Position numbers and translations under genes: made by a program
The notes under the pieces: generated by a model
What the model was told of the DNA's origin: nothing
Seen by the model: only the letters and a program-made list of their open reading frames with translations
Databases searched by the model: none
Part shown: positions 1 to 64,000 of the stretch, piece by piece
Position numbering within the stretch: the stretch's first letter is position 1
How the letters are laid out: each line of letters begins with the position of its first letter
Assembly: GCF_000296695.1 (NCBI RefSeq)
Contig: NZ_BAFK01000013.1
Coordinates: 1-64,000 of the forward strand
DNA from: Rheinheimera nanhaiensis E407-8
GTDB lineage: Bacteria > Pseudomonadota > Gammaproteobacteria > Enterobacterales > Alteromonadaceae
DNA length: 64,000 nt
Direction of reading: 5' to 3'

Positions 1-78
1 GTCTTTTTAAAAGATTTTTGCAACCTAACTTAACTCACCCGAAGCCTGCTAAGTGCAGCACCCCGTGGCATGGCGCGC

Positions 79-106
79 ATTATAGGGCGTTTTAAAACAC
101 GTGCAA
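79..106 (-). promoter_or_regulatory. strong sigma70-type promoter, probably for a stable RNA operon beyond the left edge
   Basis: On the minus strand a -35 of TTGCAC (101-106) is followed after 16 bases by TATAAT (79-84) and then a GC-rich discriminator (GCGCGCC). Such discriminators are typical of stringently controlled rRNA and tRNA promoters. Transcription would run off the left end of the window, so the gene it serves is not visible. That it drives an rRNA operon is inference only. Confidence 0.45.
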
Positions 107-164
107 GCGGTTAAGTGAGAAAACCTGTGTTTTTGTGATCGTTCGCAGAAAAATTGCACAAAAT

Positions 165-176
165 GGCTTAAAAGCC
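165..176 (-). terminator. weak hairpin after the GNAT/C39 gene
   Basis: A short inverted repeat GGCTT-AA-AAGCC lies just past the stop of the minus-strand gene and is followed on that strand by ATTTTG. It could be a weak intrinsic terminator. The stem is only five base pairs, so the call is tentative. Confidence 0.25.
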
Positions 177-186
177 TACAAATACA

Positions 187-1317
187 TTAGGGTTTTACGT
201 TTCTAATCGCTATTGCTGCCTTTAAACGATTTTTGCCGTAGCTGAAAGCTTTGTTAAATACTGAGTGCTCTACCGGTATATATTGTCGTTCAGCAGGAGA
301 TAACCAAGGAATATCCTCGGTATCGGGATCATTTAAATACACGAAATGCTCGTCAACTGCACACACCACCACCCAATGCGGTGCTTTGCTTTTATCAAAC
401 TGCCAGGTACTGATTAATGCCAACAGCAAAGCACCTTGGTGTAATAGCTGCTTTATATCATCGATGGTTAACTCTTTAAGCTGAACCGGAATCGCCTTTT
501 GCTGCACTTTTTGCCGGAACGACTCATGTACCCGCTGCAAAATCTGTTTTTTTACTTCGCTGCGTACCGTATCAGTAAAAAGGGGGCCATCTTTGTTGAG
601 ATAGATTTCCGCTGCAAAGCCACGCTTAACCGCAGCGAGAGCTAAGCCTCGCGGGCCACAGCCACCGTGACCAGATGTCATAAATATAGTTGTGGCCTCG
701 CGCCAGATGTCTATTTCAAGCGCATAGGGGACAAACTGACCAGGCTTGAAGTAGTTAAACACCATCAATAAACAAGCTGGGCCACAGGTAAAAGGAGTAG
801 TCTGCTGAATATAAGGCACCTGTCGTCTGACCGAACTGCTGTCAAACTGAATGATCTGTTTTTGCATGCAGATGGCATCGGAGTGATCTTCGTAGAAGTC
901 ATGTTTAACAGCGAACTCGTGATAGTGCAATTTTTGATATAAGCGGATAGCAGCAACATTATCCTGCCGAACTTCCAACCTAAGTAACACACAATTACGT
1001 GTTGCAGCGGTTTGTTCTGCCTGTTGCAATAAAAATTCGGCGATGCCCTGTTTACGATAATCCGGTGATACCGCCAGTGAATAAAGCCGTGCTAGGCTGG
1101 TGCCTCTTCTGTAAAGCAGTAAAAAGTACCCAACCAGCACGCCGCCAAGCTCTGCCACATATAAGTCGCTGCGTTTTTCGCGTAAAAAGCGCTTGAAACT
1201 GCGTACACTAAGACGGTCTGAATTAAAACAAGCCAACTCCAATGCCACCAAAGCAGACACATCACTGGCTGTCGCTAATCTGCTGACTAATGACGCCTCA
1301 CTTTTATTTACTGCCAT
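187..1317 (-). CDS. GNAT acetyltransferase fused to a C39-like cysteine peptidase
   Basis: A two-domain cytosolic protein of 376 residues with no signal peptide. Roughly residues 10-155 are a RimI-like GNAT domain with the acetyl-CoA loop region 'VSPDYRKQGIAEFLL' and a C-terminal 'LYQKLHYHE' element. Roughly residues 165-370 look like a papain-fold C39 peptidase (DUF3335-type), with 'TPFTCGPAC' giving a candidate nucleophile Cys178, a later 'APHWVVV' His and 'LNDPD' Asp. It is divergent from the RimK-like ligase, with about 115 bases between the starts, and this pairing recurs in proteobacteria. The substrate is unknown. Inference: the peptidase removes, and the acetyltransferase caps, a peptide that the ligase makes or extends. 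The fold calls are firm; the function is not. Confidence 0.85.
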   Translation of the reverse strand: MAVNKSEASLVSRLATASDVSALVALELACFNSDRLSVRSFKRFLREKRSDLYVAELGGVLVGYFLLLYRRGTSLARLYSLAVSPDYRKQGIAEFLLQQAEQTAATRNCVLLRLEVRQDNVAAIRLYQKLHYHEFAVKHDFYEDHSDAICMQKQIIQFDSSSVRRQVPYIQQTTPFTCGPACLLMVFNYFKPGQFVPYALEIDIWREATTIFMTSGHGGCGPRGLALAAVKRGFAAEIYLNKDGPLFTDTVRSEVKKQILQRVHESFRQKVQQKAIPVQLKELTIDDIKQLLHQGALLLALISTWQFDKSKAPHWVVVCAVDEHFVYLNDPDTEDIPWLSPAERQYIPVEHSVFNKAFSYGKNRLKAAIAIRNVKP

Positions 1318-1432
1318 TACTGCACTCTTGGTTGCCTTAAGCTAAATTTTTACTAAGTTTAGGATAAAGCGCGCTAAGCAAATGAAAATTCGATAAGAAA
1401 TTTCATTGTTTGCCAACATTACAGGAGCAGAG

Positions 1433-2899
1433 ATGGCCAAACTGATCATTGTCGTCGATAAAACACAAGATTGGGCACCCTATTATCAGTATGACGGCGT
1501 GATGACTTTACCTGCCTATTTAAAGTGGTCAGCCAAGAATAAGCAACGTACCCGGGTGATTAACCTATGCCGCCAGGCACAGTATTTAGGTACCGGCTAT
1601 TACTGCTCTTTACTGGCTGAAGCGCGTGGCCACAACGTTATGCCCTCGGTGCGAGCATTTAATAAGTTTAACCGCCACGAAATAGCCGATATTGCCGAGG
1701 AGATCCCTGGCAGTATTCTAAGCCAGCTGAATAAAGCGCTGGCGGGTGAGACAGAAACACCGCTGGTTTTTAATATTTACTTCGGTGAAACCGCAATTAA
1801 AGCCTTAAAGAAGGTGGCAGCCTATTTATTTGAAGCTTTCCCGGTACCTATTCTGCGTGTAGAGCTGCAAAAAAAGACCAGCTGGCAAGTAAAAACCCTG
1901 AAGATTGGCAGCGTTAACAAGCTGGACGAACAAGAGCAAAACTTTTTTGGTAATACGCTGGAAAAATACAGCCACAAGATCTGGCGTTTAGAACCAACGA
2001 ATAAAAAGTACAAATATGATTTAGCCGTACTGGTAGATGCAAAAGAAAAATTTCCGCCCTGCACGCCAAAATCGCTGGAGCTGTTTACCAAAGCCGCGCG
2101 CAAAGCAGCGATGGATACCGAACAAATCGGAGCTAAGGATATTCATCGCCTGGCAGAGTTTGATGGCTTGTTTATTCGTGAGACCACATCAGTAAACCAT
2201 CACACCTTTCATATGGCATTAAAAGCAGAACGCGAAGGCCTGGCGGTTATTGATGACCCTAATTCAATACTGCGATGCGGTAATAAGGTGTACCTGCAAA
2301 CACTGTTTGAACAACATAAGGTGCCGATGCCAGATGGCGTTTTGCTGTTTAAACAGGATGAAGATAATCTGGAACGCGCGGCAGACACCTTAGGCTTACC
2401 GCTGGTGCTGAAAATTCCTGATGGCAGTTTTTCCCGCGGCGTGGTTAAAGTAAAAACCCTGACTGAACTTAGAGCACAACTTACAGCCTTGTTTGAGCAA
2501 AGCGCTATCATTTTAGCACAGCGTTACACCTTTACCGAGTACGACTGGCGTATCGGCGTATTAAATGGCATGGCCCTTTTTGCCTGTAAATACTTTATGG
2601 CGCGCAACCACTGGCAAATTTACAAGCATGGCAGCGCCAAGACACAAAGCGGCGGTTTTACCACTTGCGCCATCAGTGAAGTACCAAGCCATGTTATCGA
2701 TGCGGCGCTTAAAGCCTGCGCCCCAATAGGTGATAGCTTATACGGTGTAGACATTAAGCAAGACGGTGAAAAGGTTTATGTGATTGAAGTGAACGACAAC
2801 CCTAACATCGACGATGGCGTAGAGGATTTGTACCTGGGCAATAAACTGTACGATCTACTGGTAGAAGACTTTATTCGTCGTATCGAACTAAAACGGTAA
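1433..2899 (+). CDS. RimK-like ATP-grasp ligase with N-terminal RLAN-type domain
   Basis: A 488-residue protein of the RimK family, longer than ribosomal RimK (about 300 residues). About the first 200 residues resemble the RLAN (RimK-like ATP-grasp N-terminal) domain. The C-terminal half is ATP-grasp: 'LPLVLKIPDGSFSRGVVKV' for nucleotide binding, 'AQRYTFTEYDWRIGVL', and the metal-binding 'VYVIEVNDNPNIDDG'. Members ligate amino acids, often glutamate, to a carboxylate using ATP. The start at 1433 is preferred because AGGAG sits five bases upstream; an in-frame upstream extension to 1406 lacks this. It is divergent from the GNAT/C39 gene, suggesting one peptide-modifying unit. The substrate is unknown. 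Confidence 0.85.
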   Translation: MAKLIIVVDKTQDWAPYYQYDGVMTLPAYLKWSAKNKQRTRVINLCRQAQYLGTGYYCSLLAEARGHNVMPSVRAFNKFNRHEIADIAEEIPGSILSQLNKALAGETETPLVFNIYFGETAIKALKKVAAYLFEAFPVPILRVELQKKTSWQVKTLKIGSVNKLDEQEQNFFGNTLEKYSHKIWRLEPTNKKYKYDLAVLVDAKEKFPPCTPKSLELFTKAARKAAMDTEQIGAKDIHRLAEFDGLFIRETTSVNHHTFHMALKAEREGLAVIDDPNSILRCGNKVYLQTLFEQHKVPMPDGVLLFKQDEDNLERAADTLGLPLVLKIPDGSFSRGVVKVKTLTELRAQLTALFEQSAIILAQRYTFTEYDWRIGVLNGMALFACKYFMARNHWQIYKHGSAKTQSGGFTTCAISEVPSHVIDAALKACAPIGDSLYGVDIKQDGEKVYVIEVNDNPNIDDGVEDLYLGNKLYDLLVEDFIRRIELKR

Positions 2900-2982
2900 A
2901 TTGCAGGTACATAAAACTGACAGGATCAGTTTTAGACAGCTTAGCTGGCCTGCGCAGCAGGTTTTTACCAAGGATGGTAAAA

Positions 2983-3007
2983 ACAAAAAAACCGGCAATA
3001 GCCGGTT
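2983..3007 (-). terminator. intrinsic terminator of tRNA-Leu
   Basis: Reading the minus strand, AACCGGC-TATT-GCCGGTT is followed directly by a T-rich tract (TTTTTTTG), starting just after the encoded CCA end of the tRNA. A second inverted repeat, GTTTTTACC/GGTAAAAAC at 2961-2984, overlaps the tract and may help end the convergent ligase transcript. Confidence 0.8.
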
Positions 3008-3011
3008 AATT

Positions 3012-3097
3012 TGGTGCAGATGGAGAGACTCGAACTCTCACGCCTTGTGGGCACAAACACCTGAAGCTTGCGTGTCTACCAATTCCACCACATCTGC
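3012..3097 (-). tRNA. leu tRNA: tRNA-Leu (anticodon CAG)
   Basis: The minus strand folds as a type II (long variable arm) tRNA of 86 bases with an encoded CCA end. The acceptor stem pairs GCAGATG with CATCTGC, the D arm contains AATTGGTAGAC, the anticodon stem CAAGC/GTTTG closes a loop TTCAGGT with CAG at 3061-3063, the variable arm is GTGCCCACAAGGC, and the T arm contains GTTCGAGTC. It reads CUG leucine codons. It has its own promoter and terminator and stands alone. Confidence 0.95.
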
Positions 3098-3132
3098 ATT
3101 ATGTTTTGCGCTCAGCGCTTAACATGGCGTGC

Positions 3133-3160
3133 AGTATAGCTACTTTAAAACAGCAGTCAA
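3133..3160 (-). promoter_or_regulatory. promoter of tRNA-Leu
   Basis: On the minus strand TTGACT (3155-3160) and TATACT (3133-3138) are separated by 16 bases and followed by a GC-rich discriminator, about 35 bases upstream of the mature tRNA 5' end. This is a near-consensus stable-RNA promoter. Confidence 0.75.
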
Positions 3161-3202
3161 CTGTGAAACTGCACATTTTCTGCTGTTTTACACTGTTCGG
3201 AC

Positions 3203-3229
3203 AAATACTAGGCAAAGCGCCTAGTATTT
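3203..3229 (-). terminator. hairpin overlapping the dioxygenase stop codon
   Basis: A perfect 11-base-pair inverted repeat AAATACTAGGC / GCCTAGTATTT with a five-base loop. The stop codon of the dioxygenase gene (3221-3223) lies inside the stem. Only a short T run follows on the minus strand. It probably ends the udk-nupC-dioxygenase transcript. Confidence 0.6.
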
Positions 3230-4171
3230 CGCCTTTTTCAGCAAACCAATCTCCTCTAAACGCTGCATTAAGTAGTCGTTTGAATTAATTGGTTCAGGGT
3301 AACGATTAGGATTATCGGCACTGATACAAGTTGATAGTGTTTCAATGACATAATCCGGGTTTGGGTGCATAAAAAACGGTATTGAGTAACGCGGCTCACC
3401 CGCTGCAGCACCTGCAGGGTTAACAACCCGGTGCGTAGTAGATGGCAACACATGATTGGTCAGCCTCTGCAGCATATCACCAATATTTACCACTATGGTG
3501 CCTTCGATTGTGGTTACCGGCAGCCAGCTACCATCACGACGCAATATCTCAAGACCCGCTTCGTTAGAACCCACTAACAAGGTAATAAGGTTAATATCTT
3601 CATGCTGACCGGCGCGGATAGACTGCGTGCTGGTATCTTTAATCGGCGGATAATGAATCGGCCGCAAAATGGAATTACCATAGTTTACCTTGTCGGCAAA
3701 GTAAGTTTGCTCCTGTCCGAGGAACAGCGCTAAGGCCTCCAATATCCGGTTACCTAACTTTTCCAGCTCAGTGTACAAGGTGTAAGTGGCCTGTTTAAAC
3801 TCTGCTACCTCAGTTGGCCACACATTCGGATATAAACTTGGATGCGGCGCAGGGCCTTGCAGCTCACGGCCAACGTGCCAGAACTCTTTTAAATCCGGGT
3901 GGTTTGAGTCTTTCGCTTTTTCGACACCAAAGCCGGTGTAACCACGCGCTCCACCCTGCCTTGGTTTATGGTATTTTGCTTTCACCTCAGTCGGTAAAGC
4001 AAAAAATTGCTTAATTGCTTTATATGTATTCTCTACCACTTCGTCTGGAATACCGTGGCCACTAATGCCGCAGAACCCAAACTCCGTGTAGGCCTTGCCA
4101 ATTTCGGCAACAAAGTTATCTTTGTCGGTGGCAAACCGTCTTATATCTAACGTTGGAACTTGCTGTGTCAT
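3221..4171 (-). CDS. 2-oxoglutarate/Fe(II)-dependent dioxygenase, isopenicillin N synthase-like
   Basis: A 316-residue protein with the two-domain layout of the IPNS/plant-type family: an N-terminal DIOX_N region (residues about 5-115, 'GFCGISGHGIPDEVV') and a C-terminal double-stranded helix. The iron ligands are visible as H190-E-D192 and H247 ('TTHRVVNP'), and 'RYSIPFF' supplies the Arg-x-Ser that binds 2-oxoglutarate. It is the last gene of an operon after udk and nupC, with a 15-base gap to nupC. The family includes thymine and pyrimidine-nucleoside hydroxylases in fungi, so a role in nucleoside or base oxidation is a reasonable inference from the neighbours. The sequence itself does not fix the substrate. 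Confidence 0.85.
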   Translation of the reverse strand: MTQQVPTLDIRRFATDKDNFVAEIGKAYTEFGFCGISGHGIPDEVVENTYKAIKQFFALPTEVKAKYHKPRQGGARGYTGFGVEKAKDSNHPDLKEFWHVGRELQGPAPHPSLYPNVWPTEVAEFKQATYTLYTELEKLGNRILEALALFLGQEQTYFADKVNYGNSILRPIHYPPIKDTSTQSIRAGQHEDINLITLLVGSNEAGLEILRRDGSWLPVTTIEGTIVVNIGDMLQRLTNHVLPSTTHRVVNPAGAAAGEPRYSIPFFMHPNPDYVIETLSTCISADNPNRYPEPINSNDYLMQRLEEIGLLKKAKY

Positions 4172-4186
4172 ATAAAAGACCTGTTT

Positions 4187-5395
4187 TTAGCCTAAAGTAA
4201 AAAAGAACCCTGCAATAGCAGCGCTCATCAAGTTAGCCAATGTTGCTGCCAACAGAGCTTTTAAACCCAGCTCAGCAATATCAGCCCGGCGACCTGGCGC
4301 CATACCACCCAAGCCACCTAATAAAATAGCAATTGACGAAAAGTTAGCAAAACCACACAAAGCAATAGTCACTATCACCTGTGTATGGGCACTTAACTGC
4401 TCTTTCACCTGCACAAAGTCGAGGTATGCGACAAACTCATTTATTACCAGCTTCTGACCAATAAAGCTGCCAGCCATACGCGCCTCATCCCAGGACACGC
4501 CTAAAATAAATGCCAGTGGCTGAAACACATAACCGAAAATCAGCTGTAGTGTTAAATCGTCTTTACCAAACCAGCCACCCACGCCGCCAACAATACCATT
4601 AACCAGCGCAATTAAACCGACAAACGCCAACAGCATAGCGCCGACATTCAGCGCCAGTTGCATACCACTGGACGCACCGGCAGCAGCGGCATCTATTACG
4701 TTGGTATGCGGCTTCTCGGTATTTATTTCCGTCAGTTCGTTTTTGGGTTGCTCAGTTTCCGGCAAAATCATTTTTGCCATTAAAAAACCACCGGGCGCGG
4801 CCATAAAGCTGGCGGCTATCAGGTACTTTAACTCCACGCCCAAGCCAGCGTAACCGGCCAGTACTGAACCTGCAACAGACGCTAAACCACCTACCATTAC
4901 AGCAAACAACTCTGATCGGGTCATAGTGGGAATAAAAGGCCGCACAATTAACGGCGCTTCGGTTTGACCGACGAAAATATTAGCGGCGGCCGACATCGAC
5001 TCTGGCCGGCTGGTACCCAGCACTTTTTGCAAACCACCACCGATAATGCGGATCACCCAAGTCATAATGCCTATGTGATACAACACTGCTATTAATGATG
5101 AGAAAAAGATAATAATCGTCAGCACATGAATGGCAAAAATAAACCCCTGGGAAAACTTACCCAAATCACCAAACAGAAACTGAATACCGGCATTGGCATA
5201 CCCAATTACGTTAGCCACCACCTGAGAGATGTTATACAACATGTCCTGGCCAAAGGGCACGTAAAGCACAAAAGCGCCAATTGCCAGTTGAATAGCAAAG
5301 GCGCCGCCTACTGTGCGCCAGTTAATACGGCTGCGATTGGCTGAGGCCAGATACGCTACAAGTAACAGGGCAACAATGCCCACTAATCCCATCAT
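4187..5395 (-). CDS. nupC: NupC-type concentrative nucleoside transporter
   Basis: An inner-membrane protein of 402 residues with about ten hydrophobic segments, the usual size and pattern of bacterial CNT family proteins. Recognisable stretches are 'FVGQTEAPLIVRPF' and 'LVINEFVAYLDF', matching the conserved nucleoside- and cation-binding hairpin regions (GQxEAP and NEFVAY). It imports nucleosides with H+ or Na+. It lies 20 bases downstream of udk, so uptake and phosphorylation of uridine or cytidine are likely co-expressed. Two ATG codons are adjacent at the start; either could be used. Confidence 0.92.
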   Translation of the reverse strand: MMGLVGIVALLLVAYLASANRSRINWRTVGGAFAIQLAIGAFVLYVPFGQDMLYNISQVVANVIGYANAGIQFLFGDLGKFSQGFIFAIHVLTIIIFFSSLIAVLYHIGIMTWVIRIIGGGLQKVLGTSRPESMSAAANIFVGQTEAPLIVRPFIPTMTRSELFAVMVGGLASVAGSVLAGYAGLGVELKYLIAASFMAAPGGFLMAKMILPETEQPKNELTEINTEKPHTNVIDAAAAGASSGMQLALNVGAMLLAFVGLIALVNGIVGGVGGWFGKDDLTLQLIFGYVFQPLAFILGVSWDEARMAGSFIGQKLVINEFVAYLDFVQVKEQLSAHTQVIVTIALCGFANFSSIAILLGGLGGMAPGRRADIAELGLKALLAATLANLMSAAIAGFFFTLG

Positions 5396-5415
5396 CGGTT
5401 ATTCCCTGATTATTG

Positions 5416-6048
5416 TTATTCTGCCAGTAACTGGCGGATTTTTGCTTTTATGATGTCAATGGCAATTTGGTTTTTACCACCACGGGTAACCACTAAATCG
5501 GCATATTGTTTGGAGGGGGCGATAAACTCAAAAAATGCCGGCCGCACTGAGTTCTCATACTGCTCGGTGACCGAGCTTAAACTACGACCACGCTCTTCTA
5601 AATCACGCTTTATCCGGCGCAGTAAACAAATATCCAGTGGCGTATCCATAAATACGGTGATATCAAACTGCTCACGTAACTGCTCATCTGTTAGCAGTAA
5701 AATGCCTTCTACCAGAATCACTTTAGCCGGTTGTACAGTAATGGTTTCTTCAGTGCGGGTATGTGTTTTATAGCTGTATTGCGGCATCTGTATTGCTTTA
5801 CCAGCGCGCAGTGCGCGTAAATGCGCCGCCAGTAATTCATGCTCAAACGCGGCTGGGTGGTCGTAATTGGTCAGCGTGCGCTGCTCGAACGACAAATGGC
5901 TCTGGTCACGGTAGTAAGCATCTTCGGACAAAATGGCAATACGCTCGCCACCCAACTCAGCCACCAGCTCCTGATAGACTGTTGATGCAAAAAGACTTTT
6001 GCCAGATGCCGAAGCGCCGGCAATGGCGATGATGGTGTTTTTTCCCAC
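5416..6048 (-). CDS. udk: uridine kinase
   Basis: A 210-residue cytosolic kinase, close to the 213 of E. coli Udk. The P-loop 'GASASGKS' is at residues 10-17, followed by '[13 protein letters not shown]', '[10 protein letters not shown]' and '[13 protein letters not shown]', all characteristic of uridine/cytidine kinase. It phosphorylates uridine and cytidine in pyrimidine salvage. The start codon appears to be GTG at 6046-6048, with GAG seven bases upstream. It is the first gene of the operon with nupC and the dioxygenase and is divergent from the TonB receptor. Confidence 0.95.
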
Positions 6049-6354
6049 AATTGAGCTCTGCTACAAACATAAAACCAACGGATTATCCTCAATCTTGACT
6101 CAATAATCATCTTTTTCGTGCATTATTTGCTTCTACATAAACATTTAGACGTTCAGAAGTCTAAATAACGAAAGTTGGTCAACTACAAACACGAAAAACC
6201 GTACAAGTTCGCTGAACGTCCAGGGAAACAAAAAAAGTTCCCCGATTATTTAGTCATTTAAATGTAATATTTTGTCATTAGAGTATAATACCAAGTTGTG
6301 GGGGACCTACCCGCTTTGTGGCCAAAATAACAACGGAAATCAGGACACTTTCGA
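6049..6354. other. divergent intergenic region between udk and the TonB receptor
   Basis: About 300 bases without a gene that must carry promoters for both directions. A TATAAT lies at 6284-6289, about 65 bases before the receptor start, without a convincing -35. Several GAACGTC/GACGTTC-like pieces occur (for example GACGTTC near 6148 and GAACGTC near 6213), which might be half-sites of a regulator. No RNA gene was recognised. Confidence 0.4.
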
Positions 6355-9300
6355 ATGAAAAATAGAACTCAACTGAAAAGGCTGTCTGTCGCGATTGCAT
6401 TATCGTTAGGCATCGCTGGACCAGCCCTGGCGCAGGAAACAACTTCAAGTTTACGCGGCGTTGTCGCTACTGTAGACGGTAAGGTCATTTCTGGTGCTCA
6501 AATTACTCTTACAGACACGCGTACAGGTTCAGTCAGATCCTTCAGTTCAAATGACACTGGTACCTTTTCTGTGCGTGGCTTACCTGTCGGCGGCCCCTAC
6601 ATTGTTACTGTGCAAGATAGCGTAAACGGCTCGAAAACAGTAAATGATGTTTATCTGAAACTGGGTGAAACCTTAAATCTGCCTTTAATGCTGGAACAAG
6701 CGCAGATTGAAAAGATTGCCGTAACAGGTAGCCGCATTCTGAATCCTAACTATGGTGGTAAGGGGCCAGCGTCAAATTTTAATCTGGCTGATTTACAAGA
6801 CGCACCGGCTATTAACCGTGACATCAAAGACGTTATTAAAATTGACCCACGCATTTATCTGGATGCTGGCAACAATGACGGCATTCAGTGTGCTGGTGCC
6901 AACCCGCGTTTTAACAGCCTGACCGTTGATGGTGTTCGTATGAACGACAACTTCGGTTTGAACAGTAATGGTTACCCCACCGAACGTATTCCATTTTCGT
7001 TTGACGCCATTTCTCAGGTAGCCGTTGAATTAGCACCGTTCGACGTAAAATATGGTGGCTTTACTGCTTGTAATATCAATGCGGTAACAAAATCAGGTTC
7101 CAATGAATTTAGCGGTTCAGTCTTCTTCGATTACACCAACGATTCGTTACAAGGTGACAAAATTGAAGGCCAAAGCATCAATATCGGTGACTTTTCAGAG
7201 AAACGTTACGGTATCAACATGGGTGGTGCGTTAGTTAAAGACAAACTGTTCTTCTTCGCTGCCTATGAAAAGCTTGAAGGAGCAGATACCTTTGAACGTG
7301 GTGCTGAAGATTCAAATGCAGCGGTAAGAGTGCGTGGCGTTACACAAGCACAATTAGATGAAATCGCTCGCATTGCCCGCGATGTGTATGGCTTTGAGCC
7401 CGGCAGCTTCCCAGCTTCTATTCCAGTAGAAGACGAAAAATTGCTGTTAAAGCTAGATTGGCAAATCAACGACACTCACCGTGCTGCCCTAACTTATAAC
7501 TATAATGATGGTTATTCAATTGCTGAGTCAGACTCTGGCTCTACCCGTATCGAATTCTCTAACCACTACTATGAACGCGGTGCAGAGTTTACTTCTTTCG
7601 TTGGTCAGTTATTTTCTGACTGGAGTGATAACTTCTCAACCGAAGTGCGTTTAGGCTGGTCTGAGTTAGACGCACGCGTAAATCCACTGGGCGGCACTGA
7701 AGTTGGTGAAATCCAGATCACCATACCAAACGACGGCTCATTCACTGCTCCAGTGGTATTCTTAGGTGCCGATGACTCTCGCCATGCGAACAAACTGAAG
7801 TACGATACAACCTTTATGCGTATCGCTGGTACTTATGTACTGGGAGACCACATTATTACTGCTGGCTTCGAGCGCGAGCAGTATGATGTCTATAACTTGT
7901 TTATTCAGGAAGCTGAAGGTGAGTTTTACTTCGGCTCAATCAGTGACTTCGAACAGGGCCTGGCAAACCGTATTATTTATGAAAATGCGGGCATCACCAA
8001 TAACCCGCAAGATGCCGCGGCAACGTTCAAATACGCCGTTAATACTCTGTACCTGCAAGACGAATATTTCTTCTATGATTACGACCTGACACTGACCTAT
8101 GGTCTGCGTTATGACTGGTACACCAGTAATGACCAACCTGTGCTGAACCCCGGTTTTGAAGGTTTGTATGGTTTCAGTAACCAACAGAACCTTGATGGGG
8201 AAGGCCTGTTACAACCACGGTTTGGTTTTAACTGGGGTGCAAGTGATCAACTGGAAGTTCGTGGTGGTATAGGTTATTACTCAGGTGGTAACCCTAACGT
8301 TTGGCTGTCTAACAACTACGCCAACAACGGTGTAACACAGATTGAGTCTCAGTTAGGTGCAACCAACCTGTTTGAAATTCCGCACACAGGCTCTGGCCGT
8401 CCACTAATTGATATCCCGCAAAGCTTGTTTGACGATGTCGCGTCTGGCGTAGGCCGGGTGGGTGGTCTGAACGTATTAGATCCCAACTTCAAACTTCCGT
8501 CTGAGTGGAAATATGCGCTGGGTGCTACTTACACATTCGATAGTGAGTATGTATTACTTGCCGACTTGCTATACACCAAGAAAAAGGATGCCGCAACTAT
8601 CGTTGACCTGAGTCGCGTACAAACAGGTACGGCTGTAGATGGTCGTCCAATTTATGGTTCAAGTAATGGCCGTCGTCAGGACTTTATGCTAACTAACGTT
8701 GATGGTGATTCGGGTAAAACTGTGTCATTCTCAACATCGGTACTGAAGTCGTACGATTTCGGTCTTGATTGGGCATTAGCTTATGCTTATAACAAAGCAG
8801 AAGATGTAAACCCAATGACCAGCTCAGTTGCGTTTTCTAACTACGCCAACGTGGCAGTAAGCAGCACTGAAGCGCCTGATGTAGCACGCTCTAACTACGA
8901 CATTCCACATCGGTTTACGTTAAAAGTGGGTTACAAACATGAGTTTATTGACGGTTACGCTACTAAGTTTATGTTATTTGGCACGCACAACAAGGGCCGT
9001 CCTTTCAGTTATGTATTTGACAATACAGACGACTCGCGCAGACCAGATCAGAACTTCCTAAACAGCGCCTTTGGTGACACGGTTAATACTGACCGCCATC
9101 TGGTGTATGTACCAACCGGCGTAAATGATCCTAATGTCACCTTTGACGGGGCGTTGGCTGACCCAGCAAGACAGGCAGCGTTTTTTGCTATGTTAGACGA
9201 AACAGGTCTGAGCAAATATGCAGGTCAAATTGCACCACGTAACGAGTTTGACAGTGATTGGTTCACCAAATTCGACTTACGCATTGAGCAGGAAGTACCG

Positions 9301-9543
9301 GGTTTCTATGATAATCACAAAGGTAGTGTCTACTTTATGATTGAAAACCTGGGTAACCTGTTAAATGATGATTGGGGTGTAATGAAAGAAGCGTCATTCC
9401 CACGTATGCAGGCAGTTGTTGATGCAACACTGAATAACGATGGCACTTACACCTACAGAAACTTCCGAACTCCAGCTGGTCAATCACTGGTTGCTGATGC
9501 ATCATTATGGACTATGCGTCTGGGTGTGAAGTACAAGTTCTGA
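6355..9543 (+). CDS. TonB-dependent outer-membrane receptor, Oar-like, with carboxypeptidase-regulatory domain
   Basis: A 1062-residue outer-membrane protein. A signal peptide ends near 'GPALAQE' (about residue 27). Residues about 32-110 form a CarboxypepD_reg-like beta-sandwich ('LRGVVATVDGKVISGAQITL'), as in Oar proteins. A plug domain follows ('VAVTGSRILNPNYGGKG', 'NSLTVDGVRMNDNFG'), then a long beta barrel ending in a terminal aromatic ('RLGVKYKF'). Such receptors take up large substrates with TonB energy. A secreted nuclease/phosphatase-family enzyme follows after a terminator, and nucleoside salvage genes lie upstream in the opposite direction, so nucleic-acid-derived ligands are a plausible guess. 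The ligand cannot be read from sequence. Confidence 0.9.
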   Translation: MKNRTQLKRLSVAIALSLGIAGPALAQETTSSLRGVVATVDGKVISGAQITLTDTRTGSVRSFSSNDTGTFSVRGLPVGGPYIVTVQDSVNGSKTVNDVYLKLGETLNLPLMLEQAQIEKIAVTGSRILNPNYGGKGPASNFNLADLQDAPAINRDIKDVIKIDPRIYLDAGNNDGIQCAGANPRFNSLTVDGVRMNDNFGLNSNGYPTERIPFSFDAISQVAVELAPFDVKYGGFTACNINAVTKSGSNEFSGSVFFDYTNDSLQGDKIEGQSINIGDFSEKRYGINMGGALVKDKLFFFAAYEKLEGADTFERGAEDSNAAVRVRGVTQAQLDEIARIARDVYGFEPGSFPASIPVEDEKLLLKLDWQINDTHRAALTYNYNDGYSIAESDSGSTRIEFSNHYYERGAEFTSFVGQLFSDWSDNFSTEVRLGWSELDARVNPLGGTEVGEIQITIPNDGSFTAPVVFLGADDSRHANKLKYDTTFMRIAGTYVLGDHIITAGFEREQYDVYNLFIQEAEGEFYFGSISDFEQGLANRIIYENAGITNNPQDAAATFKYAVNTLYLQDEYFFYDYDLTLTYGLRYDWYTSNDQPVLNPGFEGLYGFSNQQNLDGEGLLQPRFGFNWGASDQLEVRGGIGYYSGGNPNVWLSNNYANNGVTQIESQLGATNLFEIPHTGSGRPLIDIPQSLFDDVASGVGRVGGLNVLDPNFKLPSEWKYALGATYTFDSEYVLLADLLYTKKKDAATIVDLSRVQTGTAVDGRPIYGSSNGRRQDFMLTNVDGDSGKTVSFSTSVLKSYDFGLDWALAYAYNKAEDVNPMTSSVAFSNYANVAVSSTEAPDVARSNYDIPHRFTLKVGYKHEFIDGYATKFMLFGTHNKGRPFSYVFDNTDDSRRPDQNFLNSAFGDTVNTDRHLVYVPTGVNDPNVTFDGALADPARQAAFFAMLDETGLSKYAGQIAPRNEFDSDWFTKFDLRIEQEVPGFYDNHKGSVYFMIENLGNLLNDDWGVMKEASFPRMQAVVDATLNNDGTYTYRNFRTPAGQSLVADASLWTMRLGVKYKF

Positions 9544-9572
9544 TAACTTGTGCTGTGAGATAACTAATTCAT

Positions 9573-9602
9573 AAAACCCCGCCTGGCGGGGTTTTATTTT
9601 TT
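9573..9602 (+). terminator. intrinsic terminator after the TonB receptor
   Basis: A GC-rich inverted repeat AAAACCCCGCC / GGCGGGGTTTT followed by ATTTTTTG about 30 bases after the receptor stop. It is a textbook intrinsic terminator and separates the receptor from the next gene. Confidence 0.92.
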
Positions 9603-9626
9603 GTCCGAGGTTGTTAAAAATAGCCA

Positions 9627-10811
9627 ATGAAAACCCATTTATTAAACTTTTTACTATGTGGCAGTCTTATGATGAGCAATAGCAGCATCAACGCCAAAGA
9701 AATTACCTTCGCCACCTTTAATGTCAGTATGGAAGCACAAAACTATCTGCCGCGCGGTGAGCCGGGCGATGGTGAGGTATTAGCTAAGCTGCTGCAAACT
9801 GGCGACCAACCGCAGATCCGCAATATTGCACAGATTATTCAGCACGTGAGACCTGATGTGCTGCTACTAAACGAATTTGATTATATCGCCGCCCCCGAGC
9901 GTGGTGTAAAAGCCTTTATCCGTAATTACTTAAATAAGCCGCAGGGTAACGCCAAAGCGATAGACTACCCCTATTTTTACTACAGCACGGTCAACACCGG
10001 CCAGCCTAGTCCGTTTGACTTAGACAACGATGGTAAAGCTACCGGCGTTGGCGCCGATGCCTGGGCCTTTGGCTTTTACCCGGGCCAGTATGGCATGCTG
10101 CTGTTATCAAAATATCCAATAGATACCAGCAAAGTGCGCACTTTCCAGCACTTTAAATGGAAGGATATGCCGGGTTTTATGCCTACCAAAAAAGCAGATG
10201 GCAGCCCCTGGTACAGTACCGAAGCCTGGCAGCAATTTCCTCTGTCATCAAAAAGCCACTGGGATATTCCAGTACACATCGACGGCCAGACGGTGCATAT
10301 ACTGGCCAGTCACCCGACACCACCGGTATTTGATGGCCCGGAAAACCGCAACGGCATTCGTAACCATGATGAACTGCGCTTCTGGGTGGATTATTTAACA
10401 CCGGGGCAAAACCAATATATTTATGATGATAACGGCAACAAAGGCGGTTTTAGCCATGGCGGGCGTTTTGTGTTGCTGGGCGATTTAAACGCCTCTGCCG
10501 AAGGTGAAGGCGATGCCATTAACAGCGCCATCCGTACGCTATATCAGCACCCGGCCATTAACAACAGCCAGCCACCACTAAGCCTGGGCGGTAAAGAGCA
10601 CAGCCCTGATAACCCTCATGGTGCTGTGCACACTGCCGGCTGGCGTATGCGGGCCGATTATGTGCTACCGTCAAAGCAAGGCTTTACGCTGATAGATAGC
10701 GGGGTGTTCTGGCCAGAAAAAGCCGACCCACTGTATCCGCTGGTCGGCTCACGCGGCGCCAGCTCTGATCACCGCCTGGTCTGGGTAAAGTTAACATTAA
10801 GCGCTGACTGA
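9627..10811 (+). CDS. secreted endonuclease/exonuclease/phosphatase-family protein
   Basis: A 394-residue protein with a signal peptide (cleavage probably after residue 23, 'SSINA-KE') and the EEP fold. Motifs in order: 'TFATFNVSM', the metal-binding Glu in 'VLLLNEFDY', 'VHILASHPTPPVF', 'LLGDLNASAEGEGD' and the catalytic 'SSDHRLVWV' near the C-terminus. Members of this fold hydrolyse phosphodiester or phosphomonoester bonds in DNA, RNA, nucleotides, phospholipids or phytate. Export and its position after a TonB receptor suggest scavenging of phosphorus or nucleic acid outside the cytoplasm. The exact substrate is open. Confidence 0.85.
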   Translation: MKTHLLNFLLCGSLMMSNSSINAKEITFATFNVSMEAQNYLPRGEPGDGEVLAKLLQTGDQPQIRNIAQIIQHVRPDVLLLNEFDYIAAPERGVKAFIRNYLNKPQGNAKAIDYPYFYYSTVNTGQPSPFDLDNDGKATGVGADAWAFGFYPGQYGMLLLSKYPIDTSKVRTFQHFKWKDMPGFMPTKKADGSPWYSTEAWQQFPLSSKSHWDIPVHIDGQTVHILASHPTPPVFDGPENRNGIRNHDELRFWVDYLTPGQNQYIYDDNGNKGGFSHGGRFVLLGDLNASAEGEGDAINSAIRTLYQHPAINNSQPPLSLGGKEHSPDNPHGAVHTAGWRMRADYVLPSKQGFTLIDSGVFWPEKADPLYPLVGSRGASSDHRLVWVKLTLSAD

Positions 10812-10821
10812 ATCAGCGCTT
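10799..10821. terminator. hairpin between convergent EEP and rlmM genes
   Basis: A perfect nine-base-pair inverted repeat AAGCGCTGA / TCAGCGCTT with a five-base loop. It spans the EEP stop codon (10809-10811). No T tract follows on either strand, so it may block read-through or stabilise the 3' end rather than act as a classical terminator. Confidence 0.45.
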
Positions 10822-10840
10822 AGCAAGACAGGGCTTGTAC

Positions 10841-11923
10841 TTAAAAGCGCCGCACCAGGTTTTGCACATGCACTGTCACTTCCTCACGGTCATGATATAA
10901 GTGCTTTGCCTGCAACCGGTATTTAATGCTGGCTGCAGTAAGGCGCTGCTCAAACTGTTGCAGAATATCGCACAGCGTTTCATAGCGCTTTTTCATCGGC
11001 AGCTTCAGGTTAAAGATAGTTTCCTGGCACCAGCCGTTAATCAGCCAATCGGCAATGCGCTCGGCCACCCGCTGCGGCTGCTCTATCATATCGCACACCA
11101 GCCAGTAGTTATTTTTGCGCTGTGGCTCAAACTTAAAGCCATCGACCATTAAATGCTGCACCTGGCCGGTCTGCATTAAAGACTCCGCCATAGGGCCGTT
11201 ATCAATGGCGGTAACCATCATACTGCGCTTCACCAGCTGATAGGTCCAGCCACCGGGGCAAGCGCCCAAATCTACTGCATGCAAGCCACCCGACAGCCGC
11301 GTATCCCACTCACGTTTAGGGATAAACTGTAAAAACGCTTCTTCCAGTTTTAATGTACTGCGACTTGGCGCCTCAGCGGGAAACTTAAGCCGCATAATGC
11401 CGTTTTCCAGCGGGCTATTATTCTCCGGGTACGACACCCCCACATAGCCCTGCTGGCCGCTTAATAAAAACAGATGCAGCACCGCCGCCCGTTTTTGCTC
11501 TTTTTGCGTCAGCACGCCGGCCTGTCGCAGCGCCTGACGCAGCGGCACAGTAAGCTTGCGCGCCAGCGTAGATAAGGTTTTGCCATCATTGGTATCCGGG
11601 TACTCTACCCGCAGCTCGCCACAACCGGTAAGCTCTGCTGAAAGCAGTGCCTCCAGCACCGGCGCAATACGATCCGCTGGTGGTAAATCAAGCAAACCGG
11701 CTTGCAGCAAGCTCCACTGGCGGATAAAGATAAACTGTTCAAACGGATAGTCGCGGTAAAACGCTGCCAGACTGTCGCTGTCATAGGCTTCAAAGATAAC
11801 AAAGCCGCTGTTGTTTTGCAGCTTGCAAAAACCGCCGGTGTTATTAAGCGCAGCTTTATGCTGAATTTCTGCCGCACACTCTTTTTCAAAACCAGCCCGG
11901 CAATACAGTAATAGTTGTCTCAT
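10841..11923 (-). CDS. rlmM: 23S rRNA (cytidine-2498 2'-O)-methyltransferase
   Basis: A 360-residue cytosolic methyltransferase matching RlmM (YgdE) in length and content. The N-terminus 'LLYCRAGFEKECAAEI' is a THUMP-like RNA-binding region. The Rossmann domain carries the SAM motif 'VDLGACPGGWTYQLV' and a K-D-K-E style active site around 'LVCDMIEQP' and 'FNLKLPMKKR'. It methylates C2498 of 23S rRNA before subunit assembly. It starts one base after ygdD, and gcvA lies further upstream, the same order as in E. coli. Confidence 0.95.
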   Translation of the reverse strand: MRQLLLYCRAGFEKECAAEIQHKAALNNTGGFCKLQNNSGFVIFEAYDSDSLAAFYRDYPFEQFIFIRQWSLLQAGLLDLPPADRIAPVLEALLSAELTGCGELRVEYPDTNDGKTLSTLARKLTVPLRQALRQAGVLTQKEQKRAAVLHLFLLSGQQGYVGVSYPENNSPLENGIMRLKFPAEAPSRSTLKLEEAFLQFIPKREWDTRLSGGLHAVDLGACPGGWTYQLVKRSMMVTAIDNGPMAESLMQTGQVQHLMVDGFKFEPQRKNNYWLVCDMIEQPQRVAERIADWLINGWCQETIFNLKLPMKKRYETLCDILQQFEQRLTAASIKYRLQAKHLYHDREEVTVHVQNLVRRF

Positions 11924-11924
11924 A

Positions 11925-12299
11925 TCAGCTCCGCCGCCACGCCGTTATTGCCAGCAATAACCAGGCAGCAATTAGTAACTGCCCGCCTACCGGGGCCAGT
12001 TGTGAATAATACCATGGCAGTGCAAACACACCCGCCAATAAGGTCCAGACAAAACAGCCAAGGCCCAGATGCCACAGCAGCGCCACCAGCCGTGTTAACC
12101 GGCCGCTACTGTGTGCCAAACCCAGCGCCAGCAGAGCCAGAGTATGAAAGGCTAAAATGCCAAGCGCACTTAACACCCTGGACAGCTGCTCAGCCGTTAG
12201 ATCGCCCTGCCACAGGTGCATTAATAAGGCGCTCAGTGCCACCACCGCAGCGCCGTAAAAGGCGCTAATACTGTTACTTAGCTGCCAGAAGTACTTCAT
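11925..12299 (-). CDS. ygdD: DUF423 family inner-membrane protein (YgdD-like)
   Basis: A 124-residue protein with four hydrophobic segments, matching the DUF423/YgdD family in size and in the pattern 'LSALLMHL ... ALGILAFHTLALLAL'. The function is unknown. An ATG at 12297-12299 with AGGA a few bases upstream is preferred over the TTG just before it. It overlaps the end of the alpha/beta hydrolase gene by 26 bases and abuts rlmM, so the genes are surely cotranscribed. The position between gcvA and rlmM is conserved in enterobacteria. Confidence 0.88.
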   Translation of the reverse strand: MKYFWQLSNSISAFYGAAVVALSALLMHLWQGDLTAEQLSRVLSALGILAFHTLALLALGLAHSSGRLTRLVALLWHLGLGCFVWTLLAGVFALPWYYSQLAPVGGQLLIAAWLLLAITAWRRS

Positions 12300-12900
12300 C
12301 AATTTTCCTGCTACAAAAAGCCGCTGCTGCGCTAATTAGCTGCAGCTGGGTAAAGCCACTTTTAACCCGGGGCACAAAATCATGGTTCGCATCAGTCAGC
12401 CAGTAAAGCTCAACTTTTGGCCAATGTTTAGCACTCAGCTCGTCTTTGCTGCCAAAAGCATCGCGCTCGCCCTGGGCGATATACAAAGGTGCAGTTAAAT
12501 CTGCAAAATGCTCAGTACGCCATTGTGGCTTGTTCGGCGCATGAAACGGATAACCAAAGGCGAATACCGCTTGCACTGCGCTTTGGCCGCTTAGCAGTGA
12601 CGCGACCCGCCCGCCCATAGACTTACCGCCTATAAACAACGGCAAGTCCGACGGGCACTGCGCTATTTGCTGGTTAAACTCAGCGGCCAACAACGGCATT
12701 TTCGCCGGCAAGCGCCGCCTGCCCTCATCAAGGGCCTGCTGCATATAACCAAAATTAAAACGCCACACCTCTATGCCACAGCTGGCCAGCGCTAACGCCA
12801 ACTGCTGCATCACATCGCTGTTGGCGCCGGCACCGGCGCCATGCGCCAGCAACAAGCGCGCTTTGGCATTATCTGCGTTGTTAATCAGTATCTTAGTCAA
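12274..12900 (-). CDS. small alpha/beta hydrolase (KANL3/Tex30-like)
   Basis: About 208 residues with an alpha/beta hydrolase core: 'LLAHGAGAGANS' for the oxyanion region, nucleophile elbow 'FIGGKSMGGRVAS', Asp in 'IAQGERDAFG' and a late His in 'LTDANHDFV'. Members are often called dienelactone hydrolase-like, but substrates are unknown. The start is uncertain: a TTG at 12900 overlaps the gcvA stop by eight bases, and another TTG at 12933 gives 219 residues. It is inserted between gcvA and ygdD relative to E. coli order, and both ends overlap its neighbours. Confidence 0.82.
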   Translation of the reverse strand: MTKILINNADNAKARLLLAHGAGAGANSDVMQQLALALASCGIEVWRFNFGYMQQALDEGRRRLPAKMPLLAAEFNQQIAQCPSDLPLFIGGKSMGGRVASLLSGQSAVQAVFAFGYPFHAPNKPQWRTEHFADLTAPLYIAQGERDAFGSKDELSAKHWPKVELYWLTDANHDFVPRVKSGFTQLQLISAAAAFCSRKIDEVLLAAK

Positions 12901-13828
12901 TTGCCACCGCGTTGGTAAATTGCTGCTCAGCAAAGTCGGCTTGCTCGGCCTCGACCATTTGTGTCATCCACTGGCGAAAGGCGGTAATTTTCCCCAGCTC
13001 GGTCTGGCTTTCACGGCACACCAGATAGTAAGCATCTTTTGAGATCAACACATGGTTAAACGGTACTATTAACCGGCCAGAGTTAATATCGGGCCGCGCC
13101 AGCACATTATGCGCCAGCGCCACACCTTGACCATGAATAGCCGCCTGTAGCACCATCGACGAGTGGCTGAATATTGGCCCCTGGTTAACATTAAAGTGCT
13201 TAAAGCCCTGAGTGGTAAACCAGGCTTTCCAGGCGCGGCGCGAGCCGTCATGTAACAGGTTATGGTATTGCAGATCGGTAGGCTCCTGCAGGGGTTTGCT
13301 ACTGTTTAACAGCAGCGGCGAACATACCGGCAGTAAATATTCAGTATGCAGCTTATCGGCATGTAAGTTACGCCAGGTGCCACGGCCATAATAAATGGCC
13401 ACATCAACATCATCGGTCAGCGAGCCCTCGTCCAGGTCAACCGCTTTAATACGCACATCGATATCAGGGTGCTGCTCGCTAAATTGGTTTAGTCTGGGTA
13501 CCAGCCACTGGATAGCAAAACTGGGCTGCAGGCTTACCGTTAACGAGCCCTTAGCGCCGCGCGCCAGCAGTTTTTCTGTCGACTCGTGCAGCTGCAAAAA
13601 AATTTCTTTAATATCCAGAAAATAGCTTTGCCCTTCTTCAGTCAGCAGCAAAGAGCGGTTTTTGCGCATAAACAACTTCAGGCCAAGATGGTCTTCCAGC
13701 GCCTTTATCTGATGGCTAATGGCGGCCTGCGTAACGTACATCTCTTCCGCCGCCTTGGTAAAACTTAAATGACGTGCTGCCGTTTCAAAGGCTTTCAGTG
13801 CATTAAGAGGGGGTAAACGCCGCGCCAT
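12893..13828 (-). CDS. gcvA: GcvA-type LysR regulator of glycine cleavage
   Basis: A 311-residue LysR regulator very close to GcvA along its length: 'RRLPPLNALKAFE', helix-turn-helix 'YVTQAAISHQIKALE', 'NRSLLLTEEGQSYF', 'SLQPSFAIQWLVPRL' and 'AAIHGQGVALAHNV'. GcvA activates or represses the glycine-cleavage operon with glycine or purines as signals. The start at 13828 (MARRLPPLNAL) fits the family better than the ATG four codons upstream. A TATAAT on the minus strand at 13873-13878 may be its -10. No gcvTHP genes are in this window. Confidence 0.92.
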   Translation of the reverse strand: MARRLPPLNALKAFETAARHLSFTKAAEEMYVTQAAISHQIKALEDHLGLKLFMRKNRSLLLTEEGQSYFLDIKEIFLQLHESTEKLLARGAKGSLTVSLQPSFAIQWLVPRLNQFSEQHPDIDVRIKAVDLDEGSLTDDVDVAIYYGRGTWRNLHADKLHTEYLLPVCSPLLLNSSKPLQEPTDLQYHNLLHDGSRRAWKAWFTTQGFKHFNVNQGPIFSHSSMVLQAAIHGQGVALAHNVLARPDINSGRLIVPFNHVLISKDAYYLVCRESQTELGKITAFRQWMTQMVEAEQADFAEQQFTNAVAID

Positions 13829-13885
13829 AAGCTCTCGCAAAAGTAAGTTAATGATAAAAATTTCTAATGCGAATTATAGCGCTGC

Positions 13886-13910
13886 CACTGCCGCTGCGCC
13901 AGCGGCAGTG
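13886..13910. terminator. perfect hairpin between yggX and gcvA
   Basis: An 11-base-pair perfect inverted repeat CACTGCCGCTG / CAGCGGCAGTG with a three-base loop. It lies just past the yggX stop and directly upstream of a candidate gcvA -10. It has no T tract. It probably ends the mutY-yggX transcript, and it may interfere with the gcvA -35 region. Confidence 0.6.
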
Positions 13911-13920
13911 TGAGATGTGC

Positions 13921-14193
13921 TTATTTATCGACTGGCTTGTAACCTTCAATTTCAACATCTTCGCCTTTAAATAAGAAGGCTTCCATCTGTGCTTCCAGCA
14001 GCTTTCTGTGCTCCGGATTCATCATATTCAGCTTTTTCTCATTAATCAGCATTATTTGCTTGGCCTGCCACAGCGCAAAAGCTTCTTTACTGATCGAGTT
14101 AAAGATTTTTTTGCCCAAATCGCCCGGATACAACTGAAAATCCAGCCCCGGCGCTTCTTTTTTCAGATATTCACAAAATACGGTACGGCTCAT
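13921..14193 (-). CDS. yggX: Fe(2+)-trafficking / oxidative-damage protection protein YggX
   Basis: A 90-residue protein identical in layout to YggX: '[19 protein letters not shown]' with the conserved Cys7, '[18 protein letters not shown]' and '[18 protein letters not shown]'. It protects Fe-S enzymes and is thought to handle labile iron. The reading frame stays open further upstream, but the family start is the ATG at 14191-14193, which overlaps the mutY stop in an ATGA. Coupling to mutY, itself an Fe-S enzyme, is conserved in gammaproteobacteria. Confidence 0.95.
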
Positions 14194-15275
14194 GCCTGTG
14201 TTTCCTTCTTCTCTGACGCTGCAGCGACGACCTGCGCAAACAGCTGCTTGGCCGGTGCCGACAGCCCCACCGGCGGAATGGCGTCTATTGTAAACCAAGT
14301 TGCCGCAGATTGCTCCTGCACCTGCAGTGGCGCTTGCGCGAGCACAGCTAACTGCGGCTGCACCCATAAGTGAAAATGGCTAAAGGTATGCCGAAAACCC
14401 GCCAACTCAGTTTGCGCGCTGAGCTTTAGCGCATTAAGGGCAATAAATTGCGCACGCTCCGCTGCCGAGGCAAACTCAAAAAAACCATACAAGCCGCCCC
14501 ACAGCCCCGACGCCGGCCGCTGGGTTAACAACAGTTGCTTATTGTACTGCAGCAGCAACCAGAAACTTTGCCGCTCGGGCAGGGCTTTCTTCGGCTTTTT
14601 GCCGGGATAACGCGCCTGCTCAGCGCTAAGCGCTGCTTTACATTTTAGCTTCAGCGGACAATCAGCACAGCGCGGCTTGCTGCGGCTACATAAACTGGCG
14701 CCTAAATCCATCATGGCCTGGTTAAACTCTGCTACTGTCTCAGCGGGCGTAACTTGCTCTGCCAGTTGCCACAGCTGCTGCTCTACCGCTTTCTCGCCCG
14801 GCCAGCCGTCCACCGCGGCAAAGCGTGCCAACACCCGCTTACAGTTACCGTCTAAAATCGGATAATGCTGCCCAAGTGCCAGCGACAATACAGCGCCGGC
14901 GGTCGAGCGGCCAACGCCGGGCAGGGCCAGCACCTGGTCAAATTGCTGCGGAAACTGGCCATCATACTGTGCGGCTATCTGCTGCGCTGCTTTGTGTAAA
15001 TTGCGCGCCCGGGCGTAATAACCCAGTCCGGTCCATAAATGCAATACATCATCTAATGGCGCTTCAGCTAACGCTTTTACATCGGGAAAACGGCTGATAA
15101 AGCGCTGAAAATAAGGTATCACGGTGGCAACCTGCGTTTGCTGCAACATCACTTCACTAAGCCAGGTGTTATAAGGGCTTTTAGTTAACTGCCACGGCAG
15201 GCTTTTACGGCCATGCTGGCGATACCAGTTAACCAGCTGATTTGAAAACCAAATTGCGTCTTGTTGTTGCAGCAT
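14190..15275 (-). CDS. mutY: A/G-specific adenine glycosylase MutY
   Basis: A 361-residue DNA-repair enzyme that removes adenine mispaired with 8-oxoguanine. It shows '[17 protein letters not shown]' (catalytic Glu), the helix-hairpin-helix '[15 protein letters not shown]' with catalytic Asp in '[12 protein letters not shown]', the [4Fe-4S] ligands C-x6-C-x2-C-x5-C ('[18 protein letters not shown]'), and a C-terminal NUDIX-like 8-oxoG reader. The start at 15275 ([14 protein letters not shown]) is chosen because the upstream in-frame extension has no family similarity. It is divergent from trmB and overlaps yggX. Confidence 0.96.
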
Positions 15276-15402
15276 TTTTACCTCAGGTTTAGCCCCCGCG
15301 CAGTATAAGCAGCAAGGCTTTGCTTGCCAACCTGAATCGGCGGTTGAGCAATAGCACCAATACAAGGATAATACGCGCCAATTACGCATTATGGAGCAGA
15401 CA

Positions 15403-16122
15403 ATGACAGACACTCACGACCAGCCAGCACCACAACAGGGCGAAACCTATATGCGCAGGATCCGCTCTTTTGTGCTGCGTGAAGGCCGCTTAACCAAAGG
15501 GCAGCAGCACGCACTGGACACTTACTGGACCGACTATGGTGTCGACTACCAACCACAGCTTATTGATTTACCGGCGCTGTTTGGTCGTGACAACCACAAG
15601 GTGCTGGAAATTGGCTTTGGTATGGGTAAATCACTGGTGCAAATGGCCAAGGCAGCACCAGAGCAAGACTTTATTGGGATTGAAGTGCACAAGCCCGGTG
15701 TCGGTGCCTGTTTAGCCGATGCGGTGGCCCAGCAGGTTAACAACCTGAAAGTGTTTGAACATGATGCCGTTGAAGTCTTAGAGCAGATGATCGCCGACAA
15801 CAGCCTGGATACGGTGCAGCTGTTTTTCCCCGATCCCTGGCATAAAAAGCGCCATCATAAACGCCGCATCGTGCAAGCGGAATTTGTACAACTGCTGCGT
15901 CGTAAACTTAAGCCCGGCGGCGTGTTTCATATGGCGACCGACTGGGAAAACTATGCCGAGCATATGCTGGAGGTAATGTCGCAGGCCGAGGGCTTTGTTA
16001 ATCTGGCCCCTGATAGCCGTTATGTCGAGCGCCCCGAGCACAGGCCCCTGACCAAATTTGAACAACGCGGTCAGCGTCTGGGCCACGGTGTCTGGGATCT
16101 GATGTTTAAAAAGGAAAGCTAA
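15403..16122 (+). CDS. trmB: tRNA (guanine-N7)-methyltransferase
   Basis: About 239 residues, the normal size of TrmB. It shows the SAM motif '[14 protein letters not shown]', '[15 protein letters not shown]', the signature '[16 protein letters not shown]' and '[17 protein letters not shown]'. It makes m7G46 in tRNA. The ATG at 15403 is preferred to the one at 15391 because GGAG (15393-15396) sits correctly ahead of it. rsmC starts immediately after the stop. Confidence 0.96.
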
Positions 16123-17136
16123 ATGCTCGCCACCACCAGTCAACTGGTTTTACGTAACATTGCAGATTTAACCGGTCGTGTACTGTTAGTTGAGCCTCAA
16201 GCCGACAACTTAGCAAACGAGCTGTTGCATTTTGCGCCACAGCTTAACTTAAGCTGCTACACCACAGATGCCGCAGTAGCAGCCTGCTGGGCGCACAACT
16301 CGGTAACACTTTATACCGGCGTAAAAGCGCAGTTTACTCAGGCATTCGATACGCTGGTGCTGTTTTACCCCAAGAGTAAAGAGCAGCTTGGTTTTACCCT
16401 GGCTCAGCTAACAAACGCGATAGGCCCGGCTACACAGGTATTTGTCGTGGGGGATAACAAAGGCGGTATTAAAAGCCTGCCCAGCCATGCGCAAAAACTG
16501 GGGCTTAATGCCAATAAATTAGATAACGCTAAGCATTGCCTGTGGTTTTCGCTGTTTGGCGACTTTACTGCTTTACCCCAAATATCAGCCAGCCAGTTCA
16601 GTATTGAAAACGACGGCAAAATACTAAAGCTATGCTCATTACCCGGTGTGTTTAACCATGGCAAGCTGGATATCGGTACCGCGTTGTTGCTAGACAACTT
16701 ACCGCCGATAAGTGGCGGTAAAGTGCTTGATTTCGCCTGTGGCTGCGGTGTAATTGGTGCCGTATTAAAACGCCGCTACCCAGCGATTGAGCTGTACAGC
16801 TCGGATATTAGCGCTTTGGCTGTGGCGTCAACGGAACTTACATTAGCAGCTAATCAGCTAAAAGGCTCAGTTCTATTGGCAGATGGCTTACCTGCTCAAC
16901 CCAAGCAATTTGACTATATTGTTACTAACCCGCCGTTTCACACTGGCATTAAAACCGACTACAGTATTGTGGAAAGCTTTATTCAGGGCAGTGCCAAACG
17001 TTTAAACCCGCAAGGCAACCTGACGCTGGTGGCAAACAGCCATCTGGCTTATCTGGATCTGTTACAGCAGGCCTTTAAACGGGTTGAAATTATTGCCAAA
17101 GCAAATGGTTTTGTCGTATACCGCGCCTTTCCGTAA
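16123..17136 (+). CDS. rsmC: 16S rRNA (guanine-1207-N2)-methyltransferase
   Basis: A 337-residue duplicated-Rossmann methyltransferase matching RsmC in length. The C-terminal active half has 'KVLDFACGCGVIGAVL', 'YSSDISALAV' and the catalytic 'IVTNPPFHTGIKTDY'. It methylates G1207 in 16S rRNA. It begins on the base after the trmB stop, so the two modification enzymes are translationally coupled. Confidence 0.94.
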   Translation: MLATTSQLVLRNIADLTGRVLLVEPQADNLANELLHFAPQLNLSCYTTDAAVAACWAHNSVTLYTGVKAQFTQAFDTLVLFYPKSKEQLGFTLAQLTNAIGPATQVFVVGDNKGGIKSLPSHAQKLGLNANKLDNAKHCLWFSLFGDFTALPQISASQFSIENDGKILKLCSLPGVFNHGKLDIGTALLLDNLPPISGGKVLDFACGCGVIGAVLKRRYPAIELYSSDISALAVASTELTLAANQLKGSVLLADGLPAQPKQFDYIVTNPPFHTGIKTDYSIVESFIQGSAKRLNPQGNLTLVANSHLAYLDLLQQAFKRVEIIAKANGFVVYRAFP

Positions 17137-17153
17137 GGCGATCACGGAGACAC

Positions 17154-17465
17154 ATGATGCGAATACACCTGGTGCTAGTCCTGCTTATTAGTGCGCTTTC
17201 AGTGCCGGTACAGGCTAGCACTGGCTGCATACAGGATCCGAAGCGGCAAAACGCCTGTCCGCACCTGCTATACCGGGCAGTGCAGCTGCCGGGCGCCACC
17301 AGCAACAGCGTGCTGTGTGTTTGTGTTACAGACTTTGCCCCGCTATTAACGCCGGCAAAGAATGAGGCTGAGCAAATTAGTCAGAATATGACAAAGCGCC
17401 AGCTTGAAGCACAGCATGGCGATAAACTTCAAACCGTATTAGACATGCTGCAACAACGGCGTTAG
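17154..17465 (+). CDS. small secreted Cys-containing protein, unknown
   Basis: 103 residues with a clear signal peptide ('MMRIHLVLVLLISALSVPVQA', then STG). The mature part has four cysteines ('STGCIQDPKRQNACPH' and 'SVLCVCVTDF') that could form disulphides, and a charged helical C-terminus. GGAG precedes the first of two adjacent ATGs. It follows rsmC by 17 bases and converges with the DUF3293 gene, overlapping its end. No family was recognised. Confidence 0.7.
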   Translation: MMRIHLVLVLLISALSVPVQASTGCIQDPKRQNACPHLLYRAVQLPGATSNSVLCVCVTDFAPLLTPAKNEAEQISQNMTKRQLEAQHGDKLQTVLDMLQQRR

Positions 17466-17860
17466 TCGCTAAGCAGCACCAGACGCTCAGCAAAACTGCC
17501 CAAATACTCCTCCTTTGCCGTGAGTAACACCGGGACCAAAAACAACTGCCCCTGCTCTACCCAATAAATAGCATTTTGCTCAAACTGCTGTGCCAGAGCC
17601 ACTGCCTGTGGTTTATCACACAACACTATCCAGCTTTTTTCCTGAAAACTCCTGTCAGGTGCGCTCCCTATCACTGAGCGATAAGGTAAACGCTGCTTGT
17701 TCAGGCAGGCTTGAAATTCGTTATCGCGGCGCAGGTTAAGGTAAGGATGCTCAGTGTGCCCGGCAGGATTCTGCGCACTGATAATGGCAAAATCGACATC
17801 ACAATTAAGTGCCTGATGGCACAGGAAGATACTCGTTTTATAACTTTCCCACAGGTTCAT
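17462..17860 (-). CDS. DUF3293 family protein
   Basis: About 132 residues, cytosolic, with the DUF3293 pattern 'DFAIISAQNPAG' near the N-terminus and a small alpha/beta fold after it. The function is unknown. The start at 17860 (MNLWESYKTS) is preferred over a start seven codons upstream because family members begin here. The 3' end overlaps the secreted-protein gene by four bases on the other strand. Confidence 0.78.
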   Translation of the reverse strand: MNLWESYKTSIFLCHQALNCDVDFAIISAQNPAGHTEHPYLNLRRDNEFQACLNKQRLPYRSVIGSAPDRSFQEKSWIVLCDKPQAVALAQQFEQNAIYWVEQGQLFLVPVLLTAKEEYLGSFAERLVLLSD

Positions 17861-18002
17861 AACCAAACCCAAAAGTAACAAGTGCCTCTACTATAAACGG
17901 CTTTGCTAAATTTGCCAGTGCGGTTTGCTAAATTGCGCTAATGTGCATAACATCAATGCAGACGTACACTGCTAAATCCTGCATCGGCATAGAGATAACT
18001 GA

Positions 18003-19625
18003 ATGATTGCCATAGATAAAACAACATCGATTAAGAGTGCATTAATTTGGGTAATCATGCTTATTTGCAGTCTGACACTGTGCCTGGCAATGGTGGTATC
18101 GGCCACGCAAGATGTGAAGCTACAGCGAAAAAAGCTCGTTGCACAGCTCGAAGGCTATGTCAGCATTATCGCTTTTAACGCCAAAAGTAGTATTTTGCAG
18201 GACGATGCCGACATCGAAGACAACCGGCTTAACTCTTTTAATGCCGTTGATATGCTGCATAACATTCATATCTACAAGAAGCTGACGCCCGGCGATGAAC
18301 TCAGCTTTTTTGCCAGCTATAACCGCGATGGTGTTGGCCCCTACCCGGTGCAATTTGAACGGGTGCAGCAGCTGCTAAAGCCTTATATCAGCGCCAATTA
18401 TATTGAACTGACCAAAGCCATTACCCACGACAAAGAGGTTCTGGGTTATGTCTATCTGAGGGCCAGTCAGGAAGAACTCAGTGCGTATATTCAAACCCGT
18501 ATTTTGCTGGATATTATTATCGCGCTGGTCGCACTTGGCAGTGCGTTTTTTATAAGTGTCCGCTTGCAGCAGCGTTTTACCAGCCCGATCGACACCCTGC
18601 TTAATGTCGTGCAAAAAGTGGCCAAGGAGAAAAACTATCAGGTCCGTGCGCCGATAGCGCCAATAAAAGAATACAACATGCTAAGCCGTGCCTTTAATAC
18701 CATGCTGGATCGCATCGAACAGCAAATTAGTAAACTACAGCAGGCCGAGCAGGAAAACCGCCAGCTAACGCTAAGTCTGGAGCAAAAAATTGAGCAGCGC
18801 ACCGAAGCGTTAAAAGCCTCGAATCAGGAGCTGTTAAACACCCTGTCGACACTGCATCAATACCAAAACCAAATTGTTGAAACCGAAAAAATGGCCAGCC
18901 TGGGCCAGATGGTCGCAGGTGTGGCTCATGAGGTTAATACGCCGATTGGCTTGGGTGTTACCGCTTCAACCTTACTGCAGGATAAGCTGGCTGATATTCA
19001 AAAAGCCTTTGATGAAAAAAAACTCACCTCGTCACAACTGGCGAAATTTTTGTCAGAAAGCAAAGAAAACCTGGGCATTATCTATCGCAATATGGAACGG
19101 GCCGCCAGCCTGATCTCCAGTTTTAAACGGGTGGCAGTAGATCAGTCTAACGAGAATCGCCGTCAATTTAATATGCTGCAGCTTATCAATGAGGTGCTGT
19201 TATCACTTAGACCGAATTTAAAGAAAACTCAACATCAGGTGCTCATTAACTGTCCGGCAGAACTGGAGCTGGACAGTAAACCCGGCCCGATTAACCAAAT
19301 CCTGATTAATCTAATCATGAACAGCCTGATCCATGCCTTTGAACATATCGAGCAAGGTGAAATTACGATTGACGTTAGCGTTAGCGATAACCACTGCCAG
19401 CTGGTGTACCGGGATAACGGCGCCGGCGTACCAGAAACGATTAAAAAGCGTATCTTCGACCCCTTTGTTACCACCAAAAGAGGTGAAGGCGGCAGTGGTC
19501 TGGGTTTACATCTGGTCTATAACCTGGTGACTCAGGCTTTAAATGGCAAAATAGTCCTCGATAGCACGCTGGGCCAGGGCGTGCGTTTTCAGATCGATTT
19601 TCCGGTTATCGTGATTAAAAATTAA
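18003..19625 (+). CDS. membrane sensor histidine kinase (CHASE8-like / HAMP)
   Basis: 540 residues: transmembrane helix at about 13-34, a periplasmic sensor of about 130 residues resembling CHASE8, a second helix ('ILLDIIIALVALGSAFFIS'), HAMP, a coiled coil rich in Gln and Glu, then HisKA with His309 in 'AGVAHEVNTPIG' and an HATPase domain ('LIMNSLIHAFEH', 'DNGAGVP', 'GGSGLGLHLVYNL'). The HEVNTP variant is typical of a large kinase subgroup. There is no response regulator in the same transcription unit. arcA follows 200 bases later with its own promoter, so this looks like an orphan kinase, although cross-talk cannot be excluded. The signal is unknown. Confidence 0.88.
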   Translation: MIAIDKTTSIKSALIWVIMLICSLTLCLAMVVSATQDVKLQRKKLVAQLEGYVSIIAFNAKSSILQDDADIEDNRLNSFNAVDMLHNIHIYKKLTPGDELSFFASYNRDGVGPYPVQFERVQQLLKPYISANYIELTKAITHDKEVLGYVYLRASQEELSAYIQTRILLDIIIALVALGSAFFISVRLQQRFTSPIDTLLNVVQKVAKEKNYQVRAPIAPIKEYNMLSRAFNTMLDRIEQQISKLQQAEQENRQLTLSLEQKIEQRTEALKASNQELLNTLSTLHQYQNQIVETEKMASLGQMVAGVAHEVNTPIGLGVTASTLLQDKLADIQKAFDEKKLTSSQLAKFLSESKENLGIIYRNMERAASLISSFKRVAVDQSNENRRQFNMLQLINEVLLSLRPNLKKTQHQVLINCPAELELDSKPGPINQILINLIMNSLIHAFEHIEQGEITIDVSVSDNHCQLVYRDNGAGVPETIKKRIFDPFVTTKRGEGGSGLGLHLVYNLVTQALNGKIVLDSTLGQGVRFQIDFPVIVIKN

Positions 19626-19697
19626 TTCAATTTAATCAATAGCATAGACGGATATTGCCGACTGAGAGAGCAGATTCAAATATTAGTAAAGACTAAT

Positions 19698-19740
19698 TGT
19701 TAACAAAAAACTTGTTAACATTTGGGCGGATGGTTATAAT
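19698..19740 (+). promoter_or_regulatory. arcA promoter with TGTTAA direct repeats
   Basis: TTGTTA (19712-19717) and TATAAT (19735-19740) are exactly 17 bases apart, about 85 bases before arcA. TGTTAA occurs at 19698 and again at 19713, the second overlapping the -35. TGTTAA is the core of the ArcA recognition half-site, so autoregulation is possible; this is inference. Confidence 0.6.
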
Positions 19741-19824
19741 TGCGTATTATTTGACAATTGCATGTCATCTATAAAACGTTAAAATCTCACAACATTAACA
19801 AAATTCACATAAGGTTTAACTCCA

Positions 19825-20532
19825 ATGCAAACACCTGTGATTCTGATCGTTGAAGACGAAGAAGTAACCCGCCTTAATCTGGTCAGCCTGTTTCAGGGCG
19901 AAGGCTATGATGTAATTGAAGCGGTAAATGGCGAGGAAATGAATCAGAAGCTGACCGAGAATAAAGTTAGCCTGGTTGTCATGGATATTAATCTGCCGGG
20001 TAAAAACGGCCTGATTTTGGCGAGGGAGTTACGTCAGAAAGAGAATATCGGTTTAATCTTTTTAACCGGCCGCGACAGTGAAGTAGACCGTATTTTAGGT
20101 CTGGAAATTGGTGCTGACGATTACCTAACCAAACCGTTTAACCCGCGTGAACTGACAATCCGTGCCCGTAACCTGTTAAACCGCACTGTAGCGCAACCTG
20201 TGGTTGAAGAGCACAAAAGTGTTGTGAAGTTTAATGGCTGGACACTGGATGAAAACAGCCGCAATTTAACCTCACCAAAAGGTGTGGCGCGTCGTCTGCC
20301 AAAAGGCGAATACCGCGCTTTGCGGTTAATGTTAGATACACCCGGTAAAATTTTTACCCGCGAGCAGTTGATCCGTCATATGACCGGCCGTGATTTACGC
20401 CCGAATGACCGCACTGTAGATGTGACTATTCGCCGCATCCGTAAACACTTTGAATCGGATATCGACAGCCCGGAGTTAATCAGCACTATTCACGGTGAAG
20501 GTTACCGTTTTGTCGGCAAGCTGGAAAAGTAA
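19825..20532 (+). CDS. arcA: response regulator ArcA
   Basis: A 235-residue OmpR-type regulator closely matching ArcA (E. coli 238). The receiver has '[13 protein letters not shown]', phosphoacceptor Asp54 ('[12 protein letters not shown]'), and the Lys in '[12 protein letters not shown]'. The winged helix includes '[13 protein letters not shown]' and '[11 protein letters not shown]'. It controls respiration and central metabolism in response to redox state. Its partner arcB is directly downstream on the opposite strand, only three bases away, whereas the two genes are unlinked in E. coli. Confidence 0.95.
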
Positions 20533-20535
20533 GTT

Positions 20536-22824
20536 TTACGCTTGATCAATAAACTCAGACAGAGCAGCCAGGTGCTGCTCTGTTTTTAAGTGAAAGTCGA
20601 CCAGTTGCCGCTCTAACCCCTGCCAGTTTACCGGCTCTTGCTCAAACCGCTTAGCCTGCTGCTGCACCCATAGCAAGCCTACCGATGCCGCTGCGCCTTT
20701 AAGTTTATGCGCCGCCTCCTGAAACTCCTTTGCCTGTTTCTGTAGCGCTGTTTCCATCATCCGATTGATATAACCTGGCAATAACTGAGCAAATAATTGT
20801 GCACTGCGCTTCATTGCATCTTTACCAAGCGACTGCAGATAATCATTCAGGGTGGCACTATCTAACACCTCGGTGTCACTCTGGTTGCTGCTGGGCATCT
20901 GGTGTTGCACTTTTACCGCACTGGGTGAGAACAACTGCGCCAGCAGTTGGTCAAGCCTAGTAGTGTTAATGGGTTTAGCCAGAGCGCCCTCTATCTGTAT
21001 GCCCTCTAATTGCTGCTCCGCTTTACGCACATTAGCGCTAAGTACCACTATAGGTAAGGTTGCCAGGTGCGGCTCCTGACGGATATACTGCGCAATTTGC
21101 TCGCCGCCCATATCGGGTAGCTGCATATCCAGCAGCACTAAATCAATATCATCTTCGGTTTCCAGCAGCGCTATTGCATCTTCACCGGTTTCTGCCAGCA
21201 CGACGGTATGGCCACGCTGTTCCAGCAAGCCGGTGGCGATTTCAGCGTTCAGCGGCACATCTTCTACCAGCAAAATGGTCAATTCCGGACAACTAATCGC
21301 GGGCTGCAGCTCTTGCTGTGCTGCTGCTGTTGGCAGCACCACATTAAAACGGCTGCCCTCGCCACTAATGCTGTTTACGCTAATTTGGCCCTGCATAGCC
21401 TCAACCAGGGCACGTGACACCGACAAGCCAATGCCCGAGCCCATAATGCTTAAGCGGCGCCCGTCGTTAGACTTGTAATACATATCAAAAATGCGCTCTT
21501 GCTCTTGCGCCGCTATACCTATACCGGTATCACTGACTTCAAAGCTAAGCTGATCGCACTGCGCACTTAGCTGACAGCTTAAACTGACGCTGCCCCTGCT
21601 GGTGAACTTAACGGCGTTATTTAGCAGGTTCCACAACACCTGGCGCAAACGGGTTGGGTCAAGCCGCAGATAGACATCATCTGAAGCATCTACCTGCAAG
21701 TTAAATTGCAGGCCCTTTTGCTGACACAACAGCTCGGCAAAGTTAGCAATGTCATTAATAAAGGGTTTAAAGGCGACGCTTTGATAAACAATATCCAGAT
21801 CCTGCCGATCGATTTTATCCAGATCGATAATGTCATTAAAAATATTACCCAGGGTTTCTGCACTGCTAAAAATAGTATTCGCCCAACTGTGCTGCTGCTT
21901 GGTGAGCTTGCTTTCCAGCAAGCGCCGGCTTAACCCCACTATACCGTTTAGCGGTGTGCGTAGCTCATGGCTTAACGTTGCAATAAACTTGCCTTTGTCC
22001 TGATAGGCTTTTTCCAACGCCTGCTCGGCCAGCTTACGCGAAGTAATATCACGACCAAAGCCAAGCAAACCAATGTAACGGCCGTGGCGATCGTAAAATG
22101 GTACCTTGCGCATCTCAAACCACAATACCTGGCCATCCTCTTTAACAAACTCGACATCCAGTGTCAGCTCAGAGGGCTGCATGTGCAGCTCATGCTCGGT
22201 CAGGATAGCGGCCTGTGCACTATCATCAGTGTAAATATCGGCAGGCAAACGGCCAATCAGCTCACTGGCAGGCTTGCCCATAATCGCTTCAAACATTTTA
22301 TTGCAACTGGCAAAGCGGCCAGTTTCATCACGGTAGTAAAACAAGTCGGGGGAGCTGTCGACAATAGATCGGATCAGTAAGCTTTGCTCTTCTAACTCTA
22401 TCTGGGCTTTTTTACGCTCGGCAATTTCCTTACGCAGCTCATCTACAGCACGACGCTTGGCCTGAAAGGCTTTTTTTCGCTCTTCAATTTCAAAGTTAAG
22501 CTGGCGGATATTGTCTTGCATCCCTTCATTTAGCAAACGCTCCTGGTGCGCAGAGTCTTCTAAGTAAGACAAGGCTGCATCCAGATGCAGTACTAAATAA
22601 AACACAATGGCAATAACGGCAGGGCCAAGTAGCAGGGTAATACCCAGTACCGCTTGTACCTGTGGCCAGGCAATACTGTTGTATAGCACCAGATTTAGCG
22701 CAACGCAGGCAAGACCGCTCAGCAGCAATAACAAAAGCTGGCACAACAGTGCCAGCTTTAGCTTGCCCCAGGTGCGAATGCCGTTAGCAAAGCTCCTGAC
22801 CTGGGGGTGAACCGGACCTTGCAT
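20536..22824 (-). CDS. arcB: hybrid sensor kinase ArcB
   Basis: About 762 residues with the full ArcB layout: two transmembrane helices near the N-terminus with a very short periplasmic turn, a coiled linker, PAS ('SPDLFYYRDETGRFASCN', 'MRKVPFYDRHGRYIGLLGF'), HisKA with His286 ('LSHELRTPLNGIVGLS'), HATPase ('NAVKFTSRGSV'), receiver Asp566 ('LLDMQLPDMGG') and a C-terminal Hpt with His706 ('AAHKLKGAAASVG'). The start at 22824 is preferred because upstream residues are unlike ArcB. Cys180 of the E. coli PAS has a counterpart ('ASCN'), but the Cys241 position is Trp. It lies 25 bases after the cyanophycinase gene on the same strand. Confidence 0.93.
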   Translation of the reverse strand: MQGPVHPQVRSFANGIRTWGKLKLALLCQLLLLLLSGLACVALNLVLYNSIAWPQVQAVLGITLLLGPAVIAIVFYLVLHLDAALSYLEDSAHQERLLNEGMQDNIRQLNFEIEERKKAFQAKRRAVDELRKEIAERKKAQIELEEQSLLIRSIVDSSPDLFYYRDETGRFASCNKMFEAIMGKPASELIGRLPADIYTDDSAQAAILTEHELHMQPSELTLDVEFVKEDGQVLWFEMRKVPFYDRHGRYIGLLGFGRDITSRKLAEQALEKAYQDKGKFIATLSHELRTPLNGIVGLSRRLLESKLTKQQHSWANTIFSSAETLGNIFNDIIDLDKIDRQDLDIVYQSVAFKPFINDIANFAELLCQQKGLQFNLQVDASDDVYLRLDPTRLRQVLWNLLNNAVKFTSRGSVSLSCQLSAQCDQLSFEVSDTGIGIAAQEQERIFDMYYKSNDGRRLSIMGSGIGLSVSRALVEAMQGQISVNSISGEGSRFNVVLPTAAAQQELQPAISCPELTILLVEDVPLNAEIATGLLEQRGHTVVLAETGEDAIALLETEDDIDLVLLDMQLPDMGGEQIAQYIRQEPHLATLPIVVLSANVRKAEQQLEGIQIEGALAKPINTTRLDQLLAQLFSPSAVKVQHQMPSSNQSDTEVLDSATLNDYLQSLGKDAMKRSAQLFAQLLPGYINRMMETALQKQAKEFQEAAHKLKGAAASVGLLWVQQQAKRFEQEPVNWQGLERQLVDFHLKTEQHLAALSEFIDQA

Positions 22825-22849
22825 CAGGTTGACACCTCGCAGAGTGCTG

Positions 22850-24694
22850 TTAGTTTGCCGGGGCCATATCCAGCAAAACGTTGCGGTATGAACAATACTG
22901 CACTTCAGTACCAGCCTGACGGTACAGGCCCTGACGCGCATAAGTGGTCATATCTTTGCTCAGGGTAAGTTGATGCCCTTGCCCCACCCGCACCGCGCGC
23001 CCCTGCGCCTGTCGGCTTTGTGTCAGGCAAAGCAGCTGTGCCAGCTGGCGATAATTATCACGTTCGAACAACTCGCCAGAGCTTAATAGCGGCGACTGGT
23101 TATTATTAGGTGCAAACTTCCAGTCGGCAAAGCGGGTACGCATTACACCGTCTTTAATTTCCAGCATGTCATCACGGGTTAAATAATGCGTACTGACTTT
23201 TTCAATCTGGCTGGCACTGCCCTCACCGCTGCTTTGCGCTTGTTGTATATCAGCAACAAAGACACCGGCTTCACCCAGTACCGCCATTTTGACTTCAGGA
23301 GCATTTTCGGCCCGGTCAAAACCGACTAATAAGGCCGTATTTTCGTCAATACCAAAACCAAAACGGGTTTGCGTATCATGTTGCAACCGGACTAACCGCG
23401 CCTGGCGGCCGCGTTCAGAGAAATGCGTATCCAGTACACCCCAGTTGAACAAGCCAAGGCCACCCGCACCGCTGTAGGTTAGATGGTTTTCGCCCAGGCC
23501 GTTAGCACAGCTCTGGTCTTTATCACAGCCACTTTGTGGTGCGGGCAAATCAAAAGCACCAAATTGCATAGCGCTGTAGCTGTCACCATTTGTAATCATC
23601 GGCGTCTTGCGTCCCTGATAGCTCCCACCTGCCATCACAGCACTACCGGCACTGGTGCCGGCTACAATGATCTGGCCGGCTGCCAGCATCGACTCCAGCT
23701 GCTTCAGCTCCGCCGTTGCCGTGCCATCGTCCTGACGAAATGCTTGTAATGTCAGGCTTTGGTCTCCACCATTAATGAAAACCGCGTCCGAACGACGAAT
23801 AAGCTCTACCGCAGCTGTTGTACCCTGTTGGCAAAACCGTTCAAACTGCTGCATTAAATCTGGGTATACCCGCGCTCGCTGATAAGTACCATGATAAGCC
23901 GCCAGGTATTGTGGCAACTGCTCACATGATGGCGAATTATTGGCTTTGTTTTGCTGCGCTGCCTGATAGGCTGCATTGATCGGTAACCAGGTTACCTCGG
24001 CGCCTGCTTCGCTAAACAGATTGGTGTACATATCCACCGCAGCGAAGGGGTCGCGCCCTGAAGCAGTGACTACCAGCAGTCGCGGCTTACGCTGCGGGCC
24101 ACTAACCTGCTGCGCTAAATCGACAATTTTACGCACAATCTCTACGGTAAAGGCATCGCTGGTTTGTGCCAAATTAGCAAATTCTCGTTGCCGCGTAGTC
24201 GCGCGGCGGCTGCCAGTGTTTGCACTTGCCATAATTTGCAGCTGGTCGAGCACAAAATTACGCTCACGATCGGTCAAAGCGGCATAATTAGTCCGGCCCG
24301 ACACCCAAATACCGTCTATTTCTATCTCGGCGCCACGCCACTGCCGCAGCAACTCGCGTTCTGTCGTAGGTTCACCGGCCTGGCGGCTGCGGATAAACTC
24401 AAGCAGCGCAAGCGTTTGTTGCTGCTCAATCACCCGCTCTTCGCCCCAGAAACTGCTATCAGCAATATTGGCCAGGTGCTGCTCCGACAACAAATACTGC
24501 TCGCCAGACTTCGCAGCCGCAGTGAAGGTATCAGCCGCAGAGCAATAGCGATTGCTCACCGAAGAGCATATTTGCATACCACCGCCCACCAATACCATAG
24601 AGTATTCGGGCAGCTTTCTTTCGCCGTGAACATTGGCAGCCGAGGCTGAACTGGCCAGTAGAGCCGCAGAAAGGTAAAAACTTAGTGATCTCAT
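22850..24694 (-). CDS. secreted cyanophycinase (peptidase family S51)
   Basis: 614 residues with a signal peptide ('MRSLSFYLSAALLASSASA'). It is much longer than intracellular CphB (about 270-300), as are extracellular cyanophycinases. S51 hallmarks: 'LLVVTASGRDPF', 'AVFINGGDQSLTLQ', nucleophile Ser348 in 'AGTSAGSAVMAGG', 'WGVLDTHFSERGRQARL' and 'FGIDENTALLVG'. It cleaves cyanophycin (multi-L-arginyl-poly-L-aspartate) to beta-Asp-Arg dipeptides. The start at 24694 follows AAGAG and gives a proper signal peptide; an upstream extension of 25 codons does not. It is divergent from the receptor-permease-dipeptidase genes that would use the product. arcB follows 25 bases later. Confidence 0.88.
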   Translation of the reverse strand: MRSLSFYLSAALLASSASAANVHGERKLPEYSMVLVGGGMQICSSVSNRYCSAADTFTAAAKSGEQYLLSEQHLANIADSSFWGEERVIEQQQTLALLEFIRSRQAGEPTTERELLRQWRGAEIEIDGIWVSGRTNYAALTDRERNFVLDQLQIMASANTGSRRATTRQREFANLAQTSDAFTVEIVRKIVDLAQQVSGPQRKPRLLVVTASGRDPFAAVDMYTNLFSEAGAEVTWLPINAAYQAAQQNKANNSPSCEQLPQYLAAYHGTYQRARVYPDLMQQFERFCQQGTTAAVELIRRSDAVFINGGDQSLTLQAFRQDDGTATAELKQLESMLAAGQIIVAGTSAGSAVMAGGSYQGRKTPMITNGDSYSAMQFGAFDLPAPQSGCDKDQSCANGLGENHLTYSGAGGLGLFNWGVLDTHFSERGRQARLVRLQHDTQTRFGFGIDENTALLVGFDRAENAPEVKMAVLGEAGVFVADIQQAQSSGEGSASQIEKVSTHYLTRDDMLEIKDGVMRTRFADWKFAPNNNQSPLLSSGELFERDNYRQLAQLLCLTQSRQAQGRAVRVGQGHQLTLSKDMTTYARQGLYRQAGTEVQYCSYRNVLLDMAPAN

Positions 24695-25059
24695 TATTCT
24701 CTTTCTTATCGTAAGCGCAGATAGTTGCCTGGGCCTGCTGCCCGGCGCGGAATAAAATTTAATTGGCATAGATTATCCTGTATTGACTTCTTTGCCAATT
24801 AGCAGTACTTCTAATAGTGCTGTTAAATTCATTTAACGTTCATTTTCCGGTAACGATATGCTGAAAAAAGCCTTCGCGCTAAGTTCGTATCATTACTCGT
24901 CTTACTACCTGTCGGAGTGGTTTAACGAGTAGACACATGTCAGGCACTAAATCGTGTCTGGCAGGGCTATTCCTGCAAACCAATAACTCAAATTAATAAT
25001 GATAAGTCAGGCCTGGCATATGTTGCCGTGCGCCTGGCCAAGTAAAGACAGGTATTTTT
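24695..25059. other. divergent control region of the cyanophycin locus
   Basis: 365 bases without a gene between cyanophycinase and its TonB receptor, so it should hold both promoters. It contains two widely spaced inverted repeats (24760-24801 and 24894-24931), each with a 24-base spacer. On the minus strand TTGGCA and GATAAT are 15 bases apart inside the first repeat. No clear sigma70 promoter is visible for the receptor. Confidence 0.5.
24760..24801. promoter_or_regulatory. candidate operator, TAATTGGCA inverted repeat
   Basis: A perfect nine-base inverted repeat: TAATTGGCA at 24760-24768 and TGCCAATTA at 24793-24801. The half-site centres are 33 bases apart, about three helical turns. 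It lies 65-110 bases upstream of the cyanophycinase start and encloses its likely -10. Inference: binding site of a dimeric or tetrameric regulator of the locus; no regulator gene is next to it. Confidence 0.45.
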
Positions 25060-27993
25060 ATGCACAAGTTATCTCCTTTAGCGCTGGCTGTTGCCGGCAG
25101 CTTTTTCGCTATGCCATTGGCTTTTGCCGCCGAAGAAGTGGCCAAAGAAGAACAAAAGATTGAAAAAATCGAAGTGACCGGCTCACGCATTAAAGGCGTC
25201 GATCTGGAAGGCACCCAGCCGCTGGTTGTTATCTCGGCTGATGATATTAAAAACTCTGGTGCAAACTCAGTATATGAGTTGCTGCAAGATTTAGGGCAGG
25301 TGCGTGGTGGTACAGGCACTTTTTCTACCTCAGAAAGCGGTGCAACTTCAACATCTACCCCAGCTGGCCAGGCAGCTGCGTCACTGCGCGGGCTTGGCCC
25401 GTCTTCAACGTTAACCCTGATTAACGGCCGTCGCGTTGCAGCATCATCGTTTGCAGCAGGCACACAAAATTTTGTTGATATTAATAGTATCCCCCTTGCC
25501 GCCATTGAACGGGTAGAAGTGCTGGCTACAGGCGCATCAGCCATTTATGGTGCCGATGCCGTGGCCGGTGTTATCAACTACATCCTGAAAAAAGATTATG
25601 AGGGGGCCGAGGTTACACTGTCTTATGCCAACAGCACGGCGTCGTCCAATGATGCCACTGTTAACGCCAACCTGCTATTTGGAACCAATATTGCCGGCGG
25701 CAACTTAACGCTGTTCGCCGACCTTTTTGATCGTGAAGGCTATATGGCGTCAGATCGCGACTTTACCAAACAGCCGGCCTTACAAAGTAATTACTCGTAT
25801 TTGCCCAAGCTGCGTGATGGTGTCAACATCAACTACTACTCTGCACGCAGCGGCAATGAAATTGGCAACCCGAATTGTACCAGCCCGCTGGTAACAACCG
25901 AGTTTGGCGAGGAAATATGTGCTTATTATGCCAATCAGGATGATCAGCTGGAAAGCCCATTTGAAAGCCAATCAGCCGGCTTTATTTACACTAAAGATAT
26001 TAATGGCTTAGTGTGGAATACTGACTTTTTCTTCAGCACAACCAAGTCAACTGCCATATCGTCACCAGCGCCGATAGAACAGGTCGAGCAAATTAACCCT
26101 GATCACGGTGCCTGGGTGCCAGAAACGGCATTAGACATCTACCCGGCAGACTACGTAGACTTCTTGTATGATGAGCTGTGGATAGACCCGTTTGACACCT
26201 TAGCCGGCCAGGAATTGTGGGGCTTTCAATACAGTGCCCGCTTCAATGATCCACGTACTATTGAAAATAAAACCGACTCTTTCCGCCTAACCAGCTCACT
26301 GGGCGGTGATATTGCTAATTGGCAATGGGAATCGGCCATTCTGCTGTCGCAATCCAAATCTAAACAGAAAGCCATTGCAGGTATCTACAATCGTTATAAA
26401 TACAGTGCTTTGGTACATGGCGAACTTTGCAGCGACGGCAGTATCGCCAATTTTGACGAGGATATGGGCTTAAGCTGCTCTTCAGGCCAGTTACTGGCGG
26501 CATTTAACCCTCTGCTACAGAATGACGCAGCCAATAATGCCTTACTGTCAAACGCACAAGAAGTGCCGACACGGGATGGTAAGAGCACGGTTTATGGCTG
26601 GGACTTACGCTTTAGCGGCGACCTGATGGAGTTTAATGATGACTTTATCCGTGCTGCCTTTGGTATCGAAGCCCGCAAAGAAGAAATTACCGATACACCG
26701 TCGTTAAATGCCAGAGCACGACCAGAAAATCGTTATTTGGTTGACGTATTTGGTTTTGGCTCCAGCTTGTCAGAAGCAGACCGTACGCAAGCAGCGGCTT
26801 TTGCCGAAATTTATGCCCCGCTAAGCGATACTGTTGAATTACAACTTGCTGGCCGTTACGACTACTATGACGACTTTGGCAGTACGTTTAACCCTAAAGT
26901 AGGCCTGACCTGGCGCCCGCATGACAGCTTAGCCATTCGCGGCTCTTGGGCAACCTCGTTCCGCGCGCCCTCTTTAACTCAGGCAGGGGTAAAATTAAGA
27001 ACAACCACAGCGACCTATGATTGTAGTGCTAATCAAACCGTTGCTGATTTGTACTGTGAGGGCTTTGGTGATGTGCGCCGGCCGAATGTGCTGGAGCTGG
27101 GCAACCCGGATTTACAAGCTGAGACCTCAGAATCAGTCAGTTTTGGTTTTGCCTGGAGCCCAACCGACAATACTACCCTAACCGTAGACTACTGGCAGTT
27201 TAGCCACGAGAAGCTGGTCGACACAGATCTGACGGCTATGCTCGCCAGAACTGCAACAGATGCCTCTGTGCGCCATTGTGGTTTAGTGCCTGAAGGTGAA
27301 ACTGGTATCGCTTATAACCCGGATCTGTGCCTGGTAACTGATGAAGCTGGCCTGACGGTGGAAGATGAAGGCGCCAATATGGCACAGATCCTGGATGCCT
27401 GGGTAGCCTTTGACGAGCCACGTTTTGCCGAGCTGCCGCTTCTGCGCGATCATGTTATTCAGTTAGAGAACGTCGGCCAGCAAGATGTGAAAGGTGTCGA
27501 TCTGCGTTTTTCACATACACTTGACTTTGCAGGTGGCCGCTTAGGCCTCGATGCTGACTGGACACACTATGTCAGCTTTGAGCGTAATAAAGCCGGCTCT
27601 GATGAAATTGAATCACTTATTGGCACCTTCCGCTACCCGGAAAACATTGCCAGTGCACGTATTTCCTGGAGCGGTGAAGCGGTTTATTTAGGGCTGACAG
27701 CACTTTATACCTCGTCATATCAAGATGACATTAGCAGACTAAGAGGCCGTAACATTGACGAGCTGACTGATCTTGGTTTGCTGGATGAGAATGGCGAGCG
27801 TGAGGTTTCAGCCTGGACAACACTGCGTGCCAATATTGGTTATGACTTTGAAAATGCTTCATTAAACTTCACTGTCGATAACCTGCTGGATCGTGACCCA
27901 CCGGCGGTTTACGGCACAGCACGTGGCTTTGATTCTATTAACCACGACGCTTTTGGCCGTAACTATCGTGTATCCTTTAGCTACTTCTTTTAA
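25060..27993 (+). CDS. TonB-dependent receptor of the cyanophycin locus
   Basis: 977 residues. A signal peptide ends near 'MPLAFAAEE'; a TonB-box-like region precedes 'EKIEVTGSRIKGVDLEG'. The plug has 'LRGLGPSSTLTLINGRRV', 'IPLAAIERVEVLATGASAIYGADAVAGVINYI', and the barrel ends in the aromatic 'RVSFSYFF'. This is the usual size and style of receptors for peptides or oligosaccharides rather than siderophores. It is divergent from cyanophycinase and followed by a permease and an isoaspartyl dipeptidase. Inference: uptake of cyanophycin fragments or beta-Asp-Arg across the outer membrane. Confidence 0.9.
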   Translation: MHKLSPLALAVAGSFFAMPLAFAAEEVAKEEQKIEKIEVTGSRIKGVDLEGTQPLVVISADDIKNSGANSVYELLQDLGQVRGGTGTFSTSESGATSTSTPAGQAAASLRGLGPSSTLTLINGRRVAASSFAAGTQNFVDINSIPLAAIERVEVLATGASAIYGADAVAGVINYILKKDYEGAEVTLSYANSTASSNDATVNANLLFGTNIAGGNLTLFADLFDREGYMASDRDFTKQPALQSNYSYLPKLRDGVNINYYSARSGNEIGNPNCTSPLVTTEFGEEICAYYANQDDQLESPFESQSAGFIYTKDINGLVWNTDFFFSTTKSTAISSPAPIEQVEQINPDHGAWVPETALDIYPADYVDFLYDELWIDPFDTLAGQELWGFQYSARFNDPRTIENKTDSFRLTSSLGGDIANWQWESAILLSQSKSKQKAIAGIYNRYKYSALVHGELCSDGSIANFDEDMGLSCSSGQLLAAFNPLLQNDAANNALLSNAQEVPTRDGKSTVYGWDLRFSGDLMEFNDDFIRAAFGIEARKEEITDTPSLNARARPENRYLVDVFGFGSSLSEADRTQAAAFAEIYAPLSDTVELQLAGRYDYYDDFGSTFNPKVGLTWRPHDSLAIRGSWATSFRAPSLTQAGVKLRTTTATYDCSANQTVADLYCEGFGDVRRPNVLELGNPDLQAETSESVSFGFAWSPTDNTTLTVDYWQFSHEKLVDTDLTAMLARTATDASVRHCGLVPEGETGIAYNPDLCLVTDEAGLTVEDEGANMAQILDAWVAFDEPRFAELPLLRDHVIQLENVGQQDVKGVDLRFSHTLDFAGGRLGLDADWTHYVSFERNKAGSDEIESLIGTFRYPENIASARISWSGEAVYLGLTALYTSSYQDDISRLRGRNIDELTDLGLLDENGEREVSAWTTLRANIGYDFENASLNFTVDNLLDRDPPAVYGTARGFDSINHDAFGRNYRVSFSYFF

Positions 27994-28003
27994 TTAGTAC
28001 CGA

Positions 28004-28034
28004 GCGGGCGTAAGTAGATAACACTTATGCCCGC
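28004..28034 (+). other. intercistronic hairpin between the receptor and permease genes
   Basis: A 12-base-pair stem (GCGGGCGTAAGT / ACTTATGCCCGC, one G-T pair) with a seven-base loop, lying about 10 bases after the receptor stop and about 30 before the permease start. No T tract follows. Such hairpins often lower downstream expression or protect the upstream message, giving a receptor-rich, permease-poor ratio. Confidence 0.55.
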
Positions 28035-28066
28035 TTACCTTTATCGGCTACGACAAGGTTTACACT

Positions 28067-29551
28067 ATGGCTAATCAAGTAAGACAACCGGTATCAATGC
28101 CGGATGCCTTTATCATTCTGTTTTTTGTCATGATACTGGCCGCAATCGCATCGCATCTGGTGCCTGCCGGCTCTTTTACTATGCTGGAGCCGGCGCCTGC
28201 AGCAGAAGGCGCTGCCAAACTGAAAAGTAAAATCGACCCGAACAGCTTTACGCTGCACCATGACGCTGAGCAAGGTGCGCCGCTATTTGCCGAAGGCGGC
28301 GGTATCGGCTTTTTTAACTATGCCTTTGAAGGCCTGGTATCCGGGGATAAATGGGGCTCGGCCGTTGGCGTTATTGCTTTTATTCTGCTAACCGGTGGCG
28401 CCTTTGGCATCATTATGAAAACTGGCGCTATTCATAACGGCATTCTGGCCTTGATAGACAAAACCAAACGCATGGAATTTTTGTTTATTCCGCTGATGTT
28501 TGGCCTGTTCTCGTTAGGCGGCGCCGTATTCGGTATGGGCGAAGAGGCGATTGCCTTTTGTATCGTGCTACTGCCACTGATGTTAGCACTGGGCTACGAT
28601 GCCATTACCACGGTATTGGTAACCTATGTGGCCACCCAAATCGGTTTTGCTACCTCCTGGATGAACCCGTTTAATGTTGCTATTGCTCAGGGTATAGCGG
28701 AAATTCCGCTGTTGTCTGGCAGTGATCTTCGTATTGCCATGTGGGTGGTCTTTACCCTGTTTGGCATTATTTTTACCATGCGATATGCCGCCAAAATTAA
28801 AGCCAACCCTGAGCTGTCACTGAGTTTTGCCAGCGATCAAAAGCTGCGTTCAGAGCAAAGTGACAGTGCAAAAAACCAGTACAATGGCCTGGACTCGATC
28901 ATCCTGCTGGCATTTTTTGCCGGCCTGGTGTGGATTATCTGGGGCGTAACAGTACGCCAGTACTACATACCGGAAATTGCCAGCCAGTTTTTTACTATCG
29001 GCGTGGTGATAGCCATTATCGCGGTAATTGGTAAGCGTTTTAGCATGAATGACGCCGCAGACGGCTTTAAGCATGGTGCTGCTGAGCTGTTGCCGGCTGC
29101 GCTGATTGTCGGTATGGCCAAAGGCATAGTGCTATTGCTTGGTGGCGACAGCCCTGAATCGCCGTCGGTATTAAACACGCTGCTGTATTACAGTGGCCAG
29201 GCGCTGGATGGCTTGCCGGCGTATTTATCGGCCTGGCTGATGCTGGTAATCCAATCGGTGATTAACTTCTTTGTCGCCTCAGGCTCAGGCCAGGCAGCGC
29301 TGACAATGCCACTTATTGCCCCACTGGCCGATTTAGTCGGACTTTCGCGACAAATTGCGGTATTAGCTTTTCAGCTTGGTGATGGTTTAACTAACTGCAT
29401 TATACCTACCTCAGCGGCGTTGATCGGCTGTTTGGGTGTGGTGCGGGTAGATTGGACAGTCTGGCTGCGTTTTGTCTGGAAATTACAGCTGTGTCTGTTT
29501 GCGCTGGCCAGCGCCTTTATGTTTATCGCCGTTGCTATTGCATATCAATAA
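28067..29551 (+). CDS. YfcC-family inner-membrane permease
   Basis: A 494-residue integral membrane protein with about 12 helices, belonging to the YfcC/DcuC-like group of the ion-transporter superfamily (recognisable by 'IAFILLTGGAFGIIMKTGAI', 'PLMFGLFSLGGAVFGMGEEAIAF' in separate stretches, and 'VASGSGQAALTMPLIAPLADL'). Relatives are annotated as C4-dicarboxylate, arginine/ornithine or basic amino-acid/peptide carriers. Position between the receptor and the dipeptidase suggests import of beta-Asp-Arg or of its parts. The substrate is inferred from context only. Confidence 0.88.
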   Translation: MANQVRQPVSMPDAFIILFFVMILAAIASHLVPAGSFTMLEPAPAAEGAAKLKSKIDPNSFTLHHDAEQGAPLFAEGGGIGFFNYAFEGLVSGDKWGSAVGVIAFILLTGGAFGIIMKTGAIHNGILALIDKTKRMEFLFIPLMFGLFSLGGAVFGMGEEAIAFCIVLLPLMLALGYDAITTVLVTYVATQIGFATSWMNPFNVAIAQGIAEIPLLSGSDLRIAMWVVFTLFGIIFTMRYAAKIKANPELSLSFASDQKLRSEQSDSAKNQYNGLDSIILLAFFAGLVWIIWGVTVRQYYIPEIASQFFTIGVVIAIIAVIGKRFSMNDAADGFKHGAAELLPAALIVGMAKGIVLLLGGDSPESPSVLNTLLYYSGQALDGLPAYLSAWLMLVIQSVINFFVASGSGQAALTMPLIAPLADLVGLSRQIAVLAFQLGDGLTNCIIPTSAALIGCLGVVRVDWTVWLRFVWKLQLCLFALASAFMFIAVAIAYQ

Positions 29552-29578
29552 CAGCGCGAGCTGTTTAAGGTAACTATT

Positions 29579-30760
29579 TTGAACAACATTATTTTAATAA
29601 AAAATGCCGAACTGCTGGCCCCGCACAGTATTGGTAAAAAAGACGTAGTACTGGCAGGCAATACTATTGCCGCTATTGGTGAAGACTTTAATCTGGCAGG
29701 CTCCAACCTGCCGGTAACGGTAATAGACGGCAGCGGCTGTTATCTGACGCCGGGTTTTGTCGATTCGCTGGTGCATTTCATCGGCGGTGGCGGTGAAGGC
29801 GGTTTTGCTACCCGCACGCCGGAAATGCAATTAACCGATGCCACCTTAGGCGGCGTTACTACCGCTATTGGCGTACTGGGCACTGATGCCACCACCCGCA
29901 CCCTCACTAACCTTTTAGCCAAAGCGCATGCGCTGGAAACCGAAGGTATTAGTACTTACTGCCATACCGGCTCTTATGAGATCCCCTGTCGCACCCTGAC
30001 CGGCAATATCACTGATGATTTGATCCTGATTGATAAGTTTATCGGTGTCGGTGAAATTGCCATCAGTGATCACCGCTCTTCACAGCCCACCACAGATGAA
30101 ATTCGCAAAGTGGCGGCAGCAGCACGGGTTGGCGGTATTCTATCGGGTAAAAGCGGCGTGGTTAGTGTGCATATGGGCGCCGGCGAGCGTATTTTGCAGC
30201 CGATATATCAGGCGGTGGCCGGTACCGAGCTAAAACTCAAGCAGTTCTACCCTACCCATATGAACCGCAACCGCCGGGTGTTTGAAGCCGGTTTAGAGTT
30301 TGCCACTAAAGGCGGCGTGATTGACTTTACCACCAGCACTACCGACTTTGACTTAAAACATGGCGAAGTGGCTGCTGCGGCGGCACTGGCTGAAGCGCTG
30401 GCCTTTGGTATCAAAGCCATGCAGCTGACACTTAGCTCAGATGGGAATGCCAGCCTGCCGATTTATAACGACGAAGGCGAGCTGTTAGGCTTGCAGGTAG
30501 GCAGTGTGCAAAGCTTATATCAGGCAGCTCGTGAAGCAGTATTAACGCACAAGGTGGCCCTAGCCGATGCCATTTGCAGTATTACCGCAGCCCCTGCTGC
30601 AGTGCTGGGCTTAAAGCAAAAAGGCCGTTTAGCGCCACAGTTGGATGCCGATCTGGTGCTGCTGCGCCGCGATGACTTAGCTATTGATAGCGTGATAGCC
30701 AAAGGCAAGTTACTGGTGCAACAGGGTAAAGCCCTGGTAAAAGGCACCTTTGAGCGTTAA
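29579..30760 (+). CDS. iadA: isoaspartyl dipeptidase (beta-aspartyl-peptidase)
   Basis: A 393-residue amidohydrolase matching IadA (E. coli 390). Conserved parts: 'LVHFIGGGGEGGFATRTPE', 'VLGTDATTR', 'AISDHRSSQP', 'VSVHMGAGE', 'PTHMNRN', 'LSSDGNASLP' and 'GKALVKGTFE'. It hydrolyses beta-aspartyl dipeptides, the last step of cyanophycin breakdown (beta-Asp-Arg to Asp and Arg). The start is a TTG at 29579 with AAGG eight bases upstream. Odd point: the first metal motif, HVH in E. coli, reads L64-V65-H66, so one ligand His is replaced; Glu159 sits near the position of the bridging carboxylated lysine. It could be a subfamily with a different metal site. Confidence 0.88.
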   Translation: MNNIILIKNAELLAPHSIGKKDVVLAGNTIAAIGEDFNLAGSNLPVTVIDGSGCYLTPGFVDSLVHFIGGGGEGGFATRTPEMQLTDATLGGVTTAIGVLGTDATTRTLTNLLAKAHALETEGISTYCHTGSYEIPCRTLTGNITDDLILIDKFIGVGEIAISDHRSSQPTTDEIRKVAAAARVGGILSGKSGVVSVHMGAGERILQPIYQAVAGTELKLKQFYPTHMNRNRRVFEAGLEFATKGGVIDFTTSTTDFDLKHGEVAAAAALAEALAFGIKAMQLTLSSDGNASLPIYNDEGELLGLQVGSVQSLYQAAREAVLTHKVALADAICSITAAPAAVLGLKQKGRLAPQLDADLVLLRRDDLAIDSVIAKGKLLVQQGKALVKGTFER

Positions 30761-30845
30761 AGCCAAATAACACCTGACCAATAGCCCGCTGTTAAATAGC
30801 AATAATTCGCATAAATATGGCGCCTTTCGCCATAACATCCTTGCT

Positions 30846-30874
30846 AAAAAAGCTGCCTTGGCAGCTTTTTTTAT
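30846..30874 (+). terminator. intrinsic terminator after iadA
   Basis: AAAAAAGCTGCC-TT-GGCAGCTTTTTTT: a 12-base-pair stem counting the A-T pairs, with a T run. It ends the receptor-permease-iadA transcript. The flanking A run also makes it a possible terminator on the minus strand. Confidence 0.9.
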
Positions 30875-30984
30875 TGTGCCAACTGCTATCAATGGCAAAA
30901 ATATCGCCAATTCATGTAATTAATTTTCAATTTCAAAACTGCGCTTTCTGCGTTATTTCACCGGCCCGACACTACAAAGTCAGC

Positions 30985-31055
30985 TTGCTTTTTTCTGCAA
31001 GTCACGGTATACCTGTACGCTCTTGAACGTTTAGATGGCTAAACATTTTAAGAGC
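30985..31055 (+). promoter_or_regulatory. candidate gltBD promoter with nested inverted repeat at the transcript start
   Basis: TTGCTT (30985-30990) and TATACC (31008-31013) are 17 bases apart; transcription would begin near 31019-31021. Exactly there a nested repeat starts: GCTCTT (31019-31024) pairs with AAGAGC (31050-31055), enclosing GTTTAG (31029-31034) and CTAAAC (31039-31044). It could be an operator or a structured 5' end of the gltB leader, which runs about 170 bases. Confidence 0.45.
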
Positions 31056-31188
31056 AAATACTCTACAACGCATTGACCTCTGAAAGAGTAACCGTTATTT
31101 TCTTTCAGCAGCAGCAAAAACCAACAATAAGAATAATAATTCAAAAATAATACATATTTATTTATCAGGACAAGTTTGGAGGTGAGTC

Positions 31189-34100
31189 ATGGCGTTGTAC
31201 CAACACAGTCAGGCAAGAGAAAACTGTGGCTTTGGTCTGATTGCCCATCTGGAGGGCGCAGCCAGCCACCGCATCGTCAGAACCGCCATTAATGGCTTAG
31301 ACCGTATGCAGCATCGCGGCGGCATTTCTGCCGACGGTAAAACCGGCGACGGCTGCGGCTTATTGATGCAAAAGCCCGACAGTTTTTTTCGTGCTATCGC
31401 CGAAGAAAACGGCTGGAACCTAGCGAAAAAGTACGGTGTCGGTATGATTTTCCTAAGCCAGGATCCGGTAAAAGCGGCACTGGCAAAAAAAATTATCGCC
31501 CAGGAAATTGCCCGCGAGACACTTACCTTGGTTGCCTGGCGCACGGTGCCGGTAGATAGCAGTGTATTGGGCCCCTTGGCGCTTAGCTCAATGCCGCAGA
31601 TTGAACAGGTAATTGTCAACGCGCCGCATGGCTGGGGCGATCATGACCTGGAGCGCCGTTTATATATGGTGCGCCGCCGCATTGAAAAACAGCTTAGCGA
31701 TGATGCCGACTTTTATATTCCCAGCTTCTCATCGTTAGTTACCGTATTTAAAGGCCTGATGATGCCGGCCGATTTGCCGCGCTATTATCTGGACTTAGCC
31801 GATATCCGCATGGAAACCGCCATTTGCGTGTTTCACCAGCGTTTTTCTACCAATACCATGCCGCGCTGGCAGCTGGCGCAGCCGTTTCGCTTTTTAGCGC
31901 ATAACGGTGAAATTAATACCATTACCGGTAACCGCCAGTGGGCCCGCGCCCGCCAGTATAAATTTGCTTCGCCGTTATTACCCGATCTGCAGGACGCTGC
32001 GCCTTTTGTCGGTCAAAGCGGCTCGGATTCCAGCTCGCTGGATAATATGCTCGAATTGCTGTTAGCCGGCGGCATGGACTTATTCCGCGCTATGCGTTTA
32101 TTAGTGCCGCCGGCCTGGCAGGGCAACCGGGTAATGGACGACAACCTAAAAGCCTTTTATGAATTTAACTCCATGCATATGGAGCCGTGGGACGGCCCGG
32201 CCGGTATCGTAATGACTAACGGTCAGCATGTGGCCTGTAATTTAGACCGTAACGGCCTGCGCCCGGCGCGCTTTGTGATCACGCGCGATAAACTGATTAC
32301 GCTGGCGTCAGAAGTGGGCATTTGGGATTACACCCCGGATGAAGTAGTAGAAAAAGGCCGCGTTGGCCCCGGTGAAATGCTGGCGGTGGATACCACCAGT
32401 GGTGAGATTTGGCGCTCAGATAAAATTGATGCCGATTTAATGGCGCGTCACCCGTACCGCGACTGGCTGAACAGCAATGTGCAGCGCTTGGTGCCGTATG
32501 AGAAATACGAAACGGATTTGATCGGTAAACGCGTGTTTACCGATGATGAAATGCTGGTGCTGCATAAGCTGTTTAACTACAGCTATGAAGAAATTGATCA
32601 GGTGATGACGGTACTGGCCAAAGATGGTCAGGAAGCGGTTGGCTCTATGGGTGATGACACGCCGATGGCGGTGCTGTCACGTAAACCTCGCACGCTGTAC
32701 GATTATTTCCGCCAGCAGTTTGCTCAGGTGACTAACCCGCCGATAGACCCTTTGCGTGAAGCGCACGTGATGTCGCTGGCCACCAGTATCGGCCGCGAGC
32801 ATAACGTATTTAAAGAAACCGCCGGCTATGCGCGGCGCATTCAGTTTGAATCGCCGGTGATGATGTACTCGGACTTAAAGCAGCTGAAACAGGCCGACGA
32901 GCAGTACTACAAACATCAGATCTTCTCATTAAACTTTGACCCTGCGCAGCTTAGCCTGCAGCAAGCGGTTACCACGCTATGCCAGGATGTGATCTCTGCC
33001 GTGCGCGATAACCAGGTGGTATTGGTAATATTAACCGACCGGCGTATTGAGCAAGGCAAACTGCCAATACCGGCAGCGATGGCGGTCGGTGCGGTGCAAC
33101 ATGCGTTGGTGAATGCCCAGCTGCGCTGCGATTCCAACATTATTGTTGAAACCGCCACCGCGCGTGACCCACATCATTTCGCCGTGTTAATTGGCCTTGG
33201 CGCTACCGGTATTTACCCGTTTTTAGCCTATGAAACGGTAGAGCAGCTGGTGGAAAAAGGCGTGATTAACTTAACCGCGCGGCAGGCGGTGCTGAATTAC
33301 CGTAAAGGCATTAACAAAGGCCTGTACAAAATCATGTCGAAAATGGGCATTTCCACGGTGGCCAGCTATCGCTGCTCTAACCTGTTTGAAGCCGTCGGCA
33401 TTGATAAAGCCGTGATGCAGCAATGCTTTGCCGATATCCCGTCGCGTTTGGGCGGCGCCGGTTTTGCTGATTTTCAGCAGGATATTCAGCAGCTGGCCAA
33501 TGTCGCCTGGCTTAAACGCAAGCCGCTGAACCACGGTGGTTTATTAAAATACGTGCACGATGGCGAGTACCACGCCTATAACCCGGATGTAGTACAAACG
33601 CTGCAAAAAGCGGTGCGCTCTGGCAAGTACGAGGATTATCAGCAGTACAGCCGCATCGTCAACGAGCGCCCGGTAGCGCATTTACGTGACTTATTTAAAC
33701 TAAATGCCGCCGCCGCGGTGCCGCTGGAGCAGGTAGAAAGCGAGGACAAGCTGTACCCACGCTTTGACAGTGCCGCTATGTCGATAGGCGCGCTTAGCCC
33801 GGAAGCACACGAAGCCCTGGCGATAGCGATGAACCGTTTGGGCGGGCGCTCTAACTCGGGTGAAGGTGGCGAAGATCCGCGCCGCTTTGGCACCGAGAAA
33901 AACTCGAAAATTAAGCAGGTCGCCTCCGGCCGCTTTGGCGTGACACCGCATTATCTGGTGAATGCGGAAGTTATCCAGATTAAAGTGGCGCAAGGTGCCA
34001 AGCCCGGCGAAGGTGGCCAGCTGCCGGGTGAAAAAGTGACCGCCGAAATTGCCCGCCTGCGTTATTCAGTGCCGGGTGTAACCTTAATTTCACCGCCGCC

Positions 34101-35649
34101 GCACCACGATATTTACTCGATTGAAGATTTAGCCCAGCTGATCTTCGATTTAAAACAGGTCAATCCACAGGCGCTGATCTCCGTCAAACTGGTATCCGAG
34201 CCGGGTATCGGCACCATCGCCACCGGTGTGGCTAAAGCCTATGCCGATCTCATTACCGTATCCGGTTACGACGGCGGCACCGGCGCCAGCCCGCTAACCT
34301 CAGTAAAATATGCCGGCAGCCCGTGGGAGTTAGGTCTTGCCGAGGTGCATCAGGCGCTGGTCGAGAACGGCCTGCGTGACCGGGTGCGCTTACAGGTAGA
34401 TGGTGGCTTAAAAACCGGCCTTGATGTGATTAAAGCCGCTATTTTAGGCGCCGAAAGCTTCGGCTTTGGTACCGGCCCTATGGTGGCACTGGGTTGTAAG
34501 TTCCTGCGCATTTGCCATTTAAATAACTGCGCCACCGGCGTGGCGACGCAAGACGCCACCCTGAGGCGCGATCACTTTACCGGCCTGCCCGAAATGGTGA
34601 TGAACTACTTTAAGTTCTTAGCCTATGAAGTGCGCGAATTAATGGCGCAGCTGGGGGTAACACAACTTACCGAGCTGATTGGCCGCACTGATTTATTAAG
34701 CGTCAAAGACAGCGAAACGCAAAAGCAGGCCAAACTGGAGTTAACACCAATATTGCAAGCCAGCGGCGTTGCTTCAGACAAAGCGCTGTACTGTGTGCAA
34801 AACAATACGCCGTTTGACGAAGGTAAGCTGAATCAGGAGCTGTTAGCGCGCTGCAAGCAGATGGTACTGCATAAAAGCGGTGGCCAGCTAAGTGTAAGTA
34901 TCCGCAATACCGACCGCTCGGTGGGCGCGGCGCTGTCGGGCTTTATTGCCCGCCAGCACGGTAACCAGGGTATGGCGACCGATCCTATCCGCATCCGCTT
35001 AACCGGCACCGCCGGCCAGAGCTTTGGCGTATGGAACGCCGGCGGCCTGCATATGTCGCTACAGGGCGATGCCAACGACTATGTCGGCAAAGGCATGACC
35101 GGCGGTATGCTGGCGATTTACCCGGCCAAGGGCGCCGCCTTTGCCAAAAACGGCTTTACCATTGCCGGTAATACCTGCTTATACGGCGCTACAGGCGGCC
35201 GTTTATACGCGGCCGGTCAGGTCGGCGAGCGTTTTGCCGTGCGTAACTCCGGCGCGTTGGCGGTGGTAGAAGGCACCGGCGATAACTGCTGCGAATATAT
35301 GACCGGCGGCGTGGTGGTGGTGCTGGGCTGCACCGGGGTGAACTTTGGTGCCGGTATGACCGGTGGCTTTGCCTATCTTTTAGATGAGCAGGACGATTTA
35401 GCGCTTAGGTTAAACCCGGAGCTGGTCGAGGCGCTGGACGTGACTACGCCAATACTGCAGGAGCACCTGCGTAGCTTGTTACACCAGCACGTCGAGGAAA
35501 CCGGCAGCGACAAAGCGCAGAAGATCTTAAATGACTTTGGCAGCTACTTAAGTAAATTCAAGCTGGTTAAACCGAAAACCAGCGATGTAAACACCTTGCT
35601 GGGACACCGCGCACGCTCGTCAGCCGAGCTGCGGGTACAGGCGATGTAG
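31189..35649 (+). CDS. gltB: glutamate synthase (NADPH) large subunit
   Basis: 1486 residues, the normal size. The N-terminal glutaminase is a class II amidotransferase with Cys13 ('ARENCGFGLIAH'), exposed after removal of a 12-residue leader. Then come the central domain, the FMN-binding synthase domain ('LRLQVDGGLKTGLDV' region) and the [3Fe-4S] ligands C-x5-C-x4-C in 'CKFLRICHLNNCATGV'. The C-terminal GxGxG helix domain follows ('GMTGGMLAIYP', 'GMTGGFAYLL'). It makes two glutamates from glutamine and 2-oxoglutarate together with GltD. A very strong ribosome-binding site precedes it. Proximity to the cyanophycin locus fits nitrogen assimilation. Confidence 0.97.
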   Translation: MALYQHSQARENCGFGLIAHLEGAASHRIVRTAINGLDRMQHRGGISADGKTGDGCGLLMQKPDSFFRAIAEENGWNLAKKYGVGMIFLSQDPVKAALAKKIIAQEIARETLTLVAWRTVPVDSSVLGPLALSSMPQIEQVIVNAPHGWGDHDLERRLYMVRRRIEKQLSDDADFYIPSFSSLVTVFKGLMMPADLPRYYLDLADIRMETAICVFHQRFSTNTMPRWQLAQPFRFLAHNGEINTITGNRQWARARQYKFASPLLPDLQDAAPFVGQSGSDSSSLDNMLELLLAGGMDLFRAMRLLVPPAWQGNRVMDDNLKAFYEFNSMHMEPWDGPAGIVMTNGQHVACNLDRNGLRPARFVITRDKLITLASEVGIWDYTPDEVVEKGRVGPGEMLAVDTTSGEIWRSDKIDADLMARHPYRDWLNSNVQRLVPYEKYETDLIGKRVFTDDEMLVLHKLFNYSYEEIDQVMTVLAKDGQEAVGSMGDDTPMAVLSRKPRTLYDYFRQQFAQVTNPPIDPLREAHVMSLATSIGREHNVFKETAGYARRIQFESPVMMYSDLKQLKQADEQYYKHQIFSLNFDPAQLSLQQAVTTLCQDVISAVRDNQVVLVILTDRRIEQGKLPIPAAMAVGAVQHALVNAQLRCDSNIIVETATARDPHHFAVLIGLGATGIYPFLAYETVEQLVEKGVINLTARQAVLNYRKGINKGLYKIMSKMGISTVASYRCSNLFEAVGIDKAVMQQCFADIPSRLGGAGFADFQQDIQQLANVAWLKRKPLNHGGLLKYVHDGEYHAYNPDVVQTLQKAVRSGKYEDYQQYSRIVNERPVAHLRDLFKLNAAAAVPLEQVESEDKLYPRFDSAAMSIGALSPEAHEALAIAMNRLGGRSNSGEGGEDPRRFGTEKNSKIKQVASGRFGVTPHYLVNAEVIQIKVAQGAKPGEGGQLPGEKVTAEIARLRYSVPGVTLISPPPHHDIYSIEDLAQLIFDLKQVNPQALISVKLVSEPGIGTIATGVAKAYADLITVSGYDGGTGASPLTSVKYAGSPWELGLAEVHQALVENGLRDRVRLQVDGGLKTGLDVIKAAILGAESFGFGTGPMVALGCKFLRICHLNNCATGVATQDATLRRDHFTGLPEMVMNYFKFLAYEVRELMAQLGVTQLTELIGRTDLLSVKDSETQKQAKLELTPILQASGVASDKALYCVQNNTPFDEGKLNQELLARCKQMVLHKSGGQLSVSIRNTDRSVGAALSGFIARQHGNQGMATDPIRIRLTGTAGQSFGVWNAGGLHMSLQGDANDYVGKGMTGGMLAIYPAKGAAFAKNGFTIAGNTCLYGATGGRLYAAGQVGERFAVRNSGALAVVEGTGDNCCEYMTGGVVVVLGCTGVNFGAGMTGGFAYLLDEQDDLALRLNPELVEALDVTTPILQEHLRSLLHQHVEETGSDKAQKILNDFGSYLSKFKLVKPKTSDVNTLLGHRARSSAELRVQAM

Positions 35650-37071
<1,422 letters not shown>

Positions 37072-37113
37072 AGCCTCTACCATCTGTAGCAGCGGACGCG
37101 ATAAGCGAGATTA

Positions 37114-37200
37114 GGTTTGCCCTAAGCCAACCGTTGAAGGCATGGATGCCTGAGACGAGCCTATAGGGACATATTCACGGCGTGTTGGCGTGGGCAAACC
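37114..37200. repeat. intergenic palindromic element between gltD and rraA
   Basis: Outer inverted repeat GGTTTGCCC (37114-37122) / GGGCAAACC (37192-37200), extended inward imperfectly by AGCCAAC / GTTGGCG. An inner hairpin GGCAT-GG-ATGCC sits at 37139-37150. A second repeat GGTTCG / CGAACC follows at 37201-37228. The build is like the short dispersed palindromic repeats found between genes in many gammaproteobacteria. No second copy was noticed in this window. It may also act as the gltBD terminator. Confidence 0.45.
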
Positions 37201-37255
37201 GGTTCGAGCCATACACTAAACCCGAACCAACACGATACCAAGGGAACCCAACAAC

Positions 37256-37741
37256 ATGCCCCACTTCACCCTACCCGACCTCTGTGACGCCCACGCCGAC
37301 TGCATTCGCGTAGCCGAACCCATCTTTCACAACTACGGTGGCAAAGCTGCCTTTGGCGGGCAAATTGTTACCGTTAAATGCTTTGAAGATAACTCCAAGG
37401 TTAAGCAGCTGGTCGCTACACCGGGCCAGGGTAAAGTGTTAGTGGTAGACGGCGGCGGCTCTAAGCGCCATGCGCTACTGGGCGATATGCTGGCCGAACA
37501 AGCGGCGCAAAACGGCTGGGAAGGCATTATTATTAACGGCTGTATTCGTGATATCGACGAAATACGCCAAACGCCACTGGGCGTGCAGGCGCTGGGTATA
37601 CACCCGATGAAAACCGACAAGCGGGATTTAGGCGATATCAATGTCACGGTGACTTTTGCCGGGGTAGATTTTATCCCCGGCCAGTTTGTGTATGCCGATA
37701 ATAATGGCGTGTTGGTGGCGACTAAGCCGTTAGTGGTTTAA
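37256..37741 (+). CDS. rraA: ribonuclease E activity regulator RraA
   Basis: 161 residues, exactly the E. coli length. Motifs: '[21 protein letters not shown]' region, '[14 protein letters not shown]', '[17 protein letters not shown]' and '[17 protein letters not shown]'. RraA binds RNase E and dampens its activity; relatives include aldolases. The final 84 bases are duplicated at 39561-39653 after the next gene. Confidence 0.9.
37658..37741 (+). repeat. rraA 3'-end repeat, copy 1 (functional gene end)
   Basis: The last 84 bases of rraA. Positions 37658-37689 are identical to 39573-39604, and the rest is similar with scattered changes down to the stop. The identical core contains a palindrome GCCGGGG / CCCCGGC with a ten-base spacer. 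The two copies bracket the metallopeptidase gene. Confidence 0.85.
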
Positions 37742-37818
37742 ATAGTCGTAGGCTTTAAGCGTATTTTCCTTAATAATCAGGTGTAAACATGTATTTATGC
37801 TTAAAAGGATTTTACTAA

Positions 37819-39552
37819 ATGCGCTGTAAAACTATCATTCTCGCTATGCTGGTTGGCATCTTACTGCAACTCGCGTTGAGCCAGGCCAATGCACAGGAAA
37901 ACGACTATTCACTGCACATTCACGTGCGTTATCAGCAAGAAGCAGATTTATGGCAGGTGCGTTATGACTTGCCGATAGCGGTAGACCATGTTGCTTTTAG
38001 TCGCAATAGCAATTTTGACCGGCGCAAACTATACAAATTTGACCCGGCAAAATTTGTTTGGGATAAAGCCGGTGATGTGTTGCTGATAAGAAGCACAGAC
38101 GGCAGCAAGTTTCAGACGCTCGAACTCAGCTTTAACTCTTTTTATGACTTTATTCAGAAAGACTATACCCACAATATAAAATTCACTGATGGCAGTATGC
38201 TGCTATACACCAACCATTTGACGCTGGGTGCCAATATTATTGAAGACAAAACAATCAGCCCGATTGGCACGTCTTTTAGCGGCACACAGTTCCACTTTTA
38301 TGCCCCCGGTCAGAACATTATTTTTCTCGGTAAAACATATCGGGAGCAGGCGCAGTGGACCTTGGAAAATGAAGGTACCTACATCTACTTTGGCACTATA
38401 GCGCCAATAGAAACGGACACTATGCTGGCGATAGTTGATCCCAAACTACCGAAATGGGTGTGGGCACACACCCAGCAATATTTTCCAAAACTATTTGATT
38501 ACTACAAAAAGAAAACCGGCCAGGCGTTAAATTTTAAACCTATAGTGTTTTTTAATTACGATCAGCTGGCGGGTGACTACGCTAACTACAGCGGCGGCAC
38601 CTTAGATGGTCTGGTGCAACTGACTATTAACGGTAAACGTTGGAACGAAGAAAATAACAAGCAATTTAATACCTTATTTCATTTTTTAGCGCATGAAGCA
38701 GCCCATTTTTGGAATGGCCAAATGTTTTCATTTACCGATCAAACTGAGGCCTGGATGCACGAAGGTGGCGCTGATGCCTTTGCCAATTTTGCCATGCTGG
38801 AATTTGGCCTGATTGATAACGCTCAAATGCTGCAGCAATTTGAAGACGCAGCCAACAGCTGTGTGTTAAACAAAGGCGCAGAATCGCTGCAGCAGTCTGC
38901 CAAGCTGTGGCGCTATCGCAATTACTACAGTTGTGGAGCAGTCATGGCACTGGCCAGCCATGTTGCCATTCAGGCAAAAGCAGCAGACAAATCAGTATTT
39001 GATCTATGGCAAGGCATGTTTAACGCCAATACAGCAAGCAAAACCTATAGCCAGCACGACTATTTTAATCAGTTAAGCCTGTTAACCGGCTCGGAACAGT
39101 TGGCGCAAGCCCTAGAGCGATTTAGCCGCGATACAAAGCTTGATAATCAATCAGAAGTAGCAAGCTGGTTTGAGCAAACCGGTATAACGGTTTCATTATC
39201 GCAAAATTACCCGGCTGCGGTGACACAACATTGGGGCAAGCAAATTATTTCTAATCTTATGAGCATGCACTGCAAGGCCATCAGCTTTAGCAGTTATGAC
39301 GACTATGTAAAAACCTACCCGATAGAATCGTGTAAAGCCTTCGAAAAAAGCTTAGAAATCCAATACGTTGATGATTTAGACGTATACAAAGAAGGTATTG
39401 CGGCATACCGGTTATTCCGCGAAAAATGCGAAAATAATCACAATATTGTGCTGAAGAACAAAGCTAAACAACCAGAGGCCGAAATCAGCTGTTTAACTGT
39501 GCCGAAAGAGATCAGTTCTTACCTGAGGCTAACCGCTAAAACAGCAGGTTAG
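37819..39552 (+). CDS. secreted gluzincin metallopeptidase-like protein (M1-type zinc motif)
   Basis: 577 residues with a signal peptide ('MRCKTIILAMLVGILLQLAL' then SQANAQE). The N-terminal 200 residues are beta-rich. The zinc site is HEAAH at 292-296 followed by Glu315 ('WMHEGGADAF'), the exact HExxH-x18-E spacing of family M1, though no GxMEN exopeptidase motif was seen. A helical C-terminal part has several cysteines. A periplasmic or extracellular peptidase role is likely; the substrate is unknown. The gene is visibly AT-richer than gltB or acnA (one line counted by eye, 38521-38580, is 23 G+C of 60) and sits between two copies of the rraA 3' end, suggesting it arrived by transfer. Confidence 0.75.
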   Translation: MRCKTIILAMLVGILLQLALSQANAQENDYSLHIHVRYQQEADLWQVRYDLPIAVDHVAFSRNSNFDRRKLYKFDPAKFVWDKAGDVLLIRSTDGSKFQTLELSFNSFYDFIQKDYTHNIKFTDGSMLLYTNHLTLGANIIEDKTISPIGTSFSGTQFHFYAPGQNIIFLGKTYREQAQWTLENEGTYIYFGTIAPIETDTMLAIVDPKLPKWVWAHTQQYFPKLFDYYKKKTGQALNFKPIVFFNYDQLAGDYANYSGGTLDGLVQLTINGKRWNEENNKQFNTLFHFLAHEAAHFWNGQMFSFTDQTEAWMHEGGADAFANFAMLEFGLIDNAQMLQQFEDAANSCVLNKGAESLQQSAKLWRYRNYYSCGAVMALASHVAIQAKAADKSVFDLWQGMFNANTASKTYSQHDYFNQLSLLTGSEQLAQALERFSRDTKLDNQSEVASWFEQTGITVSLSQNYPAAVTQHWGKQIISNLMSMHCKAISFSSYDDYVKTYPIESCKAFEKSLEIQYVDDLDVYKEGIAAYRLFREKCENNHNIVLKNKAKQPEAEISCLTVPKEISSYLRLTAKTAG

Positions 39553-39560
39553 TACACAAG

Positions 39561-39653
39561 CCGGTAACCCTCGCCGGGGTAGATTTTATCCCCGGCCAGT
39601 TTGTTTATGCCGATAATAATGGTGTTTGGGTAGCAACAAAGTCGTTGCTATAA
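39561..39653 (+). pseudogene. rraA 3'-end fragment (copy 2)
   Basis: In one open frame this reads '[20 protein letters not shown]' then 'GVWVATKSLL' and a stop, against '[20 protein letters not shown]' then '[11 protein letters not shown]' in the intact rraA. It has no start codon or upstream gene body, so it is a truncated remnant. The sequence has diverged outside a 32-base identical core, so it is not a very recent perfect duplication. Confidence 0.85.
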
Positions 39654-39794
39654 AGCATATTATTTAACGCTGCTTTTAACACGGCCCGGCTGTAGCAGGC
39701 TGTTATTGCTAGAATTTTGTTACATTTTCATAGTGTGATTTAGTGTCAGCTTCCTCTAAACTGCCCAGCATTAATTCTGCGAGAATTGCACAAG

Positions 39795-40796
39795 ATGAAA
39801 ACGTTGTTAGGTCTACTGACTTTAGCAGTCAGTTTTTCAAGCTATGCCACAACCGTCCGACAGCAAGTCGATACATACTGGCAAGACAAGCAGCTTACTG
39901 AAGCAGTAAGTTACTTAACACCGTTAGCCAAACAAAAGCCGGCCGATGCCGAGGCACTCGCCCTGTTGGGTTATACCCAGGCAAAACAGGCTTTGCAAAC
40001 TAAAGATATGAGTTTACTCAAGCCAGCAGTAAAGAACTTGTCCAAAGCAGTCAGCTTAGATCACGATAATGCAGAGTTCCAAAAATGGCATGCAAAAACC
40101 GTGTGCTTACAAATCGCTGAGTCTGGCATTTTTAGTGTCAGAGGGGCGCTGAAAAACTGCATGGCAAAATTGGAGCGGGTGCTCGAGCTTGCCCCCGAAG
40201 ATACCGAAGTTATCGAACGCCTGGCGATGCTTCATGTAACCTTGCCCTCTTTTATGGGTGGCCAGCTGGAGCGGGCGTTAGAACTAACCGAAGTATTAAA
40301 AGCATTTAACCCGCTGCAGGCGGATATTTTGCTGTTTGATATTCTTGCCGCGCAAAATAAGCCGGCAGAGTTTAACCAGTTGCTGGCACAATCTGAAGCG
40401 TTAACCAGCAGGCCTGAACCTTACTTAACCCGGGCAAAATTTCATCTTGGACAGCAAAAGTTTGGCGAGGCTTTGGCTGATTTTCGTTTAGCCATTCAGT
40501 ACGCTGCAGCAGATGATGAACAAACTAAAGCTATTCGGCTAAAGGCGTTACTGGGCTTTGCCAGCGCGGCGATTGACAATAAATCGCAGCTGGCAGATGG
40601 CGCTGAGTTTTTACGTCAGTTTCAGCAACTCAACACTGATTTACACGAGGCTGAGCAAGCTATGTTATTGCAAAGCCGGTTGCAGATTTTGCAGGGTGAC
40701 ACCGCTGAGGCCAAGTTGACGCTGACCACGTTGAGTAAGCAAAGTACCTTCAAACATATCCGGCAACAAAGCCAGAAACTGTTAAAACAAATCTAG
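39795..40796 (+). CDS. periplasmic tetratricopeptide-repeat protein
   Basis: 333 residues with a signal peptide ('MKTLLGLLTLAVSFSSYA'). The rest is helical with TPR-like units, for example 'AEALALLGYTQAKQAL', 'AVKNLSKAVSLDHDNAEFQKW', 'LERVLELAPEDTEVIERLAML' and 'FGEALADFRLAIQYA'. TPRs scaffold protein complexes. The ATG at 39795 is chosen over an in-frame TTG at 39786. It has no clear operon partner; the function is unknown. Confidence 0.8.
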   Translation: MKTLLGLLTLAVSFSSYATTVRQQVDTYWQDKQLTEAVSYLTPLAKQKPADAEALALLGYTQAKQALQTKDMSLLKPAVKNLSKAVSLDHDNAEFQKWHAKTVCLQIAESGIFSVRGALKNCMAKLERVLELAPEDTEVIERLAMLHVTLPSFMGGQLERALELTEVLKAFNPLQADILLFDILAAQNKPAEFNQLLAQSEALTSRPEPYLTRAKFHLGQQKFGEALADFRLAIQYAAADDEQTKAIRLKALLGFASAAIDNKSQLADGAEFLRQFQQLNTDLHEAEQAMLLQSRLQILQGDTAEAKLTLTTLSKQSTFKHIRQQSQKLLKQI

Positions 40797-40974
40797 AAGC
40801 TGAAGCATGTGCTTTTTGGCAAAAGGTAAGAGGCAAAATTTGCCCCATTAGTCATTGTCCAGGCGCTACATGGGTAAGCCCCCCCCCTAAAAACAACTGC
40901 CATGCCGGCTTGGCTATTGCGCCTTTAGCCTGGCGGTGCAACTATGCTTATTTAACTTACCTGCAGGGGATAAG

Positions 40975-41865
40975 GTGAAAAAGCACATACAACAAGCTGG
41001 CGCTGATTCGCTGTCGGGCGCTGGTGTTGATTACCGGCGCCGTCATGTTCTGAAGTTGCTGGCGGGCAGCAGCCTGGTGTTAAGTCCGCTGTTTGGCAGC
41101 AAACTGGCATTTGCCGCTGGCGGCATTAAACCGGGTATACAGCTTTATACGGTGCGGCAGTTAATGCAGCAGAACGTAGCCGCCACTTTACGGCTATTGG
41201 CCGGTTTAGGTTATCAGGAAGTGGAATTTGCCGGCTTGTTTGAACATTCCGCCACAGCGGTTGCAAGCTGGCTGGCTGAATATGGCTTGTCTGCTCCGGC
41301 AGGGCATGTGATGTTACAGCCGATGCTGACAGATACCAACCGGGTGCTCGATGAGGCTTTAGCCTTGGGGCATCGTTATCTGGTGATGCCGTATTTATTC
41401 GAGCATGAGCGTAATGATGGCTTGCGCAGTTACCAGCAACTGGCAGAGCAACTAAACCGTGTGGGCGAGCGCTGTCAGGCGGTAGGGTTGCAACTGGCTT
41501 ACCATAACCATGATTTTGAATTTGCCGTTATTGATAACACTACGCCTTATCAGATATTGCTAACGCAAACCGATGCAACCTTAGTAAAAATGGAACTAGA
41601 TTTGTATTGGGCCGCCAAAATGCAGGTGGAAGTACCGGCGCTGTTTCGCCGCTATCCGGGGCGTTTTCCGCTGTGGCATCTCAAAGATATGAGCGCTGAT
41701 GGCAATTTTGCCGACCTTGGTACCGGCAGCATAAATTTTACCGCAGTGGTTAAAGCAGCGAAGATAGCCGGCTTACAACATGCCTTTGTTGAACGCGACA
41801 GTACCGATAATGTAGAGCGCACGCTGCAGCAGGGGATCCGCGGCTTTAAACAACTCTTCGCTTAA
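40975..41865 (+). CDS. Tat-exported sugar phosphate isomerase/epimerase-like protein
   Basis: 296 residues. A twin-arginine signal is present ('YRRRHVLKLLAGSSLVLSPL'), then a TIM-barrel AP-endonuclease-2-like domain: 'GIQLYTVRQLM', 'GYQEVEFAGL', 'LAYHNHDFEF', 'MELDLYWA', 'LWHLKDM' and 'FVERDS', whose His, Asp and Glu bind a metal in the family. Exported members are often linked to sugar catabolism but are uncharacterised. The GTG at 40975 is preferred because AGGGGA lies just before it; an upstream in-frame GTG at 40936 lacks this. A run of nine C lies upstream (about 40879-40887). Confidence 0.82.
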   Translation: MKKHIQQAGADSLSGAGVDYRRRHVLKLLAGSSLVLSPLFGSKLAFAAGGIKPGIQLYTVRQLMQQNVAATLRLLAGLGYQEVEFAGLFEHSATAVASWLAEYGLSAPAGHVMLQPMLTDTNRVLDEALALGHRYLVMPYLFEHERNDGLRSYQQLAEQLNRVGERCQAVGLQLAYHNHDFEFAVIDNTTPYQILLTQTDATLVKMELDLYWAAKMQVEVPALFRRYPGRFPLWHLKDMSADGNFADLGTGSINFTAVVKAAKIAGLQHAFVERDSTDNVERTLQQGIRGFKQLFA

Positions 41866-41943
41866 CAAAAGTATTCGGGGCAAGGTTGTGCCTGAAGTTT
41901 ATAACCACACCGCTTATGAGCTCAGAGTCATTGAAATTTTGCT

Positions 41944-42318
41944 TCAGAACGCTTTGCACGCTGTGCCCTGGTGAAAAATCATCTGCCAGTTTTTACCATC
42001 AAAGCGGCAGAGTGAGCTGCGCACCGAGTATGCGATAGCATCATTCTCTGCACGTTGTATCGTTGCGCGGTAAGTCAGCTGCGCCAGCCCGTCGGCTAAC
42101 ACACGACAGTCAAAATCTTGCTGGCTAATAACCGGCGGCGTTTCAGTGGGTAAACGCTGCAGCACATCCGCTTTACCAAAACAGCGGCCACTGGCACCAA
42201 TTTCATAGAAATCATCGGCTAAATAGCGGTTAAGTAGTTCGGCAGATAAACGCGTAGCGGGCTGTACCAGTAATTGTTCCAGTTTTATTAATTGCTGTTT
42301 AATGGTGTTGCTATGCAC
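41944..42318 (-). CDS. DUF4440 / NTF2-like protein
   Basis: About 124 residues with the cone-shaped NTF2-like pattern: 'LLNRYLADDFYEIGASGRCFGK' split by a short helix, then beta strands ending in 'WQMIFHQGTACKAF'. Such proteins are small enzymes or binding domains of unknown role. The start is taken as a GTG at 42318 preceded by GAGG; the frame runs open upstream to 42456 but those residues are Arg-rich and unlike the family. Confidence 0.75.
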   Translation of the reverse strand: MHSNTIKQQLIKLEQLLVQPATRLSAELLNRYLADDFYEIGASGRCFGKADVLQRLPTETPPVISQQDFDCRVLADGLAQLTYRATIQRAENDAIAYSVRSSLCRFDGKNWQMIFHQGTACKAF

Positions 42319-42502
42319 TTTTATACGCCTCGGGCTGAGCCAATTTAACCTGCTAGGTTTACCGCAGTATATTCTACCCCTGCCCCGTATTGCCATGCGG
42401 ACAACAACGGCACAATGCTGATAACAACCAAGCCATTGCTGGTTTGAGTTATCCAACTGCTGTTGCTATGCTCCTGTCAGGTTATTTACAACGGCCAGTT
42501 TT

Positions 42503-42724
42503 ATGATTACCGCTGAACAAATCAAACAGCTTTCCACCGCCGAGAAATTACAGGTGATGGAAACCTTGTGGCAAGAGCTTACCGCTGAAGGTGCCAACCA
42601 GCTGGCCTCCCCAGCCTGGCACCAGCAGGCGTTGCAGCATACAGGACACGCCGTTAGGGAAGGTGATGAAGTCACTCACGACTGGGAGCTGGCGAAGAAC
42701 AGTTTACGTAATAAGTTCCGATGA
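42503..42724 (+). CDS. orphan addiction-module antitoxin-like protein
   Basis: 73 residues beginning 'ITAEQIKQLSTAEKLQVMETLW', the pattern of the putative addiction-module component (TIGR02574-like) antitoxins, which normally precede a RelE-type toxin. Directly overlapping its stop is an ATG that opens only ten codons (MKILVYLRIF) before TGA, so a toxin gene appears to be missing or cut away. The AT-rich defence island begins right after. Confidence 0.65.
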   Translation: MITAEQIKQLSTAEKLQVMETLWQELTAEGANQLASPAWHQQALQHTGHAVREGDEVTHDWELAKNSLRNKFR

Positions 42725-42852
42725 AAATTTTGGTTTATTTGCGCATTTTCTGACCTGTCACAGCTATTGATACACTTCGAGGGACACTTAGACGCATATC
42801 GCTCTATGACAAAGCTGACACAGAATATCGAACACGCTCTCAATGTCGAAAC

Positions 42853-43272
42853 TTAATGTTTGTGACTGCTCATCATTGACTGCGCCGCACTCCCAACCCC
42901 AAAAAATGAAATGGAAGAAAGAATAAAAAGTACAATTTGAGTATTAACGGCAAATGCTGACCCTCCATTGCTTACGAGAATCAATGTCAAAGTTGTAAGA
43001 GATGGAATCAATCCACATACTAATATAATTGCTATTATGAATGATACCCTTTGCCACTTCACTTTCTGCCGTATTAGAGAACCTGACACCATTTTCACGA
43101 GAAGTTGCCCAAACAAAATTGATGAAGCAAAGCTCCAGTCTGGAGCCTTCAAGAAACCATGCAAATCACTCGAATAAATCTTGACAATCGCTATGACAAT
43201 GAATGGCAAGATAATGAACAAATACTCAGTCAAGAGAATTACCCAAGCATCAGAATAACTATTATCACTCAT
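42853..43272 (-). CDS. four-helix membrane protein, unknown, paired with the 293-residue protein
   Basis: 139 residues with four hydrophobic segments ('VILLTEYLFIILPFIVIAI', 'SFASSILFGQLLVKMV', 'VSFIIAIILVCGLIPSLTTL', 'TQIVLFILSSISFFGVG'). No enzyme motif is visible. Its start overlaps the end of the upstream gene by eight bases, so the two are translated together. In an island with other defence genes it could be the membrane effector or anchor of a two-gene system; that is inference. No family was recognised. Confidence 0.6.
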   Translation of the reverse strand: MSDNSYSDAWVILLTEYLFIILPFIVIAIVKIYSSDLHGFLKAPDWSFASSILFGQLLVKMVSGSLIRQKVKWQRVSFIIAIILVCGLIPSLTTLTLILVSNGGSAFAVNTQIVLFILSSISFFGVGSAAQSMMSSHKH

Positions 43273-44146
43273 GATCGATTTCCAACTGGTTGAAGTTAAA
43301 ATCTACTTTTCTATGAACCTTTAAAACTTCATATTTCATATCCACTACAACACCTTTTTTGTCATAATAAATTAAAGTCAATAGGTCACAGTGCAATCCA
43401 TCTCCCGGAGCAATAATTTCTAGGCGTTGGTGAAATTTATTGAGCCAATCTTCATCCCTAAGTTTGACCGGAATTGTCACCTTGTTCCGTATAAAATCCC
43501 ACATAGAGCGACCAAGAAGATCGGGTTTTTTGATTATCAATGTTTCTTTTGATCGTGAACTATCAACCTTTTCAATGACAAGTGCCTGTAGATCTTCATC
43601 TGAAAGATAAAAACCTTTATTTATCTTACTATTAGATCTCAAAGTCTTAAAATACGCCTCATCAACATCATTTAGGTACTTAGTTGCCTTACCAATCTCA
43701 GAATACCCTTTGAGAAGTCGATATTTATCCAAAGAAAACACATTAGGGAATTCCTCCACCTTCATTTCCCCTGCCACTGCAGATATTTTCCTCTCTAAAA
43801 GGTCTAACTCATCAATATTTTTGATAGTGTCTTTTTCAGATATAAAATCCAATACTATCTCAGTGCATTTATTAAGAAAATCAACCAGCTTACCTTTCGT
43901 TCCAGTTGATTTCTCACCTGTGACTGTAGGTGAGAGCCAAGACTCTATAGATCCCTCTTTTACATCAGCTAAAAGAAATTTTGTCTTTGTTTCAGATGAA
44001 ACGGAGCTTAGAAGACAAGCATGGAAGAACTCAATAGATGTAATTAAGTGACTCATAGATTCAAAAACTCTTTGAGGATTTTCTGAACCACGCTCAAAGT
44101 CTATTTTGATACAAATGTCCTTTTTTTCTGCCAAGCCTTCTTTCAT
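43265..44146 (-). CDS. unrecognised soluble protein of a two-gene module
   Basis: 293 residues without signal peptide or membrane helix. The N-terminal part ('KIDFERGSENPQRVFESMSH', 'KTKFLLADVKEGSIESWL') is mixed alpha/beta and charged; the middle is helical and Lys/Glu-rich; the C-terminus ('LHCDLLTLIYYDKKGVVVDM') looks beta-rich. A TATAAT on the minus strand at 44175-44180 suggests its own promoter, downstream of kwaB. It overlaps the membrane-protein gene. AT-rich codons set it apart from the chromosome backbone. The function is unknown; a sensor or activator for the membrane partner is possible. Confidence 0.6.
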   Translation of the reverse strand: MKEGLAEKKDICIKIDFERGSENPQRVFESMSHLITSIEFFHACLLSSVSSETKTKFLLADVKEGSIESWLSPTVTGEKSTGTKGKLVDFLNKCTEIVLDFISEKDTIKNIDELDLLERKISAVAGEMKVEEFPNVFSLDKYRLLKGYSEIGKATKYLNDVDEAYFKTLRSNSKINKGFYLSDEDLQALVIEKVDSSRSKETLIIKKPDLLGRSMWDFIRNKVTIPVKLRDEDWLNKFHQRLEIIAPGDGLHCDLLTLIYYDKKGVVVDMKYEVLKVHRKVDFNFNQLEIDHE

Positions 44147-44174
44147 ATCACGCCACCATTACACTAAGAAATTT

Positions 44175-44180
44175 ATTATA
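44175..44180 (-). promoter_or_regulatory. candidate -10 box for the unknown two-gene module
   Basis: A TATAAT on the minus strand, 29 bases before the start of the 293-residue gene, in a very AT-rich gap after kwaB (11 G+C in the 60 bases 44161-44220). No good -35 was found. Confidence 0.35.
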
Positions 44181-44217
44181 TTTTTAATTTTGGTGTTAAT
44201 TTAGCATTATTAGCATA

Positions 44218-45105
44218 CTACCGCGCACGCTTGGAATTTGTAAGATAATCACTGCCGGATAGAGGGCCTTTGTAAATATCTTCCAGTAAGAAGTGCAAAA
44301 TGTCCTTTAAATCTTTCTTATCGGTAGGCAGCCTGATTTTTCCATTACTCACTTCGATAGGTAAATTTGGGAAATTTGCGGCAGCATTAGAAATGTCGTT
44401 GACTGAATAACTATCAAGTATACCGGCACTTTTTATCGTATGAACCATTTTCCTTACTTGAGAATCCGCCATGGATGTAAAATTGGATAAATCAGGAACT
44501 TCTATTGAACCATGCCGTGCCATTTCTGATAAATCTTCATCCGTAGCTTCTCTATAGTATTCAGTTAAGTCAAAGACCATACGGGCATTATGAAAGCTCT
44601 TAAACTTAGTTTTATTGCCCTCTATGATCGCCAACAATTTATTGTCGATGGTGAAAATATCATCCGTTGACTTTACGAATACATTGCCAGTTTGCATTTT
44701 TATAATTGGTAACTGATTTAAAGAAAGCGCCTGCCTTGAAGAAAATTTCTGTACAAGCACTTTAGTTACACCACCAGCAGTAGTTCCTGTAAATAATGCT
44801 TTTATGGGTTCATTTAAGAAATTGGATACAACTAGGCTGGGAAACGAAGTGGCGTTTACATTAATAGCATTAATCATCATTTGAGATTCAGGGATGTCAT
44901 CGAGAGTTAGAACCTCGTTTGAATCAGGTTTCCAATCTCCATTGAAATCGACTTCTGTATCAATTCCGCGCTCAAATATAGTTCTTTGTGCTTCAAAAAT
45001 TTGAGTCAGTTCAGTTTGTAATGGATGATTTACTCCAATTCTCTTAATTTGACAAATGCCGTTATCATCTTTGATGAATGCGAAAAAGTTTTGCTGCGCT
45101 GTCAT
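44218..45105 (-). CDS. kwaB: KwaB-like protein (DUF4868), Kiwa anti-phage system
   Basis: 295 residues, cytosolic. The central stretch 'GNVFVKSTDDIFTIDNKL' with 'FHNARMVFDLTEYYREA' and the C-terminal 'HFLLEDIYKGPLSGSDYL' then 'TNSKRAR' match the DUF4868 pattern. KwaB is the soluble, DNA-linked half of Kiwa; KwaA is the membrane sensor. The gene begins one base after the kwaA-like gene, the expected arrangement. The call rests on remembered family motifs plus the partner, and a profile search would settle it. Confidence 0.75.
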   Translation of the reverse strand: MTAQQNFFAFIKDDNGICQIKRIGVNHPLQTELTQIFEAQRTIFERGIDTEVDFNGDWKPDSNEVLTLDDIPESQMMINAINVNATSFPSLVVSNFLNEPIKALFTGTTAGGVTKVLVQKFSSRQALSLNQLPIIKMQTGNVFVKSTDDIFTIDNKLLAIIEGNKTKFKSFHNARMVFDLTEYYREATDEDLSEMARHGSIEVPDLSNFTSMADSQVRKMVHTIKSAGILDSYSVNDISNAAANFPNLPIEVSNGKIRLPTDKKDLKDILHFLLEDIYKGPLSGSDYLTNSKRAR

Positions 45106-45106
45106 T

Positions 45107-45625
45107 TTAATCCTCGACGTCGATGACTATATACTCAGTTAATTGAGCGACTGTTAACGCTTGGCTAGCGTGTCGCAGTTCCTTCTTGGTAATTAAAACG
45201 TAAGTTACACCCTCCGGCGTACCCACTTTGTAAAAGTGCCACTTCATAACGCCTAAGAGCGGGTTGAAATGATAGCTGTATCCCGTGCTAGTAATAACTG
45301 CAAAAATTACTAATGTTGGAACCCATACCATCCAATTCAGCGCACTGAAACTCGAAGTAAATAATGGCAACAAGTAAAGAAGTAAAAAGCCCATATTTTC
45401 ACGATCAGCAGCCTCAACACTTGCTACGGAGAAATTAAAGCGCTCCATATTTTTTTTTGCATATCTAAGCATCCAGATACAGATTAAAACCAAGAATAGT
45501 GAGGTAACAATTGCCAATGCTGAGAATATTTTATCTCCGTTAAACCATGCTACCCATGCATAAGTAAAACCTACAGGAGCAATAGCAGTGCTAGTAAGTA
45601 GTATTTTTGCTATCGTACTTAACAT
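45107..45625 (-). CDS. kwaA: KwaA-like membrane protein, Kiwa anti-phage system
   Basis: 172 residues with four hydrophobic helices ('ILLTSTAIAPVGFTYAWVAW', 'IFSALAIVTSLFLVLICIWM', 'MGFLLLYLLPLFTSSFSAL', 'WVPTLVIFAVITSTGYS') and a cytoplasmic tail ('FNPLLGVMKWHFYKV', 'YVLITKKELRHA'). Size, topology and one-base spacing to the DUF4868 gene fit KwaA. In Kiwa this protein senses infection at the membrane and recruits KwaB. GGGG lies four bases before the ATG. A 110-base gap upstream may hold a promoter separate from the PRTase-SLOG pair. Confidence 0.7.
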   Translation of the reverse strand: MLSTIAKILLTSTAIAPVGFTYAWVAWFNGDKIFSALAIVTSLFLVLICIWMLRYAKKNMERFNFSVASVEAADRENMGFLLLYLLPLFTSSFSALNWMVWVPTLVIFAVITSTGYSYHFNPLLGVMKWHFYKVGTPEGVTYVLITKKELRHASQALTVAQLTEYIVIDVED

Positions 45626-45735
45626 ATTACCCCTTCACAAAGTCTTACATTGAGCTCGACATAATGAAACGCTTAACATACATACAATAATACCGTGCTA
45701 TCGGAGGCAAGAGCTGTGTTCTGCCATCTTTAAAA

Positions 45736-46290
45736 TCAAAACAGATCTGATTGAACGTTTTTTAACTTAATAATTTGCGAACTCAATTTTAGATTTTCTT
45801 CAGCTTTTTTAAATGCAGCCTCACTCATATTTTTTAATATACCTTCAAAATCATCAATACTTTTTACTGTGCTGAACTCTTTATTTTTATTAATGTAAAC
45901 AAGAGAAGATTTTTTCCTTTTTAAGAGCTCAATAATGTTTTTCAGAGTGCCGGAGCTTTTAGTGTCCCAAATCATGAAACCATAATCACAAACTTCCGCC
46001 ATTTCCAAGTCCTTTGCTGTGAAAAACGCACGAGTTCCTGGTTTTGCAGAAGTTTCAATTCTTTTAGTGGACCAATTGCCGAAGTTATTTCTAGGTTGAT
46101 CACCAGCGCAATAGACTATTACGTTGCTGGCATGTTCTGAGGTTAAGTATTTTTGAACTGCACTGTCGACACCATCGGCATCGCCAACTAGTACTTGATA
46201 ATCTAGGTTGATTACATTTAATAGACGCTCAACAACGCCTGGATCAAGATTTTTAATACTTATAGAGCCTGATATGAATACCTTATGCAC
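45736..46290 (-). CDS. SLOG/LOG-like nucleotide-binding protein
   Basis: 184 residues. The N-terminus has a Rossmann-like pattern of the SLOG superfamily (DprA, LOG, TIGR00725): 'MHKVFISGSISIKNL' and 'VLVGDADGVDSAVQKYL', then 'NVIVYCAGDQPRNNFG', followed by a helical C-terminus. SLOG domains bind nucleotides or nucleotide-derived signals and occur in conflict systems. Its ATG shares a base with the stop of the phosphoribosyltransferase gene, so the two act together. The ligand and reaction are unknown. Confidence 0.7.
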   Translation of the reverse strand: MHKVFISGSISIKNLDPGVVERLLNVINLDYQVLVGDADGVDSAVQKYLTSEHASNVIVYCAGDQPRNNFGNWSTKRIETSAKPGTRAFFTAKDLEMAEVCDYGFMIWDTKSSGTLKNIIELLKRKKSSLVYINKNKEFSTVKSIDDFEGILKNMSEAAFKKAEENLKLSSQIIKLKNVQSDLF

Positions 46291-46871
46291 TATCGTTTCC
46301 TCGTTACTGTCGCCACATATACATTCCCAATTTTAGCGCTTGATTTTAACACCTGAGTGGCAGCTTCTAAAGATGAGCCTGTATCAAAGAGATCATCAAT
46401 TAAGAGTACGTTAAATTTTCCACCGGGTAAAAAATCATTGATTTTAAAAGCATTTACCAAGGCATGAATTTTATCTTCTCTTAAAGCTATGTCTTTCATC
46501 GCGGAGGTAACAACAGTTTTTATTAAAAAGTTATCATAGTAGGTTAAACCTGCTATGCGTGCGTACTCCTTTACAATCTCTACAACTGGTTGTCTTTGTC
46601 GTTGCTTGGATGGCGGCATAGGGATGACAAACGAAATGTCCGTGAACCGCCCAGTAAGCGATCTTGCCATTTGATTGGCAATTAAAGATACTTGCGAATA
46701 ATCTGAACGATATTTTAACTGAAAGAGCGCCTCACCAACGGGGGACCGAACAGTATTAAATTGCATATGACCATACTCATTCTCTCCAATAGGAGTACTG
46801 CTCAACGCATGCTTATCAAGAGAATAACCTAATGTCCAGTTTCCACGAACTTGTTGAACATTTACATCCAT
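46290..46871 (-). CDS. ComF-like phosphoribosyltransferase
   Basis: 193 residues with a type I PRTase core: 'DISFVIPMPPSKQRQRQPV' and the PRPP-binding 'NVLLIDDLFDTGSSLEAA'. The N-terminal part resembles ComF-type proteins without the zinc finger. PRTases transfer a base to or from PRPP. It is the first gene of the island on this strand and overlaps the SLOG-like gene by one base. PRTase plus SLOG pairs have been noted in nucleotide-centred conflict systems. No DNA-uptake genes are near. Confidence 0.75.
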   Translation of the reverse strand: MDVNVQQVRGNWTLGYSLDKHALSSTPIGENEYGHMQFNTVRSPVGEALFQLKYRSDYSQVSLIANQMARSLTGRFTDISFVIPMPPSKQRQRQPVVEIVKEYARIAGLTYYDNFLIKTVVTSAMKDIALREDKIHALVNAFKINDFLPGGKFNVLLIDDLFDTGSSLEAATQVLKSSAKIGNVYVATVTRKR

Positions 46872-47292
46872 TTTAGTACCTCGTCCTCGTCAAAGCATAA
46901 TGCTCATTATCTAGAATTTTTAAAACTCTTAGAGTCAAGTCTGACTTTTGCCACAATCTTAAACCGCATTTTCACCCAACATTTTTCCGACAACCTCGCC
47001 AACCTTAACACTCAATACTCTCAAGCATTTGAGACGATACTGCTACTTTGACACCGAATAAAACTAACGAACTTCTGATTTAATGCTGATATTGTCGTTT
47101 GCTGATTATTTTTTGTTCTAAAATTTTATTCTGGTGTTAACTAAAACCTGCTTCAATAAGGAAAGAATTTTCTGTTCCGTGTAATCTCACCTGTTTCACC
47201 AACTGCCCTCCCAACCAGAAAACTATTTTCCTGCTTGCTCACCACAGTCAAAATAGTTACTATTTTTTAACTTTAATTTACAAGGATGAAGC
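46872..47292. other. AT-rich intergenic region at the right side of the defence island
   Basis: About 420 bases with no supported gene. On the minus strand TTGACT (46933-46938) and TAGATA (46908-46913) are 19 bases apart, a weak promoter candidate for the PRTase operon. ATAAT / ATTAT form a short inverted repeat at 46897-46910. The rest is low-complexity AT-rich DNA before the GNAT-like gene. Confidence 0.4.
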
Positions 47293-47823
47293 ATGAAACA
47301 ACCAAGCCACCAACGTGCAGACCGCACATATGCCCAGTTAAGAGAACAAAGCCGGATGCTGATTACTGAGGAATTACCGGTACGGTATCGCGACTCGGTT
47401 ACTTTTGATGATATTAACGGCCGAGCTATGGCGCAATTATCACGTTGGGAGGTGCATCCTGATCGCCGGGTGATGTGGTCGTGGTCCGAATGGGCAAGCC
47501 GTTACGCCGCGATCTACCCAAAGCGGTTTGAACTGACAATTTGGTTTCATAGTAAGTTGTGTAGCGTATCTTTAGGGCGACCAACCTGGAGTGCAGGCAA
47601 ATTACGACTAGATTTTATTGAATCATCGCCGGAGAGAACCCCTCTAAGCGGAAATACCGTAAACTTAACGGTCGCGGCAGCACGAGCCTATGCTCGTATG
47701 ATTGGTGCAAGCCAAATCAGAATTATGAACCCGATTAACAGCAAAGTGCGTTCACATTACGAGTCACTGGGATTTACTTATGTTGGTGGCAAAAGTGATT
47801 ATTGCACTATGGATTTAGCATGA
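47293..47823 (+). CDS. GNAT-like acetyltransferase, unknown substrate
   Basis: 176 residues. The C-terminal third has the GNAT ending: 'VAAARAYARMIGASQIRIMN' followed by 'VRSHYESLGFTYVGG', and the middle has beta strands fitting the fold ('FELTIWFHSKLCSVSLGRP', 'KLRLDFIESSPE'). The acetyl-CoA loop is not obvious. It overlaps the next gene by four bases (ATGA). It lies between the defence island and a HigA-like gene. A role as toxin or modifier with the small acidic partner is possible but unproven. Confidence 0.62.
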   Translation: MKQPSHQRADRTYAQLREQSRMLITEELPVRYRDSVTFDDINGRAMAQLSRWEVHPDRRVMWSWSEWASRYAAIYPKRFELTIWFHSKLCSVSLGRPTWSAGKLRLDFIESSPERTPLSGNTVNLTVAAARAYARMIGASQIRIMNPINSKVRSHYESLGFTYVGGKSDYCTMDLA

Positions 47824-48071
47824 AAAAACATACCGACAGACCAAAGCCGGGAACGCCAGAATTTGATCTATGGCTGCGTGAAAAAATTCGCGAAGACTTC
47901 AAAAAAATGGAAAATGTACCCGAGTTAGAAGACGAATTCGGCGTATTATCCGGCAGCTTAGAAAGCATGACTAATACCGATGCTGAAGCCTTTCCTGATG
48001 AGCCGGAAGAGTATATGCCACATGAGCGGGTTAAAATTGTGGTCGACAACACCGGTAAAAAGAAGTCTTAA
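47820..48071 (+). CDS. small acidic protein partnered with the GNAT-like gene
   Basis: 83 residues, highly charged: a basic start (MKKHTDRPKPGTPEFD), a helix 'WLREKIREDFKKMENVPELE', an acidic stretch 'DAEAFPDEPEEYMPHE' and a basic tail. No family was recognised. The start is the ATG that overlaps the upstream stop; an in-frame start six codons earlier is less likely. Close coupling suggests a partner or inhibitor of the GNAT-like protein. Confidence 0.6.
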   Translation: MKKHTDRPKPGTPEFDLWLREKIREDFKKMENVPELEDEFGVLSGSLESMTNTDAEAFPDEPEEYMPHERVKIVVDNTGKKKS

Positions 48072-48140
48072 CAGACATTGTTAAAAAACTATAACTTTCA
48101 AAACTTTAAAAGTTAGCCTTACGCTCACAGCTAAGATGAG

Positions 48141-48163
48141 AAAAAGGGGTTTACCGCCCCTTT
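48141..48163 (-). terminator. intrinsic terminator of the HigA-like gene
   Basis: Inverted repeat AAAGGGG / CCCCTTT with a seven-base loop. On the minus strand it is followed by TTC after a run of five T, and lies about 20 bases past the HigA-like stop. It may also hinder read-through from the convergent GNAT operon. Confidence 0.75.
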
Positions 48164-48184
48164 CGAGTACTTAATAGCCGTAAT

Positions 48185-48499
48185 TTAAGCCACTGATTTG
48201 GCAATATTCTGCGCCACAACATAGGCTTTATACTGGGCGTCAATTTTAAAAAAAACTTCTACAGGCGCGTTATAAACCCGCTTTATCTTGGTTGCCAGGT
48301 CAATGCTTAACTCACTTTCGCCGTTGATAAAACGGGTAATGGTCGATTTGGCAACATTAAGATCACGGGCAGCATCGGCTGCAGTCAGGTTTTTACGCTG
48401 CAGGTAGCGTTTAAAATGTGCGCCAGCGGCTTTGGGCGGGCCTATCAGCCCCATTTCACGCAGGTTTTCACTGCTTAGCAATTCAGTATTGTTTGTCAT
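48185..48499 (-). CDS. HigA-like helix-turn-helix antitoxin / Xre regulator
   Basis: About 104 residues with 'GAHFKRYLQRKNLTAADAAR' and 'LNVAKSTITRFINGESELSI', the HTH pattern of HigA-type antitoxins. A HigB toxin usually lies just upstream on the same strand, but no toxin gene is visible between here and the convergently unrelated hydrolase at 48709. So it is an orphan antitoxin or a stand-alone regulator. The start at 48499 (MTNNTELLSS) gives a normal length; the frame is open 16 codons further. Confidence 0.72.
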   Translation of the reverse strand: MTNNTELLSSENLREMGLIGPPKAAGAHFKRYLQRKNLTAADAARDLNVAKSTITRFINGESELSIDLATKIKRVYNAPVEVFFKIDAQYKAYVVAQNIAKSVA

Positions 48500-48708
48500 T
48501 TCATCTATTACCTTAATGTTGAATCGCGCGTTGAAATTACGCAGCAAACCTTATGTCAATAAAGCTTAGCCCTTGAGCCAACTGTTGAAAAGCGTTGACG
48601 CCAGCGCATTGCCAGAGAGCTAACCTCTGGCCTCAAACAATACCGTTTGCTTTGCCCCCACTATCCGCTAAGCTGCTTTATACCCTTTCACCTGCAGCCG
48701 GATAAACC

Positions 48709-49467
48709 ATGCGTATGCTGCTTACGCTGACAGGCTATGTACTGGCGGGCTATTGCCTGCTGTGCTTATTGCTGTATTTGCTACAACGGCAGTTAATTTA
48801 TTTCCCCGTGCCGGCCCAACTACCGCCAACCGAGCCGCTGATTTTGCAGCAAGCTGATGCCACTGTGCTGGTAAGCCAGCAGCCGCGCGATAGTAGCCAG
48901 GCGCTGTTGTATTTTGGCGGCAATGCTGAGGATGTTAGTGTGTCTTTACCGCAGTTTGCTGCGGCCTTTGCGGGCCACGCGGTTTATGTAATGCATTATC
49001 GTGGTTATGGCGGCAGTAGCGGCAGCCCGTCTGAGCAGGCACTGGTTGCCGATGCACTGGCGTTATACGACCTGCTACAGAGCAAACATAGTGATATTAC
49101 CGTAATAGGCCGCAGCTTAGGTTCAGGTGTTGCGGTGCAGCTGGCGGCGCAGCGTAAGGTAGCGCAACTGCTGCTGATAACGCCGTTTGATAGCCTGCGC
49201 GCGCTGGCCCAGCGGCAGTTTCCACTGTTTCCGGTTAAATGGTTGCTAAAAGATACCTACAACTCGGTGGCCTATGCACCAGCTATTACTAACCCCACGC
49301 TGATTTTACTGGCCGAGCAGGATGAAATTATCGGCCGCGCCCACACTGAGGCGCTGTACCGGGCTTTTGCCCCCGGCATCGCCAGATTGAAAAGCTACAG
49401 CGGCAGCCATAACAGCGAATTGGCGGCCAGCCAACTTGCGGCCTGGCTTGATGCTGCGCCCCGCTGA
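48709..49467 (+). CDS. membrane-anchored alpha/beta hydrolase (YfhR/ABHD-like)
   Basis: 252 residues with one N-terminal membrane helix ('LTGYVLAGYCLLCLLLYLL') and an alpha/beta hydrolase domain: 'LLYFGGNAEDV', 'HYRGYGGSSGSPSE', nucleophile elbow 'VIGRSLGSGVAV', Asp in 'LLAEQDEIIG' and His in 'SGSHNSELAA'. The pattern fits the BEM46/YfhR group of serine hydrolases, whose substrates are mostly unknown. It is monocistronic. Confidence 0.85.
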   Translation: MRMLLTLTGYVLAGYCLLCLLLYLLQRQLIYFPVPAQLPPTEPLILQQADATVLVSQQPRDSSQALLYFGGNAEDVSVSLPQFAAAFAGHAVYVMHYRGYGGSSGSPSEQALVADALALYDLLQSKHSDITVIGRSLGSGVAVQLAAQRKVAQLLLITPFDSLRALAQRQFPLFPVKWLLKDTYNSVAYAPAITNPTLILLAEQDEIIGRAHTEALYRAFAPGIARLKSYSGSHNSELAASQLAAWLDAAPR

Positions 49468-49511
49468 TCTAACAGCCGACAAGCGCAAAAAAAGGGGACT
49501 TATTGCTGTGC

Positions 49512-49548
49512 GGGCTGCACCAGGTGCCTGACGGCGCCAGTGCAGCCC
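49512..49548. terminator. hairpin between convergent hydrolase genes
   Basis: Outer stem GGGCTGCAC / GTGCAGCCC (nine perfect pairs) with an inner GGTGCC / GGCGCC stem. It lies between the ends of the alpha/beta hydrolase and serine hydrolase genes and may end both transcripts. Confidence 0.65.
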
Positions 49549-49555
49549 TTACAAA

Positions 49556-51004
49556 CTATTGATTAATACTGTTGTCACCAGCAAACAACGTCAGCGAGTA
49601 GGTTTGGTGTTTGCCGGTATCCAACGTGTAGTGTGACTGCGCGCCGTTAAGGGTGGCGATACCAATATTGTTTAGCAGCAGCAGGCGTTCGCCTTGGGTG
49701 GTGCTGTACGCAAACACCGGCCAGTGGATGCCGGCACGTTTGCCGGCATTAAAGCTGTTTACCCACTGTGCATAGTCGGTTTCGTTATCACTTAGCTGGC
49801 AAAAGCTGCTGTTACAGCTAAGCGCGCCACTTAGCGTTGTGTGTTTATTATCAATACGATAGCTAAGCTTGGTCAGCGGCAACGGCTCGGCGTTATCTAA
49901 ATACAGGCTTGCTAAGGCGAAGGCTAACTTATCCATCGACACCACCCAGCTGCTGTTGGATAAAATGGCGATGCTGAGATCTTGCTCTGGGTAAACAGCC
50001 AGTATAGAACGGGCGCCGGGCGTTGAACCGGCATGATGATACACCGTTCTTTGCTGCTCATCTTTGGCGATACGCCAACCAAAACCCACCTGAAAGCGAC
50101 TGTCGCTAACAATACTGCCATCTTGCAAAGTGGTGGCGCTAAACAGCAGTTGCTGCAGCGCCGGTTGTTGCCTGGCTTTTTGCAGCACCGCCGCGCCAAA
50201 ATAGGCTAAATCGGTTGCAGTGGCACTGAGCCCGGCGCCAAAGGCACTGTAGGACATCTCACCAAAGGCAAGCTCACGCGCACCGCCAGGCTCCAGCTCA
50301 TACAACTTACTGCTGTTTTTGTGTAGCTGATGGATGTTTTCCACCAACGGCGTGGCTTTGCCGCTCCAGCGCGCAACAAACTGCGGCACCGCGCCGGTTA
50401 ACGGCTGTTGCGTGATCTTTTCGTATACCGCGCCAGCCAGGGTATAACCGTGGGTTGAATAGCGATATTCGCTGCCGGGACGCGACATTAAATCACGCGC
50501 TTTTAGCGTAGCCACTGCGGCGATTGCCGAGCTGTAATGGCTGTCGTAAATATCGCCATCTTGTTGCTGGTAATGCGGCATGCCCGAGATGTGCGCCAGC
50601 AACTGCCGTATGGTAATGGCGTGATATTTTTGCGCCAACTCAGGGTAATAGCGGCCAATTGCCGCATCCGGGTCCAGCTGCTTATTTATCACCAGTTCAG
50701 CCAGCATAGTGGCACCTACTAGCTTCGATACACTGGCCAGGCGAAATACCGTGTCGGTATTTACCGGCTGCTGTGCGGCGACATCGGCATAGCCACTGGT
50801 TGCTGTCGCTAACAATTTACCCTGGCGCACCACAGCCACTGAAAAGCCGGGCACGGCCGTCGTCTGCTGCAATGCATTAACCAGTTTACCCAGCTGTTGC
50901 TGGTATACCGCTGCCCTGCTATCCACAGCGGGCTTAACTGTGGTGGCGCTGGCCACCGTCAGTGGCATAGCCGCTGCCAAAAGAGTAACTAACAAAGCTT
51001 TCAT
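49556..51004 (-). CDS. exported class C beta-lactamase-like serine hydrolase
   Basis: 482 residues with a signal peptide ('MKALLVTLLAAAMPLTVASA'). The penicillin-binding fold is shown by S-x-x-K ('ASVSKLVGATMLAEL'), Y-S-T ('YRYSTHGYTLAG') and a 'HHAGSTPGARS' third motif. About 110 C-terminal residues form an extra domain. Relatives are D-aminopeptidases, esterases or peptidoglycan peptidases; true beta-lactamase activity is not implied. The ATG at 51004 with GGAG ahead is chosen. It follows the CadC-like regulator on the same strand, 90 bases downstream. Confidence 0.87.
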   Translation of the reverse strand: MKALLVTLLAAAMPLTVASATTVKPAVDSRAAVYQQQLGKLVNALQQTTAVPGFSVAVVRQGKLLATATSGYADVAAQQPVNTDTVFRLASVSKLVGATMLAELVINKQLDPDAAIGRYYPELAQKYHAITIRQLLAHISGMPHYQQQDGDIYDSHYSSAIAAVATLKARDLMSRPGSEYRYSTHGYTLAGAVYEKITQQPLTGAVPQFVARWSGKATPLVENIHQLHKNSSKLYELEPGGARELAFGEMSYSAFGAGLSATATDLAYFGAAVLQKARQQPALQQLLFSATTLQDGSIVSDSRFQVGFGWRIAKDEQQRTVYHHAGSTPGARSILAVYPEQDLSIAILSNSSWVVSMDKLAFALASLYLDNAEPLPLTKLSYRIDNKHTTLSGALSCNSSFCQLSDNETDYAQWVNSFNAGKRAGIHWPVFAYSTTQGERLLLLNNIGIATLNGAQSHYTLDTGKHQTYSLTLFAGDNSINQ

Positions 51005-51096
51005 ATCATGCTCCTTTTTTTCAATCATTGGGCATGATGCCTGGCGACAGCGCCAGTTAATAACGGTTAGGCTTAGTTATGTTTAGTTATGCTGAG

Positions 51097-52014
51097 CTAG
51101 GTGGGATTAGCCAAAGCACGCAGCGCCGGCCAAATAGGGTGCAGCGGCTGTTCACGCTGTTCTTTACTCAGGTACAGCTTACCCGATGCAGTTAGCTGTT
51201 TAATGCCCTGCAGGTGCGATGCCAGCGATAGCGCTAGTGCTTCAGCAGATGCGGGATCAATACTATCCGAGCGTAGCACCGTTGCCGTAGTCGGCTCGAT
51301 GATACTCAGCCTTAGCATAGTGCTGTTATTGACTGCCACTATGTCTACATAACTGATAAGTGCAATACGATCTTTTCTTGCCTGCAGTGGCAGCGCCATC
51401 TCCGGGCGCTGGCGGGACAATATTAGTTGGATATCGCCGGCAGCAGCGGCCTGGTTAAGCTGGTGATGCCAGGCTTGATAAACGGACAGCGCGCTATCCG
51501 GCATCTGCTCTGGCGGTATGTTCGACCACAGCGCAATGCGATTGCTGCTTATTACCTCAGGTTTATGTGGCCACAGCAGCATAGCCGTCGTCAGCAATAC
51601 TATGGCCATGCTCACCGCGGCCGCGAACAGCAGCAGTTGCTGCCGCCCCTTATCACGCCTGTCGGGTGCTGTTGCTGCGGTATCGGCTGCCACACCCGTA
51701 TCAGTTACAGGGCCAGACGGGGCAATCAGTAAACGATAGCCCTCGCCCCGTACCGCCTGTATGGTTAAGCCGGTGATTGACGATTGCTGCAACGCTTTTC
51801 TAAGCACAAACACCCGTTGTTTTAATGTCTCCGGGCTGACATGTTGTTTTGGCCATACCGCAGCGGTTAGCTCACTAACTGACACCAGCTGCTCCGGCTG
51901 TTGTGCCAGAGTGTGCAGTAATTTAAAACTAAGCGGATTTAAACTCAGTGTTTGTTGCTCTTTACTGACACTAAATTCCCGTTCATCAAATATCAGCGCG
52001 TCAACTGCGTGCAT
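51097..52014 (-). CDS. CadC/ToxR-like membrane-bound transcriptional regulator
   Basis: 305 residues: an N-terminal winged helix ('LNPLSFKLLHTLAQQPEQLV', 'TLKQRVFVLRKALQ', 'QAVRGEGYRLL'), a linker, one membrane helix at about residues 125-147 ('LLLFAAAVSMAIVLLTTAML') and a periplasmic domain of about 150 residues. It is a one-step sensor-regulator. The signal and targets are unknown; the exported serine hydrolase next to it is a candidate. Confidence 0.87.
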   Translation of the reverse strand: MHAVDALIFDEREFSVSKEQQTLSLNPLSFKLLHTLAQQPEQLVSVSELTAAVWPKQHVSPETLKQRVFVLRKALQQSSITGLTIQAVRGEGYRLLIAPSGPVTDTGVAADTAATAPDRRDKGRQQLLLFAAAVSMAIVLLTTAMLLWPHKPEVISSNRIALWSNIPPEQMPDSALSVYQAWHHQLNQAAAAGDIQLILSRQRPEMALPLQARKDRIALISYVDIVAVNNSTMLRLSIIEPTTATVLRSDSIDPASAEALALSLASHLQGIKQLTASGKLYLSKEQREQPLHPIWPALRALANPT

Positions 52015-52063
52015 AGCCTTTCCATATTGTTACTAACAAAACCGGCATTATTAAATATCAATT

Positions 52064-52636
52064 TCAACCGGCGGTTACAATGGCGTTAAGCCTGGCCAGA
52101 TACTGCAGATAAGCCGCTTCATTAAATGCCTTTGATGCCGGGTTGATAAAGCCATGCGCATAAGGCGTACTGATAGCCGTGACGCCTTGCTGTTGTAACT
52201 GCCGGCAGATATCGTCTACAGCAAAATGTGGCTCGCTGTGGCCAAAAATCACCTGCGTTGGCACTTGCGGCTGAAGCGTCAGATGCTGGTGAATTTGCCC
52301 CGGATAATACAATACTGCCTGCTTCAGCCTGCTGCTGTCAGTAGCTGCCAGGGCACGCCACAGCGCAGTAGCGCCAGCGCTAAAGCCGATGGCCAGCTCA
52401 ATCGGCTGTGAATGGCTTTGCAGCGCCTGAGCGGCGATGGCGGCATAGGCATTATGGCCGCACTCGGCACTATAAGCAGCGTAAGCTTGCTGTTCATCAG
52501 CAAACTGCTGCGGTTTGCCCTGATAAGGGTCAACAAGGTGCAGCGTGACGCCGCTTTGGCGCAAATCGGTCAGCAGACGGTTAAGGCCAGTACATTGGCC
52601 AAAAATATCGGTAATCAGTAAAACAGTTTGGCTCAT
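52064..52636 (-). CDS. dienelactone hydrolase-like protein
   Basis: 190 residues with an alpha/beta hydrolase fold: 'LLITDIFGQCTGL', nucleophile motif 'AIGFSAGATALWRA' (Ser where dienelactone hydrolase has Cys), 'VLYYPGQIH', Glu/Asp region 'IFGHSEPHF' and His in 'PYAHGFINP'. The substrate is unknown. It is probably alone, 50 bases after the putative peptidase gene. Confidence 0.82.
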   Translation of the reverse strand: MSQTVLLITDIFGQCTGLNRLLTDLRQSGVTLHLVDPYQGKPQQFADEQQAYAAYSAECGHNAYAAIAAQALQSHSQPIELAIGFSAGATALWRALAATDSSRLKQAVLYYPGQIHQHLTLQPQVPTQVIFGHSEPHFAVDDICRQLQQQGVTAISTPYAHGFINPASKAFNEAAYLQYLARLNAIVTAG

Positions 52637-52687
52637 GGTGTTAATACAATAGCTGCGTAATCTTTGGCTAAATATTGGGTAGTAGCG

Positions 52688-53218
52688 TTAGCGGTTGCTA
52701 TACCTCTTATTGGCGGCATAGGCTTCCTGCTCCAGCGGTGAATTGTCATAGCCGTACTTGAGTAAATCAGCAAAGTGTTGGGTAACGACCTGCTTTAAAC
52801 TGGCGCGTTCTATTTGCAGCACATGCACCAACTCGTGCGCCAGTTTCGGTGTATCCAGTTGATAATCTTTTCTGACATAAATCGAGTAACCAAACACCTG
52901 AGCATTGTTAATAATGCCCTCGCCAACAAAGCCGGTAGCCTCACCGACCAACTTCAGCATAGGGTTGTGATACGGAAAGGGCACCGTATCAACATACACC
53001 AAGCGCACCTTTTCTGGCTGCTTAATACCAATTTCGGCTGCCAGAGCTAACTGTGCAGCACTGAGCGGCTCGCCCAGCTGTAACCCGGCGACTTCAGTGT
53101 CACTGGCCCAGTCGATGTACTGCGGCAAAATAAACGCCGAGATAAGACGTTGATGAAAAACAATAATACTGCCAAACAGCAGCACCAACAGCAGCAGACT
53201 CAGTGTTAATTTGCGCAT
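52688..53218 (-). CDS. membrane-anchored HExxH metallopeptidase-like protein
   Basis: About 176 residues with an N-terminal signal-anchor ('LTLSLLLLVLLFGSIIVF') and the zinc motif 'LAHELVHVLQIER', followed by 'EQEAYAANK' whose Glu may be the third ligand, as in DUF4157-like proteases. The rest has no recognised domain. An ATG five codons upstream (53233) is equally possible; neither has a good ribosome-binding site. It acts outside the cytoplasm. Confidence 0.72.
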   Translation of the reverse strand: MRKLTLSLLLLVLLFGSIIVFHQRLISAFILPQYIDWASDTEVAGLQLGEPLSAAQLALAAEIGIKQPEKVRLVYVDTVPFPYHNPMLKLVGEATGFVGEGIINNAQVFGYSIYVRKDYQLDTPKLAHELVHVLQIERASLKQVVTQHFADLLKYGYDNSPLEQEAYAANKRYSNR

Positions 53219-53379
53219 AGAGGTAACATCCAAACTGTTAGTAGATGAGAGTTGATAAAACGCCGAACTGACACCGGGCCAGGCATTAATGTGCTGTGGC
53301 TGACATTACAAGTTTTTTAGCTTTTATACAATAAGTTAGCGCTCTTAGTGCTTAACAAGACAGTACCCGTCAGACCGCC

Positions 53380-54219
53380 TTAATCAGGGCACTGCAGCTG
53401 TTGCTGCGACAGCGCAGCCCGGCTTTCAATTGCCGTAATCATTACCTCGGGATATTCATCCTGATACAGCAGACGGTACTGGCCTTGCAGCACCAGTTTG
53501 TTCAGCGCACACTGCCAGTTATGTATTACCGCATCGTCTACCGCTTTGGAAAAGGCCAGATACATTTCAATATTTTGCAGCGGATACACCGGTTGTAAAT
53601 CCAGCCCGGCGGCTAACAGTTCAGCCTGGCGTTTGGCAGTAATATCACTGTGCATAGCAATAAGATCGGCGCGGCCTAATTTGAGCATAGTGTAACAGTC
53701 ACCGGATTTAAGGCTTAAGATCAGGTTTTTGTCTATCTCAAAGCCCAGCGCCAACAGCTCGCTAACAATACTGGTGTTGCGTGTTTCACAGACCACATGG
53801 TTTTTCAGCAAGTCGGCCAGGCTGGCATTAGCCGTTACCACGCCCCGCCGGGCGTACAAATTCACCGAATACAGCTTAATAGGCCCAACCCATTTAAATT
53901 TATCTTCTCTGTCAGCGGTTCTGATCGTGTCATACACCGCCACATTGTCGCTGCTCACGGCAATGGCATAAGCGCGTGCCCAGGGCAAAATTTCTATTTT
54001 GCTGTTGTCGCCAACCTGCTGCTGTAGCGCTTTAATCAATTCGGTTGACATACCATACAGTTGACCATGTTTGTCATACAAGCGGCCACGGCCAGCCGGC
54101 TCGGTAATAATGCGCAGTGGCGTTGTAGCACTGGTCGTTTCTGTTGCACCGGGCACTGCCGGCGCTAACAGCAGCAAGGGTATAACGCAACAGCTGAAAC
54201 AATTTAGTATGGCTTTCAC
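53380..54219 (-). CDS. periplasmic substrate-binding protein (SBP_bac_3 type)
   Basis: About 279 residues with a signal peptide ('CVIPLLLLAPAVPGA'). The type II periplasmic binding fold is seen in 'LRIITEPAGRGRLYDKHGQL', 'GMSTELIKALQQQV', 'ILPWARAYA' and 'LGRADLIAMHSDI'. No ABC permease or ATPase is adjacent, so it may be an orphan binding protein. The start is a GTG at 54219, with GGAG six bases upstream. It lies 74 bases after a LysR gene on the same strand. Confidence 0.82.
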   Translation of the reverse strand: MKAILNCFSCCVIPLLLLAPAVPGATETTSATTPLRIITEPAGRGRLYDKHGQLYGMSTELIKALQQQVGDNSKIEILPWARAYAIAVSSDNVAVYDTIRTADREDKFKWVGPIKLYSVNLYARRGVVTANASLADLLKNHVVCETRNTSIVSELLALGFEIDKNLILSLKSGDCYTMLKLGRADLIAMHSDITAKRQAELLAAGLDLQPVYPLQNIEMYLAFSKAVDDAVIHNWQCALNKLVLQGQYRLLYQDEYPEVMITAIESRAALSQQQLQCPD

Positions 54220-54293
54220 GCGAGACTCCAAACACACAACGACAGATTTTACCGGGCAGTGCATCAAGTGTAGAAGAGGGAGTAAATAGTTGC

Positions 54294-55265
54294 TTAACCT
54301 GAAGCACGGCTGGCGTTATTCAGCGCTGGCCACTGCTCAGCCCAAGTATAATTGCTGCCCTCGCCCAAGGTGTCTAAATGTGCACAGAGAAAATCAATAA
54401 ACACCCTAACCCGGGCCGGCAAATAATCACGCTTGGGGTAAATAGCAAAGACACCATTGTCCGGCTGCGGTGGCCGGTAATACGGAAATAACGACACTAA
54501 GGCACCAGTTTGCAGCCCCTGACGCGCGAGAAAATGTGGCAGTTGCGCTATACCTAAGCCGTCGGCGCACATGGCCGCCATAGTTTCGCCGTCATCTGTA
54601 ATATGCTGGCGTTGCAAGTGATGCAACTGATAGTGGCCATGCCGGTCAGGTAAAAAAATGGGTTGTAGCTGCTGGCTTTGCTTGATACGAAAGCCTATCC
54701 AGCTGTGCCGTGAAAAGTCTTCAGCAATCTGCGGCGTACCGTGGGCCGCCAGATAGTGTGGTGAGGCACAAATAAGAAAGTCCATCGGGCTTAGGCGGCG
54801 CGCCACTAAACGGCTGTCTTTGATATAGCCGGTGCGCAGCGCCACATCAATATCATTATCGATAAGATCCTGATGTAAGTCATTGACGTCCAGCTGCAGC
54901 TGAATAGCCGGATAACGCTGACAAAATGCCTGCAGCAGAGGCTGCAGGTACAGATGGGCATAGCACACGGCACTGGTAATCCGTAGTGTCCCCTCGGGCG
55001 CATCATTCAGATGCTGTAAGGCATGCTCACACGCATTAAGTTGTTGTAGTAAGGGGCGCACCGTCGCAGCATAGCGCTGGCCGGCAGGCGTGATACATAG
55101 TTGCCGGGTAGAACGCTGAAACAAACTGCAGCCAAGCTGACTCTCCAACCGGCTTACTGCTTTGCTTACGGTAGAAGGATCACTGTGGCAGCGCCTTGCG
55201 GCAGCGGCAAAGCTACCTTCATCGCAGGTAGCAACAAACAGCTCAATTAAACGCAGTTTATCCAT
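54294..55265 (-). CDS. LysR-family transcriptional regulator
   Basis: About 323 residues: N-terminal HTH ('SFAAAARRCHSDPSTVSKAV', 'SRLESQLGCSLFQRSTRQL') and a substrate-binding domain ('LQLDVNDLHQDLIDNDIDVA', 'ALRTGYIKDSRLVARRL', 'MCADGLGIAQLPHFLA'), as in the CrgA/AaeR-like subgroup. The start at 55265 (MDKLRLIELF) matches the family; eight extra codons are possible. It is divergent from the MFS operon, its likely target. Confidence 0.9.
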   Translation of the reverse strand: MDKLRLIELFVATCDEGSFAAAARRCHSDPSTVSKAVSRLESQLGCSLFQRSTRQLCITPAGQRYAATVRPLLQQLNACEHALQHLNDAPEGTLRITSAVCYAHLYLQPLLQAFCQRYPAIQLQLDVNDLHQDLIDNDIDVALRTGYIKDSRLVARRLSPMDFLICASPHYLAAHGTPQIAEDFSRHSWIGFRIKQSQQLQPIFLPDRHGHYQLHHLQRQHITDDGETMAAMCADGLGIAQLPHFLARQGLQTGALVSLFPYYRPPQPDNGVFAIYPKRDYLPARVRVFIDFLCAHLDTLGEGSNYTWAEQWPALNNASRASG

Positions 55266-55422
55266 AAGCAATCCATCGTCCTTGTGCACATAGCCGTGAC
55301 CTTAGCATAAAGACTCGTGAAAGATCTTCACAACTGTTTGGCAACAACAGCGGTTTTTCTGCTGTTTTTGCCTGTTTATGCTGTGGCCCGACGATAATTA
55401 TGGCCGGTTAGCCGGAGGAACT

Positions 55423-56652
55423 ATGCGCCACAGTGGATCTTTACCCGTAAACACGCAGCAACCGTTTTTTGCTTATGTATTTCTCGCTTTTATTGCCATG
55501 GCCACATTGGCTTACCTGAACTATTTACCAGCCCTGGTCAGCAGCCTGGCAAGCGTACTTGGTTTTACCCAGACCCAAGCCGGCGAAATTGTTGCGGCCA
55601 ATGGCTATGGCGCTCTGGCTGGCAGCGCTATCGCTATATATCTGGTAAACAAACTGCGCTGGCAAAGCACACTGTTAAGCTGTCTGGCACTGCTGTGCCT
55701 GCTTGAGTTAACCAGTGCCCTGGCCAATAGCTACGCTTTGATGCTCGGCTGGCGCTTTGTTGCCGGCATTGCCGGCGGCATCGGCTTAGGCATGGCGGTT
55801 TCTGTCCTGGCCCGGCTGGCTAACCCTGACCGCGCTTTTGGTATGCTGCTGTTTATCCAGTTTAGCAGCGGCTCCCTGGTGATTTACCTGTTACCTCAGC
55901 TGACACTGTGGCTGGGCGCTAATGCCGTGTTTTATGTCAGTACTGCAATTGCCGCGTTGGCCCTGATGTTACTGCATTGCGTGAAGGCAATAACATTAAC
56001 GCCTGGCGCACTGGCCAACGTCGATAGCGCCGTCAGCAAGCCTGCACGCCGGCTTAGCTATGTCACCTTGTTGCTGTTGGCCATTGCCTTATATCAGGCG
56101 GCGGCCAGTGCTATCTGGGCCTATGCCGGCCTGATTGGCCAAAGTGTAGCCATCAGTGCTGACAAGGTTAGCAGTGCTATCGCCGTCAGCGGTTTAGCCG
56201 GCCTGGCCGGGGCTATGCTGCCGGTACTCAGTGGCCGTCGCGTGAGCCGTTTAACTCTGCTGCTGCCGGCGACAGCCTTATCAGCGCTTAGCGCATTATT
56301 ACTGACATTTAACCTGTTCCCGATAGATGCAATCTTGTATGGCAGCGCTCTGGCACTGCTGTTCTTTTGCTGGCCGGCGGTGGTGAGCTTGTTACTGGCG
56401 GTAAGTGCAGAGCTCGATAGCTGCGGCCGTCTGGCTACTATCGCCACCCTTGTCTCGTCGCTAGGCCTGGCCACAGGCCCTTTGCTGGGTGCGGCACTGG
56501 CGGATAACAACAATTTTTCCGCTCTGTTGTTCAGCTGTGCGGCGCTGTTTTTACTTAGTTATCTGTTGCTGTTTATCCCGGTGCGGGTTCTGGATAGGCT
56601 ACCAACAACTGCTAACTCTGCCATTGACGTTAAACCTGAGTATCAGAGGTAA
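55423..56652 (+). CDS. MFS transporter
   Basis: 409 residues with 12 hydrophobic helices. The first half has 'LNYLPALVSSLASVLGFTQT', 'ANGYGALAGSAIAIYLVNKL' and 'RFVAGIAGGIGLGMAVS', typical of MFS drug or metabolite exporters (YbfB/YjiJ-like). The start follows GGAGGA; 15 codons upstream are also open. It is divergent from a LysR gene and followed after five bases by an AhpD-like gene. The substrate is unknown. Confidence 0.87.
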   Translation: MRHSGSLPVNTQQPFFAYVFLAFIAMATLAYLNYLPALVSSLASVLGFTQTQAGEIVAANGYGALAGSAIAIYLVNKLRWQSTLLSCLALLCLLELTSALANSYALMLGWRFVAGIAGGIGLGMAVSVLARLANPDRAFGMLLFIQFSSGSLVIYLLPQLTLWLGANAVFYVSTAIAALALMLLHCVKAITLTPGALANVDSAVSKPARRLSYVTLLLLAIALYQAAASAIWAYAGLIGQSVAISADKVSSAIAVSGLAGLAGAMLPVLSGRRVSRLTLLLPATALSALSALLLTFNLFPIDAILYGSALALLFFCWPAVVSLLLAVSAELDSCGRLATIATLVSSLGLATGPLLGAALADNNNFSALLFSCAALFLLSYLLLFIPVRVLDRLPTTANSAIDVKPEYQR

Positions 56653-56657
56653 CCACT

Positions 56658-57206
56658 ATGCTGCGCTTTATATTAAACCGGATGCTGCTTAACCTACAAA
56701 AACGCTACCAGTATGATGTGCGCTATCAGCAGCACATTCTGCACACTGATCTTAGTGCTTATATTAAGTTTTGCGGCTTTCAAAGCATGGCAGCCCACCA
56801 GGCTGATGTGCCGCCGGCCGCGTTATATGCCGCCAGAATTCGCGCTATTCTGGCGGAAGATTGTGGCCCCTGCAGCCAGTTGGTGGTGGATATGGCACTG
56901 GAGTCTGGTGTGCCAGCAAGCTTAGTGCAAGCCATTGTTGAGCGGCAGCTGCAACTGTTACCTGCGCAGATTGCTTTGGTAATGCAATTTACCGAGCAGG
57001 TGCTAACCCATCAGCAGCAAGCTGATGCGTTACGACAGCAAATTTGCCGCTTATGGGGTGATAAAGGGCTGATAAGCCTGGCTTTTGCAATCAGTAGTTA
57101 CCGGGTGTATCCAACGCTGAAATATGCGCTGGGCTATGGCAAATCTTGTAGTCGCATCAGATTAAATGATCAATCAATAGCCCCTAAGCACGCGGGAGGC
57201 GAATAG
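56658..57206 (+). CDS. AhpD-like carboxymuconolactone decarboxylase-fold protein
   Basis: 182 residues, mostly helical, with 'RIRAILAEDCGPCSQLVVDM', a C-G-P-C in the place of the AhpD redox CxxC. The rest ('ASLVQAIVERQLQLL', 'LISLAFAISSYRVYPTLKYA') fits the all-helical fold. It may reduce peroxides or organic disulphides, but the partner reductase is not here. It is the second gene of the MFS operon; a membrane protein follows after one base. Confidence 0.68.
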   Translation: MLRFILNRMLLNLQKRYQYDVRYQQHILHTDLSAYIKFCGFQSMAAHQADVPPAALYAARIRAILAEDCGPCSQLVVDMALESGVPASLVQAIVERQLQLLPAQIALVMQFTEQVLTHQQQADALRQQICRLWGDKGLISLAFAISSYRVYPTLKYALGYGKSCSRIRLNDQSIAPKHAGGE

Positions 57207-57207
57207 C

Positions 57208-57633
57208 ATGCTTAATCATTTTGTTACAACAAGCGCTGCATTACTCGGTTTAGCGGCACTGATAAACGGCAGTATTATGTTAGTTGCGCCTGAATTCTGG
57301 TATTGGCAGGTAAAGGGCGTGGCAGAAAGAGGAGCCTATAACCAGCATTTTCTGCGTGATATTGGCCTGATTTATCTGCTTAGCGGCATAGCTTTTGTCT
57401 ATGGCGCTATTAAGCCGAAACATCGTCCAGCGCTTTGGCTGGTCCCCAGCGGCTGGCTACTGGGGCACGCACTTTTCCATCTCTGGGAGGTGCTAATAGG
57501 CATTTGCGACAGCGCATCGATATGGGATGACTTTTATGGTGTTACGATACCGGCCTTGCTTGCCACAGTGTTACTTTATACAAGTTACCGGCAACAGAAA
57601 ATCAGCTCCCTGGCTGAGACAAACCCCGACTAA
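57208..57633 (+). CDS. four-helix inner-membrane protein, unknown
   Basis: 141 residues with four hydrophobic segments ('TSAALLGLAALINGSIMLVA', 'IGLIYLLSGIAFVYGAI', 'ALWLVPSGWLLGHALFHLWEV', 'IPALLATVLLYTSY'). It is DoxX- or DUF4345-like in feel, but no family is certain. It is translationally close to the AhpD-like gene and may form a unit with it. Confidence 0.68.
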   Translation: MLNHFVTTSAALLGLAALINGSIMLVAPEFWYWQVKGVAERGAYNQHFLRDIGLIYLLSGIAFVYGAIKPKHRPALWLVPSGWLLGHALFHLWEVLIGICDSASIWDDFYGVTIPALLATVLLYTSYRQQKISSLAETNPD

Positions 57634-57674
57634 CACCGTAGTATCTGCATGTTATTGTGTTATCAAAGGTTGCT

Positions 57675-58202
57675 ATGAAAATACTACACAAGGTTATCTT
57701 GTTTGCCACTGTTGCCCTGCTGCTTGGCTGCACCGGCACGCCTGAGGGCGTGAAACCCGTTAGCCCATTTGAGCTTGAACGTTACTTAGGCCAGTGGCAT
57801 GAAATTGCCCGGCTGGATCACCGCTTTGAGCGCGGTTTAACGCAAGTAACCGCTAACTACAGTATGCGTGAGGATGGCGGCGTAAAAGTGATTAACCGTG
57901 GTTTTAATGCTGAACAAAATGCATGGCGCGAGGCTGAAGGCAAAGCCTACTTTGTTGGCGACAGCAACACCGGTGCGCTTAAAGTGTCGTTTTTTGGCCC
58001 TTTTTACGGCAGCTATAATGTGGCGCGCTTAAGTGATGACTACAGTATGGCACTGGTAGTGGGCCCATCGCTGGATTACGCCTGGCTGCTGGCACGCAGT
58101 AAAACGCCGGCCAAAGCGCAGTGCGAGGCTTTTGCCCAAACCGCTACCGAGCTGGGTATTGACCCGGCAGACTGGATTTGGCTTGAACAGTGCAGCGGCT
58201 AA
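57675..58202 (+). CDS. blc: outer-membrane lipocalin Blc
   Basis: 175 residues with a lipoprotein signal ('ILFATVALLLGC', lipobox Cys) and the lipocalin signature 'LERYLGQWHEIARLDHRFE', 'TANYSMREDGGVKVINRGF' and 'DYAWLLARSKTP'. It binds fatty acids or lysophospholipids and is usually induced in stationary phase or by envelope stress. The start at 57675 gives a normal signal; six upstream codons are also open. Confidence 0.92.
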   Translation: MKILHKVILFATVALLLGCTGTPEGVKPVSPFELERYLGQWHEIARLDHRFERGLTQVTANYSMREDGGVKVINRGFNAEQNAWREAEGKAYFVGDSNTGALKVSFFGPFYGSYNVARLSDDYSMALVVGPSLDYAWLLARSKTPAKAQCEAFAQTATELGIDPADWIWLEQCSG

Positions 58203-58291
58203 AAAGGTAATGTTTGCTGCAAAAGCACACTTATGCAGCTACACTGATAGCCTGATGCTAAGCCCAATCCAATCAATATGTTAGATTAAAC

Positions 58292-59581
58292 ATGATGAGC
58301 GACAAGATAATGCTGCTGTGGCAGCAATTGGTAAGTTTTTTACAACAACCGGCAATGTGGTACCAAATGGTTGCCGTAGTTGCCGCTTTAACTCTGGCCT
58401 GGGGGCTTAACCGGGTATTAGCTAAACGGTTGAATGACAGTGGCGGCAAGGGCTTGCGCCATGTGGCGCTGCACAGCTCGCAGCGTATTGTATTGCCCTT
58501 TAGCCTGGCCGCCTTGCTGGCACTGACGGCTGAAGCCTTTGCCAGCTCCCAGTTGCCGGCACAGTTATTACAGTTTTTAGTGCCTATTGCGCTGGCGCTG
58601 GGTGTTATACGGCTGCTGGTGTATATCCTGCGTAAAGCCTTTTTATCCAGCCCGATAGTAAAATCGGCCGAGCCGGTGATAGCCACTACTGTGTGGTTGC
58701 TGGTGGTATTGCATTTAGCCGGCTGGCTACAACCGCTGCTGCAGATGATGGATGCGCTGGCCTTTACCCTGGGCGACAGCAGGCTGTCGCTACTGAGTGT
58801 GGTTAAATTACTGCTGGTGATTATTCTGGCCTTTACGCTGGCGCTGTGGCTGGCCGAGCTGTTAAACCAACAACTGAGAAAAGCCAAACATATCAGCCCC
58901 AGTATGCAGGTAGGCTTTAGCAAAGTGGCCAAGGTGGCGCTTATCACCCTGGCATTTCTGGTGGCACTTAACGCTGTGGGCATTAACTTAAGCTCGCTGG
59001 CAGTTTTTGGCGGCGCTTTGGGGGTTGGCCTGGGGTTTGGTTTACAGCGTATAGCGTCAAATTTTATCAGCGGCTTTATTTTAGTGCTTGATCGCAGCGT
59101 CAAGCCCGGTGATGTTATTTCGGTAGGCGATAATTTTGGCTGGGTACATGAGTTAAAAGCCCGTTATGTGGTGGTACGTAACCGCGAAGGCGTTGACACG
59201 CTGATCCCGAGCGAAAACCTGATCACCTCAGAAGTGATTAACTGGAGTTATGAGGACCGCAATGTGCGGGTAAAAATTCTGGTGCAGGTAAGCTACGATG
59301 ACGACCCGGAGCAGGCGATGGCATTGATGCTGCAAAGCGCTAACAGCTCTAAAAGGGTATTGAGCGAGCCTGCACCGACGGTAATGCTGAAGAGTTTTGC
59401 CGACAGCGGTATTGAGCTGGAACTGAGAGTATGGATAGCAGACCCGGAATACGGTGCAGACACCGTGCGCTCAGACATTAACGTGGCTATCTGGCGCGCC
59501 TTTAAACAGGCGGGTATTACCATTCCTTACCCGCAGCGTGATTTGCATATTAAATCTGGCTTACCGACACTGCCATCCTGA
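58292..59581 (+). CDS. MscS-family mechanosensitive channel
   Basis: 429 residues. Several N-terminal membrane helices precede the MscS core: pore helix 'LAVFGGALGVGLGFGLQRIA', 'SNFISGFILVLDRSVKPGDV' and 'VVVRNREGVDTLIPSENLI', then the mixed C-terminal domain ('RVKILVQVSYDDDPEQAM') ending 'FKQAGITIPYPQRDLHIKS'. It is larger than E. coli MscS (286) because of extra N-terminal helices. It protects against hypo-osmotic shock. Confidence 0.9.
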   Translation: MMSDKIMLLWQQLVSFLQQPAMWYQMVAVVAALTLAWGLNRVLAKRLNDSGGKGLRHVALHSSQRIVLPFSLAALLALTAEAFASSQLPAQLLQFLVPIALALGVIRLLVYILRKAFLSSPIVKSAEPVIATTVWLLVVLHLAGWLQPLLQMMDALAFTLGDSRLSLLSVVKLLLVIILAFTLALWLAELLNQQLRKAKHISPSMQVGFSKVAKVALITLAFLVALNAVGINLSSLAVFGGALGVGLGFGLQRIASNFISGFILVLDRSVKPGDVISVGDNFGWVHELKARYVVVRNREGVDTLIPSENLITSEVINWSYEDRNVRVKILVQVSYDDDPEQAMALMLQSANSSKRVLSEPAPTVMLKSFADSGIELELRVWIADPEYGADTVRSDINVAIWRAFKQAGITIPYPQRDLHIKSGLPTLPS

Positions 59582-59603
59582 CTGAGCCACCATAACACAG
59601 CGT

Positions 59604-59630
59604 GGGCGCCTGCCAGCAAAGCAGGCGCCC
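59604..59630. terminator. hairpin between convergent mscS-like gene and acnA
   Basis: A perfect ten-base-pair stem GGGCGCCTGC / GCAGGCGCCC with a seven-base loop. It lies five bases past the acnA stop and 22 past the channel gene. There is no T tract. Confidence 0.6.
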
Positions 59631-59635
59631 TTCAC

Positions 59636-62350
59636 TCAGGCTGCGCCAATCATCCGGCGCAATACATAGTGTAAAATGCCGCCATGCTGGTAATACGCCA
59701 GTTCGGTCGCCGTATCAATGCGGCAATGCACATCTATCTCTTGCTTGCCGCCGTCGGCGTAACGGATCAACAGCTGCAGCTTTTGTTTTGCTGTCAGTTC
59801 GCTTAAACCGCGTAAAGTAAAACTCTCTTCGCCGGTCAGTTTCAGCGTTTTACGATCTGTCCCCGGCAAAAACTGCAGCGGTAACACGCCCATACCAATT
59901 AAGTTAGAACGGTGAATTCGCTCAAAAGACTCGGCCAGCACGGCCCGAACGCCTAACATCAGGGTGCCCTTGGCGGCCCAGTCACGGGAGGAGCCGGTAC
60001 CGTATTCTTTACCGGCAATCACGATAAGGGGCAGTTCCTGTTGCTGATAACGCATAGCGGCAGCAAAAATCGGCAAGGTATCGCCCGAAGGATAATGCCG
60101 GGTAACACCACCTTCGCTACCCGGTAGCATTTCATTGCGGATCCGTACATTGGCAAAGGTACCGCGCACCATCACTTCATGATTACCGCGCCTGGAGCCG
60201 TACGAGTTAAAGTCTTCCGGTGCTATACCCAGCTGCTGCAAATATTCCCCGGCCGGGCTGCTCTGCTTAATATTACCGGCCGGCGAAATATGGTCAGTGG
60301 TCACCGAGTCACCGAGTATGGCTAATACTCTGGCATTGACAATATCGCGCACCGGCTTGGGCTTACGCGATAAGCCACGGAAAAAATCCGGCTGGCGAAT
60401 ATAACTGGAGTCAGGCCAGCTATAGGTTTTCGCTTTAGCCACTTCGATGGCCTGCCAGCTGGCATCACCGTCAAACACTTTGTCATATTCGGCAGAAAAC
60501 ATACTGCTTTGCACTGTTGCCACGGCGGCCGCTACCCTGTCATTGTCGGGCCAGATATCTTTCAGGTACACATCATTCCCCTGTGCGTCCTGTCCTATAG
60601 GCTCAGCGCTAAGATCGATATTCATCCGGCCGGCCAGCGCAAAGGCCACCACCAGCGGCGGCGACGCCAGCCAGTTTGATTTCACTAGTGGATGAATACG
60701 GCCTTCAAAGTTACGGTTACCTGACAACACCGCCGACACATTTAAATCGCCCTTGTTAATAGCCTCTGCAATGGGTTTGGCCAGCGGGCCGGAGTTGCCG
60801 ATACAGGTGGTACAGCCATAGCCCACCAGATAAAAACCTACTTGCTCCAGCGCAGACATCAACCCCGCCTGTTGCAGATAACGGCTAACCACCTTAGAGC
60901 CAGGGGCCAAAGAGCATTTCACCCAGGGTTTTGCTTGCAGGCCCTTGGCCAGCGCATTTTTGGCCAGCAAACCGGCGGCCATCAACACGCTGGGGTTCGA
61001 CGTATTGGTGCAGGATGTTATTGCCGCAATCACCACTGCATGTTCAGGCAATTTGATCCTACTGCCATTTAAATCAAAACTATTATCTGTGGTTGCCGCC
61101 TTGCTCTGGCCACCGCCTTCGCTAACCAGTTCAGCCTCGCGCGCTTGCGTTTTGCTATCCAGTGGTTTTGTATCATCACAATGTTGTTTTAGCTGTGTCA
61201 GCGTGACTTTATCTTGTGGCCGCTTAGGCCCGGCCAATGACGCTTCCACTGTGGCAAGGTCAAGATGCAACTTGTCGGTAAACCCCGGTTCATCGCTATC
61301 CTCCCGCCACAGCCCCTGCGCCTGGCAGTAAGCTTTTACTCTGCTAATTACAGCGCCGTCACGCCCGGTGAGTTTCAGGTAATCCAGCGTAATCTGATCG
61401 ACAGGAAAAAAACCGCAGGTTGCACCATACTCTGGCGCCATATTGGCAATAGTCGCCCGATCTGCCAGCGACAACTGCGCCAGGCCAGCGCCAAAAAACT
61501 CGACAAATTTACCGACCACACCATGCTTACGCAGCAGCTGGGTTACGGTGAGCACCAAATCAGTTGCGGTAATACCGGCCGCCAACCTGCCGGTCAGCTC
61601 AACGCCCACGACTTGTGGAATCGTCATCGACACCGGTTGTCCCAGCATTGCCGCTTCGGCTTCAATGCCACCCACACCCCACCCTAAAATACCCAGGGCG
61701 TTAATCATCGTAGTATGAGAATCAGTACCCACCAGCGTATCCGGATAGGCCAGCTGGCAGTCTTCGGTATGTTCTGCCCACACAGTTTGCCCGAGGTATT
61801 CCAGATTCACCTGATGACAAATACCGGTACCCGGTGGCACCACACGAAAATTGGCAAAAGCCTTAGCCCCCCAGCGCAAAAAGGCATAGCGTTCATAGTT
61901 ACGCTGCATTTCAATATTAACGTTTTCGCTAAAGGCATCGGCGCTGGCGTAGCGATCGACCATTACGGAGTGATCGATAACTAAATCGACCGGCGATAAC
62001 GGATTAACCTTGTCAGGATCTTCTCCCAGCGCCGCTACGGCCGCCCGCATCGCGGCTAAATCGACTACAGCGGGCACACCGGTAAAATCCTGCATTAATA
62101 CCCGCGCCGGCCGAAAGGCAATCTCACGCTCCGAGCTACCGGTTTTCTGCCAGTCGACCAGCGCCTGAATATCGGCGTCGGTTACGCTGTCACCATCGAG
62201 ATGGCGTAACAGATTTTCCAGCAACACTTTTAATGAAAACGGCAAACGGCTGATATCGCCAAAACGCTCAGCCGCTTTGGACAGGCTATAAATACGGTAT
62301 TGCTGCTGCGCCACGCTTAGGGTGTCGGTGTAAGGATTTGCTGAAGTCAT
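59636..62350 (-). CDS. acnA: aconitate hydratase A
   Basis: 904 residues, the AcnA (IRP-like) size. It shows 'LVGTDSHTTMINALGILGWG', the three cluster cysteines in 'AITSCTNTSNPS' and 'GYGCTTCIGNSGPL', 'FNSYGSRRGNHEVMVRG' and 'GKEYGTGSSRDWAAKG'. It interconverts citrate and isocitrate in the TCA cycle with a [4Fe-4S] cluster. GAGGGG precedes the ATG. A perfect 11-base inverted repeat lies just upstream of the ribosome-binding site, and may be regulatory. ArcA commonly represses such genes, but no clear ArcA box was seen. Confidence 0.96.
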   Translation of the reverse strand: MTSANPYTDTLSVAQQQYRIYSLSKAAERFGDISRLPFSLKVLLENLLRHLDGDSVTDADIQALVDWQKTGSSEREIAFRPARVLMQDFTGVPAVVDLAAMRAAVAALGEDPDKVNPLSPVDLVIDHSVMVDRYASADAFSENVNIEMQRNYERYAFLRWGAKAFANFRVVPPGTGICHQVNLEYLGQTVWAEHTEDCQLAYPDTLVGTDSHTTMINALGILGWGVGGIEAEAAMLGQPVSMTIPQVVGVELTGRLAAGITATDLVLTVTQLLRKHGVVGKFVEFFGAGLAQLSLADRATIANMAPEYGATCGFFPVDQITLDYLKLTGRDGAVISRVKAYCQAQGLWREDSDEPGFTDKLHLDLATVEASLAGPKRPQDKVTLTQLKQHCDDTKPLDSKTQAREAELVSEGGGQSKAATTDNSFDLNGSRIKLPEHAVVIAAITSCTNTSNPSVLMAAGLLAKNALAKGLQAKPWVKCSLAPGSKVVSRYLQQAGLMSALEQVGFYLVGYGCTTCIGNSGPLAKPIAEAINKGDLNVSAVLSGNRNFEGRIHPLVKSNWLASPPLVVAFALAGRMNIDLSAEPIGQDAQGNDVYLKDIWPDNDRVAAAVATVQSSMFSAEYDKVFDGDASWQAIEVAKAKTYSWPDSSYIRQPDFFRGLSRKPKPVRDIVNARVLAILGDSVTTDHISPAGNIKQSSPAGEYLQQLGIAPEDFNSYGSRRGNHEVMVRGTFANVRIRNEMLPGSEGGVTRHYPSGDTLPIFAAAMRYQQQELPLIVIAGKEYGTGSSRDWAAKGTLMLGVRAVLAESFERIHRSNLIGMGVLPLQFLPGTDRKTLKLTGEESFTLRGLSELTAKQKLQLLIRYADGGKQEIDVHCRIDTATELAYYQHGGILHYVLRRMIGAA

Positions 62351-62367
62351 AGTTGCCCCTCATTTAT

Positions 62368-62402
62368 GGCTCTGATGACTTACAGTGTAGTTCATCAGAG
62401 CC
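62368..62402 (-). promoter_or_regulatory. inverted repeat in the acnA leader
   Basis: GGCTCTGATGA (62368-62378) and TCATCAGAGCC (62392-62402), perfect over 11 bases, separated by 13. On the minus strand its end is about 17 bases before the acnA ATG, directly ahead of GAGGGG. It could be an operator or an mRNA hairpin controlling translation. Confidence 0.5.
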
Positions 62403-62443
62403 ACAGTTTGAGGTTTAAACGGCAGATAGCCGTGACAGGAGGA

Positions 62444-62470
62444 GGCGTAACATCAGCAAGATGTTACGCC
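62444..62470 (-). terminator. hairpin after tyrS
   Basis: A perfect 11-base-pair stem GGCGTAACATC / GATGTTACGCC with a five-base loop, about 20 bases past the tyrS stop. It lacks a T tract. It probably ends or protects the tyrS message. Confidence 0.6.
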
Positions 62471-62490
62471 AAAATGGCGATGGTTAAGCG

Positions 62491-63693
62491 CTACTGCAAG
62501 CTGATTTTGGCAAACTTGCGCTTACCCACCTGGTAAATCTCGCTGCTGCCTTTGGCGATTTCCAGTTTGGTGTCGTCAATTTTCTGCTCACCATTTAGCT
62601 TTACCGCGCCTTGTTTAATCATGCGGATGGCCTCTGAGGTGCTATCGACTAAACCGGCTTCTTTTAACAGGTTGGCAATGGGCATGCTGGCACCCTCGCA
62701 GCGGACAGTCAGCTCAGGGATATCATCCGGCAGCGCGTTTTTACTAAAACGCTGGATAAAGTCCTGATGCGCCGCCTCTGCTGCCGCCGCGTCATGGAAG
62801 CGGGCAATAATTTCTTTGGCCAGCAGAATTTTAATATCGCGCGGGTTAGCGCCCTCTGCCACCTGCTGTTTCAGGGCCGCCACTTCGTCCAGCGGACGGA
62901 AGCTTAGCAGGTCGTAGTAACGCCACATCAGCTCATCGGAAATTGACATAATTTTGCCAAACATCTCATTTGGCGCATCGGTAATGCCAACATAGTTACC
63001 CAGCGACTTGGACATTTTCTGCACGCCGTCCAGGCCTTCCAGCAGCGGTACCATCATCACGGTTTGCGGCCGCTGGCCTTCATCTTTTTGCAGTTCGCGG
63101 CCCATCAGCAAGTTAAAGCGCTGATCGGTACCGCCCATTTCAACATCGGCCTCAAGTGCCACTGAGTCCCAGCCCTGCACCAGTGGATAGAGAAACTCAT
63201 GGATAGCGATAGACTGATTATTGGCATAACGCTTTTTAAAGTCGTCACGCTCCAGCATACGCGCGACGGTCTGGCGGGCCGCCAGTTTAATCATGCCGGC
63301 GGCGCCGAGTTTTTCCATCCACTCAGAGTTAAAGGCTACGCGGGTTTTTGCCGGATCAAGAATTTTAAATACCTGATCTTTGTACGTTTGCGCATTAGCT
63401 AAGACATCTTCGCGGCTAAGCGGTTTACGGGTTACGTTTTTGCCGGTCGGGTCGCCAATTAAACCGGTAAAGTCACCGATTAAAAAGATCACTTCGTGGC
63501 CTAACTGCTGAAAGGTACGCAGCTTATTAATGAGCACTGTATGGCCTAAGTGTAAATCAGGTGCTGTTGGGTCAAAGCCAGCCTTAATCTTTAATGGCTT
63601 GCCCTCTTTGAGTTTGGCAATTAGCTCTTCTTCCAGCAGAATTTCTTCGCAACCGCGTTTTAACTCAGCTAAAGCCTGCTCCCAATCCGCCAT
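62491..63693 (-). CDS. tyrS: tyrosyl-tRNA synthetase
   Basis: 400 residues, class I. The HIGH motif is 'DLHLGHTVL', the KMSKS motif is intact ('[13 protein letters not shown]'), and a C-terminal S4 domain begins near '[17 protein letters not shown]'. It charges tRNA-Tyr. The start at 63693 (MADWEQAL) follows AGGAGG; seven upstream codons in frame are unlikely. This is the longer TyrS form with 'FIQRF' linker, as in many Alteromonadales. It is divergent from the partial gene at the right edge. Confidence 0.95.
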
Positions 63694-63841
63694 TCTGGCC
63701 TCCTGATTTTTCACCTGTTTACCCGTTGAAGCCGCATTCTATAGTATGTTTAGCCCAGGGGAAACGCACAAAAGTCTGGTGTCAGTGAAAAAAACGGTAT
63801 ATGCTCGGTTTTTGTGCGTTTGTTGAGCCAAGAACAGAATT

Positions 63842-64000
63842 ATGCGTCAATTCGTCACTAAAATTCCAAAACAGCACCGGGTGCTCATTGCCGCAACCTC
63901 AGTGTTCTTATCGGTGGTATTACTGCTGCCGTCTGAGCAGGCAGCCGCCTCGAAGAGCAGTAAGGCCGACAGCCTGGAAATTGGTAAGCGTTACAGCTTA
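63842..64000 (+). CDS. partial gene, probably M23 peptidoglycan DD-metalloendopeptidase (OapA/MepM-like)
   Basis: The window ends after 53 codons. The visible part is 'MRQFVTKIPKQHRVLIAATS' followed by a membrane helix ('VFLSVVLLLPS') and a Ser/Lys-rich linker. This resembles the OapA-like N-terminus of MepM-type peptidases, which often sit divergent from tyrS in gammaproteobacteria. The catalytic domain is beyond the edge, so the identity rests on context. Confidence 0.55.
   Translation, partial: MRQFVTKIPKQHRVLIAATSVFLSVVLLLPSEQAAASKSSKADSLEIGKRYSL

Follow-up and report, generated by a model that had tools for sequence, protein, structure and literature searches.

A predicted cyanophycin scavenging locus with a conserved leader peptide in Rheinheimera and related Alteromonadales

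A conserved gene set most likely lets Rheinheimera and its relatives use cyanophycin, the nitrogen store of cyanobacteria, as judged from the sequences of its parts. As far as we know, the import and sensing of cyanophycin pieces by heterotrophs are poorly understood. In the window (the whole 64,000-nt stretch of Rheinheimera nanhaiensis E407-8 that was analysed), a secreted S51 peptidase is divergent from a TonB-dependent receptor (TBDT), a YfcC-type permease and an isoaspartyl dipeptidase (IadA), the last three colinear, as a first-pass annotation had described (Table 1). The single terminator that it placed after IadA was likewise recovered as a hairpin, which was not among the output of a simple terminator scan. 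Absent from that annotation were a 24-aa ORF in the divergent intergenic region and an arcB-like gene on the other flank, whose start we adopted from a shorter relative in locus L044. Family profiles matched both the plug and the barrel domain of the TBDT. Taking the S51 enzyme as CphE-like, the window combines a cyanophycinase, an isoaspartyl dipeptidase and a transporter in a genome with no cphA, the composition of a cyanophycin utilization locus. The earlier observation is confirmed, each of the four genes lying where it had been placed, and its main inference is strengthened. Scavenging of cyanophycin-type beta-Asp-Arg is, on these sequences, highly probable, and we think it likely that the whole is a leader-controlled cyanophycin scavenging locus of Alteromonadales mostly without CphA.

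In the pathway we propose, the substrate is predicted, as are the ligand carried at each transport step and the direction in which it moves. The Sec-exported S51 enzyme would act outside the cytoplasm, trimming the polymer or its oligomers down to beta-Asp-Arg, and the TonB receptor, where present, would carry the pieces across the outer membrane. YfcC would move beta-Asp-Arg across the inner membrane, and cytoplasmic IadA would cleave it into Asp and Arg. On its way to TBDT-YfcC-IadA, transcription would pass through the 24-aa leader. With the pathway ligand present (our guess is beta-Asp-Arg or Arg), the ribosome would stall at UAG while LSEWFNE occupies the tunnel; a C-rich Rho entry site would thereby be masked, and transcription would continue. 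With the ligand absent, the ribosome would leave the leader and Rho would terminate.

Table 1. Features of the locus and its flanks, in window coordinates
Feature	Position	Strand	Remarks
arcB-like flanking gene	20536..22824	-	context only; NF008302 785 bits, below the cut-off of 838
Secreted long S51 peptidase, predicted CphE-like cyanophycinase	22850..24694	-	614 aa; ORF openable to 24769
Leader ORF, 24 aa, conserved, MLKKAFALSSYHYSSYYLSEWFNE-UAG	24858..24932	+	proposed nascent-peptide switch of the operon
C-rich, G-poor spacer 3' of leader stop	24933..24992	+	putatively rut-like; contains 9-bp hairpin
TonB-dependent outer-membrane receptor (TBDT), 977 aa	25060..27993	+	proposed to take up cyanophycin fragments or beta-Asp-Arg
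YfcC-type permease (DcuC family)	28067..29551	+	proposed to carry beta-Asp-Arg across the inner membrane
IadA-family isoaspartyl dipeptidase, LxH variant, TTG start	29579..30760	+	TIGR01975
Intrinsic terminator of TBDT-YfcC-IadA operon	30846..30871	+	AAAAAAGCTGC-CTTG-GCAGCTTTTTT, -13.0 kcal/mol
gltB and gltD, flanking	31189..37071	+	context only; identified by sequence

Co-occurrence was scored in 147 same-family genomes, counting YfcC above the NF008611 cut-off and S51 within 8 kb. Such YfcC genes lay beside a long S51 gene at 47 of 48 places and beside cphB at none of the 48, and 61 of 65 over-cut-off IadA places were near a cyanophycinase-type gene (46 a long S51, 15 the short cyanophycinase cphB). 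In this family, therefore, IadA accompanies cyanophycinases, and YfcC is confined to the secreted long S51, which is what import would predict. The recurrence of S51 with YfcC, in 46 of 147 genomes representing 24 genus codes, exceeds chance. Among 71 neighbourhoods of other long S51 homologues, YfcC was present in 47, accompanied by IadA in 44 and by an adjacent TBDT in 41; the TBDT was missing from six, the IadA gene from three and the leader from three. The TBDT was also missing in seven of 68 named YfcC loci, which overlap the 147-genome set and are not an independent sample. In ten named loci (L123, L126, L127, L133, L134, L138, L155, L171, L173 and L187), it was 31%–51% identical to the window's receptor, and YfcC was 58%–93% identical. 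The TBDT is thus the loosest, optional part of the locus. Receptor and permease do co-occur with the S51, so the refuting condition set by the first-pass annotation did not arise, and its interpretation is partly supported. A further proposal, that nitrogen flows to the adjacent gltBD, did not survive: gltB was present in only eight of the 47 YfcC neighbourhoods and in seven of 24 without YfcC, so that it tracks the old position of S51 and not the pathway, and we rejected a functional role for the adjacency.

The block common to the intergenic regions proved to be the leader ORF; no palindromic operator was common to them among the two best palindromes from each of 30 regions. A leader ending in LSEWF[N/D]E-stop gave 66 matches in 46 of the 147 genomes, and all 66 lay beside relevant genes (45 at the long-S51 locus, two at TBDT units and 19 at a second S51 gene), making it a sequence tag for the whole regulon. 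The motif was found in none of 366 genomes outside the family, and a reversed-pattern control also gave none. No family matching the leader was found in Rfam, NCBIfam or Pfam, and a literature search for LSEWF returned no relevant paper. Across the window and the 71 neighbourhoods, 47 of 47 leaders lie no more than 900 nt upstream of a TBDT or YfcC start on their own strand. The leader heads whichever gene comes first, be it the TBDT or, where that was lost (L047, L048 and L116), YfcC; it stands before both halves of a split operon (L081 and L083) and also before a separate S51 gene. The leader analysis kept 21 of 26 rows, five being left out as tandem copies or fragments. The leader's Leu and Ser codons range over all six synonyms with the peptide unchanged, and conservation is strongest at the C-terminus, next to the UAG/UAA stop. 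Since 21 of 104 leaders came from loci fetched by leader or IadA, mostly via a pattern requiring TAA/TAG, stops are more fairly counted in the remaining 83, from loci fetched by S51: 61 TAG, 22 TAA and no TGA, against a TAG baseline of 152 in 888 ORFs. Because the genomes are related, the leaders, their stop codons and the C-rich spacers do not count as independent observations.

These features recall known arrest leaders. Like TnaC (PMC10941005) and SpeFL (PMC7815308) as their sources present them, the 24-aa peptide is encoded by a conserved short ORF heading a catabolic or uptake operon, with conservation next to the stop, and like CruR (in the account of PMC9426467) it lies upstream of a TBDT operon. 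TnaC is described as having a rut site immediately 3' of its stop codon (PMC10941005); here, a C-rich, G-poor, rut-like stretch directly follows the stop, with a C/G ratio of 2.36 in the first 20 nt (baseline 1.06). No sequence kinship with TnaC, SpeFL or CruR could be shown. The conserved LSEW[FW][ND]E stands at the very end before UAG/UAA and, unlike these leaders, ours serves two separate transcription units. The TnaC-family hallmarks given in PMC10941005 (W12, D16, I19, P24 and a UGA stop) are missing from a peptide that ends ...LSEWFNE-UAG and has no Pro.

RNA structure gave a narrower signal. A stem inside the leader was paired in 97.7% of cells across 22 rows of the Rheinheimera group, where both sides of one pair had changed, and the outer stem had 68% of cells paired over 85 leaders; as the main signal, an RNA stem within the leader was rejected because it holds only in the Rheinheimera group, and peptide conservation is the wider signal. 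The 9-bp hairpin 3' of the stop (24939–24947 pairing with 24954–24962) was little supported by covariation (54 of 500 shuffles reached as high a value). Also rejected was an intrinsic terminator 3' of the leader, since none of 104 hairpins was followed by at least six T in eight. The partial conservation of RNA structure would suit an independent small protein or a simple attenuator responding to codon supply, a reading that we nonetheless consider unlikely: the ORF keeps its place 5' of every kind of gene that heads a unit and is most conserved beside its stop, and it contains no string of Arg or Asp codons. The leader instead very probably acts in cis as a regulatory peptide, judging from its sequence and placement. 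That it does so by ligand-dependent stalling and Rho is suggested by analogy and is plausible, if somewhat short of an even chance. More tentatively, LSEW[FW][ND]E peptides may be a new ligand-sensing ribosome-arrest leader family for one substrate, in which beta-Asp-Arg or arginine would be sensed at the UAG stop and would, in Alteromonadales, switch on the uptake operon together with a second secreted depolymerase. If so, the window's genome would hold two unlinked members of one nascent-peptide regulon, the second being the S51 gene at C28:17553-18950, and the ligand of this candidate arrest peptide could be found by reporter assay.

For the S51 enzyme, the start at 24694 is the likelier because its nearest relatives align from that Met and a GAAAGAG stretch lies just upstream. 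The protein passes PF03575 (34.0 bits, cut-off 23.9) and scores 93.9 bits against the cyanophycinase equivalog TIGR02069, below its cut-off of 126.6, as do four locus relatives that were scanned, so we filed it as CphE-like and not as a TIGR02069 cyanophycinase. In a 36-row alignment the catalytic triad S348-H424-E451 is invariant. The pocket residues listed for cyanophycinase in PMC3235067 are present as Q312, D422, T423, R428, R430 and R433; equivalents of CphB Q101, D172, R178, R180 and R183 are retained, and Gln173 is replaced by a Thr that is invariant in the same alignment. This replacement was rejected as the mark of a non-cyanophycinase, since the active extracellular CphE of P. alcaligenes is reported there with the same Thr. 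As far as the CphEs of P. alcaligenes (PMC3235067) and P. anguilliseptica are described, the window's enzyme shares their Sec signal, Ser-His-Glu triad and Gln/Asp/Thr/His/Arg/Arg/Arg pocket pattern, and differs in its length (614 aa against about 420 aa, the S51 core being flanked by additional sequence at either end), its six invariant Cys and its score below the TIGR02069 cut-off. An AlphaFold2 model (pLDDT 92.1) best matched PDB entries 7uqw, 3en0 and 7uqv; the nine best chains were all cyanophycinases (TM 0.75–0.81 by target length), three of them from an entry titled pseudo-CphB.

The locus IadA scores 498.3 bits against TIGR01975 (cut-off 331.25), and no signal peptide was seen in it by eye. 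Its Leu64-x-His66 aligns with the His-x-His of E. coli IadA (1onw), which we take to be metal-binding, so that the first His is replaced. Leu occupies this position in 47 of 47 scored locus IadAs and His in 17 of 17 others, one further partial copy (L195) not being scored. We therefore keep it as an IadA-family variant without one metal-ligand His, with a predicted dipeptidase role. The locus might instead scavenge beta-aspartyl (isoaspartyl) peptides generally, for example from aged protein, with cyanophycin as at most one source; we regard this as improbable. It would suit the S51 score below the equivalog cut-off and the named hosts, which are heterotrophs and many of them protein feeders. 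It is at odds with an S51 pocket equal to that of CphE at every listed residue, three Arg included, and with IadA, elsewhere in the family, lying beside CphA/CphB (15 of 65). PMC10206079 bears on both sides, describing cyanophycinase as a specialised exo-enzyme and IadAs from cyanophycin clusters as promiscuous for beta-aspartyl dipeptides, from which it follows that the substrate of the locus could be wider than cyanophycin.

The permease scores 716.6 bits against NF008611 (cut-off 500; residues 11–494). The NCBI name of that family, "putative basic amino acid antiporter YfcC", would fit an exporter or Arg-ornithine-type antiporter that removes surplus amino acid after another system has brought in the dipeptide, but this too is improbable, YfcC being the partner most strictly tied to the secreted enzyme and occurring in none of 16 cphA storage clusters (within 10 kb), though these release Arg too.

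The TonB step, put forward as new or little described in the first-pass annotation, has precedents. On the strength of a cyanophycinase-TBDT pair, that of the alphaproteobacterium Citromicrobium sp. JLT1363, Tang et al. 2012 (PMC3400609) included cyanophycin among TBDT substrates, reading the pair as cyanophycin uptake; the part of the text that treats it mentions no permease, dipeptidase or leader. A cyanophycin utilization locus was described in Salinivirga cyanobacteriivorans L21-Spi-D4 (Ben Hania et al. 2017, cited in PMC10206079 and PMC6243061), with cyanophycinase, iadA and transporter clustered and no cphA, as far as the citing papers relate. The concept is not new, and the present locus is a gammaproteobacterial variant. 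The Salinivirga locus reportedly has a PUL-like SusC/D transport complex, with outer-membrane import proposed. Compared with what is said of it, ours has a plain, optional TBDT, a YfcC permease, a long S51 with a CphE-type pocket, an LxH IadA and a conserved leader peptide. It offers a three-gene hypothesis (TBDT, YfcC and LxH IadA) that can be tested in culturable bacteria.

Two more S51 genes of the host genome show export signals on visual inspection, and another S51 gene is PepE-like. A second cyanophycinase passes TIGR02069 (171.3 bits) and has a lipoprotein-like signal and an unrelated neighbourhood, so the locus S51 need not be the sole depolymerase. No cyanophycin synthetase scored above the cut-offs in this genome, nor was there a CphA N-terminal family match; cphA was present in four of the 46 genomes carrying the locus.

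Among S51 relatives that lack uptake genes, some no longer carry all catalytic residues; with the LxH IadA, these stripped enzymes provide handles on enzyme evolution in the pathway. The triad was intact in 46 of 46 long S51 with YfcC and seven of 22 without (Fisher 3.8e-10, raw, with kinship ignored). With phylogeny respected, seven independent pairs on supported branches gave a mean of 4.3 in the same direction and 0 opposite (sign test median p 0.125, not significant). This comparison left out four of 72 rows (L065 and L084, mis-parsed ORFs; L112 and L113, partial), and the 72 exclude weaker S51 matches (15 cphB-type places and seven of 424–467 aa). In 17 pairs of S51 copies, not all of which involve dead copies, dS was infinite in 14 and 1.5–2.9 in three, so that only a low dN against saturated synonymous change can be stated: dN was 0.13–0.35 in 16 pairs and 0.83 for L059-L061.

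The open reading frames bore out the four genes named in the first-pass annotation (S51, TonB-dependent receptor [TBDT], YfcC, and IadA) at the coordinates reported there; the window corresponds to contig C43 in a genome of 4.0 Mb. Profile searches placed YfcC (NF008611, 716.6 bits) and IadA (TIGR01975, 498.3 bits) above their cut-offs. The S51 protein, whose closest named relatives are from Rheinheimera (identity up to 80%), matched PF03575, with TIGR02069 at 93.9 bits, below the cut-off of 126.6. We modeled it with AlphaFold2 from a 36-row alignment (pLDDT 92.1). The nine top PDB chains were cyanophycinases (7uqw, 3en0, 7uqv; TM 0.75–0.81 by target length, 18%–22% identity), with 7uqv a pseudo-CphB according to its entry title, and the next matches were peptidase/dipeptidase E. 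The accessible text of PMC3235067 lists Gln101, Asp172, Gln173, Arg178, Arg180, and Arg183 as critical in CphB, and describes the extracellular CphE of Pseudomonas alcaligenes as an active enzyme with Thr in place of Gln173. Read from a sequence alignment, the corresponding window residues are Q312, D422, T423, R428, R430, and R433, invariant in the 36 rows, as is the triad S348-H424-E451. Because these pocket residues, T423 included, match that list and the triad is kept, we classified the protein as a CphE-like, putative cyanophycinase. Its N-terminus (MRSLSFYLSAALLASSASA-A) reads, by eye, as a Sec-like signal.

Features of the locus and of related S51 genes in the same genome (L114 and L115, fetched neighborhoods; C28 and C46, contigs)
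Feature	Position	Strand	Remark
Secreted long S51	window 22850-24694	-	
Leader ORF, 24 aa, MLKKAFALSSYHYSSYYLSEWFNE-stop	window 24858-24932	+	upstream of operon
TBDT	window 25060-27993	+	
YfcC	window 28067-29551	+	
IadA	window 29579-30760	+	
Intrinsic terminator	window 30846-30871		operon end
Locus flanks			locus lies between an arcB-like gene and gltBD
Second S51 gene, PPC domain + S51, 466 aa	L115:9351-10751 (C28:17553-18950)	-	
Leader of second S51, MATCLCSADYAQLWVARPANLHACATDYHLSEWFDE-stop	L115:10860-10970	-	~110 nt upstream of the C28 S51
Further S51, lipoprotein-like, 428 aa, DQHF motif	L114:9298-10584 (C46)	+	TIGR02069 171.3 bits, above cut-off

Our survey covered 147 same-family genomes. 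An S51 match was present in 75; long S51 homologs occupied 72 places in 63 genomes. YfcC exceeded its cut-off in 48 places, 47 of them no more than 8 kb away from a long S51. Of the 65 places with over-cut-off IadA, 46 had a long S51 nearby, 15 had a short cyanophycinase nearby (all 15 also near the cyanophycin synthetase gene cphA), and four had neither. cphA was present in 16 genomes, 15 with iadA nearby and none with over-cut-off yfcC within 10 kb. It was found elsewhere in the genome in four of 46 genomes having S51 and YfcC, and a profile search found none in the window's genome. Therefore, in same-family genomes, IadA tracks cyanophycinases and YfcC tracks only the secreted long S51 type, as would be expected if it were an importer. 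The 71 neighborhoods other than the window held S51 with TBDT, YfcC, and IadA (38), with TBDT and YfcC (three), with YfcC and IadA (six), with IadA (one), or alone (23); in the iadA-less loci L075, L079, and L080, IadA was located elsewhere in the genome (G093, G011, and G060). YfcC was present in 68 of 76 named loci, which include Rheinheimera, Arsukibacterium, Alkalimonas, Alishewanella, Thalassotalea, Colwellia, Bowmanella, Lacimicrobium, Alteromonas, Pseudoalteromonas, Idiomarina, Ferrimonas, and Shewanella. The receptor was far more diverged from the window's than the accompanying YfcC and IadA were, even inside Rheinheimera (identity 49%–51% in L123, L126, L127, L133, L134, and L138; 31%–32% in L155, L171, L173, and L187), and in these ten loci this looks like receptor swapping.

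The outline of a proposed cyanophycin utilization locus, as first annotated, stands. The novelty claimed for its TonB step does not, given the TBDT–cyanophycinase pair in the accessible part of PMC3400609, and the proposed nitrogen flow to gltBD was over-claimed, with gltB in eight of 47 neighborhoods with YfcC versus seven of 24 without. Other sources, as far as accessible, describe scavenging loci of cyanophycinase, iadA, and transporter (PMC10206079), and note a cyanophycinase in Thalassotalea (PMC7564069) and, for Pseudoalteromonas tunicata, a secreted cyanophycinase (PMC2536512). As far as we searched, three things are new: the role of YfcC as constant permease, the LxH variant of IadA at this locus, and the leader peptide. 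In the literature searched we found no paper joining YfcC with isoaspartyl, none relevant to the LSEWF motif, and, by title and abstract, none on this leader.

In the IadAs of the locus, the HxH motif is missing its first His. Leu replaced this residue in 47 of 47 scored rows (the window and loci L043–L112) and in all 66 IadA motif matches of the named set; IadAs of cphA clusters or elsewhere had His (17 of 17 scored). The difference is one change on the tree, and E159, H198, H227, and D288 are retained. An LxH IadA would, we presume, fit a one-metal center of NagA type.

Catalytic residues were lost in 15 of 68 long S51 proteins despite open frames (Ser and/or His; L044, L045, L050, L059, L061, L089, L101, L104–L111). 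None of the 15 had YfcC nearby and all 46 S51s of YfcC-bearing loci were intact, as were seven of 22 without YfcC; a phylogenetic test of this link across the 68 proteins was not significant. The stripped genes may be retained pseudoenzymes; those of L044, L045, and L050 lie between arcB and gltB, the place of the window's whole locus. Some such genomes have an intact copy too (G010, G059, G072, G097, and G108). The decaying locus L054 has lost its TBDT and YfcC ortholog and keeps a 78-aa iadA remnant (6619-6855) immediately ahead of an S51 whose triad is intact (6856-8808).

The locus's most distinctive part, the leader ORF, had been missed by the first-pass annotation. An intergenic block, GAGTGGTTTAACGA, exact in 27 of 30 Rheinheimera-group regions, is its 3' end, and leaders of relatives mainly terminate in [YF][YH]LSEW[FW][ND]E-stop. 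A degenerate pattern (LSEWF[N/D]E-stop, TAA or TAG, zero mismatches) matched 66 places in 46 of the 147 genomes, and the reversed control pattern none. All 66 were assigned: 45 to the long-S51 locus, 19 to a different S51 gene, and two to TBDT units. With F or W allowed and TGA permitted, the window and 71 neighborhoods held 47 leaders, each with a same-strand start within 900 nt downstream (TBDT 42, YfcC five). Leaders occurred in 44 of 47 neighborhoods with YfcC and none of 24 without, and in 68 of 68 named loci with YfcC and two of eight lacking it, of which one is a contig of 3.8 kb. The different S51 gene, with a PPC domain, carried the exact leader in 19 of 21 cases (20 genomes) and the variant DYHLSEWFDL-stop in the other two; by eye, the own-genome copy has GGDQ, GTSAG, and DTHFKQRDR motifs. 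The leader stayed with its unit after loss of TBDT (L047, L048, L116, L124) or S51 (G111, L192), and the split operons L081 and L083 have one copy per half. Across the class it appeared in only two of 369 genomes, both of the same family, and in none of 366 outside it.

We compared 104 distinct leaders. All six synonymous codons were used for Leu, and likewise for Ser; the Trp codon TGG was in all 104. Stops were TAG 77, TAA 27, and TGA 0. The 83 leaders left after removing 21 from loci fetched for leader or IadA are a fairer set, because those 21 came mostly via a pattern demanding TAA or TAG; the 83 gave TAG 61, TAA 22, and TGA 0, compared with TAA 567, TGA 169, and TAG 152 in 888 ORFs of the 71 neighborhoods. 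The C/G ratio after the stop was 2.36 in the first 20 nt, 0.82 at nt 20–40, and 2.04 at nt 40–60 (baseline 1.06, 387 other 5' regions), and the best 40-nt C excess was above baseline (Mann–Whitney P = 1e-18, relatedness uncorrected). Past the stop lies a hairpin (mean z −2.1 over the first 50 nt), with little covariation support and a T run after it in none of the 104. Precedents, from the accessible text of each source, are TnaC, which acts by a stall at its stop codon, directly followed by a rut site (PMC10941005); SpeFL, stalling just ahead of its stop, and MdtU, whose conservation peaks at the C-terminus (PMC7815308); and CruR, which heads a TBDT operon and works via Rho (PMC9426467). On these features and analogies we propose that a ligand-dependent ribosome stall at the leader stop would shield a C-rich Rho entry site; the ligand's identity is a guess.

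The lipoprotein-like S51 on C46, by its profile score a cyanophycinase, lies in a neighborhood with no link by eye, and neither of the genome's two leader copies is on that contig. By eye, RHS-repeat-like genes with differing C-terminal ends (L114:3092-7075 and 7648-8409) adjoin a VgrG-like fragment near this S51.
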